From contig CALXHO010000017.1 in NCBI GenBank assembly GCA_944388125.1, forward strand, positions 1 through 39,584: DNA of 39,584 bases, written 5' to 3'. Shown here one piece after another: positions 1-39,584 of this stretch. Within the stretch, counting starts at the first letter, position 1, and each line of letters begins with the position of its first letter. The stretch is from an uncultured Gemmiger sp. (GTDB lineage Bacteria; Bacillota; Clostridia; Oscillospirales; Ruminococcaceae). Under the pieces are notes generated by a model. The model was not told where the DNA came from, made no database searches, and saw only the letters and a list, made by a program, of their open reading frames with translations. A program made the position numbers and the translations under genes.

Positions 1-458
1 GTGGTGGCGTAGGAATACAGGTAAACGCCAAAGGGAATGCCCAGCTCGGTGCAGGCATCGGCGTTGCGCTCCCAGTAATCATCGTCCTGGGTATACTCCC
101 CCTCCCCGTTCCACTCGCTGCCGATGCCGCAGCGGAGAATGGCAAAGTCGATGCCCGCATCCTTGGCTTTCTGCCAGTCGATCTCGCCCTGGTATTTGGA
201 GACATCAATGCCCTTGAGGGTCGCCGCCAGAATGGGCTCCCCCGCATCATTGAAATAGTATCCGGCATCGTTCTTCACCCAGGCACCTGCACTGGTGCCG
301 GTTTCGGGGACGGCGGGCTCTCCCTCCGGGCCCTGGGTGATCCAAAACACGATCAGGCAGACCGCCACAATGACCAGCAGCGCCACGCCGGGCAGGATCA
401 GCCTGCCCCAGGGGTTGGTCTTTTTTCTGCGCTTGTATCGTACCGTTGTTTGCTTCAC
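1..458 (-). CDS. GH25 family lysozyme, membrane-anchored (3' end outside window)
   Basis: This reads as a secreted or membrane-tethered muramidase that would cut the glycan strands of peptidoglycan. The 152 visible residues begin with a basic N-terminus (KQTTVRYKRRKKT) and one hydrophobic segment at about residues 17-38, which would act as an uncleaved signal anchor. A short spacer follows, then the start of a glycosyl hydrolase 25 domain: GIDVSKYQGEIDW, which holds the first catalytic Asp, and then FAILRCGIG. The rest of the catalytic barrel lies beyond position 1. The start is a GTG preceded by GGAAAGGA about 9 bases upstream; no ATG fits. The gene stands alone and reads out of the window. 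The fold assignment is firm from the motif; the true substrate and any C-terminal wall-binding repeats cannot be seen. Confidence 0.87.
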   Translation of the reverse strand, partial: MKQTTVRYKRRKKTNPWGRLILPGVALLVIVAVCLIVFWITQGPEGEPAVPETGTSAGAWVKNDAGYYFNDAGEPILAATLKGIDVSKYQGEIDWQKAKDAGIDFAILRCGIGSEWNGEGEYTQDDDYWERNADACTELGIPFGVYLYSYAT

Positions 459-582
459 GTTGGCAGTTCCTTTCCGCAAGAGGTGACTGGACGGTGTCCC
501 CCAAAGGCCGTCTGCGGCCGGGCACAATGTATTTGTATGCGGCGCGGCACGCCCGGATACGGCGGGGACTATATATGCCTAT

Positions 583-611
583 ATCGTACCATTTTGTCGA
601 ATAAATTACAA
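583..611 (-). promoter_or_regulatory. Sigma-A promoter for the GH25 gene
   Basis: On the minus strand TTGTAA is followed by a 17-base spacer and TACGAT, with TGG just before the -10 (extended -10). The layout closely matches the promoter at 21206-21234. Transcription would begin near 576, giving a leader of about 118 bases. Confidence 0.65.
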
Positions 612-692
612 TGCTGTAACCGCTATTCCGGGCCGCGGTCCGGCCTTGGGAAAAATTTTACAAATTGTCCGCCCGTCCGGAAAACAGCCGGC

Positions 693-737
693 AAAAAGCG
701 CCCCGTCCCTGCCGGGACTGCGGCAAAGACGGGGCGC
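693..737 (-). terminator. Intrinsic terminator after the DUF1622 gene
   Basis: Perfect 10-bp arms, GCGCCCCGTC (698-707) and GACGGGGCGC (728-737), enclose a GC-rich loop. Read on the minus strand the hairpin is followed by TTTTTGC, so it ends transcription coming from the DUF1622 gene. Confidence 0.85.
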
Positions 738-844
738 TGGAAATATCGGGCAGGAGCAGGCTGAAGGATAAAATCCCATGCGGGCAGGCCGTTGCCTGCG
801 TCCACGGCCATTTGACGGCACAGATCCTTTTCCGGGGGGCGGAA

Positions 845-1252
845 TCACTCCTTGCCGGCGTCCGCCTCCTTGCGGGCATTCTGCTGGGCGCGGATCTCCC
901 GGTATTCCTTGTTGAGGGTGGCTTCCGCCTCGGCCTCCTCATTCTTGATCTCCCAGTGGAGCAGGAAGGTCAGCGCCGCCCGCAGCACAATGATGGCGCC
1001 CACAATGGCGATCTCACTGAGATCCCGCACCACCACGGTGCGCAGGATCTCGCTGCCCAGCTTGAATTCCAGGCAGAGGGCCATCCCCTTGGCCAGCTTG
1101 AGGCGAACCATGGGGTCGTGGCGGATATAGTTGACAACGCCCTGGACGCCGGCCACGATCAGCACCACCACGCCCACCAGTTCAAACAGATGAATGGCAT
1201 TGCTGACCAGCATGTCCAGCAGATTCTGCATAAAAAGATCAAAGGCCTCCAC
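845..1252 (-). CDS. DUF1622 family integral membrane protein
   Basis: This is a 135-residue membrane protein of the DUF1622 family, whose function is unknown. It has a hydrophobic helix near residues 18-36 (LFELVGVVVLIVAGVQGVV), then the family-typical stretch with RLKLAKGMALCLEFKLGSEI and LRTVVV, a second hydrophobic region (IAIVGAIIVLRAALTFLL), and a charged Glu/Lys-rich cytoplasmic tail. The start is taken as the GTG at 1252 because GGGAGG lies 7 bases upstream; the frame stays open further upstream but has no ribosome site there. The gene is monocistronic, between its own promoter (1310-1338) and terminator (693-737). The family call rests on the conserved central stretch; no role can be given. 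Confidence 0.82.
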   Translation of the reverse strand: MEAFDLFMQNLLDMLVSNAIHLFELVGVVVLIVAGVQGVVNYIRHDPMVRLKLAKGMALCLEFKLGSEILRTVVVRDLSEIAIVGAIIVLRAALTFLLHWEIKNEEAEAEATLNKEYREIRAQQNARKEADAGKE

Positions 1253-1309
1253 AGCATATCCTCCCGCACGGGCCCGTCCGTTTTGGCACAGACGGGAAAA
1301 TCTGCTCAA

Positions 1310-1338
1310 ATTATAACAAGCCCCCTGCCGGATTGCAA
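1310..1338 (-). promoter_or_regulatory. Sigma-A promoter for the DUF1622 gene
   Basis: The minus strand carries TTGCAA, a 17-base spacer and a perfect TATAAT preceded by TGT (extended -10). Transcription would start near 1303. The short leader can fold CCCGTC against GACGGG just upstream of the ribosome site. Confidence 0.8.
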
Positions 1339-1428
1339 GTTATTCCGTCCGGACGAAAAAATTGGCAAGTTCTTTGTTCCGGATCCCCCTGCTTCCCGGC
1401 CCGGGTTCCCCTGCCCCTTGCATGCAGG

Positions 1429-1437
1429 TGGTATAAT
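1429..1437 (+). promoter_or_regulatory. Extended -10 promoter for the flavodoxin-fold oxidoreductase gene
   Basis: TGGTATAAT is a perfect extended -10 element. No good -35 sits at the expected distance, which is normal for extended -10 promoters. The start would lie near 1444, giving an unusually long leader of about 120 bases. Confidence 0.65.
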
Positions 1438-1460
1438 GAGAATACAGTCGGAGATGAAAG

Positions 1461-1531
1461 GCTCCCTGCCAGGCAATGTCTGCCGCTCCCCTTTTGTTGG
1501 AAACCGCGCAGCTGACAGCCCTGGCAGCGGG
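1461..1531 (+). other. Structured 5' leader of the oxidoreductase gene
   Basis: A long-range helix pairs CTGCCAGG (1466-1473) with CCTGGCAG (1520-1527), extended outward by CTCC/GGG-type pairs across a one-base bulge. Inside it TGTC (1477-1480) can pair with GACA (1514-1517). The element ends about 20 bases before the ribosome site. I do not recognise it as a known riboswitch class. Confidence 0.45.
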
Positions 1532-1564
1532 CCTCCCCGCAGAGAAACGGAGGCTGGATATACC

Positions 1565-2185
1565 ATGAAAGTACTTTTGATCAACGGCAGCCCGCACGAA
1601 AAAGGCTGCACCTATGCTGCTCTCGCCGAGATGGCCAAAGTCCTCAACGAGGAGGGCATTGAGACCACCATCTTCCACATCGGCCGGGCTCCGGTGGGCG
1701 GCTGTGTGGGTTGCGGCGGCTGTGTCAAGGCAGGCAAGTGCGTCTTTGGCGGCCCCGTGGTGGATGTGCTGCCCCTGGTCCAGGAAGCCGATGGCATCGT
1801 TTTCGGCGCGCCGGTCCACTACGCCACTGCCGCCGCCGGCATGCTGGGCTTCATGCACCGGCTGGCCTACTCCGCCGGACGGTATCTGCGCCACAAGCCC
1901 GCCGCCGTGGTGACCAGCGCCCGCCGGGCCGGCACCGTCAGCGCCCTGGACGCCATGATGAAGATTCCCACCTTCTATGAGATGCCGCTGGTCAACTCCA
2001 CCTACTGGCCCATGGTCCACGGCTCCAACGCCGAGGAGGCCGCCAAGGACGAGGAAGGCATGCAGATCATGCGCAATCTGGCCCGCAACATGGCATGGAT
2101 GCTGCGCTGCATCGAGGCCGGCAAGGCCGCAGGCATTGAGGCTCCCACCGCCGAGAGCGGCAGCCGCACCAACTTCATCCGCTGA
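1565..2185 (+). CDS. Flavodoxin-fold NAD(P)H-dependent oxidoreductase
   Basis: This 206-residue protein belongs to the flavodoxin-like NADPH-dependent FMN reductase / iron-sulfur flavoprotein group. The N-terminus MKVLLINGSPHEKGCT is the FMN phosphate-binding loop. A compact Cys cluster follows near residues 45-59 (GGCVGCGGCVKAGKC), as in flavoproteins that carry an extra redox centre or reactive thiols. The next motif, FGAPVHYATAAAGM, is the second flavin-binding loop. It probably transfers electrons from NAD(P)H through FMN to an unknown acceptor in the cytoplasm. The ATG at 1565 has GGAGG 11 bases upstream. The gene is monocistronic, with a structured leader and a bidirectional terminator at 2221-2262. 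Its substrate cannot be read from sequence. Confidence 0.88.
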   Translation: MKVLLINGSPHEKGCTYAALAEMAKVLNEEGIETTIFHIGRAPVGGCVGCGGCVKAGKCVFGGPVVDVLPLVQEADGIVFGAPVHYATAAAGMLGFMHRLAYSAGRYLRHKPAAVVTSARRAGTVSALDAMMKIPTFYEMPLVNSTYWPMVHGSNAEEAAKDEEGMQIMRNLARNMAWMLRCIEAGKAAGIEAPTAESGSRTNFIR

Positions 2186-2220
2186 TTGTTTCAACAATCC
2201 GGAAGTTTTCCACAATGCAG

Positions 2221-2262
2221 AAAAATCCCCGTACCGGGCAATTGCCTGATACGGGGATTTTT
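2221..2262. terminator. Bidirectional intrinsic terminator
   Basis: Perfect 13-bp arms, AAAAATCCCCGTA (2221-2233) and TACGGGGATTTTT (2250-2262), give a U tract in both directions. The element serves the convergent oxidoreductase gene (plus) and the amino-acid importer operon (minus). Confidence 0.93.
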
Positions 2263-2277
2263 GTATCTTGCAGTGGA

Positions 2278-2994
2278 TTACAGGACCTTAGACAGGAAGG
2301 CGCGCAGGCGCTCGTTGTCGGGATTGGCAAAGAACTCCTGGGGCGGGCGGTCGACCTTGACCACGCCCTCGTCGATGAAGATGACCCGGTTGGCCACCTC
2401 CCGGGCAAAGCCCATCTCGTGGGTGACGACTACCATGGTCATGCCGCCCTTGGCCAGCTCCTTCATCAGTTCCAGAACCTCGCCCACCATCTCGGGGTCG
2501 AGGGCGGAGGTGGGCTCGTCAAAGAGCAGGGCCTCCGGGTCCATGGCCAGGGCACGGACGATGGCAATGCGCTGTTTCTGGCCGCCGGAAAGCATGGCCG
2601 GGTAGGCATCCGCCTTGTCCGCCAGACCGATGCGGGCCAGCAGGTCCATGGCCTTGGCGTCGGCCGCCGCCTGACTCATCAGCCCCAGCTTGGTGGGGGC
2701 CAGCGTGATGTTGCGCTTGACCGTCAGGTGCGGAAACAGGTTGAAGTGCTGGAACACCATGCCCATCTTGGCGCGGATCTTGTTGATGTCCTTTTCCGTG
2801 ACTTCCTTGTCCTTGAAGTAGATGTGGCCGGAGGTGGGCTCCTCCAGACGGTTGAGGCAGCGCAGAAAGGTGGACTTGCCGCAGCCGGAAGGTCCGACCA
2901 GGCAGACCACATCGCCCTTGTTGATGGTTAGGTTGATGCCCTTGAGGACATCCAGACCACCGTAGCTTTTTTTCAGATTCTCAACGACGATCAC
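2278..2994 (-). CDS. Polar amino acid ABC transporter, ATP-binding subunit (GlnQ-like)
   Basis: This is the 238-residue cytoplasmic ATPase of an amino-acid importer. It has Walker [10 protein letters not shown] at about residues 34-42, the Q-loop in [11 protein letters not shown], the signature [15 protein letters not shown], Walker [13 protein letters not shown], and the switch His in VVVTHEMGF. Length and the FNLFPHLTV segment are typical of the GlnQ/HisP branch. The start is GTG at 2994, overlapping the end of the permease gene by 14 bases, so the two are translationally linked. It is the last gene of a three-gene operon read from the promoter at 4936-4964. Family membership is firm; the exact amino acid is not evident. 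Confidence 0.95.
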
Positions 2995-3754
2995 TCTGTC
3001 TCATCCTCCCTTCCAGTTTGCCCAGCAGCCAGGTAAAGATCATGACCAGCACCAGATAGATGGCCGCAGTGCCCAGCAGCGGATACATGGCCTCGTAGGT
3101 ACGGTTCATAATGCCCTGTGCCGCGTACAGCAGCTCCTTGCCGCCGATGACGGTAATGAGCGAGGTATCCTTGAGCAGAACCACAAATTCGTTGCCCAGG
3201 GCCGGCAGCACCGACTTGATGGCCTGAGGGATCACGATGCTGACCATGGTGGTGACGTAATTGAGGCCCAGGCTGCGTCCGGCCTCCATCTGGCCGGGAT
3301 CCACAGCCATCAGGCCGCCGCGGATGATCTCGGACACATAGGCGCCCGAGTTGATGCCCAGGCTCAGAGCACCGACCAGGGTATATTCACGGCTGGTCTT
3401 GAAAATGACCATGCTCATGATGAGCAGCTGGACCATCATGGGGGTGCCGCGGATGACGGTGGAGTAGACCTTGCAGATCAGGTTGAAAACGCCCAGCAAC
3501 GGGTTATGGTGGCCGGGGCGCTGCTGGTCATGGGCCACACGGATCAGTGCGACCACGCCGCCCAGGATCACGCCCAATGCCAGCGCCAGAGCCGTGACAA
3601 GAAGCGTGGTCCCCACGCCTTCAATGTACAGCTTCCAGCGATCGGACACCAGAAATGCCTGATAGAATTTTACGAAGACATCCTGCCACAGAGTGAGCTC
3701 TGCGCCGCTTTTTGCCAGATTGGACAGCGTTTCGAACTGTGCTGCCAAGTCCAT
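2981..3754 (-). CDS. Polar amino acid ABC transporter, permease subunit
   Basis: This 257-residue HisM/GlnP-type membrane subunit would pass amino acids from the binding lipoprotein across the membrane. Hydrophobic segments begin with [19 protein letters not shown]. The cytoplasmic EAA loop that contacts the ATPase is present as [14 protein letters not shown], followed by [19 protein letters not shown], which is characteristic of the polar amino acid permease family. I chose the ATG at 3754. In-frame GTGs at 3760 and 3766 are possible because the AAAGG element sits 12 bases from the ATG, rather far. A 223-base hairpin-rich gap separates it from the binding-protein gene upstream, which probably lowers expression relative to the binding protein. 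Confidence 0.93.
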
Positions 3755-3841
3755 GCCCACATCCACCTTTCTTTCCGGTCGGTGCCGCGCCGGAAGGTCC
3801 CGGCGCTTTGTATTGATTGCCGCCATTGACGGCGCGGTCCC

Positions 3842-3951
3842 TGCCGCTTGGGGCGGCAACAAAAGAGAGAGCGGCCAGCCCGGCTCCTCTGCCAGGCGCG
3901 GACACAAGGTCCGCATGGTCGCCCTCCCCTTTCAGGCGGAATGTCCGCCTG
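3842..3951 (-). other. Three intercistronic hairpins between binding-protein and permease genes
   Basis: Three perfect inverted repeats follow one another: TGCCGC/GCGGCA (3842-3847/3853-3858), GCGGAC/GTCCGC (3898-3903/3909-3914) and CAGGCGGA/TCCGCCTG (3933-3940/3944-3951). None has a U tract on the minus strand, so they look like RNA processing or 3'-end stabilising structures rather than full terminators. Confidence 0.6.
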
Positions 3952-3977
3952 TTGTGATTGATTCAGCCCCTGGCCGA

Positions 3978-4847
3978 TCAGTCGGCATTGATGTACTTGT
4001 CGATGATGGACTGAACGGTGCCGTCAGCCTTCAGCTCTTCCAGAGCGCCGTTGAGGGCGTTCAGCAGCTGGGTGTTGCCCTTCTTGACGCCGATGGCGTA
4101 GTCCTCGTTGACGTACTCGGTATCCAGGATCTTCAGGCCGGGGTTTGCCTCAACAAATTCCTGAGCAGGAGCGTTGTCGATGACAACAGCGTCCACCTGG
4201 CCGTTCATCAGAGCCTGGACAGCGGTCAGGCCGTTGTCATAGGCGGTGACGTGATCAGCGCCAAAGCCGCCGTTCTCCACGGTGTCGGAGCAGTACAGGT
4301 CACCGGTGGTGCCGCGCTGCACGCCGATCATCTTGTCGTTGGCCAGATCATCCACAGAAGTGATGTCGGAATCCTCGGGGACGATGACCACCTGGATGCC
4401 GGTGGCGTAGCTGTCGGTGAAGTCCAGGTTGACCAGACGGTCCTCGGTGACGGAGACACCGGCCATGACCATGTCGCTCTTGCCGGTCTGAGCAGCCAGC
4501 AGGGCGGAGTCAAAGTCCATATCGTCGATGCGCAGCTCCAGGCCCAGCTTGTCGGCAATGGCCTGGGCGATCTCCACGTCGATGCCCTCGAAATCGCCGG
4601 CGTCATTGGTCATCTCGTACGGCGGGAAAGCCGCGTTGGTGGACATGATCAGCAGGCCGTCCTCAATGGTCTCCACGCCGGTGGCGGAAGCAGTCTCCGC
4701 GCTGGCCTCGCTGGAGGTCTCGGCGCTGGAGCTGGTGTCGGAGCTGGTATCGGCAGCGGTGGAGCTGCTCTCGGAAGAAGTGTTGCCGCAGGCTGCCAGG
4801 CTCAGGGCCATGACGGATGCCAGCAGAATGGAAGTCAGTTTCTTCAT
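3978..4847 (-). CDS. Polar amino acid ABC transporter, substrate-binding lipoprotein
   Basis: This 289-residue SBP_bac_3 family lipoprotein captures amino acids outside the cell for the permease and ATPase encoded downstream. Its signal peptide ends in the lipobox LAAC with the lipidated Cys at residue 20. A low-complexity Ser/Thr/Glu/Ala linker of about 35 residues then spans the wall. The binding domain starts at LLIMSTNAAFPPYEM and includes GIDVEIAQAIADKLG and FDSALLAAQTGKSDMV, the usual family signatures. The start is taken at the second of two close ATGs (4847) because GAGGG lies 7 bases upstream of it; the first ATG at 4853 would be only one base from that site. It is the first gene of its operon. 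Confidence 0.94.
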   Translation of the reverse strand: MKKLTSILLASVMALSLAACGNTSSESSSTAADTSSDTSSSAETSSEASAETASATGVETIEDGLLIMSTNAAFPPYEMTNDAGDFEGIDVEIAQAIADKLGLELRIDDMDFDSALLAAQTGKSDMVMAGVSVTEDRLVNLDFTDSYATGIQVVIVPEDSDITSVDDLANDKMIGVQRGTTGDLYCSDTVENGGFGADHVTAYDNGLTAVQALMNGQVDAVVIDNAPAQEFVEANPGLKILDTEYVNEDYAIGVKKGNTQLLNALNGALEELKADGTVQSIIDKYINAD

Positions 4848-4935
4848 ATTCATTCCCTCGTGTTCTCTCTTAGTATAAGGTATGGTTTGTATGTCCCGGC
4901 ACGGCAGCTACCGCGTCCTCCCCGGTGACTTTACC

Positions 4936-4964
4936 AGTATGATGCATAAAAGCTACAATGTCAA
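4936..4964 (-). promoter_or_regulatory. Sigma-A promoter for the amino-acid importer operon
   Basis: A perfect TTGACA, a 17-base spacer and CATACT lie on the minus strand. Transcription would start near 4929, giving a leader of about 80 bases before the binding-protein ATG. Confidence 0.75.
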
Positions 4965-5065
4965 TGTATATTTTTCAATTTTGGCATTTTGTGTAGGGGG
5001 ATTGCCGATGCGCCGCGTTTTTTGTGCAGTTTTTTTGCATTGCCGGCTGCGGGCCGTCCTCCGCC

Positions 5066-5110
5066 GCCCATGGCCCGAAATAAGGGTTTGGCGATGCATC
5101 GTCCATGGGC
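5066..5110. repeat. Inverted repeat enclosing a 10-bp palindrome
   Basis: GCCCATGG (5066-5073) and CCATGGGC (5103-5110) are perfect inverted arms. The perfect palindrome CGATGCATCG (5092-5101) lies just inside the right arm. It is upstream of both divergent promoters, so it is outside both expected transcripts. The role is unknown. Confidence 0.5.
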
Positions 5111-5215
5111 CGATTTTGGCCGCGGCGTATATTTACACAGAATCCCACTCCTGCTGCCGGTTCCTTTCCAAATCTTTCCCGCCGCCGAAAAACCGGCGCT
5201 CCGTCTCCCTTGCAT

Positions 5216-5241
5216 CAAATTTGAATATTTATTCATATTTG
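5216..5241. promoter_or_regulatory. AT-rich palindrome upstream of feoAB, candidate metal-regulator operator
   Basis: The 26-base site pairs CAAAT with ATTTG at its ends and TGAATA with TATTCA around a central TT, so 22 of 26 positions are symmetric. It is much richer in A and T than its surroundings. Fur/DtxR-class operators are also AT-rich palindromes, but this one does not match the standard Fur box exactly and lies about 55 bases upstream of the -35 hexamer. Confidence 0.4.
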
Positions 5242-5294
5242 TGAAAGTTTTTGCATCCGGCCGAGTGTCATGCATTTTGTCGGAAGCTGTCCTA

Positions 5295-5337
5295 TTGACA
5301 CCCATCCTCCCCGATGCTAGACTGAGACTGCTATAAT
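5295..5337 (+). promoter_or_regulatory. Overlapping candidate promoters for feoAB
   Basis: There are two possibilities. TTGACA (5295-5300) with a 17-base spacer precedes TAGACT (5318-5323). Alternatively TGCTATAAT (5329-5337) is a perfect extended -10 without a good -35. Starts would be near 5330 and 5344. Confidence 0.7.
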
Positions 5338-5347
5338 AGGTATTGAA

Positions 5348-5419
5348 TGCGGCAGAGACCGCATCCCGGCGTCATCTGGATACGCCGTCATAGGAGATCG
5401 CGCCCGTCACCCCGGGCGC
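5348..5419 (+). other. Structured feoAB leader with three consecutive hairpins
   Basis: Three perfect stems run in series: TGCGG/CCGCA (5348-5352/5359-5363), CGGCGT/ACGCCG (5367-5372/5382-5387) and GCGCCC/GGGCGC (5400-5405/5414-5419). The last stem ends one base before the G-rich ribosome site AGGGGGG, so folding could affect translation start. I do not recognise a known riboswitch consensus. Confidence 0.5.
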
Positions 5420-5436
5420 AGGGGGGAATTGGAAAC

Positions 5437-7815
5437 ATGACATTAGCCGAATTATCCGTCGACCAGGACGCCCGCATCCGCACGGTGGGCGGCGAGGGAG
5501 CGCTTCGCCGTCATCTGCTGGACATGGGCCTGACGCCGGGCATTGAGGTTACGCTGCGCAAGGTTGCGCCCATGGGGGATCCCATCGAGCTGGAACTGCG
5601 CGGCTACGAGCTGACGCTGCGTCTGGACGACGCCCGCAAAATTGAAATTGAAGGGGTGCACGCCACCGACCGTGCCGCCCGCACCGAGGAGCGCCACGCA
5701 CCGGTGCCCCATCCTGGCCGCGGCGAGATCAGCCGGGCGCCCAGTTACCGCTCCCGCAAGAGCGGCGACGTGATCCCCAAGGGTCAGCCGCTGACCTTTG
5801 CCCTGGCGGGCAACCAGAACTGCGGCAAGACCACCCTGTTCAACCAGCTGACCGGCTCCAACCAGCACGTGGGCAACTTTCCCGGTGTGACGGTGGACCG
5901 CAAGGACGGCCAGATCCGCGGCCATGCCGAGGCCACCGTCACCGACCTGCCGGGCATCTATTCCCTGTCGCCCTACTCCAACGAGGAGATCGTGACCCGG
6001 GATTTTCTGCTGCAGAACAAACCCACCGGCATCATCAACATTGTGGACGCCACCAACATCGAGCGCAACCTCTACCTCACCATCCAGCTGATGGAGCTGG
6101 GCATCCCCATGGTGCTGGCCCTCAACATGATGGACGAGGTCCGCGCCAACGGCGGCACCATCATGGTCAACCAGCTGGAGGAGCTGCTGGGCATCCCGGT
6201 GGTGCCCATCTCCGCCGCCCGCAACGAGGGCATTGACGAGCTGATCGAGCACGCCATCCACGTGGCCCGGCACCGGGAGGCCCCCGGCCGCATTGATTTC
6301 TGCGACGCCGGCGACCCTGACGATCCCAGAGGCGCCGTTCATCGCTGCATCCACGCCATCGTCCACCTCATTGAGGACCATGCCCGCCGGGCCGGACTGC
6401 CCCTGCGGTTTGCCGCCACCAAACTGGTGGAGGGCGACCAGCCCATTCTGGAACAGCTGCAGCTGGACCAGAACGAGAAGGAAATGCTGGAACACACCAT
6501 CGTGGAGATGGAGCACGAGACCGGCACCGACCGGGAGGCCGCCCTGGCCGACATGCGCTTCCACTTTCTGGAAGGCCTCTGCGAACAGACCGTCGTCCGT
6601 CCCGCCGAAAGCCGGGAACATCGCCGCAGCGTGGAGCTGGACAAGATCCTGACCGGACGGTTCACCGCCATTCCCTGCTTCATCGTGATTCTGGCGCTGG
6701 TGTTCTGGCTGACCTTCGGGGTGATCGGCGCAGCATTGTCCGACCTGCTGACTCTGGGCATCGACAATTTCACCGCCCTGGTGGACGCAGGCCTTACCGC
6801 TTACGGCATCAACCCTGTGGTACATTCGCTGGTCATTGACGGCATCTTTGCCGGTGTGGGCAGCGTGCTGAGCTTTTTGCCCACCATCGTCACCCTGTTC
6901 TTCTTCCTGTCCATCCTGGAGGACACCGGCTACATGGCCCGTGTGGCCTTTGTCATGGACAAGCCCCTGCGCCGCATCGGCCTGTCGGGACGCAGCTTTG
7001 TCCCTATGCTGGTGGGCTTCGGCTGCTCGGTGCCTGCCATCATGTCCACCCGCACCCTCTCCTCCGACCGTGACCGCCGCATGACCGTCCTTCTCACCCC
7101 GTTCATGAGCTGCTCGGCCAAGCTGCCCATCTACGCCCTGTTCACGGCGGCTTTCTTCCCCCGCGGGCTGCGCCCCGTGGTGATGGTGGCGCTGTATCTC
7201 CTCGGCATCCTCTTCGGTGTGCTGTACGCCCTGGTGCTGCGCCATACCCGTTTCCGCGGCGAGCCGGTTCCCTTTGTCATGGAGCTGCCCAACTACCGTC
7301 TGCCCAGCCCCAAGAGCGTGGGCCAGCTGATCTGGGAAAAGGCCCGGGATTTTATCCAGCGCGCTTTCACCATCATCTTTGTGGCTACCGTCATCATCTG
7401 GTTCCTCCAGAGCTTCGACGCCCGCCTCAATGTGGTCACCTCCCCCGAGACCAGTCTTCTGGCCATGATCGGCGGCTGGATCGCTCCCATCTTCGCCCCC
7501 CTGGGCTTCGCCGACTGGCGGGTCTCCACCGCCCTCATCACCGGCTTCACCGCCAAGGAGAGCGTGGTCTCCACCCTGACCGTCCTGCTGGGCGGCAATA
7601 CCGGCTTGCTGAATACCCTGTTCACTCCCTTCACCGCCATGGTGTTCCTGGTGTTCACCCTGCTGTACACTCCCTGTGTGGCCGCCATCGCCGCAGCCCG
7701 CCGGGAACTGGGCTCCGCCCGCGCCGCAGCCGGGGTGGTCGTTGTCCAGTGCCTCATCGCCTGGGTGGCCGCCTTCCTTGTCCACTGTATCGGCCTGCTG
7801 ATCGGGCTGGCCTGA
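5437..7815 (+). CDS. feoB: Fused FeoA-FeoB ferrous iron transport protein
   Basis: This 792-residue inner-membrane protein imports Fe(II). Residues 1-75 form a FeoA SH3-like domain (MTLAELSVDQ..., HLLDMGLTPG). After a linker comes the FeoB G domain: G1 GNQNCGKT at 125-132, NFPGVTVD as G2, DLPG at 170-173 as G3, NMMD at 230-233 as G4, and an SAA-type G5. The membrane part carries the conserved gate segments GFGCSVPAIMSTRTL and PFMSCSAKLPIYAL and a later GFTAKESVVSTL. Separate FeoA (about 75 residues) plus FeoB (about 700) account for the full length. The ATG at 5437 follows the G-rich ribosome site; an upstream in-frame extension lacks homology. A small FeoB-associated gene follows at once. 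Regulation probably involves the upstream palindrome and hairpin leader. Confidence 0.96.
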   Translation: MTLAELSVDQDARIRTVGGEGALRRHLLDMGLTPGIEVTLRKVAPMGDPIELELRGYELTLRLDDARKIEIEGVHATDRAARTEERHAPVPHPGRGEISRAPSYRSRKSGDVIPKGQPLTFALAGNQNCGKTTLFNQLTGSNQHVGNFPGVTVDRKDGQIRGHAEATVTDLPGIYSLSPYSNEEIVTRDFLLQNKPTGIINIVDATNIERNLYLTIQLMELGIPMVLALNMMDEVRANGGTIMVNQLEELLGIPVVPISAARNEGIDELIEHAIHVARHREAPGRIDFCDAGDPDDPRGAVHRCIHAIVHLIEDHARRAGLPLRFAATKLVEGDQPILEQLQLDQNEKEMLEHTIVEMEHETGTDREAALADMRFHFLEGLCEQTVVRPAESREHRRSVELDKILTGRFTAIPCFIVILALVFWLTFGVIGAALSDLLTLGIDNFTALVDAGLTAYGINPVVHSLVIDGIFAGVGSVLSFLPTIVTLFFFLSILEDTGYMARVAFVMDKPLRRIGLSGRSFVPMLVGFGCSVPAIMSTRTLSSDRDRRMTVLLTPFMSCSAKLPIYALFTAAFFPRGLRPVVMVALYLLGILFGVLYALVLRHTRFRGEPVPFVMELPNYRLPSPKSVGQLIWEKARDFIQRAFTIIFVATVIIWFLQSFDARLNVVTSPETSLLAMIGGWIAPIFAPLGFADWRVSTALITGFTAKESVVSTLTVLLGGNTGLLNTLFTPFTAMVFLVFTLLYTPCVAAIAAARRELGSARAAAGVVVVQCLIAWVAAFLVHCIGLLIGLA

Positions 7816-7843
7816 TTTTCTCACCAAACAGGAGTTTCTCATC

Positions 7844-8020
7844 ATGAATCTGCAAAGTTTTATCGTCCTTGTCATCATCTTTGTTCTTCTGGGCCTGGCC
7901 GTGGCTTTCATCGCCAAAAACGGCGGCTGGCAGGGCGGCTGCAGCGGTCACTGCGCCAGCTGCCAGCAGCGCTGCGCCCAGCAGAACAAAAAGACCGATG
8001 CGGACAGCCAGTCCAAGTGA
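7844..8020 (+). CDS. FeoB-associated Cys-rich small membrane protein
   Basis: This 58-residue protein has one N-terminal transmembrane helix (FIVLVIIFVLLGLAVAFIA, about residues 6-24). A short Gly/Cys tail follows with the pattern GGCSGHCASCQQRC, then a charged end. That matches the FeoB-associated Cys-rich membrane proteins found after feoB in Firmicutes, thought to assist Feo-mediated iron uptake, perhaps by handling Fe(II) through the thiols. AGGAG lies 9 bases upstream of the ATG. It starts 28 bases after the feoB stop and ends before the shared terminator at 8064-8111, so the two form one operon. Confidence 0.88.
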   Translation: MNLQSFIVLVIIFVLLGLAVAFIAKNGGWQGGCSGHCASCQQRCAQQNKKTDADSQSK

Positions 8021-8063
8021 TCCTGCAGTCTGACCGCTGAGCAATCCGTACTATGTCATCCTT

Positions 8064-8111
8064 TGCCGCGTGTTCCTGCCTTCCGGCGGGGGTACGCGGC
8101 ATTTGCTTTTT
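8064..8111 (+). terminator. Intrinsic terminator of the feoAB operon
   Basis: A continuous 17-bp helix including G-U pairs (8064-8080 with 8085-8101) closes on a TTCC tetraloop and is followed by TTTGCTTTTT. Confidence 0.92.
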
Positions 8112-8246
8112 GCCCTGGTGCGAGGAGAGGGATTTATTTCCTGCCGTCCGGACGGCATTTTCACCGAATACCAGGGTATCCTGCCGTACAATGGGGGCAT
8201 TGCCCTTCCGCACGCAAAATCCACCCAATTCTTCCCCTGTCTGCGG

Positions 8247-8275
8247 TTGCGAAACGGCCCCCGAACAGGTATACT
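8247..8275 (+). promoter_or_regulatory. Sigma-A promoter for the PPK2-glycosyltransferase operon
   Basis: TTGCGA, a 17-base spacer and TATACT. The start would lie near 8282, about 30 bases before the PPK2 ATG. No other clear promoter appears before the terminator at 19432, so this may drive about 11 kb. Confidence 0.75.
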
Positions 8276-8312
8276 GATTATGGGCTTTTGCAGCCCCGTG
8301 GGAGGACACACA

Positions 8313-9188
8313 ATGAACGCCGAAGCATTTTGTTTTGATGGTTCCACACCCTGTGATCTTGACCGCCTGCCTACCGGCGCCGGAAAATACCGCGGCTGCA
8401 AGGCCGACTTTGCTCCCCGCACCGCCGCCAATCTCAAACAGATGGAGGCCCTGCAGGACGCCCTCTACGCCGACGGGCGGGAGGGGCTGATCATTCTGCT
8501 GCAGGCTCTGGATGCCGCCGGCAAGGACGGCACCGTCAAGCACGTCATGGGCGGGCTGAATCCCCAGGGCGTGGAGGTGCACAACTTCAAGCAGCCCACG
8601 GCGGAGGATCTGCGCCACGACTATCTGTGGCGGGTCAACCGTTGCCTGCCTCCCCGCGGCAGCATTGCCATCTTCAACCGCAGCTACTACGAGGATGTGC
8701 TGGTGGTGCGCATGCACGAGCTCTTCCGGGGCTACCGCATGGCCGACCGGGTGCTCCGGGATTCCGACAAAGAATTTTTTGAAAAGCGCTACCGCCAGAT
8801 CCGCGACTACGAGGAATATCTGTATGAAAACAGTTTCCGGGTAGTCAAGATCTTTCTGCACCTGTCCAAGAAGGAACAGAAAAAGCGGTTTCTCGAGCGC
8901 ATTGACGTGCCGGAGAAGAACTGGAAGTTTTCCCCCGACGACATCAAGGAACGGGGCCGCTTTGACGAGTACAACAAACTGTACGAGCAGGTCATCAACG
9001 CCACGGCCAGCCGCCACAGTCCGTGGTACGTCCTGCCCGCCGACCAGAAATGGTATACCCGGTATCTGGTCTCCGAGATCGTGGTGGATGCACTCAAACA
9101 GTGCAGCCCGCACTACCCGGTTTTGTCGGATGGCGACCGTGCCCGCCTGGCCGAAAGCCGCACGCTGCTCATGAACGAACCCGACTGA
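8313..9188 (+). CDS. PPK2-family polyphosphate:nucleotide phosphotransferase
   Basis: This 291-residue cytoplasmic enzyme transfers phosphate between polyphosphate and nucleotides. The Walker A-like loop QALDAAGKDGTVKHV is at residues 64-78 with GKDG at 70-73. The Walker B-like strand IAIFNRSYYEDVLVVR is at 118-133. The lid region includes the Lys/Arg-rich segment KKEQKKRFLERID and then KERGRFDEY. Length and these motifs fit the one-domain PPK2 group; the preferred nucleotide (AMP, ADP, GDP or CDP) cannot be assigned from sequence. The ATG at 8313 has GGGAGGA 6-7 bases upstream. The next gene starts 25 bases after the stop, so it probably shares a transcript with the glycosyltransferases and might help regenerate nucleotides during glycan assembly (inference). 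Confidence 0.92.
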   Translation: MNAEAFCFDGSTPCDLDRLPTGAGKYRGCKADFAPRTAANLKQMEALQDALYADGREGLIILLQALDAAGKDGTVKHVMGGLNPQGVEVHNFKQPTAEDLRHDYLWRVNRCLPPRGSIAIFNRSYYEDVLVVRMHELFRGYRMADRVLRDSDKEFFEKRYRQIRDYEEYLYENSFRVVKIFLHLSKKEQKKRFLERIDVPEKNWKFSPDDIKERGRFDEYNKLYEQVINATASRHSPWYVLPADQKWYTRYLVSEIVVDALKQCSPHYPVLSDGDRARLAESRTLLMNEPD

Positions 9189-9213
9189 CCCCACACGAAA
9201 GCGAGGGATGCGC

Positions 9214-10323
9214 ATGGCCCCCATCCGGGTCCTGCAGATCATGCCGGCCATGGACGCCGGCGGCATGGAGACCTTCGTCATGAACGTCTACCGCGCCATA
9301 GACCGCACCAAGGTGCAGTTCGATTTTCTCTACCACTATGACAAGACCTGCTTCTACGACGAGGAGATTGCCGCACTGGGCGGGCGGATCCTCAAGCTGA
9401 CCGTCCGCCAGGACAACAATCTGCCCCGCTATCTTCGCGCTCTGGATTCTCTGTTTGTCGAAAATCCCCAGTACCGCATCATCCACGGCCATTACAGCGG
9501 GTTCGGCATGTTTTACAACCGTGCCGCCAAACGCCGGGGGGTCCCGGTGCGGGTGGGGCACAGCCACAACACCGCCTACGAGCCCAATCTGGTGGGGACC
9601 CTTGACCGGCTGATGAGCAGCCGGTTCGATCATCTGCTCACCGACCGGTTCGCCTGCAGCCAGAAGGCCGGGGAGATGCTGTTCGGGCATCATCCCTTCA
9701 CTGTGCTGCCCAACGGCATCCCGGTGGATGCCTTTGCCCACCCCGCCCCCGGTGCACGGGCTGCCCTGCGGGCTGAATTCGGCGTGGCGGAGAACGCTCC
9801 CCTGCTGGGGCATGTGGGACGCTTTTCCGCCCAGAAAAACCACAGCGGGCTGCTGGATATCTTTGCCGAAGTCCATCGCCGCCGCCCCGACGCCCGTCTT
9901 TTGCTTTTGGGCACCGGCACCCTGGAGGCCGACGCCCGCGCCAAGGCCAAGGCCCTGGGGCTTGAGGATGCCGTCATCTTTGCGGGGGTGCGCAGCGACA
10001 CCGCCGCCTGCTACGCCGCCATGGATGCCTTTTTGCTGCCCAGCCTGTTTGAGGGGCTGCCCGTGGTCCTGGTAGAGGCCCAGACGGCCGGGCTCCCCTG
10101 CTTTGTTTCGGATACCGTTGACCGGGGTGCGGCCTTTGCGGACGGCGTACACTTTCTTTCTCTGAACTCTCCTGCCGCATGGGCGGACGCCCTGTGCAGT
10201 GCGCCCCTGCGCCGCAACCCCGATGCCCTGGCCCAGGCCCGCGCCGCCGGGTACGACGTGCGGACCTCCGCCCAGCGGCTGCAGGAATTCTATCTCCGGC
10301 GGTATGCCGAGGTGGAAGCATGA
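9214..10323 (+). CDS. GT4 family glycosyltransferase
   Basis: This 369-residue GT-B fold retaining glycosyltransferase opens with VLQIMPAMDAGGMETFVMNV, the acceptor-side Gly-rich loop typical of EpsF/CapM-like enzymes. The C-terminal donor domain shows GHVGRFSAQKNH, then LLLGTGTLE, and the EX7E motif in SLFEGLPVVLVEAQTAGLP. It would transfer a nucleotide-activated sugar to a lipid-linked glycan at the inner face of the membrane. I placed the start at the ATG at 9214, six bases after GAGGG; the ATG at 9208 touches that site directly. The stop overlaps the next start (ATGA). Donor and acceptor are unknown. Confidence 0.9.
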   Translation: MAPIRVLQIMPAMDAGGMETFVMNVYRAIDRTKVQFDFLYHYDKTCFYDEEIAALGGRILKLTVRQDNNLPRYLRALDSLFVENPQYRIIHGHYSGFGMFYNRAAKRRGVPVRVGHSHNTAYEPNLVGTLDRLMSSRFDHLLTDRFACSQKAGEMLFGHHPFTVLPNGIPVDAFAHPAPGARAALRAEFGVAENAPLLGHVGRFSAQKNHSGLLDIFAEVHRRRPDARLLLLGTGTLEADARAKAKALGLEDAVIFAGVRSDTAACYAAMDAFLLPSLFEGLPVVLVEAQTAGLPCFVSDTVDRGAAFADGVHFLSLNSPAAWADALCSAPLRRNPDALAQARAAGYDVRTSAQRLQEFYLRRYAEVEA

Positions 10324-11300
10324 GGGCGGCGCGCATCGGCGTGGTGGTGCCGGTCTACAACGCGGCGGAATATCTGCCGCTGTGCCTCGACTCCATCGCC
10401 GCCCAGAGCTTTGCCCGGTTCTGCTGCGTCCTGGCCGACGACGGCTCTACCGACGGTTCGGGAGATATCTGCGATACATACGCCCGGCGGGACCCCCGTT
10501 TTTCCGTACTGCACCTTCCAAACGGCGGTGCGGCAGCTGCCCGTGCCGCCGGTGTGCGGGCGATCTCCTGCGAGTACATCGCCTTCTGCGACGCCGACGA
10601 CCTGCTGCATCCCCGGTTTTTGCAGACACTGCTGCATGCCGCCGAACAAAGTGGCCTGCCCATCGCCTGCTGCCGGTACGACACCTTCACCGAGGCGCCG
10701 TCCCTCAATGCGGCCCCGCCGGAGACTTTCACCGAGCTGGAGGACCCCCATCATCTGGAAGCCCTCCTCCACGATCACCGGGTGGATTACAGCCTGTGCA
10801 ACAAGCTGTATGACGCCAATCTGATGCAGCCGGAGTTTCTCGACAACGGTCTGGCTCACAACGAAGATCTCCTGGCCAACTGGAAGGCCTTCTGTCTGGC
10901 ACCGGGTATGGCATTCTGCGATTTTGCGGGCTACCACTACCGCCAGCATTCCGCCTCGGCCAGTCACCATACCCTGACGGTGAAAGAGCTGGAGGACCAC
11001 CGCGCCGCCGCTGCCGCCATCCTGGACCAGGCTCCTGACGCACTGCGGCAAAGCGCCGGGGCATTCTACTACGAAAAACTCACCTATCTGGTCACCCGCA
11101 TCCTCCGCCTGCCCGCGGATGCTGCCCTTGACCCGATTTTGCACCAGCTCACCGACGAGCTGCGCCGGGGTGAGCACGACCCGCTGCTGGGTGCCAATCC
11201 CATCCTGCCCCCTGCGGTGCGGATCGCCTCCCGCGCCGCTGTGCATGCGCCTTGGCTGCTGCGGGCGGTCTGCCGCCTTGTGCTGCATGACCGCGCCTAA
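10320..11300 (+). CDS. GT2 family glycosyltransferase
   Basis: This 326-residue GT-A fold inverting glycosyltransferase has the N-terminal strand IGVVVPVYNAAEYLPLCLDS, a nucleotide-binding DDGS at 40-43 and the metal-binding DADD at 91-94. The usual SAARNAG helix is diverged to AAARAAG. A later CNKLYDA and HNEDLLANW match the acceptor-side pattern shared by the other GT2 genes of the cluster (N-K-L-(Y/F) followed by an E-D pair). It starts at the ATG overlapping the stop of the previous gene (ATGA), which implies translational coupling. Substrate unknown. Confidence 0.9.
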   Translation: MRAARIGVVVPVYNAAEYLPLCLDSIAAQSFARFCCVLADDGSTDGSGDICDTYARRDPRFSVLHLPNGGAAAARAAGVRAISCEYIAFCDADDLLHPRFLQTLLHAAEQSGLPIACCRYDTFTEAPSLNAAPPETFTELEDPHHLEALLHDHRVDYSLCNKLYDANLMQPEFLDNGLAHNEDLLANWKAFCLAPGMAFCDFAGYHYRQHSASASHHTLTVKELEDHRAAAAAILDQAPDALRQSAGAFYYEKLTYLVTRILRLPADAALDPILHQLTDELRRGEHDPLLGANPILPPAVRIASRAAVHAPWLLRAVCRLVLHDRA

Positions 11301-11353
11301 TCTTTCCCTTTGACTTTCCGTGCTTGCCGTATTGCTGAAAAAGGAGCTTTTTG

Positions 11354-12604
11354 ATGCGCTTTTTATTGATTGTTGACAGTGTGGAATCGCCCCAGGCCGT
11401 CAACCCCGAACTGGGACGGCGGCTGGCTGCCGAACTTGCTGAGCAGGGGCATCAGGTCCATCTGCTGGAGCTGTGGGACGGGGAGACGCCGCCCCCCGCC
11501 CCCGCCGGTGCCGGCACCCCCAACGGCGTGGTGCTGCACGACCTGGCCTTTGCCGATGAGCGGATGATGAACCGCGCTCTGGAAAACGGTTCCCGCCAGG
11601 GCAGCCCCATCCCGGTGCGGCTGGCCCGGCTGGCCCGCCATCCTGCCGCTGTGGAAGCTGCCTTCCGCCAGCTGGTGCTGCGCCGTCCCCGCCGCCAGGA
11701 GGATACCCGCCGGGAGATCGAGCGTCTGGACGCTATCTATCATTTTGATTTTGTCACCGCCGTGGCCGCCCCCTACCGTGCCGCCTTCGCCCTGGAGGAG
11801 GCCAGCATCGTGGGCAAAAAGGTCCTGTGGCTCATGGACCCCTACGCCGCCAACCGGACCTACCAGGCCCCCGGCGGCTGGGCCCGGGAACTGCAGCTGC
11901 TGCGCTCGGCCCACACGTTGTTCGTCACCCGCCAGGCCATGTCCGACTACGAAAGCGGCCCGCTGGCCCCCTGCCGGGACAAGGCTTTTGAGCTGGCCTT
12001 TCCCGCACTGGTGCCGCCCCAGGCGGAGATCTACGATCCCAGCCGCGGTACCGGCCCCATGGACTGCGTTTTCTGCGGCACACTCTATCCGGGCATCCGT
12101 ACCCCGGATTTTGCCCTGGAACTGTTTGCCAAGCTCAACAGTCCCGATGTCCGCCTGACCATGGTGGGCCGCGGCTGGGAATCCTTTGCTTCCCAGGCCG
12201 ACGCCGCCCGCAAGGTTCTGGGCGGACGGGCGCAGCTGTCCGGGCCGGTCTCCGCCACCCGGGCCCGTACCCTCACCGCCGGGGCCGACATCCTCCTGAA
12301 TCTGGGCAATGCCGTCAGCAACCAGATTCCCAGCAAACTGTTTGAATATTTCGGCACCGGCAAACCGATTCTGCATCTCTCCCCCCGGGCGGATGACGCG
12401 GTGCTGCCCTATCTCCAGCGCTACCCGCTGGCCCTTGTCCTGTCCGAGCAAGAGGGCGCCACCCCCGACGTACTGGCCCGGCTGAACGCCTGGCTGCGGG
12501 AGATGCGCGGCCAGTCCTTCTCCTACGAGAAAGCGGCCGGGCTTTTCCCTGAATACACCCCGGCCGCCGTGGCAAAGCGGTTTGTTGAAGTCATCACCCG
12601 GTAA
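11354..12604 (+). CDS. GT-B fold glycosyltransferase, diverged GT4-like
   Basis: This 416-residue protein has the two-domain GT-B layout. An N-terminal LLIVDSVESP strand and a long variable acceptor domain are followed by a C-terminal Rossmann domain with DCVFCGTLYPGIR, LTMVGRGWESF and ADILLNLGNAVSNQIPSKLF. The EX7E motif is incomplete: the first Glu position falls in NAVSNQIPS and only the second Glu, in KLFEYFGTGKP, is kept, a pattern seen in a subset of GT-B enzymes. AAGGAG sits 7 bases before the ATG at 11354; an in-frame TTG just upstream is less likely. The gene sits 53 bases after the previous one, inside the same presumed operon. Substrate unknown. Confidence 0.82.
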   Translation: MRFLLIVDSVESPQAVNPELGRRLAAELAEQGHQVHLLELWDGETPPPAPAGAGTPNGVVLHDLAFADERMMNRALENGSRQGSPIPVRLARLARHPAAVEAAFRQLVLRRPRRQEDTRREIERLDAIYHFDFVTAVAAPYRAAFALEEASIVGKKVLWLMDPYAANRTYQAPGGWARELQLLRSAHTLFVTRQAMSDYESGPLAPCRDKAFELAFPALVPPQAEIYDPSRGTGPMDCVFCGTLYPGIRTPDFALELFAKLNSPDVRLTMVGRGWESFASQADAARKVLGGRAQLSGPVSATRARTLTAGADILLNLGNAVSNQIPSKLFEYFGTGKPILHLSPRADDAVLPYLQRYPLALVLSEQEGATPDVLARLNAWLREMRGQSFSYEKAAGLFPEYTPAAVAKRFVEVITR

Positions 12605-12631
12605 TTGCTGCCGGAGAGAAAGGAGCCTCCC

Positions 12632-13918
12632 ATGCCCAGAATCTTATGGCTGGTCAGCATCACCCTGCCCGAGGCCGCCGCGGCCTGCGGGCTTTCCGCT
12701 GCCGAGGTGGGCGGCGGCTGGCTGACCGGCATGCTGGACGCTCTGGCTCCCGCCGCCGACCTGACGGTATGCAGTCTGGACGCCCGGGTCAAGGCCCCCG
12801 TGCACGGCAGCGCGGGCGGCGCCCACTTTGTGGTGCTGCCCCCGGACTCGGGGTTTGACGACCTGCTGGGCGGCGGCTTTGACCTTGTCCACATCTGGGG
12901 CACCGAGTACGAGGCGGCCGCCCAAATGCAGGCAGCCGCAGCCCGCCGGGGTCTGCCGGTCCTGGTGGGGATCCAGGGCGTCATGAGAGACTGCGCCGCC
13001 CATCTGTGCGACGGGGTCCCCCGGAAGTATCTGCATTCCAACGCCATCCAGCGGGCCATCGACCGGGTGGTGCCGGGCGCCCTGCTGGACGGCATGCAGA
13101 AGCGTTTTGACGCCCTGGCCCGAAGTGAAGCCAATCTGCTGTCCGGCGCCAAATATGTGACCGGACGCACCACCTTTGACCGCCGCGCTGTGGCTGAGCT
13201 GGCCCCCGGCGCCCGGTACTACCGCTGCAACGAGACGCTGCGCCCCGCCTTTGTCCACAGCAAAGAGCTGTGGCACGCCCGGGAATTCGGCCGCGGCCCG
13301 GTACTGCTCATGAGCCAGGGCAACTACCCCCTCAAGAACCTGCACACCGTTCTGCGGGCTCTGCCCGCTGTGCTGCGGCGCTGGCCCGGCACGGTGCTGC
13401 GGGTGACCGGGTGGCCGCCGCTGGACAAAGGCCCCTTACTGCGTCCGGTCATCGACTGGATGTTCCCCTACCAGAGCTACTGCAAGCATCTGATCCGGGA
13501 AAACGGCCTGGACGGGCATGTGGTCTACACCGGTCCCCTGCCCGCCGAAAAAATGCGGCAGGCTTTTCTGGATGCCGACCTCTTCCTGCTGCCCTCTTAC
13601 AGTGAGAACAGCCCCAACAGTCTGGGGGAAGCCATGCTGCTGGGAATGCCCTGCGTAGCGGCCGCAGCGGGCGGCATCCCCGACATGGCGGGCGGCGGCG
13701 CCGATGCTGTGCTGTACAGCCCGCCGGGAGATGCCGATGCCCTGGCGGAGGCGATCACTTCGGTGCTGGCCCGCCCCGACCATGGTGCAGCCATAGGCCG
13801 CACGGCACGGGAGCATGCCCGCGTCACCCACGACCCTGTCGCCAATGCCGCCCGCATGCTGGAAATCTACGACGCCATTCTCAAGGCGGAAAAGGAGTTC
13901 CCAAATGTCAACGCCTGA
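12632..13918 (+). CDS. GT4 family glycosyltransferase
   Basis: This 428-residue GT-B glycosyltransferase has the N-terminal strand ILWLVSITLPEAAAACG and a Gly-rich loop at VGGGWLTGMLDAL. The HIWGTEYEAA segment fits acceptor-domain contacts. In the donor domain LLMSQGNYPLKNLH replaces the usual GR-x-x-x-K-G loop, and the EX7E motif is present in SYSENSPNSLGEAMLLGMP. AAAGGAG lies six bases upstream of the ATG at 12632. Its 3' end overlaps the next gene by 14 bases. It is part of the cytoplasmic assembly of a surface glycan; donor and linkage are unknown. Confidence 0.9.
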   Translation: MPRILWLVSITLPEAAAACGLSAAEVGGGWLTGMLDALAPAADLTVCSLDARVKAPVHGSAGGAHFVVLPPDSGFDDLLGGGFDLVHIWGTEYEAAAQMQAAAARRGLPVLVGIQGVMRDCAAHLCDGVPRKYLHSNAIQRAIDRVVPGALLDGMQKRFDALARSEANLLSGAKYVTGRTTFDRRAVAELAPGARYYRCNETLRPAFVHSKELWHAREFGRGPVLLMSQGNYPLKNLHTVLRALPAVLRRWPGTVLRVTGWPPLDKGPLLRPVIDWMFPYQSYCKHLIRENGLDGHVVYTGPLPAEKMRQAFLDADLFLLPSYSENSPNSLGEAMLLGMPCVAAAAGGIPDMAGGGADAVLYSPPGDADALAEAITSVLARPDHGAAIGRTAREHARVTHDPVANAARMLEIYDAILKAEKEFPNVNA

Positions 13919-14915
13919 GCTCGCCCCCGTCAGTGTCATCATCCCCTGCTACAATGCGGCGGATACCCTGCGCCGGGCGGTGGACGGCGTTCTGGACGGG
14001 GCGCCCGCCAACCTGGAACTGCTGCTGGTGGACGACGGCTCCACCGACGCCACCCCCGCCCTGTGCGACGAGCTGGCCGCCGGGGACGGGCGCATCCGGG
14101 TGCTGCACCGCAAAAACGGCGGTGCTTCCGCGGCCCGCAACGCAGGTCTGGATGCCGCCCTGGGAGACTGGGTCCTCTTTGTGGACGCCGACGATACCCT
14201 GACCCCCGGCCTGTGGCAGGCGTTGGGGGAGGCGTTTGCAGCCGACCCGGGGATGGTGCTGTTCGGCATCGACCGGGCCAGCGGTCCCAATCCCTGTCCC
14301 CTGGCGCCGGGGTATTATGCCGATCCGTCCGCCCTGGGAAAGGCGCTGCGGCCCCTTCTGTTCGAGAGCGGCTATCTGGCCGCGCCCTACGGGAAGGTAT
14401 TCTCCGCCAGAGCGCTGCGCACCGCAGGAATGCACTTTGACGAGGCCCTCAAAGTCAACGAAGATGTGCTGTTCAACACAGTTTTTTTACAAAATACCAT
14501 TTCCATTTTCTGCCTGCCGGGTGTATACTATTACCAATATGATCAAAAGTGGGGATCTTTGTCCCGGCGCCTGCGGGGTGATCTGCTGAAAGCGGAAGCC
14601 CGCTGTGCCCCGGAACTAAAGACTATGCTGCTGCGCTGGGGATATCCCCCCGAATCCTTTCTCAGGGAAAGCCGTCTGCGGGCCTGTCTGAACCAGTACG
14701 GTCTGCTGACCGGCTGTCCGGGAAAAATGCCCTATGCGGAACGGCGGGCCCTGTTTGCCGAGATCCTGGCCCAGCCGGATGCCCGTGCCGCCCTGCAGGA
14801 GCAGCTTCGCCATGACGCCCACCCGCTGCTGGCCCTGCCGTACCGGCTGGGTGTCGCATGGAACCTGCCGGGGCTGCTGGCCGGGTATACACTTTTGAAA
14901 AACCGGTTTTTATGA
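13905..14915 (+). CDS. GT2 family glycosyltransferase
   Basis: This 336-residue GT-A glycosyltransferase has VSVIIPCYNAADTLRRAV at the N-terminus, DDGS at 43-46, NGGASAARNAG and the metal-binding DADD at 94-97. The acceptor part has PYGKVFSARAL and a VNEDVLFNTVF segment equivalent to that in the neighbouring GT2 genes. Around 14475-14560 the DNA becomes clearly richer in A and T than the rest of the gene. AAGGAG precedes the ATG at 13905, which overlaps the previous gene in another frame. Substrate unknown. Confidence 0.9.
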   Translation: MSTPELAPVSVIIPCYNAADTLRRAVDGVLDGAPANLELLLVDDGSTDATPALCDELAAGDGRIRVLHRKNGGASAARNAGLDAALGDWVLFVDADDTLTPGLWQALGEAFAADPGMVLFGIDRASGPNPCPLAPGYYADPSALGKALRPLLFESGYLAAPYGKVFSARALRTAGMHFDEALKVNEDVLFNTVFLQNTISIFCLPGVYYYQYDQKWGSLSRRLRGDLLKAEARCAPELKTMLLRWGYPPESFLRESRLRACLNQYGLLTGCPGKMPYAERRALFAEILAQPDARAALQEQLRHDAHPLLALPYRLGVAWNLPGLLAGYTLLKNRFL

Positions 14916-14974
14916 TAGAATTCTTCCGGCGCCGGACGGCGTCTTGATGAAATGCCATACACAAGGAGCGACCG

Positions 14975-15991
14975 ATGTCCACCCCGAGACTCAGCATCAT
15001 CACAACGGTATACGATGCCAAAGACTACCTGCCCGCCACAGTGCAGAGCATTCTGGCCCAGACCTTTGCGGATTTTGAGCTTCTGCTGGTGGAGGATGGC
15101 AGTCCCAACGGCTGCGGGGAACTCTGTGACGAGCTGGCCAGGCAGGATGTCCGCATCCGGGTATTCCACAAGCCCAACGGCGGTCCGGCCTCGGCGGCAA
15201 ACGTGGGGCTGGAAAATGCTCGGGGGGATTACATCGGCTTTGTGGATTCCGACGATCTCATCCAGCCGGATATGTATGCCCGGCTGTTCGCTGCGCTGGA
15301 GGCCCATCCCGGGGCCCGCCTGGCGGCCTGTGCCGGGGACGCCATCGACGACAGGGGAAATCCCATTCCCGGCCAGAAGGTTGCCTGTTCCCTTACCGGG
15401 GAATGCAACGCCATGGATCTGCTGCTGGAGACCTTCAAGACCGGCAGCTTTTACGGGCCGCTGAGCTGGAACAAACTGTTCGATGCCCGGCTGTTCCGGG
15501 ACAAGAACATCCGCTATGACGAGAGCATGTTCTTTGGCGACGACGCCAGCGTGCTCCATCTGGTATTTGAGGGAGAGCGGGCGGTCTGCCTGCCCGATGC
15601 ACTGTACCATTACCGCACCCGTGCCGGCCAGATGACCGGAGCTGTTTTTCCGCCCCGCAAGCTGGACGATCTGCGGATGTACTGGGACTGGCTGAGCTAT
15701 TTTGCAGCCCGGCCGGATTCCGAGGAATACTACCAATGGGCGGTTGCCTGGTATTGGAAGGTTTTTTATCAATTCTGGGTTTTGTCCGGCGAGGCAGGAA
15801 ATCTTGCCCAGCTCAAGCCCGGTTTTCTGAAACACAAAAAGCATCTGGACAGCCTGCTGCCCGACATTTTGCGGTGCCCGTACATCGCTGCGGGCGAAAA
15901 GGTCCGCGCCGTCCTGTTCATCGCCAGCCCCGGGCTGACCTGGCAGGCGGCCCGCACCTGGGGACGGCTTTGCAGATTTGGGAGGGGTTAA
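14975..15991 (+). CDS. GT2 family glycosyltransferase
   Basis: This 338-residue GT-A glycosyltransferase has LSIITTVYDAKDYLPATVQS at the N-terminus, EDGS at 40-43 (Glu in place of the first Asp), NGGPASAANVG and the metal-binding DSDD at 91-94. The acceptor half has LSWNKLFDARLF and FFGDDASVLHLVF, the same order as in its paralogues. AAGGAG lies six bases upstream of the ATG. It follows a 59-base gap that contains a small CCGGCGCCGG palindrome but no terminator. It is one of five GT2 paralogues in the operon; the specificity cannot be inferred. Confidence 0.9.
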   Translation: MSTPRLSIITTVYDAKDYLPATVQSILAQTFADFELLLVEDGSPNGCGELCDELARQDVRIRVFHKPNGGPASAANVGLENARGDYIGFVDSDDLIQPDMYARLFAALEAHPGARLAACAGDAIDDRGNPIPGQKVACSLTGECNAMDLLLETFKTGSFYGPLSWNKLFDARLFRDKNIRYDESMFFGDDASVLHLVFEGERAVCLPDALYHYRTRAGQMTGAVFPPRKLDDLRMYWDWLSYFAARPDSEEYYQWAVAWYWKVFYQFWVLSGEAGNLAQLKPGFLKHKKHLDSLLPDILRCPYIAAGEKVRAVLFIASPGLTWQAARTWGRLCRFGRG

Positions 15992-15995
15992 AACT

Positions 15996-16976
15996 ATGGA
16001 ACGTATCTGTGTGAGCGTGATCATTCCGATCTACAACACCAAAACCTGGCTGGAAGAATGCGTTCGGAGTGTTCTGGACCAGCAGTTCGATCAGCCGTTT
16101 GAAGTCATTCTGGTGGACGACGGCTCCACCGACGGCTGCAGCGAGCTCTGCGACGAATTCGCCAAAAAGGACGTCCGCATCCGGGTCATCCATCAGGAGA
16201 ACCAGGGCCTTTCCGCCGCCCGCAACACCGGTATTGATGCCGCCCAGGGCCGCTACTACGCCTTTGTGGACTCGGACGATATTCTGCGCCCTGCCTATCT
16301 GCAAAAGCTCTTTGACGCCTGCGAGAAGCATGACGCCTACATGGCCATCTGCGCCGTGGAGGACGTGCGGGAGGACGGCACCAGCGAGGAACCGCCTGCC
16401 TACACCATGCCCACCGAGGTGGGGGTGTTCACCGGCAAAGACCTGCTCAACAACTTCTATGCCGCCAACGGCACCTACTACACCGTGGCGTGGAACAAGC
16501 TCTACCGCGCCGAGGTATGGAAGCTGCTCCACTACCCTGAGGGCCGCCTGCATGAGGATGACTTCGTCGCCCACCGCCTGTTCTGGCGTTGCGACAAGGT
16601 GGTCTGCCTGGACGATCAGCTTTACTGCTACCGCCTGAGCAGCGGCAGTATCTGCCGTTCCAACATCAAGCCCGAGGCCTTCGATGCCGTGGACGGCCTG
16701 GCCGACCGCTACCGCTTCTTTGTGGAGAACGGCGCTGACCGCACTGTCATCGACTGCGCCTACGCGGCCTGCTGGCGGCGGTATCTCTTCCTCTGCGCCA
16801 AGGTGCGCCAGTCTCCCGAGCCTGCCCTGGTCAAGGCGATTTCCAAGGAACAGTTCCTGATGCAGGGACTCATCAGCTATCTGCCCAACTGCAAGCAGCT
16901 GAAAATGACCGAAAAACTGTCGGCCGCCCGCTGGTCCATGATGCCTGCGGAAAGCCTGTGCCCCGTAAAGAAGTAA
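15996..16976 (+). CDS. GT2 family glycosyltransferase
   Basis: This 326-residue GT-A glycosyltransferase has VSVIIPIYNTKTWLEECVRS, DDGS at 41-44, LSAARNTG and DSDD at 92-95. The acceptor part has VAWNKLYRAEVWK and LHEDDFVAHRLFW. Similar proteins make linear capsule or exopolysaccharide units, but the sugar used is not predictable. The ATG at 15996 has GGGAGGGG about eight bases upstream and starts four bases after the preceding stop, so the two are tightly linked. An in-frame upstream ATG at 15978 lacks a separate ribosome site. Confidence 0.91.
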   Translation: MERICVSVIIPIYNTKTWLEECVRSVLDQQFDQPFEVILVDDGSTDGCSELCDEFAKKDVRIRVIHQENQGLSAARNTGIDAAQGRYYAFVDSDDILRPAYLQKLFDACEKHDAYMAICAVEDVREDGTSEEPPAYTMPTEVGVFTGKDLLNNFYAANGTYYTVAWNKLYRAEVWKLLHYPEGRLHEDDFVAHRLFWRCDKVVCLDDQLYCYRLSSGSICRSNIKPEAFDAVDGLADRYRFFVENGADRTVIDCAYAACWRRYLFLCAKVRQSPEPALVKAISKEQFLMQGLISYLPNCKQLKMTEKLSAARWSMMPAESLCPVKK

Positions 16977-17011
16977 CGGGAAAAGTAATCTTTGTGTGAG
17001 GAGGCCCGGCC

Positions 17012-18232
17012 GTGCCGCTTGTCAAGCCGGACAAAAAAACGGAAAAGCGCCCCCGTGTGCTGCTGATTCCCCCTGCCGATCTGCCCGTGCCCGCGGTGCG
17101 CGGCGGCGCGGTGGAAACGCTCATCACCCATCTGATCCGGGAAAATGAGCGTCAGGGAAAGCTGGATCTTTTGTGCGCCAGTGTGCTGGACGCCGACGCC
17201 AAGGCGGCAGCCGCCGATCTGCGCTATACCAAAATGATGTACATTGCCCGTCCCCGGGGACACCGCCGCTACTGGCCCATGGTGTTCATCGAGCGGTGTT
17301 TCGGCGTGGCGGCGCCCTATGAGCCCTGGTATCAGAAGGTCCAGCTCTCGCTGGCGCTGGAGCTGCCCCCGCCCGACTGGATCGTCGCCGAGGGCGGCAA
17401 CCTGACCCAGTTCGGCGCCATCAGCCGCATGTTCGGCCGCAAGCGCTGCCTGGCCCATCTCCACGGCCTGACCCAGTGCAGCCGTCAGATGGATGACATC
17501 TACGGCGGCGTTCTGGCCCTGAGCGAATTTATCCGGAATGAGTACCTGAAAACCAGCACTTTGGACCGGAAAAATGCCTTTATTCTTCACAACTGCATCG
17601 ACACCCAACGGTTTACCCCCGGTGAGCCCGACGCCAGGCTGCGCGCTTCGCTCGGTTTTGCACCGGAGGATTTTGTTGTGCTGTTCTGCGGGCGGCTGGA
17701 ACCTGACAAAGGCATCCACCGTCTGCTGGAGGCCATCTCCTCCCTGTCCGACCCGCACATCAAGCTGCTCATTGTGGGCAGCCCCTTCTTCGGCCGCACC
17801 CAGTCCAGTCCTTTCCTGAAAAAGCTGGAGGCACAGGCCCGTGCCCTGGACAGCCGGGTCCGGTTCACCGGGTTCATCCAGAACGACAATCTGCCCGACT
17901 ACTACCGTCTGGCCGACCTGGTCTGCGTCCCCACCATGGTGCAGGAGGCCGCGGGCCTGGTGGCCATCGAGGCCATGGCCTGCGGCCGCCCGGTGCTGGC
18001 CACCCGCAGCGGCGGCATGCCGGAGTATCTGGCCGGCAGCCAGGCGGTGCTGGTGGATCTGAACCGGGACGTGGCCGGGCAGCTTGCCTGGGCCATTGAA
18101 ATGCTCCGCGACCATCCCGAACTGCGCGCCGAGATGGGCCGCGCCGGGGCTGAGGCCGCCAAACAGTTTTCGGTGGCAGCCTTTTACGACAACTTTGTCC
18201 GCATCCTGACCGAAATGGGGGAACGCACATGA
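17012..18232 (+). CDS. GT4 family glycosyltransferase
   Basis: This 406-residue GT-B retaining glycosyltransferase has VLLIPPADLPVPAVRGGAVE as its N-terminal strand and Gly-rich loop. The middle has AHLHGLTQCSRQM and ILHNCIDTQRF, both usual in GT4. The donor domain has FCGRLEPDKGIHRLLEAI, LLIVGSPFFG and EX7E in VQEAAGLVAIEAMACGRP, followed by the SGGMPEYL loop. The start is GTG at 17012 with GAGGAGG seven bases upstream. Its stop overlaps the next ATG (ATGA). Of the cluster's GT4 proteins it is the most canonical; the donor is unknown. Confidence 0.93.
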   Translation: MPLVKPDKKTEKRPRVLLIPPADLPVPAVRGGAVETLITHLIRENERQGKLDLLCASVLDADAKAAAADLRYTKMMYIARPRGHRRYWPMVFIERCFGVAAPYEPWYQKVQLSLALELPPPDWIVAEGGNLTQFGAISRMFGRKRCLAHLHGLTQCSRQMDDIYGGVLALSEFIRNEYLKTSTLDRKNAFILHNCIDTQRFTPGEPDARLRASLGFAPEDFVVLFCGRLEPDKGIHRLLEAISSLSDPHIKLLIVGSPFFGRTQSSPFLKKLEAQARALDSRVRFTGFIQNDNLPDYYRLADLVCVPTMVQEAAGLVAIEAMACGRPVLATRSGGMPEYLAGSQAVLVDLNRDVAGQLAWAIEMLRDHPELRAEMGRAGAEAAKQFSVAAFYDNFVRILTEMGERT

Positions 18233-19287
18233 AGTCCGCCGTCTGCGTCATTGTTCCGGTCTACAAGGCGGTGCACACCCTGGACCGCTGTGTGGAGAGT
18301 GTGCTCTGCCAGGAGGTTCCCGGCGGGGTCAGCTGCATCCTGGTGGACGACGGCAGCCCCGACGAATCGGGCGCCATGTGCGACGCCTGGGCCGCCCGGG
18401 ATCCCCGCATCCGGGTCATTCACAAGGAGGACGGCGGTGTTTCCAGTGCCCGGAACGCCGGGCTGGAAATTGCCGATGCCCGGTACATCGTCTTTCTGGA
18501 CTCCGACGATGCCCTGCGGGAGGGCGCACTGGAAGCCGCCCTCGCTGCGCAGCAAGAACACCCGGGCAGCTTTGTGATCTGGCACTACACTACCGATCTG
18601 CTGGACGATGCCCCCGCCGAGGGAGATGCTGCCCCGCGGCCGGCCTCGTCACTGGCTAGGCTGTATCTCGACTGTCTGATCGCCATGCCCTGGAACAAGC
18701 TCTACCGGGGGGATCTTCTGCGGGAGCTTCGATTTGACGAATCGTATACCCTTGGAGAGGATTTACAATTTGTATTGGATTACATTGCCTGCCTGAACCG
18801 TGAAAGCAAAAACTGGTCCTTTGCCGTGGTGGACGCCCCCCTGACCTGGTACAACTGTGATAATACCGGCACCAGTCTTTCCACCCGCTATCACGACGAT
18901 TACTGCGACATCTGGCCCCGGCATTTTGCCAAGCTCAATGCCGCCTGTGACGCCGTGGGTGCCCCGCAGGAGGATCTGCTGCCCCTCCACCGGGCCGAGC
19001 TCACCGTCCTGGCCGAGGGCGCCGCCGACATTCTGCGGCGGGATCCCTCCCCTGCCGGGCTGCGCCGGGACAAGGCCGACAAGGCGCTGTCCGGGACCTG
19101 GCTGCGGGGTCTTTTGAAAACCATGCGCCGGGAGAAAAACTACTCCGCCTACTATCTCCCGGTGTGGTGGCGCAACCTGCACCTGCTCTACTCCATGGCC
19201 GAGGCCCGCCGCCTGAACAAGCCGCTGTACGGCAAGATGGACTGGCTGGGGTATTACCTGTTTCTGGGACGGCGCCGCCGGGAGTGA
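18229..19287 (+). CDS. GT2 family glycosyltransferase
   Basis: This 352-residue GT-A glycosyltransferase has VCVIVPVYKAVHTLDRCVES, DDGS at 40-43, DGGVSSARNAG and DSDD at 91-94. The acceptor half contains MPWNKLYRGDLL and LGEDLQFVLDYIA. A short AT-rich patch (about 18740-18790) falls at the same structural point as in the GT2 gene at 13905. It is the last gene of the operon, joined to the previous one by an ATGA overlap and followed after about 145 bases by a strong terminator. Substrate unknown. Confidence 0.91.
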   Translation: MKSAVCVIVPVYKAVHTLDRCVESVLCQEVPGGVSCILVDDGSPDESGAMCDAWAARDPRIRVIHKEDGGVSSARNAGLEIADARYIVFLDSDDALREGALEAALAAQQEHPGSFVIWHYTTDLLDDAPAEGDAAPRPASSLARLYLDCLIAMPWNKLYRGDLLRELRFDESYTLGEDLQFVLDYIACLNRESKNWSFAVVDAPLTWYNCDNTGTSLSTRYHDDYCDIWPRHFAKLNAACDAVGAPQEDLLPLHRAELTVLAEGAADILRRDPSPAGLRRDKADKALSGTWLRGLLKTMRREKNYSAYYLPVWWRNLHLLYSMAEARRLNKPLYGKMDWLGYYLFLGRRRRE

Positions 19288-19431
19288 CCGCACGCCTCTC
19301 CGCCGCCTGTCGTCGCTTTGTTTCACCGCCCAGCGGGCATAGAGGCCGGGTCTCTCGTTTCAAAGGGTTCCCCATGTGCCCGGTACCGCCGCTTTCTTTC
19401 AACCGTCCGTGGAAAACCGAATTCTTCCATC

Positions 19432-19472
19432 ACAGCCGTCCGGCTCCTGTCAGCCCGGGCGGCTGTTTTTTT
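19432..19472 (+). terminator. Intrinsic terminator of the glycosyltransferase operon
   Basis: A 12-bp helix (19432-19443 with 19455-19466, one G-U pair) is followed by seven T. Confidence 0.93.
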
Positions 19473-19493
19473 GTAAAGATTTTTGCATAGGTC

Positions 19494-19522
19494 TTGATTT
19501 GCGGCGAAATACTGAGTATGAT
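19494..19522 (+). promoter_or_regulatory. Sigma-A promoter for enolase
   Basis: TTGATT, a 17-base spacer and TATGAT. The start would lie near 19529, giving a leader of about 80 bases. Confidence 0.8.
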
Positions 19523-19569
19523 AGACACAGAAGATGTTAGCATAAAGCAACTAAAGTTTGTTAAAGTAA

Positions 19570-20904
<1,335 letters not shown>

Positions 20905-20948
20905 GCGATTTGCCGCAAAATACCTTTTTCATACGCTGACCGTCAGGG

Positions 20949-20984
20949 CCGGGAACTTCCGCCGGGAGTTCCCGGTCTTGTTTT
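20949..20984 (+). terminator. Intrinsic terminator after enolase
   Basis: Perfect 9-bp arms CCGGGAACT (20949-20957) and AGTTCCCGG (20967-20975) are followed by TCTTGTTTT. Confidence 0.88.
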
Positions 20985-21205
20985 GTATGGGCATGACGGA
21001 AACGGTGTCTGCCCGGACGGGCACATCCCCATGCCGCAGAATGCCGCGAGTCTTTTTCTCGGATACAGGCGGTACGGTCCGGCGGAAAAATGCAGAGGGC
21101 GGCCTCCCCTGCTCCGCCTGGTTTTGCCCGGTACAGGCCGCTTTTTCGGGGTGAAAAGGGGCGGCAAATTTCTCCGTGGAACGCCGCGGTGAAGGGGTAC
21201 CGGAT
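20985..21205. other. Unassigned spacer before the export operon
   Basis: About 220 bases carry no gene I can support. A weak hairpin rich in G-U pairs can form at 21137-21165, and TGCCC/GGGCA can pair near 21008-21021. Nothing here matches a known RNA. Confidence 0.4.
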
Positions 21206-21234
21206 TTGTAATTTACTGCCATCCATGGTACAAT
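21206..21234 (+). promoter_or_regulatory. Sigma-A promoter for the polysaccharide export / ulosonate operon
   Basis: TTGTAA, a 17-base spacer and TACAAT with TGG just before it (extended -10). The start would lie near 21241. No further clear promoter appears before 32766, so this may drive 11 genes. Confidence 0.8.
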
Positions 21235-21277
21235 AGGCGTGTATATGAATTTTTGCGAAAGTACAGGTAATGAATCT

Positions 21278-22153
21278 ATGGCGGAACAACTGCAGACCAA
21301 CGCCTCCAACGGCGAATGGACCACCATTATCCGTCCCCGCACCGGCTGGTTTGACATCGACCTGCAGGAGCTGTGGCGGTATCGCGACCTGATCGTCCTG
21401 TTTGTCAAGCGCAACTTTGCCGTGCTGTACAAGCAGACCATTCTTGGCCCGGCATGGGTGCTTCTCAACCCGCTGCTGACCAGCGTGCTCTTTAACGTAG
21501 TGTTCGGCGGCATTGCGGGCCTTTCCACCGACGGCACCCCCTCCTTCCTGTTCTACATGGCGGGCAATACCGTCTGGACCTTTTTCTCCAGCTGCATCAA
21601 CAATACCGCCAACACCTTTGTGGCCAACAGCCAGGTGTTCGGCAAGGTGTATTTTCCCCGGCTCACCATGCCCATCAGCCAGGCGTTGACCAGCCTCATC
21701 AACTTCCTGATTCAGGCGGCCATGTTTGTGCTGTTCTGGCTCTATTTCTTCTTCACCGGGGCGGATATTCACCTCACCGCCTGGATGTGGGCTGTTCCGC
21801 TGGTGCTGGTCCAGACCATGCTGCTGGGCCTGGGTGTGGGCATCATCGTCTCCAGCCTGACCACCAAGTACCGTGACCTGGCCATCGCCGTCAGCTTCGG
21901 CGTACAGCTGTGGATGTATGTTTCCCCCGTGGTCTACCCGCTGTCCACCCTGGGAGAAAGTCCCCGCCTCGCCTTTTTGATGCGTCTCAATCCCATGACC
22001 GCCCCCATCGAGATTTTCCGCACCGCCACGCTGGGTACCGGCTCGGCGGAAATGGGGATGTTCGTGTACAGTCTGGTGTTCACCGCCGTGGCCCTTGTCC
22101 TGGGCGTGGTGCTGTTCAGCCGGATCGAAAAAACCTTTATGGACACGGTGTAA
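21278..22153 (+). CDS. Polysaccharide ABC exporter, ABC-2 type permease (Wzm/TagG-like)
   Basis: This 291-residue membrane subunit would move an undecaprenyl-linked polysaccharide out of the cell. The cytoplasmic N-terminus holds the coupling segment LWRYRDLIVLFVKRNFAVLY, then YKQTILGPAWVLLNPLL, which is characteristic of the Wzm/TagG/RgpC family. About six hydrophobic segments follow, with VFGKVYFPRLTMP in a conserved cytoplasmic loop and WMYVSPVVYPLS near the end. I chose the ATG at 21278 because AGGTAA lies upstream and the promoter start (about 21241) rules out the GTG at 21239. The ATPase partner starts 10 bases downstream. In a Gram-positive the cargo could be a teichoic-acid-like or rhamnan-like wall polymer. 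Confidence 0.93.
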   Translation: MAEQLQTNASNGEWTTIIRPRTGWFDIDLQELWRYRDLIVLFVKRNFAVLYKQTILGPAWVLLNPLLTSVLFNVVFGGIAGLSTDGTPSFLFYMAGNTVWTFFSSCINNTANTFVANSQVFGKVYFPRLTMPISQALTSLINFLIQAAMFVLFWLYFFFTGADIHLTAWMWAVPLVLVQTMLLGLGVGIIVSSLTTKYRDLAIAVSFGVQLWMYVSPVVYPLSTLGESPRLAFLMRLNPMTAPIEIFRTATLGTGSAEMGMFVYSLVFTAVALVLGVVLFSRIEKTFMDTV

Positions 22154-22163
22154 GGGGGCAGCT

Positions 22164-23453
22164 ATGGCATCCAACAACAGAACGCCCGTCATCCAGGTGA
22201 CGGGGCTGAAAAAGCAGTACAAGCTGGGCCAGATCGGCGGCGGCACCCTGACCCACGACCTTCAGAGCTGGTGGGCGCGTGTCCGCGGCAAGGAGGACCC
22301 CAACACCGTCATCGGCACCGATACCCGGCTGTTCGGCCAGACCTTCATGGCCCTCAATGGGGTAGATCTCACCGTCTACCAGGGGGAAGCCCTGGGCATC
22401 ATCGGCCGCAACGGAGCAGGTAAGTCCACCCTGCTCAAGATCCTCTCCCGCATCACCGCCCCCACCGAGGGCGAGATCCGGCTGAAAGGCCGGGTGGCCA
22501 GCATGCTGGAAGTGGGCACCGGTTTCAACAACGAGATGACCGGCCGGGAAAACATCTACATGAACGGCGCCATCCTGGGCATGACCAAGGCCGAGGTGGA
22601 CGCCAAGCTGGATCAGATCATCGAATTTTCCGAGTGTGGGGACTTCATCGACACCCCCGTCAAGCGGTATTCCAGCGGTATGTTCGTCAAGCTGGCCTTC
22701 GCTGTGGCGGCCCATCTGGACAGCGAGATCATGGTCATGGACGAGGTCCTGGCCGTGGGCGACATGAAGTTCCAGCAGAAATGCCTGGGCAAAATGAGCG
22801 ACGTGGCCGGTCAGGAAGGCCGCACCGTCCTCTATGTCAGCCACAACATGTCCACCATCCGCCAGCTGTGCACCCGCTGCGTGGTGCTGGACAAGGGCCG
22901 GGTCATCTTTGACGGCGACGTGGAACAGGCCATTGCCGTCTACATGGATACCACCGACGTCAACGTGGTCCACTACGACCTGGCCGACGTCTCCCGCATG
23001 AACCAGAGCGCGGGCAAGCGGCTGCGCCTGGAGACCCTGGACTTTGTGGACAAAGAATCCAGCGTCTTTGCCGACACCGAGAAAATGCGCATCCGCATCA
23101 CCTGGCGGGTGTCCGAACCCTTTGCCGGGGTGCACATGAAGATGAATCTGCATTACCGGGATTCCTCCCCCGTGGGCATCACCCACCCGGTGGACCTGGG
23201 CCCCGCCCAGCCCGGAAAGCTGTATGTCTCCGAATTCGAGTTTGACCCGTCGCTTTTGGGCGAGGGCCAGTATTTCTTCTATCTCGACATCTTCGACGGT
23301 GCCCTGGCCCAGGCGGTCTGTCTGGACAAGCCGGTCACCGAGTTTGCCTTTGAGGTCACCAGCGGCGACCTCTCCATGCCCGAGTGGGCCTCCGGCTGGG
23401 GCCGTATCCACTTCCCGCCGGTCAAGGTGCTGACCTCGGGGGCGGAGGGATGA
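22164..23453 (+). CDS. Polysaccharide ABC exporter, ATPase with C-terminal glycan-binding domain (Wzt-like)
   Basis: This 429-residue protein drives export of a lipid-linked polysaccharide. Walker A is GRNGAGKST at 81-89, the signature is the modified YSSGM at 169-173 (usual for Wzt/TagH), Walker B is IMVMDEVLAVGD at 189-200, and the switch His lies in LYVSHNMS. Residues from about 270 to the end form an extra domain (RITWRVSEPFAGVHMKMNL, GEGQYFFYLDIFDG) of the Wzt C-terminal type, a beta-sandwich that in O-antigen exporters reads the chain terminus. AAGGGGG precedes the ATG at 22164. The next gene starts three bases after the stop. TagH and RgpD are alternative relatives; the extra domain favours Wzt. 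Confidence 0.93.
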   Translation: MASNNRTPVIQVTGLKKQYKLGQIGGGTLTHDLQSWWARVRGKEDPNTVIGTDTRLFGQTFMALNGVDLTVYQGEALGIIGRNGAGKSTLLKILSRITAPTEGEIRLKGRVASMLEVGTGFNNEMTGRENIYMNGAILGMTKAEVDAKLDQIIEFSECGDFIDTPVKRYSSGMFVKLAFAVAAHLDSEIMVMDEVLAVGDMKFQQKCLGKMSDVAGQEGRTVLYVSHNMSTIRQLCTRCVVLDKGRVIFDGDVEQAIAVYMDTTDVNVVHYDLADVSRMNQSAGKRLRLETLDFVDKESSVFADTEKMRIRITWRVSEPFAGVHMKMNLHYRDSSPVGITHPVDLGPAQPGKLYVSEFEFDPSLLGEGQYFFYLDIFDGALAQAVCLDKPVTEFAFEVTSGDLSMPEWASGWGRIHFPPVKVLTSGAEG

Positions 23454-23456
23454 GGG

Positions 23457-24443
23457 ATGGCAAAGCCGGATCTTTACATCTGCCACACCGCCTATCACCT
23501 GCTCATCGCCCTGGTACGCGCCCTGCGCGCGGGGGGCGGGCAGGCGGTCTGGCTCAGCGAGCAGCTGCCCGACGCCGAGGCCCTGGCGGCTTCCCATAAG
23601 CTGGACGGCATTTTTTCCGAAGTCTGTGTCCTGCACGAGTCCCGCTGGCAGGGAACCGTCACCGGTCCCCTTGCCCACATCCGCAACCGCCGGGCTTACG
23701 AGAAGGCCGGTGCCGGGCCGGTGCTGGACAAGCATGCCTACCATACCATCTACATCAGCAACGACTGGAGCGCGGTGGGGCGGTATCTTCAGGACTGCCG
23801 GGCGCCCTACACTCTCTGTGAGGACACCCTGGGCGGCACGCTGGACCCCGACCAGCATCTGCTGGACGAGCAGCGTACTGCCCCCGATTTCAAGGCCCGC
23901 CGCGAGGGGCAGGGCTACCTCTACTGGGGGGACAGCTCCGTCTGCCAGGCCGTGGAGAGCGAGAACGCCTCCCAGTGCGTGCTCTTTCCGCCGGAAAAGC
24001 TTCTGACCTTTTCCAAGGCGGAGCTTCTGGAAAGCCTGTCCGATGAGGAGAAGGCCGCCGTGCGCAAGGTCTTTCTGACAAGGCCGCTGCCGGACGATCC
24101 TGCGGTTTTCTCCCGGGCGACCCTTTTGCTGCCCCGCAGTTTTGTGGACGACGGCCGCATGGACCAGGACACCCAGAACCGGATGTTCCAGGCCGTGGCC
24201 AGGCAGTATGCCGACGGTCCCCTCTTCATCAAGACCCATCCCCGGGATACCACCGATTACGGCGCACTGTTTCCCGACGCGGTGGTCCTGGAGCGCACCA
24301 TGCCCAGCGAGGTGCTGAATTTCTGTCTGCCGGGCAAGTTCCGCCGGGCGGTCACGGTGCAGAGCTGGGTACTGCGGGGCTTCACCGCCGCGGAGGAGAA
24401 CATCTTCCTCTCGCTGGAGGACGCTCTGGCCCTGATTGGATGA
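23457..24443 (+). CDS. GT52/polysialyltransferase-like glycosyltransferase
   Basis: This 328-residue protein resembles the GT-B sialyltransferase-type families GT52 and polysialyltransferase. The evidence is the start DLYICHTAYHLLIALVRALR, an acidic pair in TLCEDTLGGTLD (where these families have an Asp/Glu-Asp/Glu-Gly motif), FIKTHPRDTTDY holding the conserved His-Pro, and LERTMPSEVLNF before the C-terminal VQSW. Such enzymes normally use CMP-activated acidic sugars. A KdsB-like CMP-sugar synthetase lies two genes downstream, which supports that donor class (inference). The Gly after the acidic pair is replaced by Thr, so catalysis may differ. It starts three bases after the Wzt-like gene. 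Family assignment is from motif order only and is less sure than for its neighbours. Confidence 0.68.
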   Translation: MAKPDLYICHTAYHLLIALVRALRAGGGQAVWLSEQLPDAEALAASHKLDGIFSEVCVLHESRWQGTVTGPLAHIRNRRAYEKAGAGPVLDKHAYHTIYISNDWSAVGRYLQDCRAPYTLCEDTLGGTLDPDQHLLDEQRTAPDFKARREGQGYLYWGDSSVCQAVESENASQCVLFPPEKLLTFSKAELLESLSDEEKAAVRKVFLTRPLPDDPAVFSRATLLLPRSFVDDGRMDQDTQNRMFQAVARQYADGPLFIKTHPRDTTDYGALFPDAVVLERTMPSEVLNFCLPGKFRRAVTVQSWVLRGFTAAEENIFLSLEDALALIG

Positions 24444-24492
24444 TGGTTGTTCCGCTTTTCTCTTTCCCAACGCAGAAAGGATGGCGAAGCTG

Positions 24493-24753
24493 ATGTTCTG
24501 GCACAAGGTACAGCGCTTTTTGGCCATTGCCATGGGTGCCTTTTTCGGCATCTTTCTGGGGTATTGTCTGTGGACGGCATGGGACCATATGGCCCGCCCC
24601 GAATTGTATGCCATGAACTCCGCCCCCTGGTGGGTGGGGGTGCTGGTCTATGGCATCGGCTGTGCTATCTGTGAGCTGGTGCTGCTGGCCGGCTGGCTGT
24701 TCGCCCGTTTCCGGGCAGGGAAAGTTTCTCCGCCCGATTCAGACAAAAAATGA
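24493..24753 (+). CDS. Small membrane protein of unknown function
   Basis: I do not recognise this protein. It has 86 residues if the ATG at 24493 is used. Two hydrophobic segments (FLAIAMGAFFGIFLGYCLW and WWVGVLVYGIGCAICELVLL) are joined by a short loop with WDHMARPELY, and a basic, Ser/Asp-containing tail ends in DSDKK. AAAGGA lies 11-12 bases upstream; an in-frame ATG at 24481 would touch that site and is less likely. It sits between the GT52-like gene and the cytidylyltransferase in the export operon, so it could be a membrane partner of the glycan machinery. No function can be assigned. Confidence 0.7.
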   Translation: MFWHKVQRFLAIAMGAFFGIFLGYCLWTAWDHMARPELYAMNSAPWWVGVLVYGIGCAICELVLLAGWLFARFRAGKVSPPDSDKK

Positions 24754-24777
24754 TGGACCACTGAACGATCCCGGCTG

Positions 24778-24848
24778 GTCCTGTCCCCCTGCTGCGGCAG
24801 ACAGGACGGAGCGATCCGGGCGGAGATTGGGATTCTCGTTTCTCCGCC
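24778..24848 (+). other. Two hairpins between the small membrane protein and kdsB-like genes
   Basis: GTCCTGT (24778-24784) pairs with ACAGGAC (24801-24807), with an inner CTGC/GCAG stem. GGCGGAGA (24819-24826) pairs with TCTCCGCC (24841-24848). Neither has a U tract, so they are not plain terminators. They lie in the longest gap (132 bases) of this operon and may mark RNA processing. Confidence 0.55.
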
Positions 24849-24885
24849 GGAGTTGCCCCGCCGGGCAGAAAGGACATGTTCTGTT

Positions 24886-25629
24886 ATGAAAACCATTGCT
24901 GTGATTCCCGCACGGTACCAGAGCTCCCGCATGCCGGGCAAGCCGCTGGCCGATATTCTGGGCCGTCCCATGATCTGGTGGGTCTGGCAGGAGGCCAAAA
25001 AGTGTGCCGCCCTGGACGATGTGGTCATCGCCACCGACGACGGGCGCATTGCCGAGGCCTGCCGCCAATACGGCATGGAATACTGCATGACCAGCCCCGA
25101 CCACGACACCCCCACCGGGCGCATCTGGGAGGTCAGCACCCGGGTGGAGGCCGATCTCTATCTGCAGGTCATGGGGGATGAGCCTCTCATCAACGTGAAG
25201 GCCTTTGACCTGATCCTGCCCAGGACCCTGCCCGACGATCCCTACTATGTGGCGGTGCTGACCAACATCATGGAGCACCCCGCCGATGTCATCGACTTTT
25301 CCAACCAGAAGGTGGTCACCAATGCAGCCCGGGAGATCCTGATGATCTCCCGCAGTCCCATCCCCTACCCCAAGGGAACGCTGGACTTTGAGTACGAAAA
25401 AGTCACCGGCATCCAGCTGTACAGCCGTCAGGCGCTGGCCTTCTACCACGATACCCCCAAGTCGCTGCTGGAGCGGGCTGAGGAGAACGATATGATGCGC
25501 TTTGTGGAAAACGGCCACAAGGTGCATGCCATCGTCAGCCCCTACAAGACCGTGAGCGTCGACACCCCGAAAGATCTCACCCTGGTCGCCCGCATCCTCA
25601 CCGAGCGCGGCGCGGCTGTTCAGGATTGA
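24886..25629 (+). CDS. KdsB-like CMP-ulosonate cytidylyltransferase
   Basis: This 247-residue enzyme should couple a 3-deoxy-2-ulosonic acid to CMP using CTP. The nucleotide-binding start IPARYQSSRMPGKPL (residues 7-21) is the classic KdsB pattern. LQVMGDEPLI, with the metal-binding Asp at about 98, and VDTPKDL near the C-terminus also match KdsB rather than NeuA. The usual sugar-binding SGTDR-like segment reads TPTGRIWEV, which suggests a different sugar. A Gram-positive cell has no lipid A needing Kdo, so the product is probably another ulosonate (inference). The ATG at 24886 has AAGGA about 11 bases upstream. The aldolase and phosphatase genes follow directly. Confidence 0.87.
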   Translation: MKTIAVIPARYQSSRMPGKPLADILGRPMIWWVWQEAKKCAALDDVVIATDDGRIAEACRQYGMEYCMTSPDHDTPTGRIWEVSTRVEADLYLQVMGDEPLINVKAFDLILPRTLPDDPYYVAVLTNIMEHPADVIDFSNQKVVTNAAREILMISRSPIPYPKGTLDFEYEKVTGIQLYSRQALAFYHDTPKSLLERAEENDMMRFVENGHKVHAIVSPYKTVSVDTPKDLTLVARILTERGAAVQD

Positions 25630-25682
25630 ATCTCACACAACATTTCATCGCAGTTCTTCTGCCCAAAAGGAGGCATTTTACC

Positions 25683-27254
25683 ATGGGAGACATCAAACTG
25701 CTTGACTGCACGCTGCGCGACGGCGGCTACGTCAACGACTGGAAGTGGGGCTTTTCCCCCGCCCGGGACATCATCCGCACCCTGACCCGTGCCGGGGTGG
25801 ACATCGTTGAAGTGGGTTTTCTGCGCAACGTGGCCGAGTACGACCCCAACATCACCGTCTGCAACACCATTGAGGAGCTCAACCGCCTGCTGCCCGACGA
25901 TCCCCGGGGAACCATGTACTCCGGCATGGCCATGCGCTCCAATTACGACATCAGCAAGCTGTCCGAGTACCAGGGCAAGGGTATCGAGATGATCCGTATC
26001 ACCGCCCACGACTACGACATCCGGGACGGCATGGACTTTGCCCGGGAGGTCAAGGCCCGGGGCTACAAACTGTCCATCAACCCCATCAACATCATGGGCT
26101 ATTCCGACAAGGACATTCTCTGGATCCTCGACCAGGTCAACGCCATCATGCCCTACCAGTTCTCCATCGTGGACACCTTCGGCAGCATGCGCCGCCGGGA
26201 TCTGGAGCGCATTGTCAGCCTGGTGGACCACAACCTTGACCCGTCCATCCGGGTGGGGCTGCACCTCCACGAGAACATGGCCCTGAGCTTCTGCCTGGCT
26301 CAGGAATTCATCGACAAGCATCTGGCCCGGGACATCACCGTGGACGCCAGCCTCATGGGCATGGGCCGCATTCCCGGCAACCTGCCCATCGAGCTCACCG
26401 CCGATTACATGAACGAGACCTGCGGCGGGCACTACGACATCGACGAGCTGATGGACGCCATCCAGGACCACATCGCCCCCATCAAGGGTCAGCCCGAATG
26501 GGGCTATACCCCGGCCTACTTCCTGTCCGCCCGCTACAACCTGCACCGCAACTATGCCGAGCACTATCTGGCCAAGGGCGATCTGACCAACCGGGACATC
26601 AACCACATTCTGTCGGTGCTGGACCGCTCCAAGGCCACCGCCTTCGACAAGGAATACGCCGACAAACTCTACCAGGAATATCAGAGCCGCCAGATCGACG
26701 ACACCGCCGCCATGCAGGAGCTGACCCAGGCGTTCCAGGGCCGCACTGTGCTGGTGCTGGCCCCCGGCGCCACCCTGGCCGACCCCGACGTCCAGGATAA
26801 ACTCAAGGCCCTGCGCGGCAAGGAGGCAGATGTGGTGGTCTCGGCCAACTTCCTGCCGGAGTTTCTCACCCCGGACTTTGCCTTCTTCACCAACAGCAAG
26901 CGGCTGGACAAGATCTCCGCCTTCCCCTGCCCGGCGGTGCTTACCTCCAACCTGCGGCCCGACGTTGCCCCGGCTGACTGCCGCACCGTCAACTACAACC
27001 GCGTGGCCGGAGCCTTCGCCCAGGGCAGCAACAGCGTCATCATGCTGCTGCGGCTGCTCTCCCAGTGCGGCGCCAGGGCTGTGCTGCTGGCCGGTGCCGA
27101 CGGCTACCCCGCCGGCAAGCCCGCCTATGCGGACACCAGCCTCCATGCCCACACCGGGCGGGACCATGCCTTCCATGCCGCCATGGCCGAGGCCATCCGC
27201 ACGGCAGGCATTCCGGTGACCTTTGTCACCCCCAGCGCCTATCAGAATGCCTGA
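25683..27254 (+). CDS. HMGL/DmpG-like pyruvate aldolase fused to a C-terminal Rossmann-like domain
   Basis: This 523-residue protein has two parts. Residues 1 to about 300 are a DRE-TIM metallolyase barrel: LLDCTLRDGGY at 6-16 with the metal-binding Asp13, VGLHLHEN with the HxH pair at 194-196, and GMGRIPGNLPIEL. The closest known type is the 4-hydroxy-2-oxovalerate aldolase group, which joins or splits pyruvate and an aldehyde. Residues 350-523 form a second domain (VLVLAPGATLADPDV, FAFFTNSKRL, GSNSVIMLLRLLSQCG, VLLAGADGY) whose pattern resembles DUF115/GT42-like Rossmann folds. Flanked by KdsB-like and KdsC-like genes, it probably makes a 3-deoxy-2-ulosonate by aldol addition of pyruvate to a sugar (inference). 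AAGGAGG precedes the ATG. Confidence 0.83.
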   Translation: MGDIKLLDCTLRDGGYVNDWKWGFSPARDIIRTLTRAGVDIVEVGFLRNVAEYDPNITVCNTIEELNRLLPDDPRGTMYSGMAMRSNYDISKLSEYQGKGIEMIRITAHDYDIRDGMDFAREVKARGYKLSINPINIMGYSDKDILWILDQVNAIMPYQFSIVDTFGSMRRRDLERIVSLVDHNLDPSIRVGLHLHENMALSFCLAQEFIDKHLARDITVDASLMGMGRIPGNLPIELTADYMNETCGGHYDIDELMDAIQDHIAPIKGQPEWGYTPAYFLSARYNLHRNYAEHYLAKGDLTNRDINHILSVLDRSKATAFDKEYADKLYQEYQSRQIDDTAAMQELTQAFQGRTVLVLAPGATLADPDVQDKLKALRGKEADVVVSANFLPEFLTPDFAFFTNSKRLDKISAFPCPAVLTSNLRPDVAPADCRTVNYNRVAGAFAQGSNSVIMLLRLLSQCGARAVLLAGADGYPAGKPAYADTSLHAHTGRDHAFHAAMAEAIRTAGIPVTFVTPSAYQNA

Positions 27255-27297
27255 ACCGGCGCAAATCCTGCAATACTCAAGCAAAGGACGTGATGGC

Positions 27298-27822
27298 ATG
27301 ATCCGCCTGCTGGTACTGGACGTGGACGGCACCATGACGGACGGCGGCGTCTACTATGACGCTTCCGGCAACGAACTGAAAAAATTTGCGATCAAGGACG
27401 GCGCAGGCATTGTCCTGGCCCGGGCGGCAGGCATCCAGATCATGATCTGCACCGGGCGGGAGTGCGAGGCGGTGCGCCGCCGGGCTTCCGAGCTGCACGT
27501 AGACCATCTGTATCAGAATGTCTCCGACAAGGCTGGTTTTCTGGGGCAGTTTCTCACCGGGCATGGCTTTGCCCGGGAGGAAGTCGCCTACTGCGGGGAT
27601 GACCTGAATGATCTGGGCGCCATGGCCCTGTGCGGCTTCGTGGCCTGCCCCGCCGATGCCAGCCCCGAGGTGCTGGCCCGGGCGGACTGCCGCTGTCCCC
27701 AGAAAGGCGGCGAGGGCTGCGTCCGCGGCGCGGTGGAGGCCATCCTCCGCCGGGACGGCCGCTGGGCCGAGGCGGTGCACAAGGCCTTCGGCGTCACGTT
27801 GGAAACCGGCTGCGGCCGATAA
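27298..27822 (+). CDS. KdsC-like HAD phosphatase
   Basis: This 174-residue HAD enzyme has the KdsC/YrbI layout without a cap domain: LLVLDVDGTMTDGGVYYD with nucleophile Asp8 and acid/base Asp10, the Lys-rich KKFAIKDGAGIVLA, the Thr of MICTGRE, and GDDLNDLGAM with the metal-binding Asp pair. KdsC removes the 8-phosphate from Kdo-8-phosphate, and close relatives act on sialic-acid and KDN phosphates. Here it would dephosphorylate the aldolase product before CMP activation (inference). AAAGGA lies about nine bases upstream of the ATG at 27298. It follows the aldolase gene by 43 bases and precedes the DUF2142 gene by 12. Confidence 0.9.
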   Translation: MIRLLVLDVDGTMTDGGVYYDASGNELKKFAIKDGAGIVLARAAGIQIMICTGRECEAVRRRASELHVDHLYQNVSDKAGFLGQFLTGHGFAREEVAYCGDDLNDLGAMALCGFVACPADASPEVLARADCRCPQKGGEGCVRGAVEAILRRDGRWAEAVHKAFGVTLETGCGR

Positions 27823-27834
27823 CAGGAGCGGTCC

Positions 27835-30465
27835 ATGACAGTCTCAATCAAAACCTTTTATCAGAAACACCGGCACACCATCGTAGCCCTCGGGGCGGCG
27901 GCGGTGTGCTTTGCCGTTTTTCTTCTCTGCTGGTTCGTCTCCATCCGCGGACTGGGAACCAAGGCTCTTTCCCAAAAACTGAGCGACGATTACTCGGTCT
28001 ACTACCCGGTGGAGGGCAGCGTCAGCCAGAGTTTTGTCTTTGACGAGGATCTGCTGGCCATGGCCTTTGTCTTTGGCGTGGAGGGGGAACAGCCCACCGG
28101 CACCCTTGACCTGGTGCTCACCGACGCCGACACCGGCGAGGTTCTGGCGCAAAGCCAGGGCGTGATGGCAAACATTCTCTCCGGGCAGTATACCGGCCTC
28201 GGCCTCGATACTGCCGTCACCGGCGTGGAAGGGCGGCACTACCTGGTGACCCTGACCCCCCACTATGAGGGCAGCGGCCGGCTGAGCATCGGCTGCTCGT
28301 CCACCGCCACCCTGTGGCAGGAGACCATGACAGTGGACGGGCAGACCCCCGATGCCACCGCCTCCCTGATCGTGACCTACCAGCAGATCGGCGGATTCCT
28401 GACGCGGTATTACTGGCTGGTCGCCCTGGTGGTCCTGGCTATCGTCTTTTTCGGGGTTCGGTCGGCCCTGCGCCGCCGCATTGCACTGCACCGGCTGGTG
28501 TTTGCCCTCATCCTTGCCCTGGGCGTAGCCTATACCCTGGTCCTGCCGCCCTACGGTGCCCCCGATGAAAAGTATCACATCAACCAGTCCTTTACCCTGG
28601 CCTGCCGCTGGGCCAATGTCTTTTCCTCCGAGAACTGGGAGATGGGCCATGTTCCCATCAACATGAGTTACCGGCGGGAGCACGATTTCAACGCCGCGTT
28701 GCAGGATCAGGAGGAAGGCACCACCGTCTGGGCCTGGCAGGCTTTTGCCGACGGCATGTTCACCCTCTCTCCCGACGACTTTGACAGCCACATGTCCCTG
28801 GAGGAGGCTCAGACCGACTCCAACCCCATCCTCTACCTGCCCAGCGCAGTAGCGGTGTTTGCGGGCTTCCTGCTCCATCTCGGCTTTGTACCGGTGCTGG
28901 TGTTGGGGCGACTGGCAAACCTTGTCTGCTTTGCAGCACTGGCGGCCGCGGCCGTGCGGTTTGCGCCTTTCGGAAAACGGGTCTTCGCCGCTGCGGCGCT
29001 GCTGCCCATGACGCTGCATCTGGCGGCATCCTTCTCCCGGGATTCCCTGCTGCTGGGGCTTTGTTTTGCCTTTACCGCGCTGTGTCTGCGGGCCGCTTTC
29101 GGGGAAAAGGCTCCCGGCCGGTTTTTGCTGATTGCCATTGCCTTGGCGGGGCTGCTGTTCTGCCCCGGCAAGGCGGTCTATCTGCCGCTGGCTGCCCTGG
29201 TGCTGCTGATCCCGTCCAGACGTCTGCCGCTGCCCCGGCCCGGGTTCTGGAAAGCCGGATTTCTGGCCGCCTGTGTGGTGCTGACCCTCTGCGTCAACAG
29301 CTCCATGCTCGGCTTTGCGGTTGCCGGTGAGACACAACCGCCTGCCGAAACAGAAACGCAGCAATCTCAACCGGCCCAAGAAGCCGCCGGTGTCCTCTCT
29401 GCAACAGAACCCCTGCACGGAGCCCCCGCTGTCCAAGATACCGCCGCCGCGGCAGACGACACAGCTTCCGCCGCATCGGACAGTACCCTGATCGTCCGTG
29501 ATGATCTGACGGAAAACACCGTCGAAAACTATGTCCGCCGCCTGTTCTGGTATGCGGAAGGTGTGGAGGATCCCCCGCAGGCGGAGGTCACCTTCTGGGC
29601 GGACGCTCTGCAAAACGGAGATGTGACCGCCGCCATGCTGGCGCAGAGTTTCTTTTTCAGCCCGGCCGAGATGGATACTCCGACGCTTTCAGATGAAGAC
29701 TTCATCCGTGCCCTTTCCCTCTGTCTGCTGGACCGTGCTCCCACGGACGATGAGCTGCCGAACTGGCTCTCAACACTGCAAACCAACGGCCGGATCCTGC
29801 TCTTCAAGGCCCTGTATTCTCATCCCGAGACCAGTGCGCTGTTTGCGTCCGGCGGCGTGACGGTGGGCATCGAGGATGATACCCGCTATCCCCTGGACCG
29901 GGAGGATCTGGCACAGGACGTAGAGGCCGCCATCGCCACGCGGGAAAGCCAGAGCGTCGCCACCGGAGATGACGCCATCTGCTACACCCCCGGGTATATC
30001 CTGTCCCACCCGGTGGATACCCTGCGTCTGCTGGTGTGCACTGTCATTGAAAATACCGACCATTATATCTGTACCCTGGTAGGCGGCAGTCTGGGATATT
30101 ACTCCCTCGACCTGGCATGGGGCTGGCTCATGGTGCTCTATCTGCTGCTGGCCTGGGCCATGCTGACCGCGGATGTCACGCCGCTGCGGGGGCGGGCGCG
30201 GGGTTGGGCCTTCGCCCTCTTTCTGCTGTGCTGCGCTCTCTCGGTGGCGGGCTGCCTGACCTGGACCCCCACCTACTCCGAGACGCTCTACGGCCTGCAG
30301 GGGCGCTATTTCCTGCCGGTGCTGCCGCTGGGACTGCTGTGCCTGGCGCCCCGGACCATCCGCATCTCCGATACCGCCCGCGCCGAAAGCGGCCTTGTCT
30401 GCGCTTTGTGCCTGGCCAACGCCGGTGTGCTGCTCAACGCCATGCTGGCCATTGTGGCCCAGTAA
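27835..30465 (+). CDS. DUF2142 polytopic membrane protein with an inserted DUF4214-like domain
   Basis: This is an 876-residue membrane protein. After one N-terminal helix (about 16-36) an extracytoplasmic beta-rich region runs to about 185. Multiple hydrophobic helices follow. The DUF2142 signature PPYGAPDEKYHINQSF lies at about 238-253, an acidic loop typical of GT-C-like proteins. Between helices, residues 498-556 are a low-complexity Ala/Glu/Gln/Asp linker. Residues 557-672 (VENYVRRLFWYAEGV, FWADALQNGDVTAAMLAQSF, FIRALSLCLLDRAPTDDELP) resemble the DUF4214 helical module. The last helices include YGLQGRYFLPVLPLGLL. It probably modifies or transfers glycans outside the membrane, but no activity is proven for either domain. 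It starts 12 bases after the phosphatase gene. Confidence 0.85.
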   Translation: MTVSIKTFYQKHRHTIVALGAAAVCFAVFLLCWFVSIRGLGTKALSQKLSDDYSVYYPVEGSVSQSFVFDEDLLAMAFVFGVEGEQPTGTLDLVLTDADTGEVLAQSQGVMANILSGQYTGLGLDTAVTGVEGRHYLVTLTPHYEGSGRLSIGCSSTATLWQETMTVDGQTPDATASLIVTYQQIGGFLTRYYWLVALVVLAIVFFGVRSALRRRIALHRLVFALILALGVAYTLVLPPYGAPDEKYHINQSFTLACRWANVFSSENWEMGHVPINMSYRREHDFNAALQDQEEGTTVWAWQAFADGMFTLSPDDFDSHMSLEEAQTDSNPILYLPSAVAVFAGFLLHLGFVPVLVLGRLANLVCFAALAAAAVRFAPFGKRVFAAAALLPMTLHLAASFSRDSLLLGLCFAFTALCLRAAFGEKAPGRFLLIAIALAGLLFCPGKAVYLPLAALVLLIPSRRLPLPRPGFWKAGFLAACVVLTLCVNSSMLGFAVAGETQPPAETETQQSQPAQEAAGVLSATEPLHGAPAVQDTAAAADDTASAASDSTLIVRDDLTENTVENYVRRLFWYAEGVEDPPQAEVTFWADALQNGDVTAAMLAQSFFFSPAEMDTPTLSDEDFIRALSLCLLDRAPTDDELPNWLSTLQTNGRILLFKALYSHPETSALFASGGVTVGIEDDTRYPLDREDLAQDVEAAIATRESQSVATGDDAICYTPGYILSHPVDTLRLLVCTVIENTDHYICTLVGGSLGYYSLDLAWGWLMVLYLLLAWAMLTADVTPLRGRARGWAFALFLLCCALSVAGCLTWTPTYSETLYGLQGRYFLPVLPLGLLCLAPRTIRISDTARAESGLVCALCLANAGVLLNAMLAIVAQ

Positions 30466-30489
30466 CCGTCAATCCGGAGGGATTCTGTC

Positions 30490-31623
30490 TTGACCATCTG
30501 CTTTTTCTCCGCGCAATACCTGCCCACCCCGGGCGGAGTGGAGCGCTACACCTGGAATATGGCCCGCCGCGCCCGCAAGGCAGGTCACTGTTCCATCGTC
30601 GTGACCAGTGCCCTGCCGGGACTGCCGGCCCACGAGACCGATGCCGACGGCATCGAGATCTTCCGCCTGCCGGTGTGGCCGGTGATGAAGGGGCGCTTCC
30701 CCGTGCTGCGGTTCGGTGCTTCCCACCGCGCCGCCGTACAGATGCTGTTTGGCCGTTCCATCGACCTCTGCGTCATCCAGACCCGCATGTATGTGGAGAG
30801 CGTCTGGGCTGCCTTTGCGGCGGCAAAGCGGCAGATTCCCGCCGTGGTGATCGACCACTCCACCGGGTACATGCCCATGGGCGGCGGTGCCCTGGGTCTG
30901 GCTGGTCGGATGTATGAGCATCTGGCCTGTGCCCTCATCCGGAGCAGACATCCCCGGTTTTACGGGGTCTCCCTGGCCAGCTGCCGCTGGCTGGCAACCT
31001 TCGGCATCCGGCCGGAAGGAACCATGCCCAATGCCATCGACCCAGAGGCCCTCGCCGCTGAGCTGGCACAGCCTGCCGCCCACAGCCTGACCCGTCAGGC
31101 GCTCTGTCCCCACGGGGAAAAGCTTGTTGTATTTGTGGGGCGCATGATTCCCGAAAAGGGTATCTGTGAGCTGGCGGAGGCGGTACAGGCCATGCCGGAT
31201 GTGGTGCTGGCCGCCGCCGGGGATGGCCCCCTGCTGGAGGAGCTTCGCACCCGCTTTGCCGGGGAAACGCGCATCCGGCTGACCGGTCCCCTGTCCCATG
31301 GGGATATCGTGCGGCTGCTGGGCCAGGCCGACTGTTACTGCCTGCCCACCCGCTACGCCGAGGGTCTGCCCACCACCCTGCTGGAGGCGGCAGGCTGCGG
31401 ATGTCCCATTCTCTGCACCCCCACCGCCGGAACGGAGGAGCTTCTGCCCGGGGACAGCGCCGTTTTTTTGCCTGATACGGTACCGGAAACGATTTGCACC
31501 GGGCTGCACCGCGTGCTGGATGATCCAGTCTCCGCCCGGGCCCGGGCAGACCGCGCCCGTGAAAACGCTCTGGCACACTTTACATGGGACGCCGTGTTTG
31601 ATAAACTGATACAGAAGCTGTAA
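30490..31623 (+). CDS. GT4 family glycosyltransferase
   Basis: This 377-residue GT-B retaining glycosyltransferase begins ICFFSAQYLPTPGGVERYTW, a canonical GT4 N-terminal loop. The donor domain shows VVFVGRMIPEKGICELAEAV, AAAGDGPLLEEL and EX7E in YAEGLPTTLLEAAGCGCP. The start is a TTG at 30490 with GGAGGG eight bases upstream, which makes it one of the rarer start codons here. It follows the DUF2142 gene by 24 bases. The donor may be a common hexose nucleotide, but this cannot be told from sequence. Confidence 0.93.
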   Translation: MTICFFSAQYLPTPGGVERYTWNMARRARKAGHCSIVVTSALPGLPAHETDADGIEIFRLPVWPVMKGRFPVLRFGASHRAAVQMLFGRSIDLCVIQTRMYVESVWAAFAAAKRQIPAVVIDHSTGYMPMGGGALGLAGRMYEHLACALIRSRHPRFYGVSLASCRWLATFGIRPEGTMPNAIDPEALAAELAQPAAHSLTRQALCPHGEKLVVFVGRMIPEKGICELAEAVQAMPDVVLAAAGDGPLLEELRTRFAGETRIRLTGPLSHGDIVRLLGQADCYCLPTRYAEGLPTTLLEAAGCGCPILCTPTAGTEELLPGDSAVFLPDTVPETICTGLHRVLDDPVSARARADRARENALAHFTWDAVFDKLIQKL

Positions 31624-31688
31624 TTTTTCTTTTTTATTCATTACTTGTGTGCGGGCTGGATTATCCGCCCGGTGCAGAAGGAGCCAAG

Positions 31689-32408
31689 ATGTCTAAACTA
31701 TTGATCGTCATCCCTGCCCACAATGAGGAAGAAAACATTGTCCGCGTCGTGCGGAAGCTGACCACCCAATATCCTCAGTACGACTATGTGGTCGTCAACG
31801 ACGGCAGCCGGGACAAGACTGCCGCCCTCTGCCGGGCCAACGGGTTCCGGCTGATTGATCTGCCCATCAATCTGGGATTGGCGGGCGCATTTCAGACCGG
31901 ACTGCGCTATGCTGCGGAAAACGGTTACGACTGCGCCATGCAGCTGGATGCCGACGGCCAGCACAAACCTGAATACATCGAACCCATGCTGGCCGCCCTG
32001 GAGGAGGGCGCCGATATCGTCATCGGCAGCCGCTTTCTGACGGTGAAAAAGCCCAAAACCCTGCGCATGCTGGGCAGCTATATCATCAGCTGGTCCATCC
32101 GGCTGACCACCGGGCGCGCCATCTGCGACCCCACCTCCGGCATGCGGATGTTCAACCGCGCCATGGTGGAGGAATTTGCCCAGAATCTCAACTACGGCCC
32201 CGAGCCCGATACCATCAGCTACCTGATCAAAAACGGCGCCGTTGTCAAGGAAGTCCAGGTGGAAATGGGTGAACGCATTGCCGGGCGAAGCTATCTGAAT
32301 CTCTGGAACAGCATCCAGTATATGGTCAAAATGTCCATTTCCATTTTGCTCATCCAGTGGTTCCGCAAGCGCGACACTGAAACCCCTTACTCGGAAAGGA
32401 AGGCATGA
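31689..32408 (+). CDS. GT2 polyprenyl-phosphate glycosyltransferase (DPM1-like)
   Basis: This 239-residue enzyme resembles dolichyl-phosphate mannosyl/glucosyl transferases, which load a sugar onto undecaprenyl phosphate. Motifs in order are LLIVIPAHNEEENIVRVVRK, VVVNDGSRDKT, the LPINLGLAGAFQTGLRYA segment, QLDADGQHKPEYI with the metal-binding DAD, and IGSRF. A GRAICDPTSGMRMFNR loop and a partly hydrophobic C-terminus follow. AAGGAG precedes the ATG at 31689. The gap upstream (65 bases) is AT-rich. The DUF2304 gene begins three bases after its stop; this GT2-DUF2304 pair is common and suggests that they work together with GT-C transferases (inference). Confidence 0.9.
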   Translation: MSKLLIVIPAHNEEENIVRVVRKLTTQYPQYDYVVVNDGSRDKTAALCRANGFRLIDLPINLGLAGAFQTGLRYAAENGYDCAMQLDADGQHKPEYIEPMLAALEEGADIVIGSRFLTVKKPKTLRMLGSYIISWSIRLTTGRAICDPTSGMRMFNRAMVEEFAQNLNYGPEPDTISYLIKNGAVVKEVQVEMGERIAGRSYLNLWNSIQYMVKMSISILLIQWFRKRDTETPYSERKA

Positions 32409-32411
32409 GTC

Positions 32412-32771
32412 ATGTTGGATCAGCCGATCATCCGCGCCTGCCTCATCATCGGCAGCCTTATCACCGCGTTCATCATCCTGCGCCGCGTCCGCCAGGCCAA
32501 GGTCCAGATTGAGGATACCATCTTCTGGCTGGCCGCGTCCGCCGTGCTGCTCATCCTTGCCATCTTCCCCGGCATTGCGTTCTGGGCTTCCCGGCTGCTG
32601 GGCTTTGTCAGCCCCATCAACTTCGTCTACATCGTCATCATTTTCCTGCTCATCGTCAAGCAGTTCTTCATGTCCATCCGTCTCAGCCAGCTGGACTCCA
32701 AGGTACGCATCCTGACCCAGCGCATTGCCCTCAATGAGGAAAAGGCGGAACGCGACAAATTGGATTTGTAA
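32412..32771 (+). CDS. DUF2304 family membrane protein
   Basis: This 119-residue membrane protein has three hydrophobic segments (IIRACLIIGSLITAFIIL, DTIFWLAASAVLLILAIF, INFVYIVIIFLLIVKQFF) and then a short coiled-coil-like tail (LDSKVRILTQRIALNEEKAERDK). This is the usual layout of DUF2304, which often accompanies DPM1-like GT2 genes. A role as partner or flippase for lipid-phosphate sugars has been suggested by context but is not established. It begins three bases after the GT2 stop. Its stop codon overlaps the -35 hexamer of the next promoter. Confidence 0.87.
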   Translation: MLDQPIIRACLIIGSLITAFIILRRVRQAKVQIEDTIFWLAASAVLLILAIFPGIAFWASRLLGFVSPINFVYIVIIFLLIVKQFFMSIRLSQLDSKVRILTQRIALNEEKAERDKLDL

Positions 32772-32794
32772 AGTACCCCTAAACCTGATATAAT
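32766..32794 (+). promoter_or_regulatory. Sigma-A promoter for the small orphan gene at 32871
   Basis: TTGTAA (overlapping the stop codon of the DUF2304 gene), a 17-base spacer and a perfect TATAAT. The start would be near 32801, giving a leader of about 70 bases. Confidence 0.82.
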
Positions 32795-32870
32795 AATTTT
32801 ATATCGTCTGATCTGCGTGTCTGCCCCGGCAGACTGCGCTGTCTATACAGGAAGGAAGGTTGTGACCCCA

Positions 32871-33161
32871 ATGGCATACACTCCGAAATTGACCTACAAG
32901 GGCCGCCCGCTGGTCCGCTGCGGCAACGACATCTACTATGGTTCCCTCAAAGACCCCTACGTCATCTATCTTCAGATCCTCACCACCAAAAAGGAAAAGG
33001 ATGCTGAGGTCGCCGACAAGGTGCATATTGTCCTGCTGGACACCGACTCCTCCAAGGCTCTGCCTGACCGCATCGTCCGCCAGGCCAACAAGGTGGGCCT
33101 GTTCAACGCTCTGTCCTTCGGCGACATCATGCTGCGCAGCCAGATGAAGGGCAAAGCCTGA
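32871..33161 (+). CDS. Small conserved-looking protein of unknown function
   Basis: I do not recognise this protein. It has 96 residues, is basic at both ends and has no membrane segment. The N-terminus has YTPKLTYKGRPLVRCGNDIYYG, two stretches of likely beta strand (VIYLQILTT, KVHIVLLDTD) and an amphipathic region (IVRQANKVGLFNALSF). The ATG at 32871 is 11 bases from a GGAAGGAAGG element; an in-frame GTG at 32862 is an alternative start and adds three residues. It has its own strong promoter and a strong terminator, so it is expressed apart from the glycan operon. Its tight, well-signalled unit argues that it is real. Confidence 0.8.
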   Translation: MAYTPKLTYKGRPLVRCGNDIYYGSLKDPYVIYLQILTTKKEKDAEVADKVHIVLLDTDSSKALPDRIVRQANKVGLFNALSFGDIMLRSQMKGKA

Positions 33162-33191
33162 TCGGGACATTTTTTCACAAGTACAAACAGC

Positions 33192-33240
33192 AAAGCAGGC
33201 GCTTTCTCCCCGGTGAAGGGGCGGAAAGCGCCTGCTTTTT
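33192..33240 (+). terminator. Intrinsic terminator after the small orphan gene
   Basis: Perfect 15-bp arms (33192-33206 and 33224-33238) are followed by TTTTTATTTG. AAA on the far side may let it also act on the convergent minus-strand gene. Confidence 0.93.
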
Positions 33241-33256
33241 ATTTGTATGGATTTTC

Positions 33257-34495
33257 TCAGTAAATGGGGGCATGGCTGACAAAAGCCGCAAAATAAACCC
33301 ACCACAGCATCCCCAGCCCTGCCAGCAGGATCAGCCGTCCCTTCCTCCCCTGCAATACCGTACCTGCGGCACAGGGCAGTGCGGGCATCCCCAGAGCATA
33401 CCGCTGGGCACTGATGAGCCAGGTCTGGCCGTTCATCATCAGGACGCCCGCCAATCCCAGCAGCAGCCAGTCGGGGCTGAGTTTATGTGCCGCCAGGGCG
33501 AAGAGCAATACTTCCAGCAGGATCACGGCCACCGTCCACAGCCCGATATAGATGCCCAGCGGGGTCTCTGTATCCGCATAGCGGAACATATTGACGATAG
33601 CCTGGGGAAACAGGCAGAAGCTGTGGTGCCAGTGCTCTTTCTGGTAAATCGTGAACTGAAAGGCGTTGCCGTAAACTTTCCAGTTGAGAAGGAGATACAC
33701 AAGAATTCCCGCAGCCGGGCCTGCCACCGGGAGTGCCCAGGCGAGGCGGGGCTTTTCCCTGCGGCGGAGGGCCAGGATCATCCAGGCCACGGCATAGCCT
33801 GCCAGCAGGATGCCGTTGGCACGGCACAGCGCCGCCAACAATCCGAACAGTCCCGCCTGCCCCATTTTGCGCCGCTGCATGGCATCCAGGAAAGCAAAGT
33901 TCAGGTAATAAAACAAAGCCTCCGTCTGGGGCAGGACAAAAAAGAAGCTTCCGGGAAGGGCCAGCTGTACCGCGCAGGCGAATGCCGCCGTGGTGCGGTT
34001 TTCCGTCAGACGCCAGACACAGCGGTACAAAAGCACCGTCCCCCCTGCGGTGAGAAGTATGGCAAGCACGGTGCCCGTCAGCCAGAGATCCGCCCCCAGC
34101 AGGGCAAACGGCCGCAGCAGCCAGCCCCACAGGGGGAAAAAGACGATCATCAGGTACTGTTCGGCAAAGCCGTCCTCGGCCGCGCCATACCCCCACCGGG
34201 CAAGATCCAGATAATGGCGGGCATCCAGTCCGCCGCAGAGGCCGCTCTGCACCGCATCCAGCGGGGAAAGTTCCGGATGCTGCAGCCACGCCGCCATACA
34301 CAGTGCCGTGAGCATGACCACACACCAGAGCAGCGCCCCGCCGAACACCAGTTTCTGCCCCTGCGGGCCCTGGTCCACGATGCCACCGGTCCGTTTTTCA
34401 GGAATGTGTCCGGCAAATAATCGCACCGCGCTCCGGGCCAGTGCATAGAGAAAAACGGCTGCCGCTGCGCCCGCCAGAACTACGGATACTGGCAT
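33257..34495 (-). CDS. PIG-V-like GT-C membrane glycosyltransferase
   Basis: This 412-residue polytopic membrane protein begins with a hydrophobic helix. After a cytoplasmic stretch it has the segment GGLDARHYLDLARWGYG (about residues 88-104), then FFPLWGWLLRPFALLG. This Asp-containing first loop followed by FFPL is typical of PIG-V-type mannosyltransferases of the GT-C class, which use lipid-phosphate sugars on the outer face. At least seven further hydrophobic segments follow. GGAGG precedes the ATG at 34495. It is monocistronic and convergent to the small orphan gene. The DPM1-like GT2 at 31689 could supply its donor (inference). The sugar is unknown. Confidence 0.8.
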   Translation of the reverse strand: MPVSVVLAGAAAAVFLYALARSAVRLFAGHIPEKRTGGIVDQGPQGQKLVFGGALLWCVVMLTALCMAAWLQHPELSPLDAVQSGLCGGLDARHYLDLARWGYGAAEDGFAEQYLMIVFFPLWGWLLRPFALLGADLWLTGTVLAILLTAGGTVLLYRCVWRLTENRTTAAFACAVQLALPGSFFFVLPQTEALFYYLNFAFLDAMQRRKMGQAGLFGLLAALCRANGILLAGYAVAWMILALRRREKPRLAWALPVAGPAAGILVYLLLNWKVYGNAFQFTIYQKEHWHHSFCLFPQAIVNMFRYADTETPLGIYIGLWTVAVILLEVLLFALAAHKLSPDWLLLGLAGVLMMNGQTWLISAQRYALGMPALPCAAGTVLQGRKGRLILLAGLGMLWWVYFAAFVSHAPIY

Positions 34496-34530
34496 TTTTG
34501 CTTTCCCTCCTCCCGGTTCCGACTGTTCCG

Positions 34531-34560
34531 ATTATAGCACAGCCGGAACGGTCCAGTCCA
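34531..34560 (-). promoter_or_regulatory. Promoter for the PIG-V-like gene
   Basis: A perfect TATAAT with TGC before it (extended -10) and a weak TGGACT at an 18-base spacing. The start would be near 34524. Confidence 0.65.
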
Positions 34561-34581
34561 TCCGGCAGATGGTACAGAGAC

Positions 34582-34624
34582 AAAAAACGCCCCTGCGGGC
34601 CGGAAGTACTGGTTTCGCAGGGGC
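34582..34624 (-). terminator. Intrinsic terminator of the efp/CD1247-type operon
   Basis: Perfect 9-bp arms GCCCCTGCG (34589-34597) and CGCAGGGGC (34616-34624). On the minus strand they are followed by GTTTTTTG. Confidence 0.9.
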
Positions 34625-34638
34625 ATTTGCGATGCAAA

Positions 34639-35079
34639 TTATTCGATGGGGATCTCGTGATCCTTGGGCAGGGCCGCGGGCTCATCGTCCTCGTCCTCCG
34701 CCATCTCAACGCCGAAGGATGCGCCGCAGTTGGGGCAGACCAGTTCGTCGCCCAGCAGGGCATCCTCGTCCACGGTGGTGACTTCGCCGCAGTTGGGGCA
34801 GGTCACTTCGTACATGGCATCCTCGTCGTCGTCCTCCTCGTCCTCATCGTCGTTGTCAAACACGACGTTGATGAGGTCGGTCAGATCCTCGTCGATGGTA
34901 TCCACATCCTCGTACAGCTGATCCAGAGCATTGTCCTGCTCGGTCACGGTGGAAGCCATCTCCTCCAGCAGATCCATCATCGCAGCGATGATTTTGCCGT
35001 TCTTGGAGTTGGCGTCAAATTCCATGCCGGACATCAGTCCGCGGATGTAGGCAGCTTTTGCATTGAGATCCATTGCCAT
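34639..35079 (-). CDS. CD1247-type acidic zinc-ribbon protein
   Basis: This 146-residue cytoplasmic protein of unknown function has the N-terminal domain found in Clostridia CD1247-like proteins (MDLNAKAAYIRGLMSGMEFD, then a helix IIAAMMDLLEEMASTVTEQD). A strongly acidic linker of about 15 Asp/Glu residues (near 76-87) leads to a zinc ribbon with two CPNCG knuckles, VTCPNCGEVTTV and LVCPNCGASFGV. A second acidic tail follows. AAGGAGGG lies seven bases before the ATG at 35079. It follows efp by 69 bases and shares the terminator at 34582-34624. The ribbon suggests protein or nucleic acid contact, but no role is known. Confidence 0.87.
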   Translation of the reverse strand: MAMDLNAKAAYIRGLMSGMEFDANSKNGKIIAAMMDLLEEMASTVTEQDNALDQLYEDVDTIDEDLTDLINVVFDNDDEDEEDDDEDAMYEVTCPNCGEVTTVDEDALLGDELVCPNCGASFGVEMAEDEDDEPAALPKDHEIPIE

Positions 35080-35099
35080 AATGGTTCCCTCCTTATGAT

Positions 35100-35115
35100 G
35101 GGCGGTCAGCCGCCC
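35100..35115 (-). other. Intercistronic hairpin before the CD1247-type ribosome site
   Basis: GGGCGG (35100-35105) pairs with CCGCCC (35110-35115) around a four-base loop. The hairpin ends about six bases before the AAGGAGGG ribosome site, where it could tune translation relative to efp. Confidence 0.5.
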
Positions 35116-35148
35116 GTTTGAGACGGTATGAACTCTGTCAGGCAGAGA

Positions 35149-35706
35149 TCAGACACGCTCCATATACTCGCCGGTGCGGGTATCGATGCGGATCTTGTCG
35201 CCCTCATTGATGAACAGGGGGACGCGGATCTCGGCACCGGTCTCGACCTTGGCGGGCTTCAGGGTGTTGGTGGCGGTGTTGCCCTTGAAGCCGGGCTCGG
35301 TCTCGGTGATCTCGAGCTCGATGAAGTTGGGGATTTCGACGCTGAAAACCTTGCCCTTGTAGGACAGCAGCTTGCAGACCTCGTTCTCCTTGCAGAACTT
35401 GAAGTTGTCGGGCACATCGGCAGCGTTGACCGGGATATCGTCGTAGGTCTCGTTGTCCATGAAGTGGTACAGATCGCCGTCAGCGTAGCTGTAGGTCACT
35501 TCCTTGCGCTCGATGAACGCCTGGGGGAACTTGGCGGTGGGGTTGTAGCTGGTTTCGGTAACAGCGCCGGTGATGACATTCTTGGTCTTGGTGCGCACGA
35601 AAGCAGCGCCCTTGCCGGGCTTGACGTGCTGGAACTCGACGACCTGAAGGACCTGGCCGTCCTGCTCAAAAGTAACACCGTTACGGAACTCGCCTGCAGA
35701 GATCAT
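35149..35706 (-). CDS. efp: Elongation factor P
   Basis: This 185-residue translation factor relieves ribosome stalling at consecutive prolines. The KOW-like N-terminal domain ([17 protein letters not shown]) carries the exposed loop [10 protein letters not shown], with Lys32 at the position that is modified in many bacteria. OB domains follow, including [12 protein letters not shown] and [22 protein letters not shown] at the C-terminus. Length is standard. GGAGGAG precedes the ATG at 35706. It heads a two-gene operon with the CD1247-type gene and has its own promoter at 35752-35780. Confidence 0.99.
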
Positions 35707-35751
35707 ATAGAAAACTCCTCCATTAATTAGAATTCAAGCATACCTGTAGTT

Positions 35752-35780
35752 ATTTTACCCGAAACCGCGCGCCGTTGCAA
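35752..35780 (-). promoter_or_regulatory. Sigma-A promoter for efp
   Basis: TTGCAA, a 17-base spacer and TAAAAT on the minus strand. The start would be near 35745. Confidence 0.75.
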
Positions 35781-35800
35781 GCCCTGCGCCCGGTTTTCGG

Positions 35801-35840
35801 GGCCAAATTGCGGAATTTTCCGGGATTTTGGCCGTTTTTT
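35801..35840 (+). terminator. Possible terminator facing against the flanking genes
   Basis: GGCCAAA (35801-35807) pairs with TTTGGCC (35827-35833) around an inner CGG/CCG stem, followed by GTTTTTT on the plus strand. Both neighbouring genes run on the minus strand, so it would stop only antisense transcripts. On the minus strand there is no U tract. Confidence 0.4.
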
Positions 35841-35858
35841 CGTATTTTGATGCCGCCG

Positions 35859-36713
35859 TCAGGCCTGTTCGTAGGTCTGCATCAGCGTACGGGCGTCCTC
35901 CGCCTGGGTGCCGGCCGACTCACAGATGATGGTGGGGGCCAGTCCCCGCTCCTTGAGAAGCTTCATCAGCGGCTGGTGAGGCGGGCCGAACTCGGTATCG
36001 GAAAAGGTGAGGTGGCACTTTTCCCCGCCCGCCGTGTAGGCAATGCGGGAAAAGTGGGAGTGAAAACGCACCGCACGGTCATCCCCCAGGGTCTCGGCCA
36101 TGCGGTCGAGGATGCGGATATAATCCTCCTCCCCGGTGATGCCGCCGTGGGTGCGGGCATACAGATGCCCGAAGTCAATGCAGGGTGTGATTCGGTCATC
36201 TACGCCGCACAGGGCCAGCACCTCGTCCAGCGTGCCCAGCTGATTCACCTTGCCCATGGTCTCGGGGCAGAGGATGCAGTCGCCGTAGCCCGCGGCATCC
36301 ACCGCCTCCACCGCCCGGCGCATGGTATCCAGGGCCTTCTCCAGGGCAGCTTCCCGGCTCTGTTTGCCGCAGCTGCCCGCATGGAAGATCACCCGGCGTC
36401 CCCCAAGGGCTTTGACCAGGGCGCAGCTCTGCAGCAAGTAGTCCACGCTGTGCAGGCGCTTTTCCTCCTCCATGCTGCTCATGCTGATATAGTAGGGTGC
36501 GTGCACCGACAGGGCGATGTTTTTCTCGGCGCACTGGGCGCCAAGGACTGCCGCCTTGTCCAGGGGCATGCGGACGCCCCGGCCGCACTGGACCTCAAAG
36601 GCGGTGAGGCCGAACCCGGCATGGTAGGCGGCAATATCCCGCGGGCTCTTGAAACCGGAAGCGGCAAAGCTGTCGGAAAGGCCGGCGGCGCCGAAGCGGG
36701 GCGAATCACTCAT
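35859..36713 (-). CDS. Endonuclease IV-like TIM-barrel protein (AP endonuclease family 2)
   Basis: This 284-residue protein has the TIM-barrel layout of Nfo-type AP endonucleases. SVHAPYYISMSS gives the first metal His, VIFHAGSCG the second, CPETMGKVNQLGTLDEV the Glu, CIDFGHLYARTHGG the Asp-His pair, and the later FHSHFSRI and ICESAG complete the set. It could cut DNA at abasic sites, though sugar-isomerase-type barrels share this fold and the sequence is rather diverged from E. coli Nfo. I chose the ATG at 36713, seven bases after GGGAGGG; it overlaps the end of yqeG by eight bases. The frame is open further upstream inside yqeG but has no support there. Confidence 0.82.
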   Translation of the reverse strand: MSDSPRFGAAGLSDSFAASGFKSPRDIAAYHAGFGLTAFEVQCGRGVRMPLDKAAVLGAQCAEKNIALSVHAPYYISMSSMEEEKRLHSVDYLLQSCALVKALGGRRVIFHAGSCGKQSREAALEKALDTMRRAVEAVDAAGYGDCILCPETMGKVNQLGTLDEVLALCGVDDRITPCIDFGHLYARTHGGITGEEDYIRILDRMAETLGDDRAVRFHSHFSRIAYTAGGEKCHLTFSDTEFGPPHQPLMKLLKERGLAPTIICESAGTQAEDARTLMQTYEQA

Positions 36714-37215
36714 ACAGGGTCCCTCCCTTTTCATAATACTTGCGGATGAAGGGCGGCTCAAACTTGCGCTTGAATTTGACGCCCTTGGACTTGTCGTGGG
36801 GGGTGCGGGGCATGACATACAGGCAGCGGATGCCGAACAGCCCCGCGGCCAGGCGGTCGGTGTAGATCTGGTCCCCCACCATGGCCATCTGGTCCTTCCG
36901 CACACCCAGCCGGCGGCGGGCAACCATCAGCCCTACGGGCAGCGGCTTGCAGGCCAGCGGCACCCAGGCCAGGCCAATGCGCTCCGCAAAGGGACGCACC
37001 CGTTTGGCCGTATTGTTGGAGACGATGGTCAGGCTGACGCCTGCTGCACGCATGGTGTCCAGCCAGGCGGAGACGCCTTCCTCCAGTTGCTGGCTGCCGT
37101 CCCCGGTGAGGGTGTTGTCCACATCCAGCACCAGGGCGCTGATGCCCTTCTGGCGCAGAAATTCCGGCGTGATGGCCTCCACATTTTTGAAGATATATTC
37201 CGGTGTAAGCAGCAT
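36706..37215 (-). CDS. yqeG: YqeG-family HAD-IIIA phosphatase
   Basis: This 169-residue HAD-superfamily protein is widespread in Firmicutes. It has LVLDVDNTLTGDG with Asp31 and Asp33 as nucleophile and acid/base, IVSNNTAKRV as motif II, ACKPLPVGLMVARRRLG with the motif III Lys, and MVGDQIYTDRLAAGLFG as the metal-binding motif IV. The opening LLTPEYIFKNVEAITPEFL is typical of YqeG. The biological substrate is uncertain; relatives include the phosphatidylglycerophosphatase GEP4. GGGGGA precedes the ATG. No clear promoter lies between it and the rpsU terminator, so it may depend on readthrough. It overlaps the next gene by eight bases. Confidence 0.93.
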   Translation of the reverse strand: MLLTPEYIFKNVEAITPEFLRQKGISALVLDVDNTLTGDGSQQLEEGVSAWLDTMRAAGVSLTIVSNNTAKRVRPFAERIGLAWVPLACKPLPVGLMVARRRLGVRKDQMAMVGDQIYTDRLAAGLFGIRCLYVMPRTPHDKSKGVKFKRKFEPPFIRKYYEKGGTLYE

Positions 37216-37268
37216 GGGTATGTCCCCCTTTCCCGGACGGCGGTGTGAATGGCAGGGTCACCCCTGCA

Positions 37269-37300
37269 ATAAAAAAGCAGGCCCGACACGCGGGCCTGCT
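37269..37300 (-). terminator. Intrinsic terminator after rpsU
   Basis: Perfect 10-bp arms AGCAGGCCCG (37276-37285) and CGGGCCTGCT (37291-37300) enclose a five-base loop. On the minus strand TTTTTATTG follows. Confidence 0.92.
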
Positions 37301-37342
37301 CAGCCGTTTGACGTTGCACGTCAGCTCATGCAGGCAAAAAGC

Positions 37343-37519
37343 TTACTTGAACTTACGCTTGCGGGCGGCTTCGGACTTCTTCTTGCGGCGCACGGACGGC
37401 TTCTCGTAAGCCTCGCGCTTGCGCACCTCGGCGAGCACACCGCTGCGAGCGGTGCTGCGCTTGAACCGGCGCAGGGCGCTCTCAAGGGATTCGCCCTCTT
37501 TGACACGGATCTCCGACAT
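37343..37519 (-). CDS. rpsU: 30S ribosomal protein S21
   Basis: This 58-residue, strongly basic ribosomal protein is part of the small subunit platform near the anti-Shine-Dalgarno end of 16S rRNA. The start [20 protein letters not shown], then [18 protein letters not shown], and the Lys/Arg-rich end [15 protein letters not shown] are standard for S21. GGGAGGG lies eight bases before the ATG at 37519. It has a promoter with two perfect hexamers, a leader of about 140 bases and a strong terminator. The gene is short and easily missed because a longer frame covers it on the same strand. Confidence 0.98.
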
Positions 37520-37668
37520 CTTGCTTTCCCTCCCTTGGCCTATGACAGGAGTTTGCCGGTCGTTTTTTCAGCATCTGCGCGGTGGGGTTTCTCCCCGGAA
37601 AGACAGTCGCAAAACCGTCCGGGAAGCGCCCTGTTTTCGCGCTTGCTACTAGTCAACCAGTATTGTCA

Positions 37669-37698
37669 ATTATACTATACTGTGCGGGAAAATGTCAA
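37669..37698 (-). promoter_or_regulatory. Consensus sigma-A promoter for rpsU
   Basis: Perfect TTGACA and perfect TATAAT on the minus strand with an 18-base spacer. The start would lie near 37662, which leaves a leader of about 140 bases before rpsU. Confidence 0.9.
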
Positions 37699-37720
37699 CC
37701 TTCTTTTCGCGTACAGTCGG

Positions 37721-37739
37721 ATTGTTCACAAATTGTTCA
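37721..37739. repeat. Tandem 8-bp repeat between leuS and the rpsU promoter
   Basis: ATTGTTCA occurs at 37721-37728 and again at 37732-37739, an 11-base period close to one helical turn. It lies about 23 bases upstream of the rpsU -35 hexamer and directly after the leuS stop codon. It could be a binding site or chance. Confidence 0.45.
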
Positions 37740-37741
37740 GC

Positions 37742-39584
37742 TTATCCCTTGGCGGCCAGGTTGACCAGCTTGCCCTTGACGTAGATCTCCTTGACAATGG
37801 TCTTGCCGGCCAGGGCCTCCTGCACGGCGGGCTCCGCCTTGGCCTGTGCAATGGCGTCGGCCTGCTCGATGTCGGCAGCCACCTGGATGCGGGCCTTGAC
37901 CTTGCCGTTGACCTGCACCGCGATCTCGATGGTCTGCTCCACACACTTGGCCTCGTCGTAGGTGGGCCAGGGATAGTAGGCCAGCTGCTCGGTGTGGCCC
38001 AGCTGCTGCCACATTTCCTCGGTCATGTGGGGGGCAAAGGGGTTGAGCAGCTGCAGCAGGACTTCCAGCTCGGCACGGGTGGCACCGCCGTTGTCATACA
38101 GCGCGTTGACATAGATCATCAGCTGGGCAATGGCAGTGTTCGCCTTGAGGGCGTCGATGTCCTCACCCACCTTCTTGATGGTGCGGTGGACGGTCGCCTC
38201 CAGGGCGGGACGGTAGCCCTCGCCCTCGACGATCTTTTCGCCCAGGCCCCAGATGCGCTCCAGGAAACGCTTGCAGCCCTTGATGGAGGAGGTGTTCCAG
38301 GGCGCGGCCTTTTCGAAGTCGCCGATGAACATCTCATACAGGCGCAGGGTGTCGGCACCGTACTCGTTGACCACATCGTCGGGGTTGACCACGTTGCCCA
38401 GGCTCTTGGACATCTTGACGATGGGATGCTCGGCCATCTCGCCGAACTTCTCCACCAGATGGGCGCGGACTGCCTTCTCGCTGCCGAATTCCGCCAGCAG
38501 CTGCTTGCGCTCGGCGTCGGGCAGGTTTTCAAAGGCATGGGGGTTGAGGCCCAGGATCATGCCGTGGCTGGTGCGCTTCTGGTAGGGCTCCTTGGTGGGA
38601 ACCACGCCGATATCGTAGAGGAACTTGTGCCAGAACCGGCTGTACAGCAGGTGGAGGGTGGTGTGCTCCATGCCGCCGTTGTACCAGTCCACGGGGCTCC
38701 AGTATTCCAGAGCTTCCTTGCTGGCCAGTTCCTTGTCGTTGTGGGGATCGCAGTAGCGCAGGAAGTACCAGCTGGAACCTGCCCACTGGGGCATGGTGTC
38801 GGTCTCCCGCTTGGCGGGACCGCCGCAGCAGGGGCAGGTGGTGTTGACCCACTCGGTGTGGCGGGCCAGGGGGCTCTCGCCGTCGGGACCGGGCTCAAAG
38901 TCCTTGATCTCGGGCAGGCGCAGGGGCAGCTCGCTCTCGGGCAGGGGCTGCCAGCCGCACTTTTCGCAGTAGACCATGGGGATGGGCTCGCCCCAGTAAC
39001 GCTGGCGGCTGAAGACCCAGTCGCGCAGCTTGAAGTTGACCTTCTTGCAGCCCTTGTGGTTTTCCTCCAGCCAGGCGTACATCTTTTCCTTGGCGTCCTC
39101 CACGGACAGGCCGTCCAGGAAACCGGAGTTGACCAGCGTGCCGGTGGCCACATCGGTGAAGGCAGCCTCGCTCAGGCTGGAAGGCTCATTGCCCTTGACC
39201 ACCTCGATGATGGGCAGGCCGAACTTGGTGGCGAACTCCCAGTCGCGGGTGTCGTGGGCAGGGACAGCCATGATGGCGCCGGTGCCGTAGGTAGCCAGAA
39301 CGTAGTCGGAGATGAAGATGGGGACCACCTTGCCGTTGACCGGGTTGATGGCCTGGACGCCGTCGATGCGGACGCCGGTCTTTTCCTTGTTGAGCTCGGT
39401 GCGCTCAAAGTCGGACTTGCGGGCAGCCTCGGCCTGATAGGCCTTGATCTCGTCCACGTTCTTGATGAGGCCGGCTTCCACCCACTTCTTGATGAAGGCA
39501 TGCTCGGGGCTGACGACCATGTAGGTGCAGCCAAACAGAGGGTCGTCGCGGGTGGTGTAGACGGTCAGGGTATCGCCGGCGGTG
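37742..39584 (-). CDS. leuS: Leucyl-tRNA synthetase (5' end outside window)
   Basis: The visible 613 residues are the C-terminal three quarters of a class I synthetase that charges tRNA-Leu. The window edge falls in the CP1 editing domain, with YTTRDDPLFGCTYMVVSPEHA near the start and YGTGAIMAVPAHDTRDWEFA as the editing pocket with its Asp. The zinc-finger-like CEKCGW and CPCCGGPAK, TMPQWAGSSWYFLRY, the catalytic KMSKSLGNVV and the anticodon-binding region follow. The end PAVQEALAGKTIVKEIYVKGKLVNLAAKG is the usual LeuRS C-terminus. I see no terminator before the rpsU promoter 44 bases downstream. The start codon and N-terminal HIGH motif lie beyond 39584. Confidence 0.99.
   Translation of the reverse strand, partial: TAGDTLTVYTTRDDPLFGCTYMVVSPEHAFIKKWVEAGLIKNVDEIKAYQAEAARKSDFERTELNKEKTGVRIDGVQAINPVNGKVVPIFISDYVLATYGTGAIMAVPAHDTRDWEFATKFGLPIIEVVKGNEPSSLSEAAFTDVATGTLVNSGFLDGLSVEDAKEKMYAWLEENHKGCKKVNFKLRDWVFSRQRYWGEPIPMVYCEKCGWQPLPESELPLRLPEIKDFEPGPDGESPLARHTEWVNTTCPCCGGPAKRETDTMPQWAGSSWYFLRYCDPHNDKELASKEALEYWSPVDWYNGGMEHTTLHLLYSRFWHKFLYDIGVVPTKEPYQKRTSHGMILGLNPHAFENLPDAERKQLLAEFGSEKAVRAHLVEKFGEMAEHPIVKMSKSLGNVVNPDDVVNEYGADTLRLYEMFIGDFEKAAPWNTSSIKGCKRFLERIWGLGEKIVEGEGYRPALEATVHRTIKKVGEDIDALKANTAIAQLMIYVNALYDNGGATRAELEVLLQLLNPFAPHMTEEMWQQLGHTEQLAYYPWPTYDEAKCVEQTIEIAVQVNGKVKARIQVAADIEQADAIAQAKAEPAVQEALAGKTIVKEIYVKGKLVNLAAKG

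Follow-up and report, generated by a model that had tools for sequence, protein, structure and literature searches.

A pyruvate aldolase fusion in the slot of KdsA and KdsD in a candidate CMP-ulosonate operon of an uncultured Gemmiger species

The routes to Kdo, sialic acid and KDN begin with a PEP-dependent synthase. The locus described here resembles the CMP-Kdo pathway of capsule and LPS loci (KdsD, KdsA, KdsC and KdsB) in its KdsB-like and KdsC-like steps, in its gene order and in the slot that these genes occupy, but it has no KdsA or KdsD, and a fusion of a pyruvate aldolase with a second domain, AldC, is found in place of the PEP synthase. With the NeuB routes to sialic acid, legionaminic acid and KDN it shares extension by three carbons, a HAD phosphatase of related type and activation by CMP; however, the NeuB-type synthase, a PEP enzyme of another family than the aldolase, lies outside the cluster, on contig C4 of the same genome. 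The aldolase barrel has the fold, metal ligands and enolate Arg of the DmpG/BphI 4-hydroxy-2-oxovalerate aldolases, but differs from them in its DmpG-type family score (TIGR03217, 60.9 bits, short of the cut-off of 286), in a Tyr for the catalytic His, in having no aldehyde dehydrogenase among its neighbours (ten proteins scanned), and in the added AldC domain. Both in sequence and in fold, the closest solved protein is 3dxi, the N-terminal domain, and the only part solved, of the putative aldolase BVU_2661 from Bacteroides vulgatus, for which we know of no function; DmpG also matches by both. A literature search did not turn up any account of the route proposed here.

All of the evidence comes from computation. 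The window, that is, the whole stretch of DNA that was analysed, is 39,584 nucleotides of a contig from an uncultured Gemmiger sp. The genes and gene parts considered here are as follows.

21239-22153, + strand: Wzm-like ABC export permease (PF01061, 7.7e-19), position kept in relatives
22164-23453, + strand: Wzt-like ABC export ATPase (PF00005, 4e-22; Wzt_C match below gathering score)
23457-24443, + strand: GT52-like glycosyltransferase, presumed CMP-sugar user (PF07922, 26.6 bits, gathering score 26.1)
24886-25629, + strand: KdsB-like cytidylyltransferase (PF02348, 1.3e-38; NF003952, 212.6 over a cut-off of 193; kdsB equivalog TIGR00466, 119.9 under a cut-off of 155.2)
25683-26672, + strand: aldolase barrel AldN, residues 1-330, DRE-TIM type (PF00682, 4e-14; 3dxi and DmpG by sequence and fold)
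26673-27251, + strand: AldC, C-terminal domain of about 190 residues fused to the aldolase (no Pfam family over gathering score)
27298-27822, + strand: KdsC-like HAD phosphatase (TIGR01670, 129.8 bits over a cut-off of 106.95)
27835-30465, + strand: DUF2142 membrane protein (PF09913, 9.1e-36), further downstream in this gene run, position conserved in many relatives

The three adjacent genes named in the original prediction, for a KdsB-like cytidylyltransferase (247 aa), an aldolase (25683-27254, 523 aa) and a KdsC-like phosphatase (174 aa), are real, lie where they were placed, match the families assigned to them and are conserved. In Gemmiger gallinarum DSM 109015 (locus L035) the proteins from Wzm through KdsC share 93-100% identity with those of the window. 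The aldolase gene starts with the ATG at 25683, preceded by AAAAGGAGG. The GT52-like transferase that had been proposed upstream passed its family score narrowly; all 12 proteins of this position, the window protein included, matched PF07922 at E<=0.01, with K259 and H261-D264 invariant (n=12). The KdsC-like protein passed the KdsC subfamily cut-off, but its scores against the KdsC equivalog (NF007019, 132.1, cut-off 208) and KDN-9-P phosphatase (140.6, cut-off 180) fell below both cut-offs, the latter being the slightly better fit.

The aldolase consists of two domains, a DmpG-type barrel and AldC. The earlier assignment to the DRE-TIM pyruvate aldolases fits the barrel; AldC had been overlooked. 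The model of the full-length protein had a pTM of 0.55, so the barrel alone was read from it and AldC was modelled apart. R12, D13, H194 and H196, equated with DmpG residues by sequence alignment and presumably the metal ligands and the enolate Arg as in DmpG, are conserved, and the metal- and enolate-binding residues were retained across 80 aligned rows. This alignment held 55 fused rows, including L142 and leaving out L061, by another rule than the count of 55 loci below. Comparison with DmpG found the pyruvate-binding residues present and the catalytic His replaced by Tyr16, which was Tyr in 49 of the 53 fused rows with a letter at that position. A contig of the Bacteroidales and a plasmid of an Alphaproteobacterium also carry the gene, annotated there as 'aldolase catalytic domain-containing protein'.

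Genomes were surveyed in samples of 148 and 391, both drawn evenly. Among the 148 genomes of the family, 19 had a full-length KdsB-like gene (G087, with a partial match of 73 bits, was excluded), and 18 of these 19 genes directly adjoined the aldolase. The remaining one, in G008, adjoined the only KdsA and the only KdsD over cut-off in these 148 genomes. The neighbourhood expected from the original prediction is thus kept, and its conservation is far beyond chance. In the class sample KdsB stood beside the aldolase in 8 of 10 cases and beside KdsA in 1 of 10; in G158 KdsB had neither beside it, on a short contig. Seven of the 11 aldolase-linked KdsB proteins tested passed the kdsB equivalog cut-off. 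The three genomes with KdsA over cut-off (G008, G348 and G389) yielded no match to the aldolase within the limits applied, and no KdsD was found in the 46 genomes with a fused aldolase.

Neighbourhoods were also scored in 55 fused loci with home-made profiles, within 400 bases for the cytidylyltransferase and KdsC, 6000 for glycosyltransferases and 3000 for the others. The set is biased: its loci were chosen for their similarity to the window protein, and some are nearly identical ones from Gemmiger. None of the 55 had KdsA or KdsD nearby. KdsC was adjacent in 22 of the 41 loci linked to a cytidylyltransferase, and no phosphatase was scored nearby in 12 of the 41, at limits that leave out an annotated HAD in L080, HAD genes in L120 and L121 and a KdsC in L138, all further off. 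Twelve of the 55 had a TPP enzyme instead and no adjacent cytidylyltransferase. The contig of L060 begins at the aldolase gene. Antisense ORFs disturb simple ORF calling in these G+C-rich loci and a scoring gene caller was used; it missed or split KdsB in L053, L059 and L123 and KdsC in L042, which a six-frame profile scan recovered. In a KdsB tree, label changes were no rarer than in shuffles; the end branch of L043, whose KdsB segment had probably been taken in the wrong frame or range, was about 10. The tree is given no weight here.

Two loci without the fusion differ from each other. G327 has an unfused aldolase with a cytidylyltransferase and KdsC, and without KdsD or AldC. G457 has an aldolase without AldC, a cytidylyltransferase, and a KdsD gene directly downstream of the aldolase.

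The loci of G008 and its congener G127 are nearly collinear, with kdsB-kdsA-kdsD in the former and kdsB'-aldolase in its place in the latter. Judged by gene order, the aldolase has the place next to KdsB that KdsA plus KdsD has in G008. Identity across the exchange was 88% for KdsC, 79% for GT52 and only 39% for KdsB, and the KdsB and GT52 values indicate that the sugar may differ between the two genomes. Identity was likewise low, at 37%, for one glycosyltransferase gene immediately ahead of Wzm.

In the draft genome of the window, 86.75% complete, the best KdsA candidate stayed under the cut-off (117 bits against 314, in a 341-aa frame) and no KdsD match appeared at E<=1e-15; KdsA over cut-off was likewise missing from the congener G054 (98% complete). 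Two genes of the DAHP-synthase family were rejected as KdsA, the one on C9 at 117 bits against 314 and the one on C106 with no KdsA match at E<=0.001. At these cut-offs the expected lack of KdsA was borne out; NeuB, in contrast, is present, in a separate cluster that also contains NeuC and a gene resembling a cytidylyltransferase. That NeuB, or another unseen source, might feed KdsB while the aldolase provides a different 2-keto acid for glycan decoration would fit its presence in the genome and the aldolase relatives in loci without a cytidylyltransferase. We regard this as highly improbable, given the NeuB gene's own partners, for which it was rejected as the supplier, the KdsA-KdsD slot taken by the aldolase and the tight linkage of the aldolase to KdsB.

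The sequences themselves show which genes are present, that the set is conserved and that it is exchanged with KdsA and KdsD. The KdsB linkage, the G008/G127 exchange and the G457 aldolase, which lacks AldC and has KdsD, indicate that the aldolase very probably supplies a 3-deoxy-2-ulosonate phosphate to KdsC and KdsB. Slot exchange, the 55 loci free of KdsA and KdsD, the three KdsA genomes without an aldolase match, and the retained residues all support the earlier proposal that a pyruvate aldolase, and not KdsA or NeuB, carries out the condensation. The explanation we favour, with reasonable though not high confidence, is that the operon provides a surface glycan, exported by an ABC transporter, with a CMP-3-deoxy-2-ulosonate. 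The barrel, the KdsC-like, KdsB-like and GT52-like enzymes and Wzm/Wzt would act in this scheme, with AldC serving the aldolase. The barrel would hold the pyruvate enolate through a divalent metal (D13, H194, H196) and R12 for attack on the aldehyde group of a phosphorylated sugar. A pentose 5-phosphate is the likeliest acceptor, and the product would then be 3-deoxy-oct-2-ulosonate 8-phosphate (Kdo-8-phosphate or an epimer), made with no use of PEP. Removal of the phosphate by the KdsC-like enzyme is proposed to pull the reversible aldol step forward. The KdsB-like enzyme would then join the ulosonate to CMP, the GT52-like enzyme would transfer it, and Wzm/Wzt would export the glycan.

The product had been predicted to be an unknown CMP-3-deoxy-2-ulosonate. 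An ulosonate is supported, but it need not be wholly unknown, because the KdsA/KdsD exchange and the retained KdsC point to an octulosonate, most likely Kdo-like. A rather unlikely alternative is that the acceptor of the aldolase is not a pentose 5-phosphate but erythrose 4-phosphate, a hexose 6-phosphate or an aldehyde without phosphate, which would give a 3-deoxy-heptulosonate, a KDN-like nonulosonate or an ulosonate not yet described. Another chain length would agree with the replacement of KdsB together with the synthase, the drift of GT52, the window KdsB score below the equivalog cut-off, the phosphatase nearest to KDN-9-P phosphatase, and the 46 fused-aldolase genomes without KdsD, but it fits poorly with the 88% identity of KdsC, the 7 KdsB proteins over the kdsB cut-off and the KdsD gene adjoining the G457 aldolase. 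Counted against the favoured octulosonate scheme are the scores of the window KdsB and phosphatase, the divergence of KdsB, GT52 and the upstream glycosyltransferase between G008 and G127, the G327 aldolase, the TPP-linked and phosphatase-free loci, the G158 KdsB and Tyr16.

AldC was found only in fused form in the 148 genomes. None of the 8 members scanned had a Pfam match over gathering score; PF01973 matched one of the 8 weakly (0.07), and D-lyxose isomerase, a family we take to be a beta-barrel unlike the AldC model, matched 3 of the 8 weakly (best 0.0024). Foldseek places the AldC model (pLDDT 83.9) tentatively near MptE, SteA and the sialyltransferase ST8SiaIII (E 1e-4, TM 0.43-0.50), and the model also resembles viral MptE-like proteins. 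A SIS isomerase fold was rejected, as no SIS domain stood among the family matches listed for these members or among the 50 PDB matches listed (E<=0.001). The resemblance to MptE and sialyltransferases, and polar residues (N389, R407, S422, N423, N450 and D473) conserved in 49 to 54 of the 55 rows, would suit a nucleotide- or nucleotide-sugar-binding domain of sialyltransferase fold, unrelated to KdsD and acting in feedback control or CMP-ulosonate transfer. This is quite possible, if somewhat short of probable: AldC is also present in the 12 TPP-enzyme loci, is absent from G457 despite its cytidylyltransferase, and has no conserved His in its C-terminal stretch in the 21 rows listed.

AldC may stand in for KdsD. 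The distribution of KdsD suggests that it would serve the aldolase either by supplying the aldose phosphate or by rendering KdsD unnecessary. In a more specific version, which we consider unlikely, the fused protein would be a two-step synthase with ribulose 5-phosphate and pyruvate as substrates and Kdo-8-phosphate, or an epimer of it, as product. AldC would be an arabinose-5-phosphate isomerase on a non-SIS, sialyltransferase/MptE-like fold that passes the aldose phosphate to the barrel; one gene would then replace kdsD and kdsA, and Kdo would be made without PEP. Through the KdsA-KdsD exchange and the G457 variant, the role of AldC lends itself to direct testing.

If the favoured explanation is true, there would be a pyruvate-dependent entry to ulosonates in gut Bacillota, on the Bacteroidales contig and on the Alphaproteobacterial plasmid, and an enzyme for making 3-deoxy-ulosonates from pyruvate would be on offer. 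KdsB and KdsC genes in genomes that lack KdsA would be explained, and Kdo-like acids would be predicted on the surface glycans of the bacteria that carry this aldolase.

The three open reading frames lay where the original prediction had placed them in the window:

24886-25629, + strand, KdsB-like cytidylyltransferase
25683-27254, + strand, aldolase of 523 residues
27298-27822, + strand, KdsC-like phosphatase

Wzm, Wzt and GT52-like genes were found upstream of the trio and DUF2142, GT4 and GT2 genes downstream, all on one strand. As predicted, the cytidylyltransferase was KdsB-like (NF003952, 212.6 bits over 193), falling below the kdsB equivalog cut-off (119.9 vs 155.2), and the phosphatase belonged to the KdsC subfamily (129.8 over 106.95). 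The middle protein is a relative of DmpG, as had been proposed, but a distant one (60.9 bits vs 286), and its second domain had been overlooked. Known families matched only about the first 300-330 residues; the remainder is a separate domain, here called AldC, and aldolases that carry it are called fused. Sequence and fold comparison gave the putative aldolase 3dxi and enzymes of the DmpG type as the nearest solved relatives. The nearest named records by aldolase identity were from Gemmiger gallinarum (95%) and Candidatus Gemmiger faecavium (94%). A membrane-like ORF of 105 codons without a family match (24436-24753), between the GT52 gene and kdsB, had a counterpart in the G. gallinarum locus (97%), but gene calling gave none in the 12 further loci of the comparison. 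A series of + strand ORFs (9208-19287) ahead of the export genes appeared glycosyltransferase-like by eye.

The adjacency of these genes was conserved across genomes. At E<=1e-20, 35 of 148 genomes of the family matched the aldolase and 20 contained a KdsB-like match, of which 19 were counted after genome G087 (73 bits, half length) was dropped. By coordinates, a fused aldolase directly adjoined KdsB in 18 of these 19 genomes; the nineteenth KdsB, in genome G008, adjoined the sole KdsA and the sole KdsD over cut-off among the 148. In a sample of 391 genomes of the class, which shares G000 and G112 with the family sample, KdsB was found at E<=1e-40 in ten genomes, next to the aldolase in eight, to KdsA in one (G389) and to neither in one (G158, a short contig). 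A fused aldolase also adjoined KdsB in the alphaproteobacterium Leisingera caerulea, on a plasmid, and on one Bacteroidales contig.

The strongest evidence for what the aldolase makes came from G008 and G127, two genomes assigned to one genus by tool placement. Their loci are collinear: upstream glycosyltransferases are followed by Wzm, Wzt, GT52 and KdsB, then by either KdsA-KdsD (G008) or the aldolase (G127), and then by KdsC, DUF2142 and further genes. Upstream proteins were 93-99% identical, save one glycosyltransferase directly before Wzm (37%), and those further downstream of DUF2142 were 92-99% identical; between them, identities were 95% for Wzm, 94% for Wzt, 79% for GT52, 39% for KdsB, 88% for KdsC and 81% for DUF2142. 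This indicates that kdsB-kdsA-kdsD was swapped for a different kdsB with the aldolase while the phosphatase was retained, and suggests that the aldolase product is a phosphorylated 3-deoxy-ulosonate acceptable to a Kdo-8-P-type phosphatase. The replacement of KdsB and the drift of GT52 leave room for a different sugar.

The putative pyruvate- and metal-binding residues were present when checked against DmpG. Across 80 aligned rows, 55 of them fused and 25 unfused, R12, D13 and H194 were invariant wherever a row carried a residue letter, and a single unfused row departed from H196. By alignment with DmpG, we take R12 to be the enolate-binding arginine and D13, H194 and H196 to be the metal ligands. 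The position of the DmpG catalytic histidine is Tyr16 in the window aldolase and tyrosine in 49 of 53 fused rows; the unfused copies of genome G457 and locus L041 have histidine there. Pyruvate chemistry looks to have been kept, with a different acceptor side.

Wherever KdsA exceeded its cut-off (three genomes: G008, G389 and G348), KdsD adjoined it; in G348, KdsA-KdsD-KdsC occurs with a NeuA-type cytidylyltransferase, which is the second partner type of the aldolase too. KdsD was over cut-off in none of the 46 fused-aldolase genomes examined (23 family, 23 class), with a fragmentary match below cut-off in G056. The aldolase of G457 has no AldC, a search of that whole genome for AldC was empty, and KdsD lies directly downstream (TIGR00393, 307.9 over 203.7), sharing 60-64% identity with the KdsDs that accompany KdsA. 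The aldolase tree places the G457 protein as sister to the fused protein of locus L048 (100/97), within the clade of the window protein. This KdsD beside an aldolase lacking AldC is a single case, and G327 is a counter-case, having an unfused aldolase, cytidylyltransferase and KdsC with neither KdsD nor AldC found. The presence of AldC in 12 loci with a TPP enzyme also counts against tying it to the KdsD role.

Within the 148 genomes, AldC occurred only as an aldolase fusion (23 genomes, one match apiece). Its model, predicted from 8 sequences (pLDDT 83.9, pTM 0.86), had eight PDB matches at E<=0.001, each to M. jannaschii MptE-type HPPK, SteA or the sialyltransferase ST8SiaIII (TM 0.43-0.50), and four of 11 matches at that threshold in a viral library were named MptE-like. 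This predicted fold is not of the SIS type. Its conserved polar residues point to a functional site; AldC may bind a nucleotide sugar, produce the aldose phosphate or merely shape the enzyme.

Home-made profiles were used to map 55 fused loci. A cytidylyltransferase was adjacent in 41 (31 KdsB, 10 NeuA-type), a TPP enzyme lay within 3 kb in 12, none had both, and two had neither (L052, where the contig begins at the aldolase, and L131). Phosphatases of the 41 were an adjacent KdsC (22), another HAD protein within 3 kb (7) or neither within these limits (12), and in 27 a gene resembling GT52 or a polysialyltransferase lay no more than 6 kb away. Only 3 of 26 unfused aldolases adjoined a cytidylyltransferase. 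Judged by gene neighborhood, CMP activation is the commonest partner of the fused enzyme in this set. The TPP-linked loci (L062, L063, L118, L126-L130, L133, L135, L137 and L140) included an RfbH/DegT-like gene in six and a HAD phosphatase in five; here the aldolase may feed a 2-keto acid to branched-chain sugar synthesis.

Other arrangements were also seen. An IspD-type cytidylyltransferase is fused N-terminally to an aldolase in L066 (5785-7536, family scan) and, judged by size, sequence or tree, in L143, L144 and L145, followed by a gene resembling D-2-hydroxyacid dehydrogenase by eye. A PfkB-type sugar kinase lies directly 3' of the fused aldolase in L051 (10358-11383, PF00294) and L116 (profile match). 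One contig, L041 (1242-10130), holds three cytidylyltransferases and two aldolases, one fused and one unfused, and on a Desulfobaculum bizertense plasmid (L079, NZ_CP090010.1) rfbH and two transketolase halves precede a short aldolase relative. The window's own genome has a separate nonulosonate cluster on contig C4 (L115, 7971-14154), with:

NeuB (463.7 over 399.65)
NeuC (369.2 over 235.9)
cytidylyltransferase-like and sugar-1-phosphate nucleotidyltransferase-like genes

Linkage, exchange and kept residues support and sharpen the core of the original prediction, a pyruvate aldolase at the condensing step. The route probably runs as follows, although we infer which compounds react in its first step, the stereochemistry and all activities. 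The metal and R12 would hold pyruvate, whose enolate would add to a sugar phosphate aldehyde; KdsC would dephosphorylate the product, drawing the reversible aldol step forward; KdsB would make the CMP-sugar; and GT52 would transfer the sugar to a glycan exported by Wzm/Wzt. The kdsB equivalog cut-off was passed by seven of 11 aldolase-linked KdsBs tested (L054, L048, L050, L051, L036, L139 and L117) and failed by L049, L122, the window and Leisingera. Together with the KdsA-KdsD exchange, the kept KdsC and the KdsD neighbor in G457, these passes favor a C8 product.

PMC6008488 describes capsule loci that combine classical kdsA, kdsB and kpsF, and PMC4744853 reports a Bacillus genomic island with kdsB, kdsC, kdsD and kdsA, so the occurrence of Kdo genes in Gram-positives is not in itself new. 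Among the papers listed by open-access full-text searches, none was recognized as describing a CMP-ulosonate route that uses a DmpG-like aldolase, and passages of PMC9736851 and PMC3989065 contained nothing on it. The partner counts across the mapped loci indicate that more than one glycan pathway uses the fused enzyme as a module for chain extension, and the data support a known pathway in a new variant that includes one uncharacterized domain.
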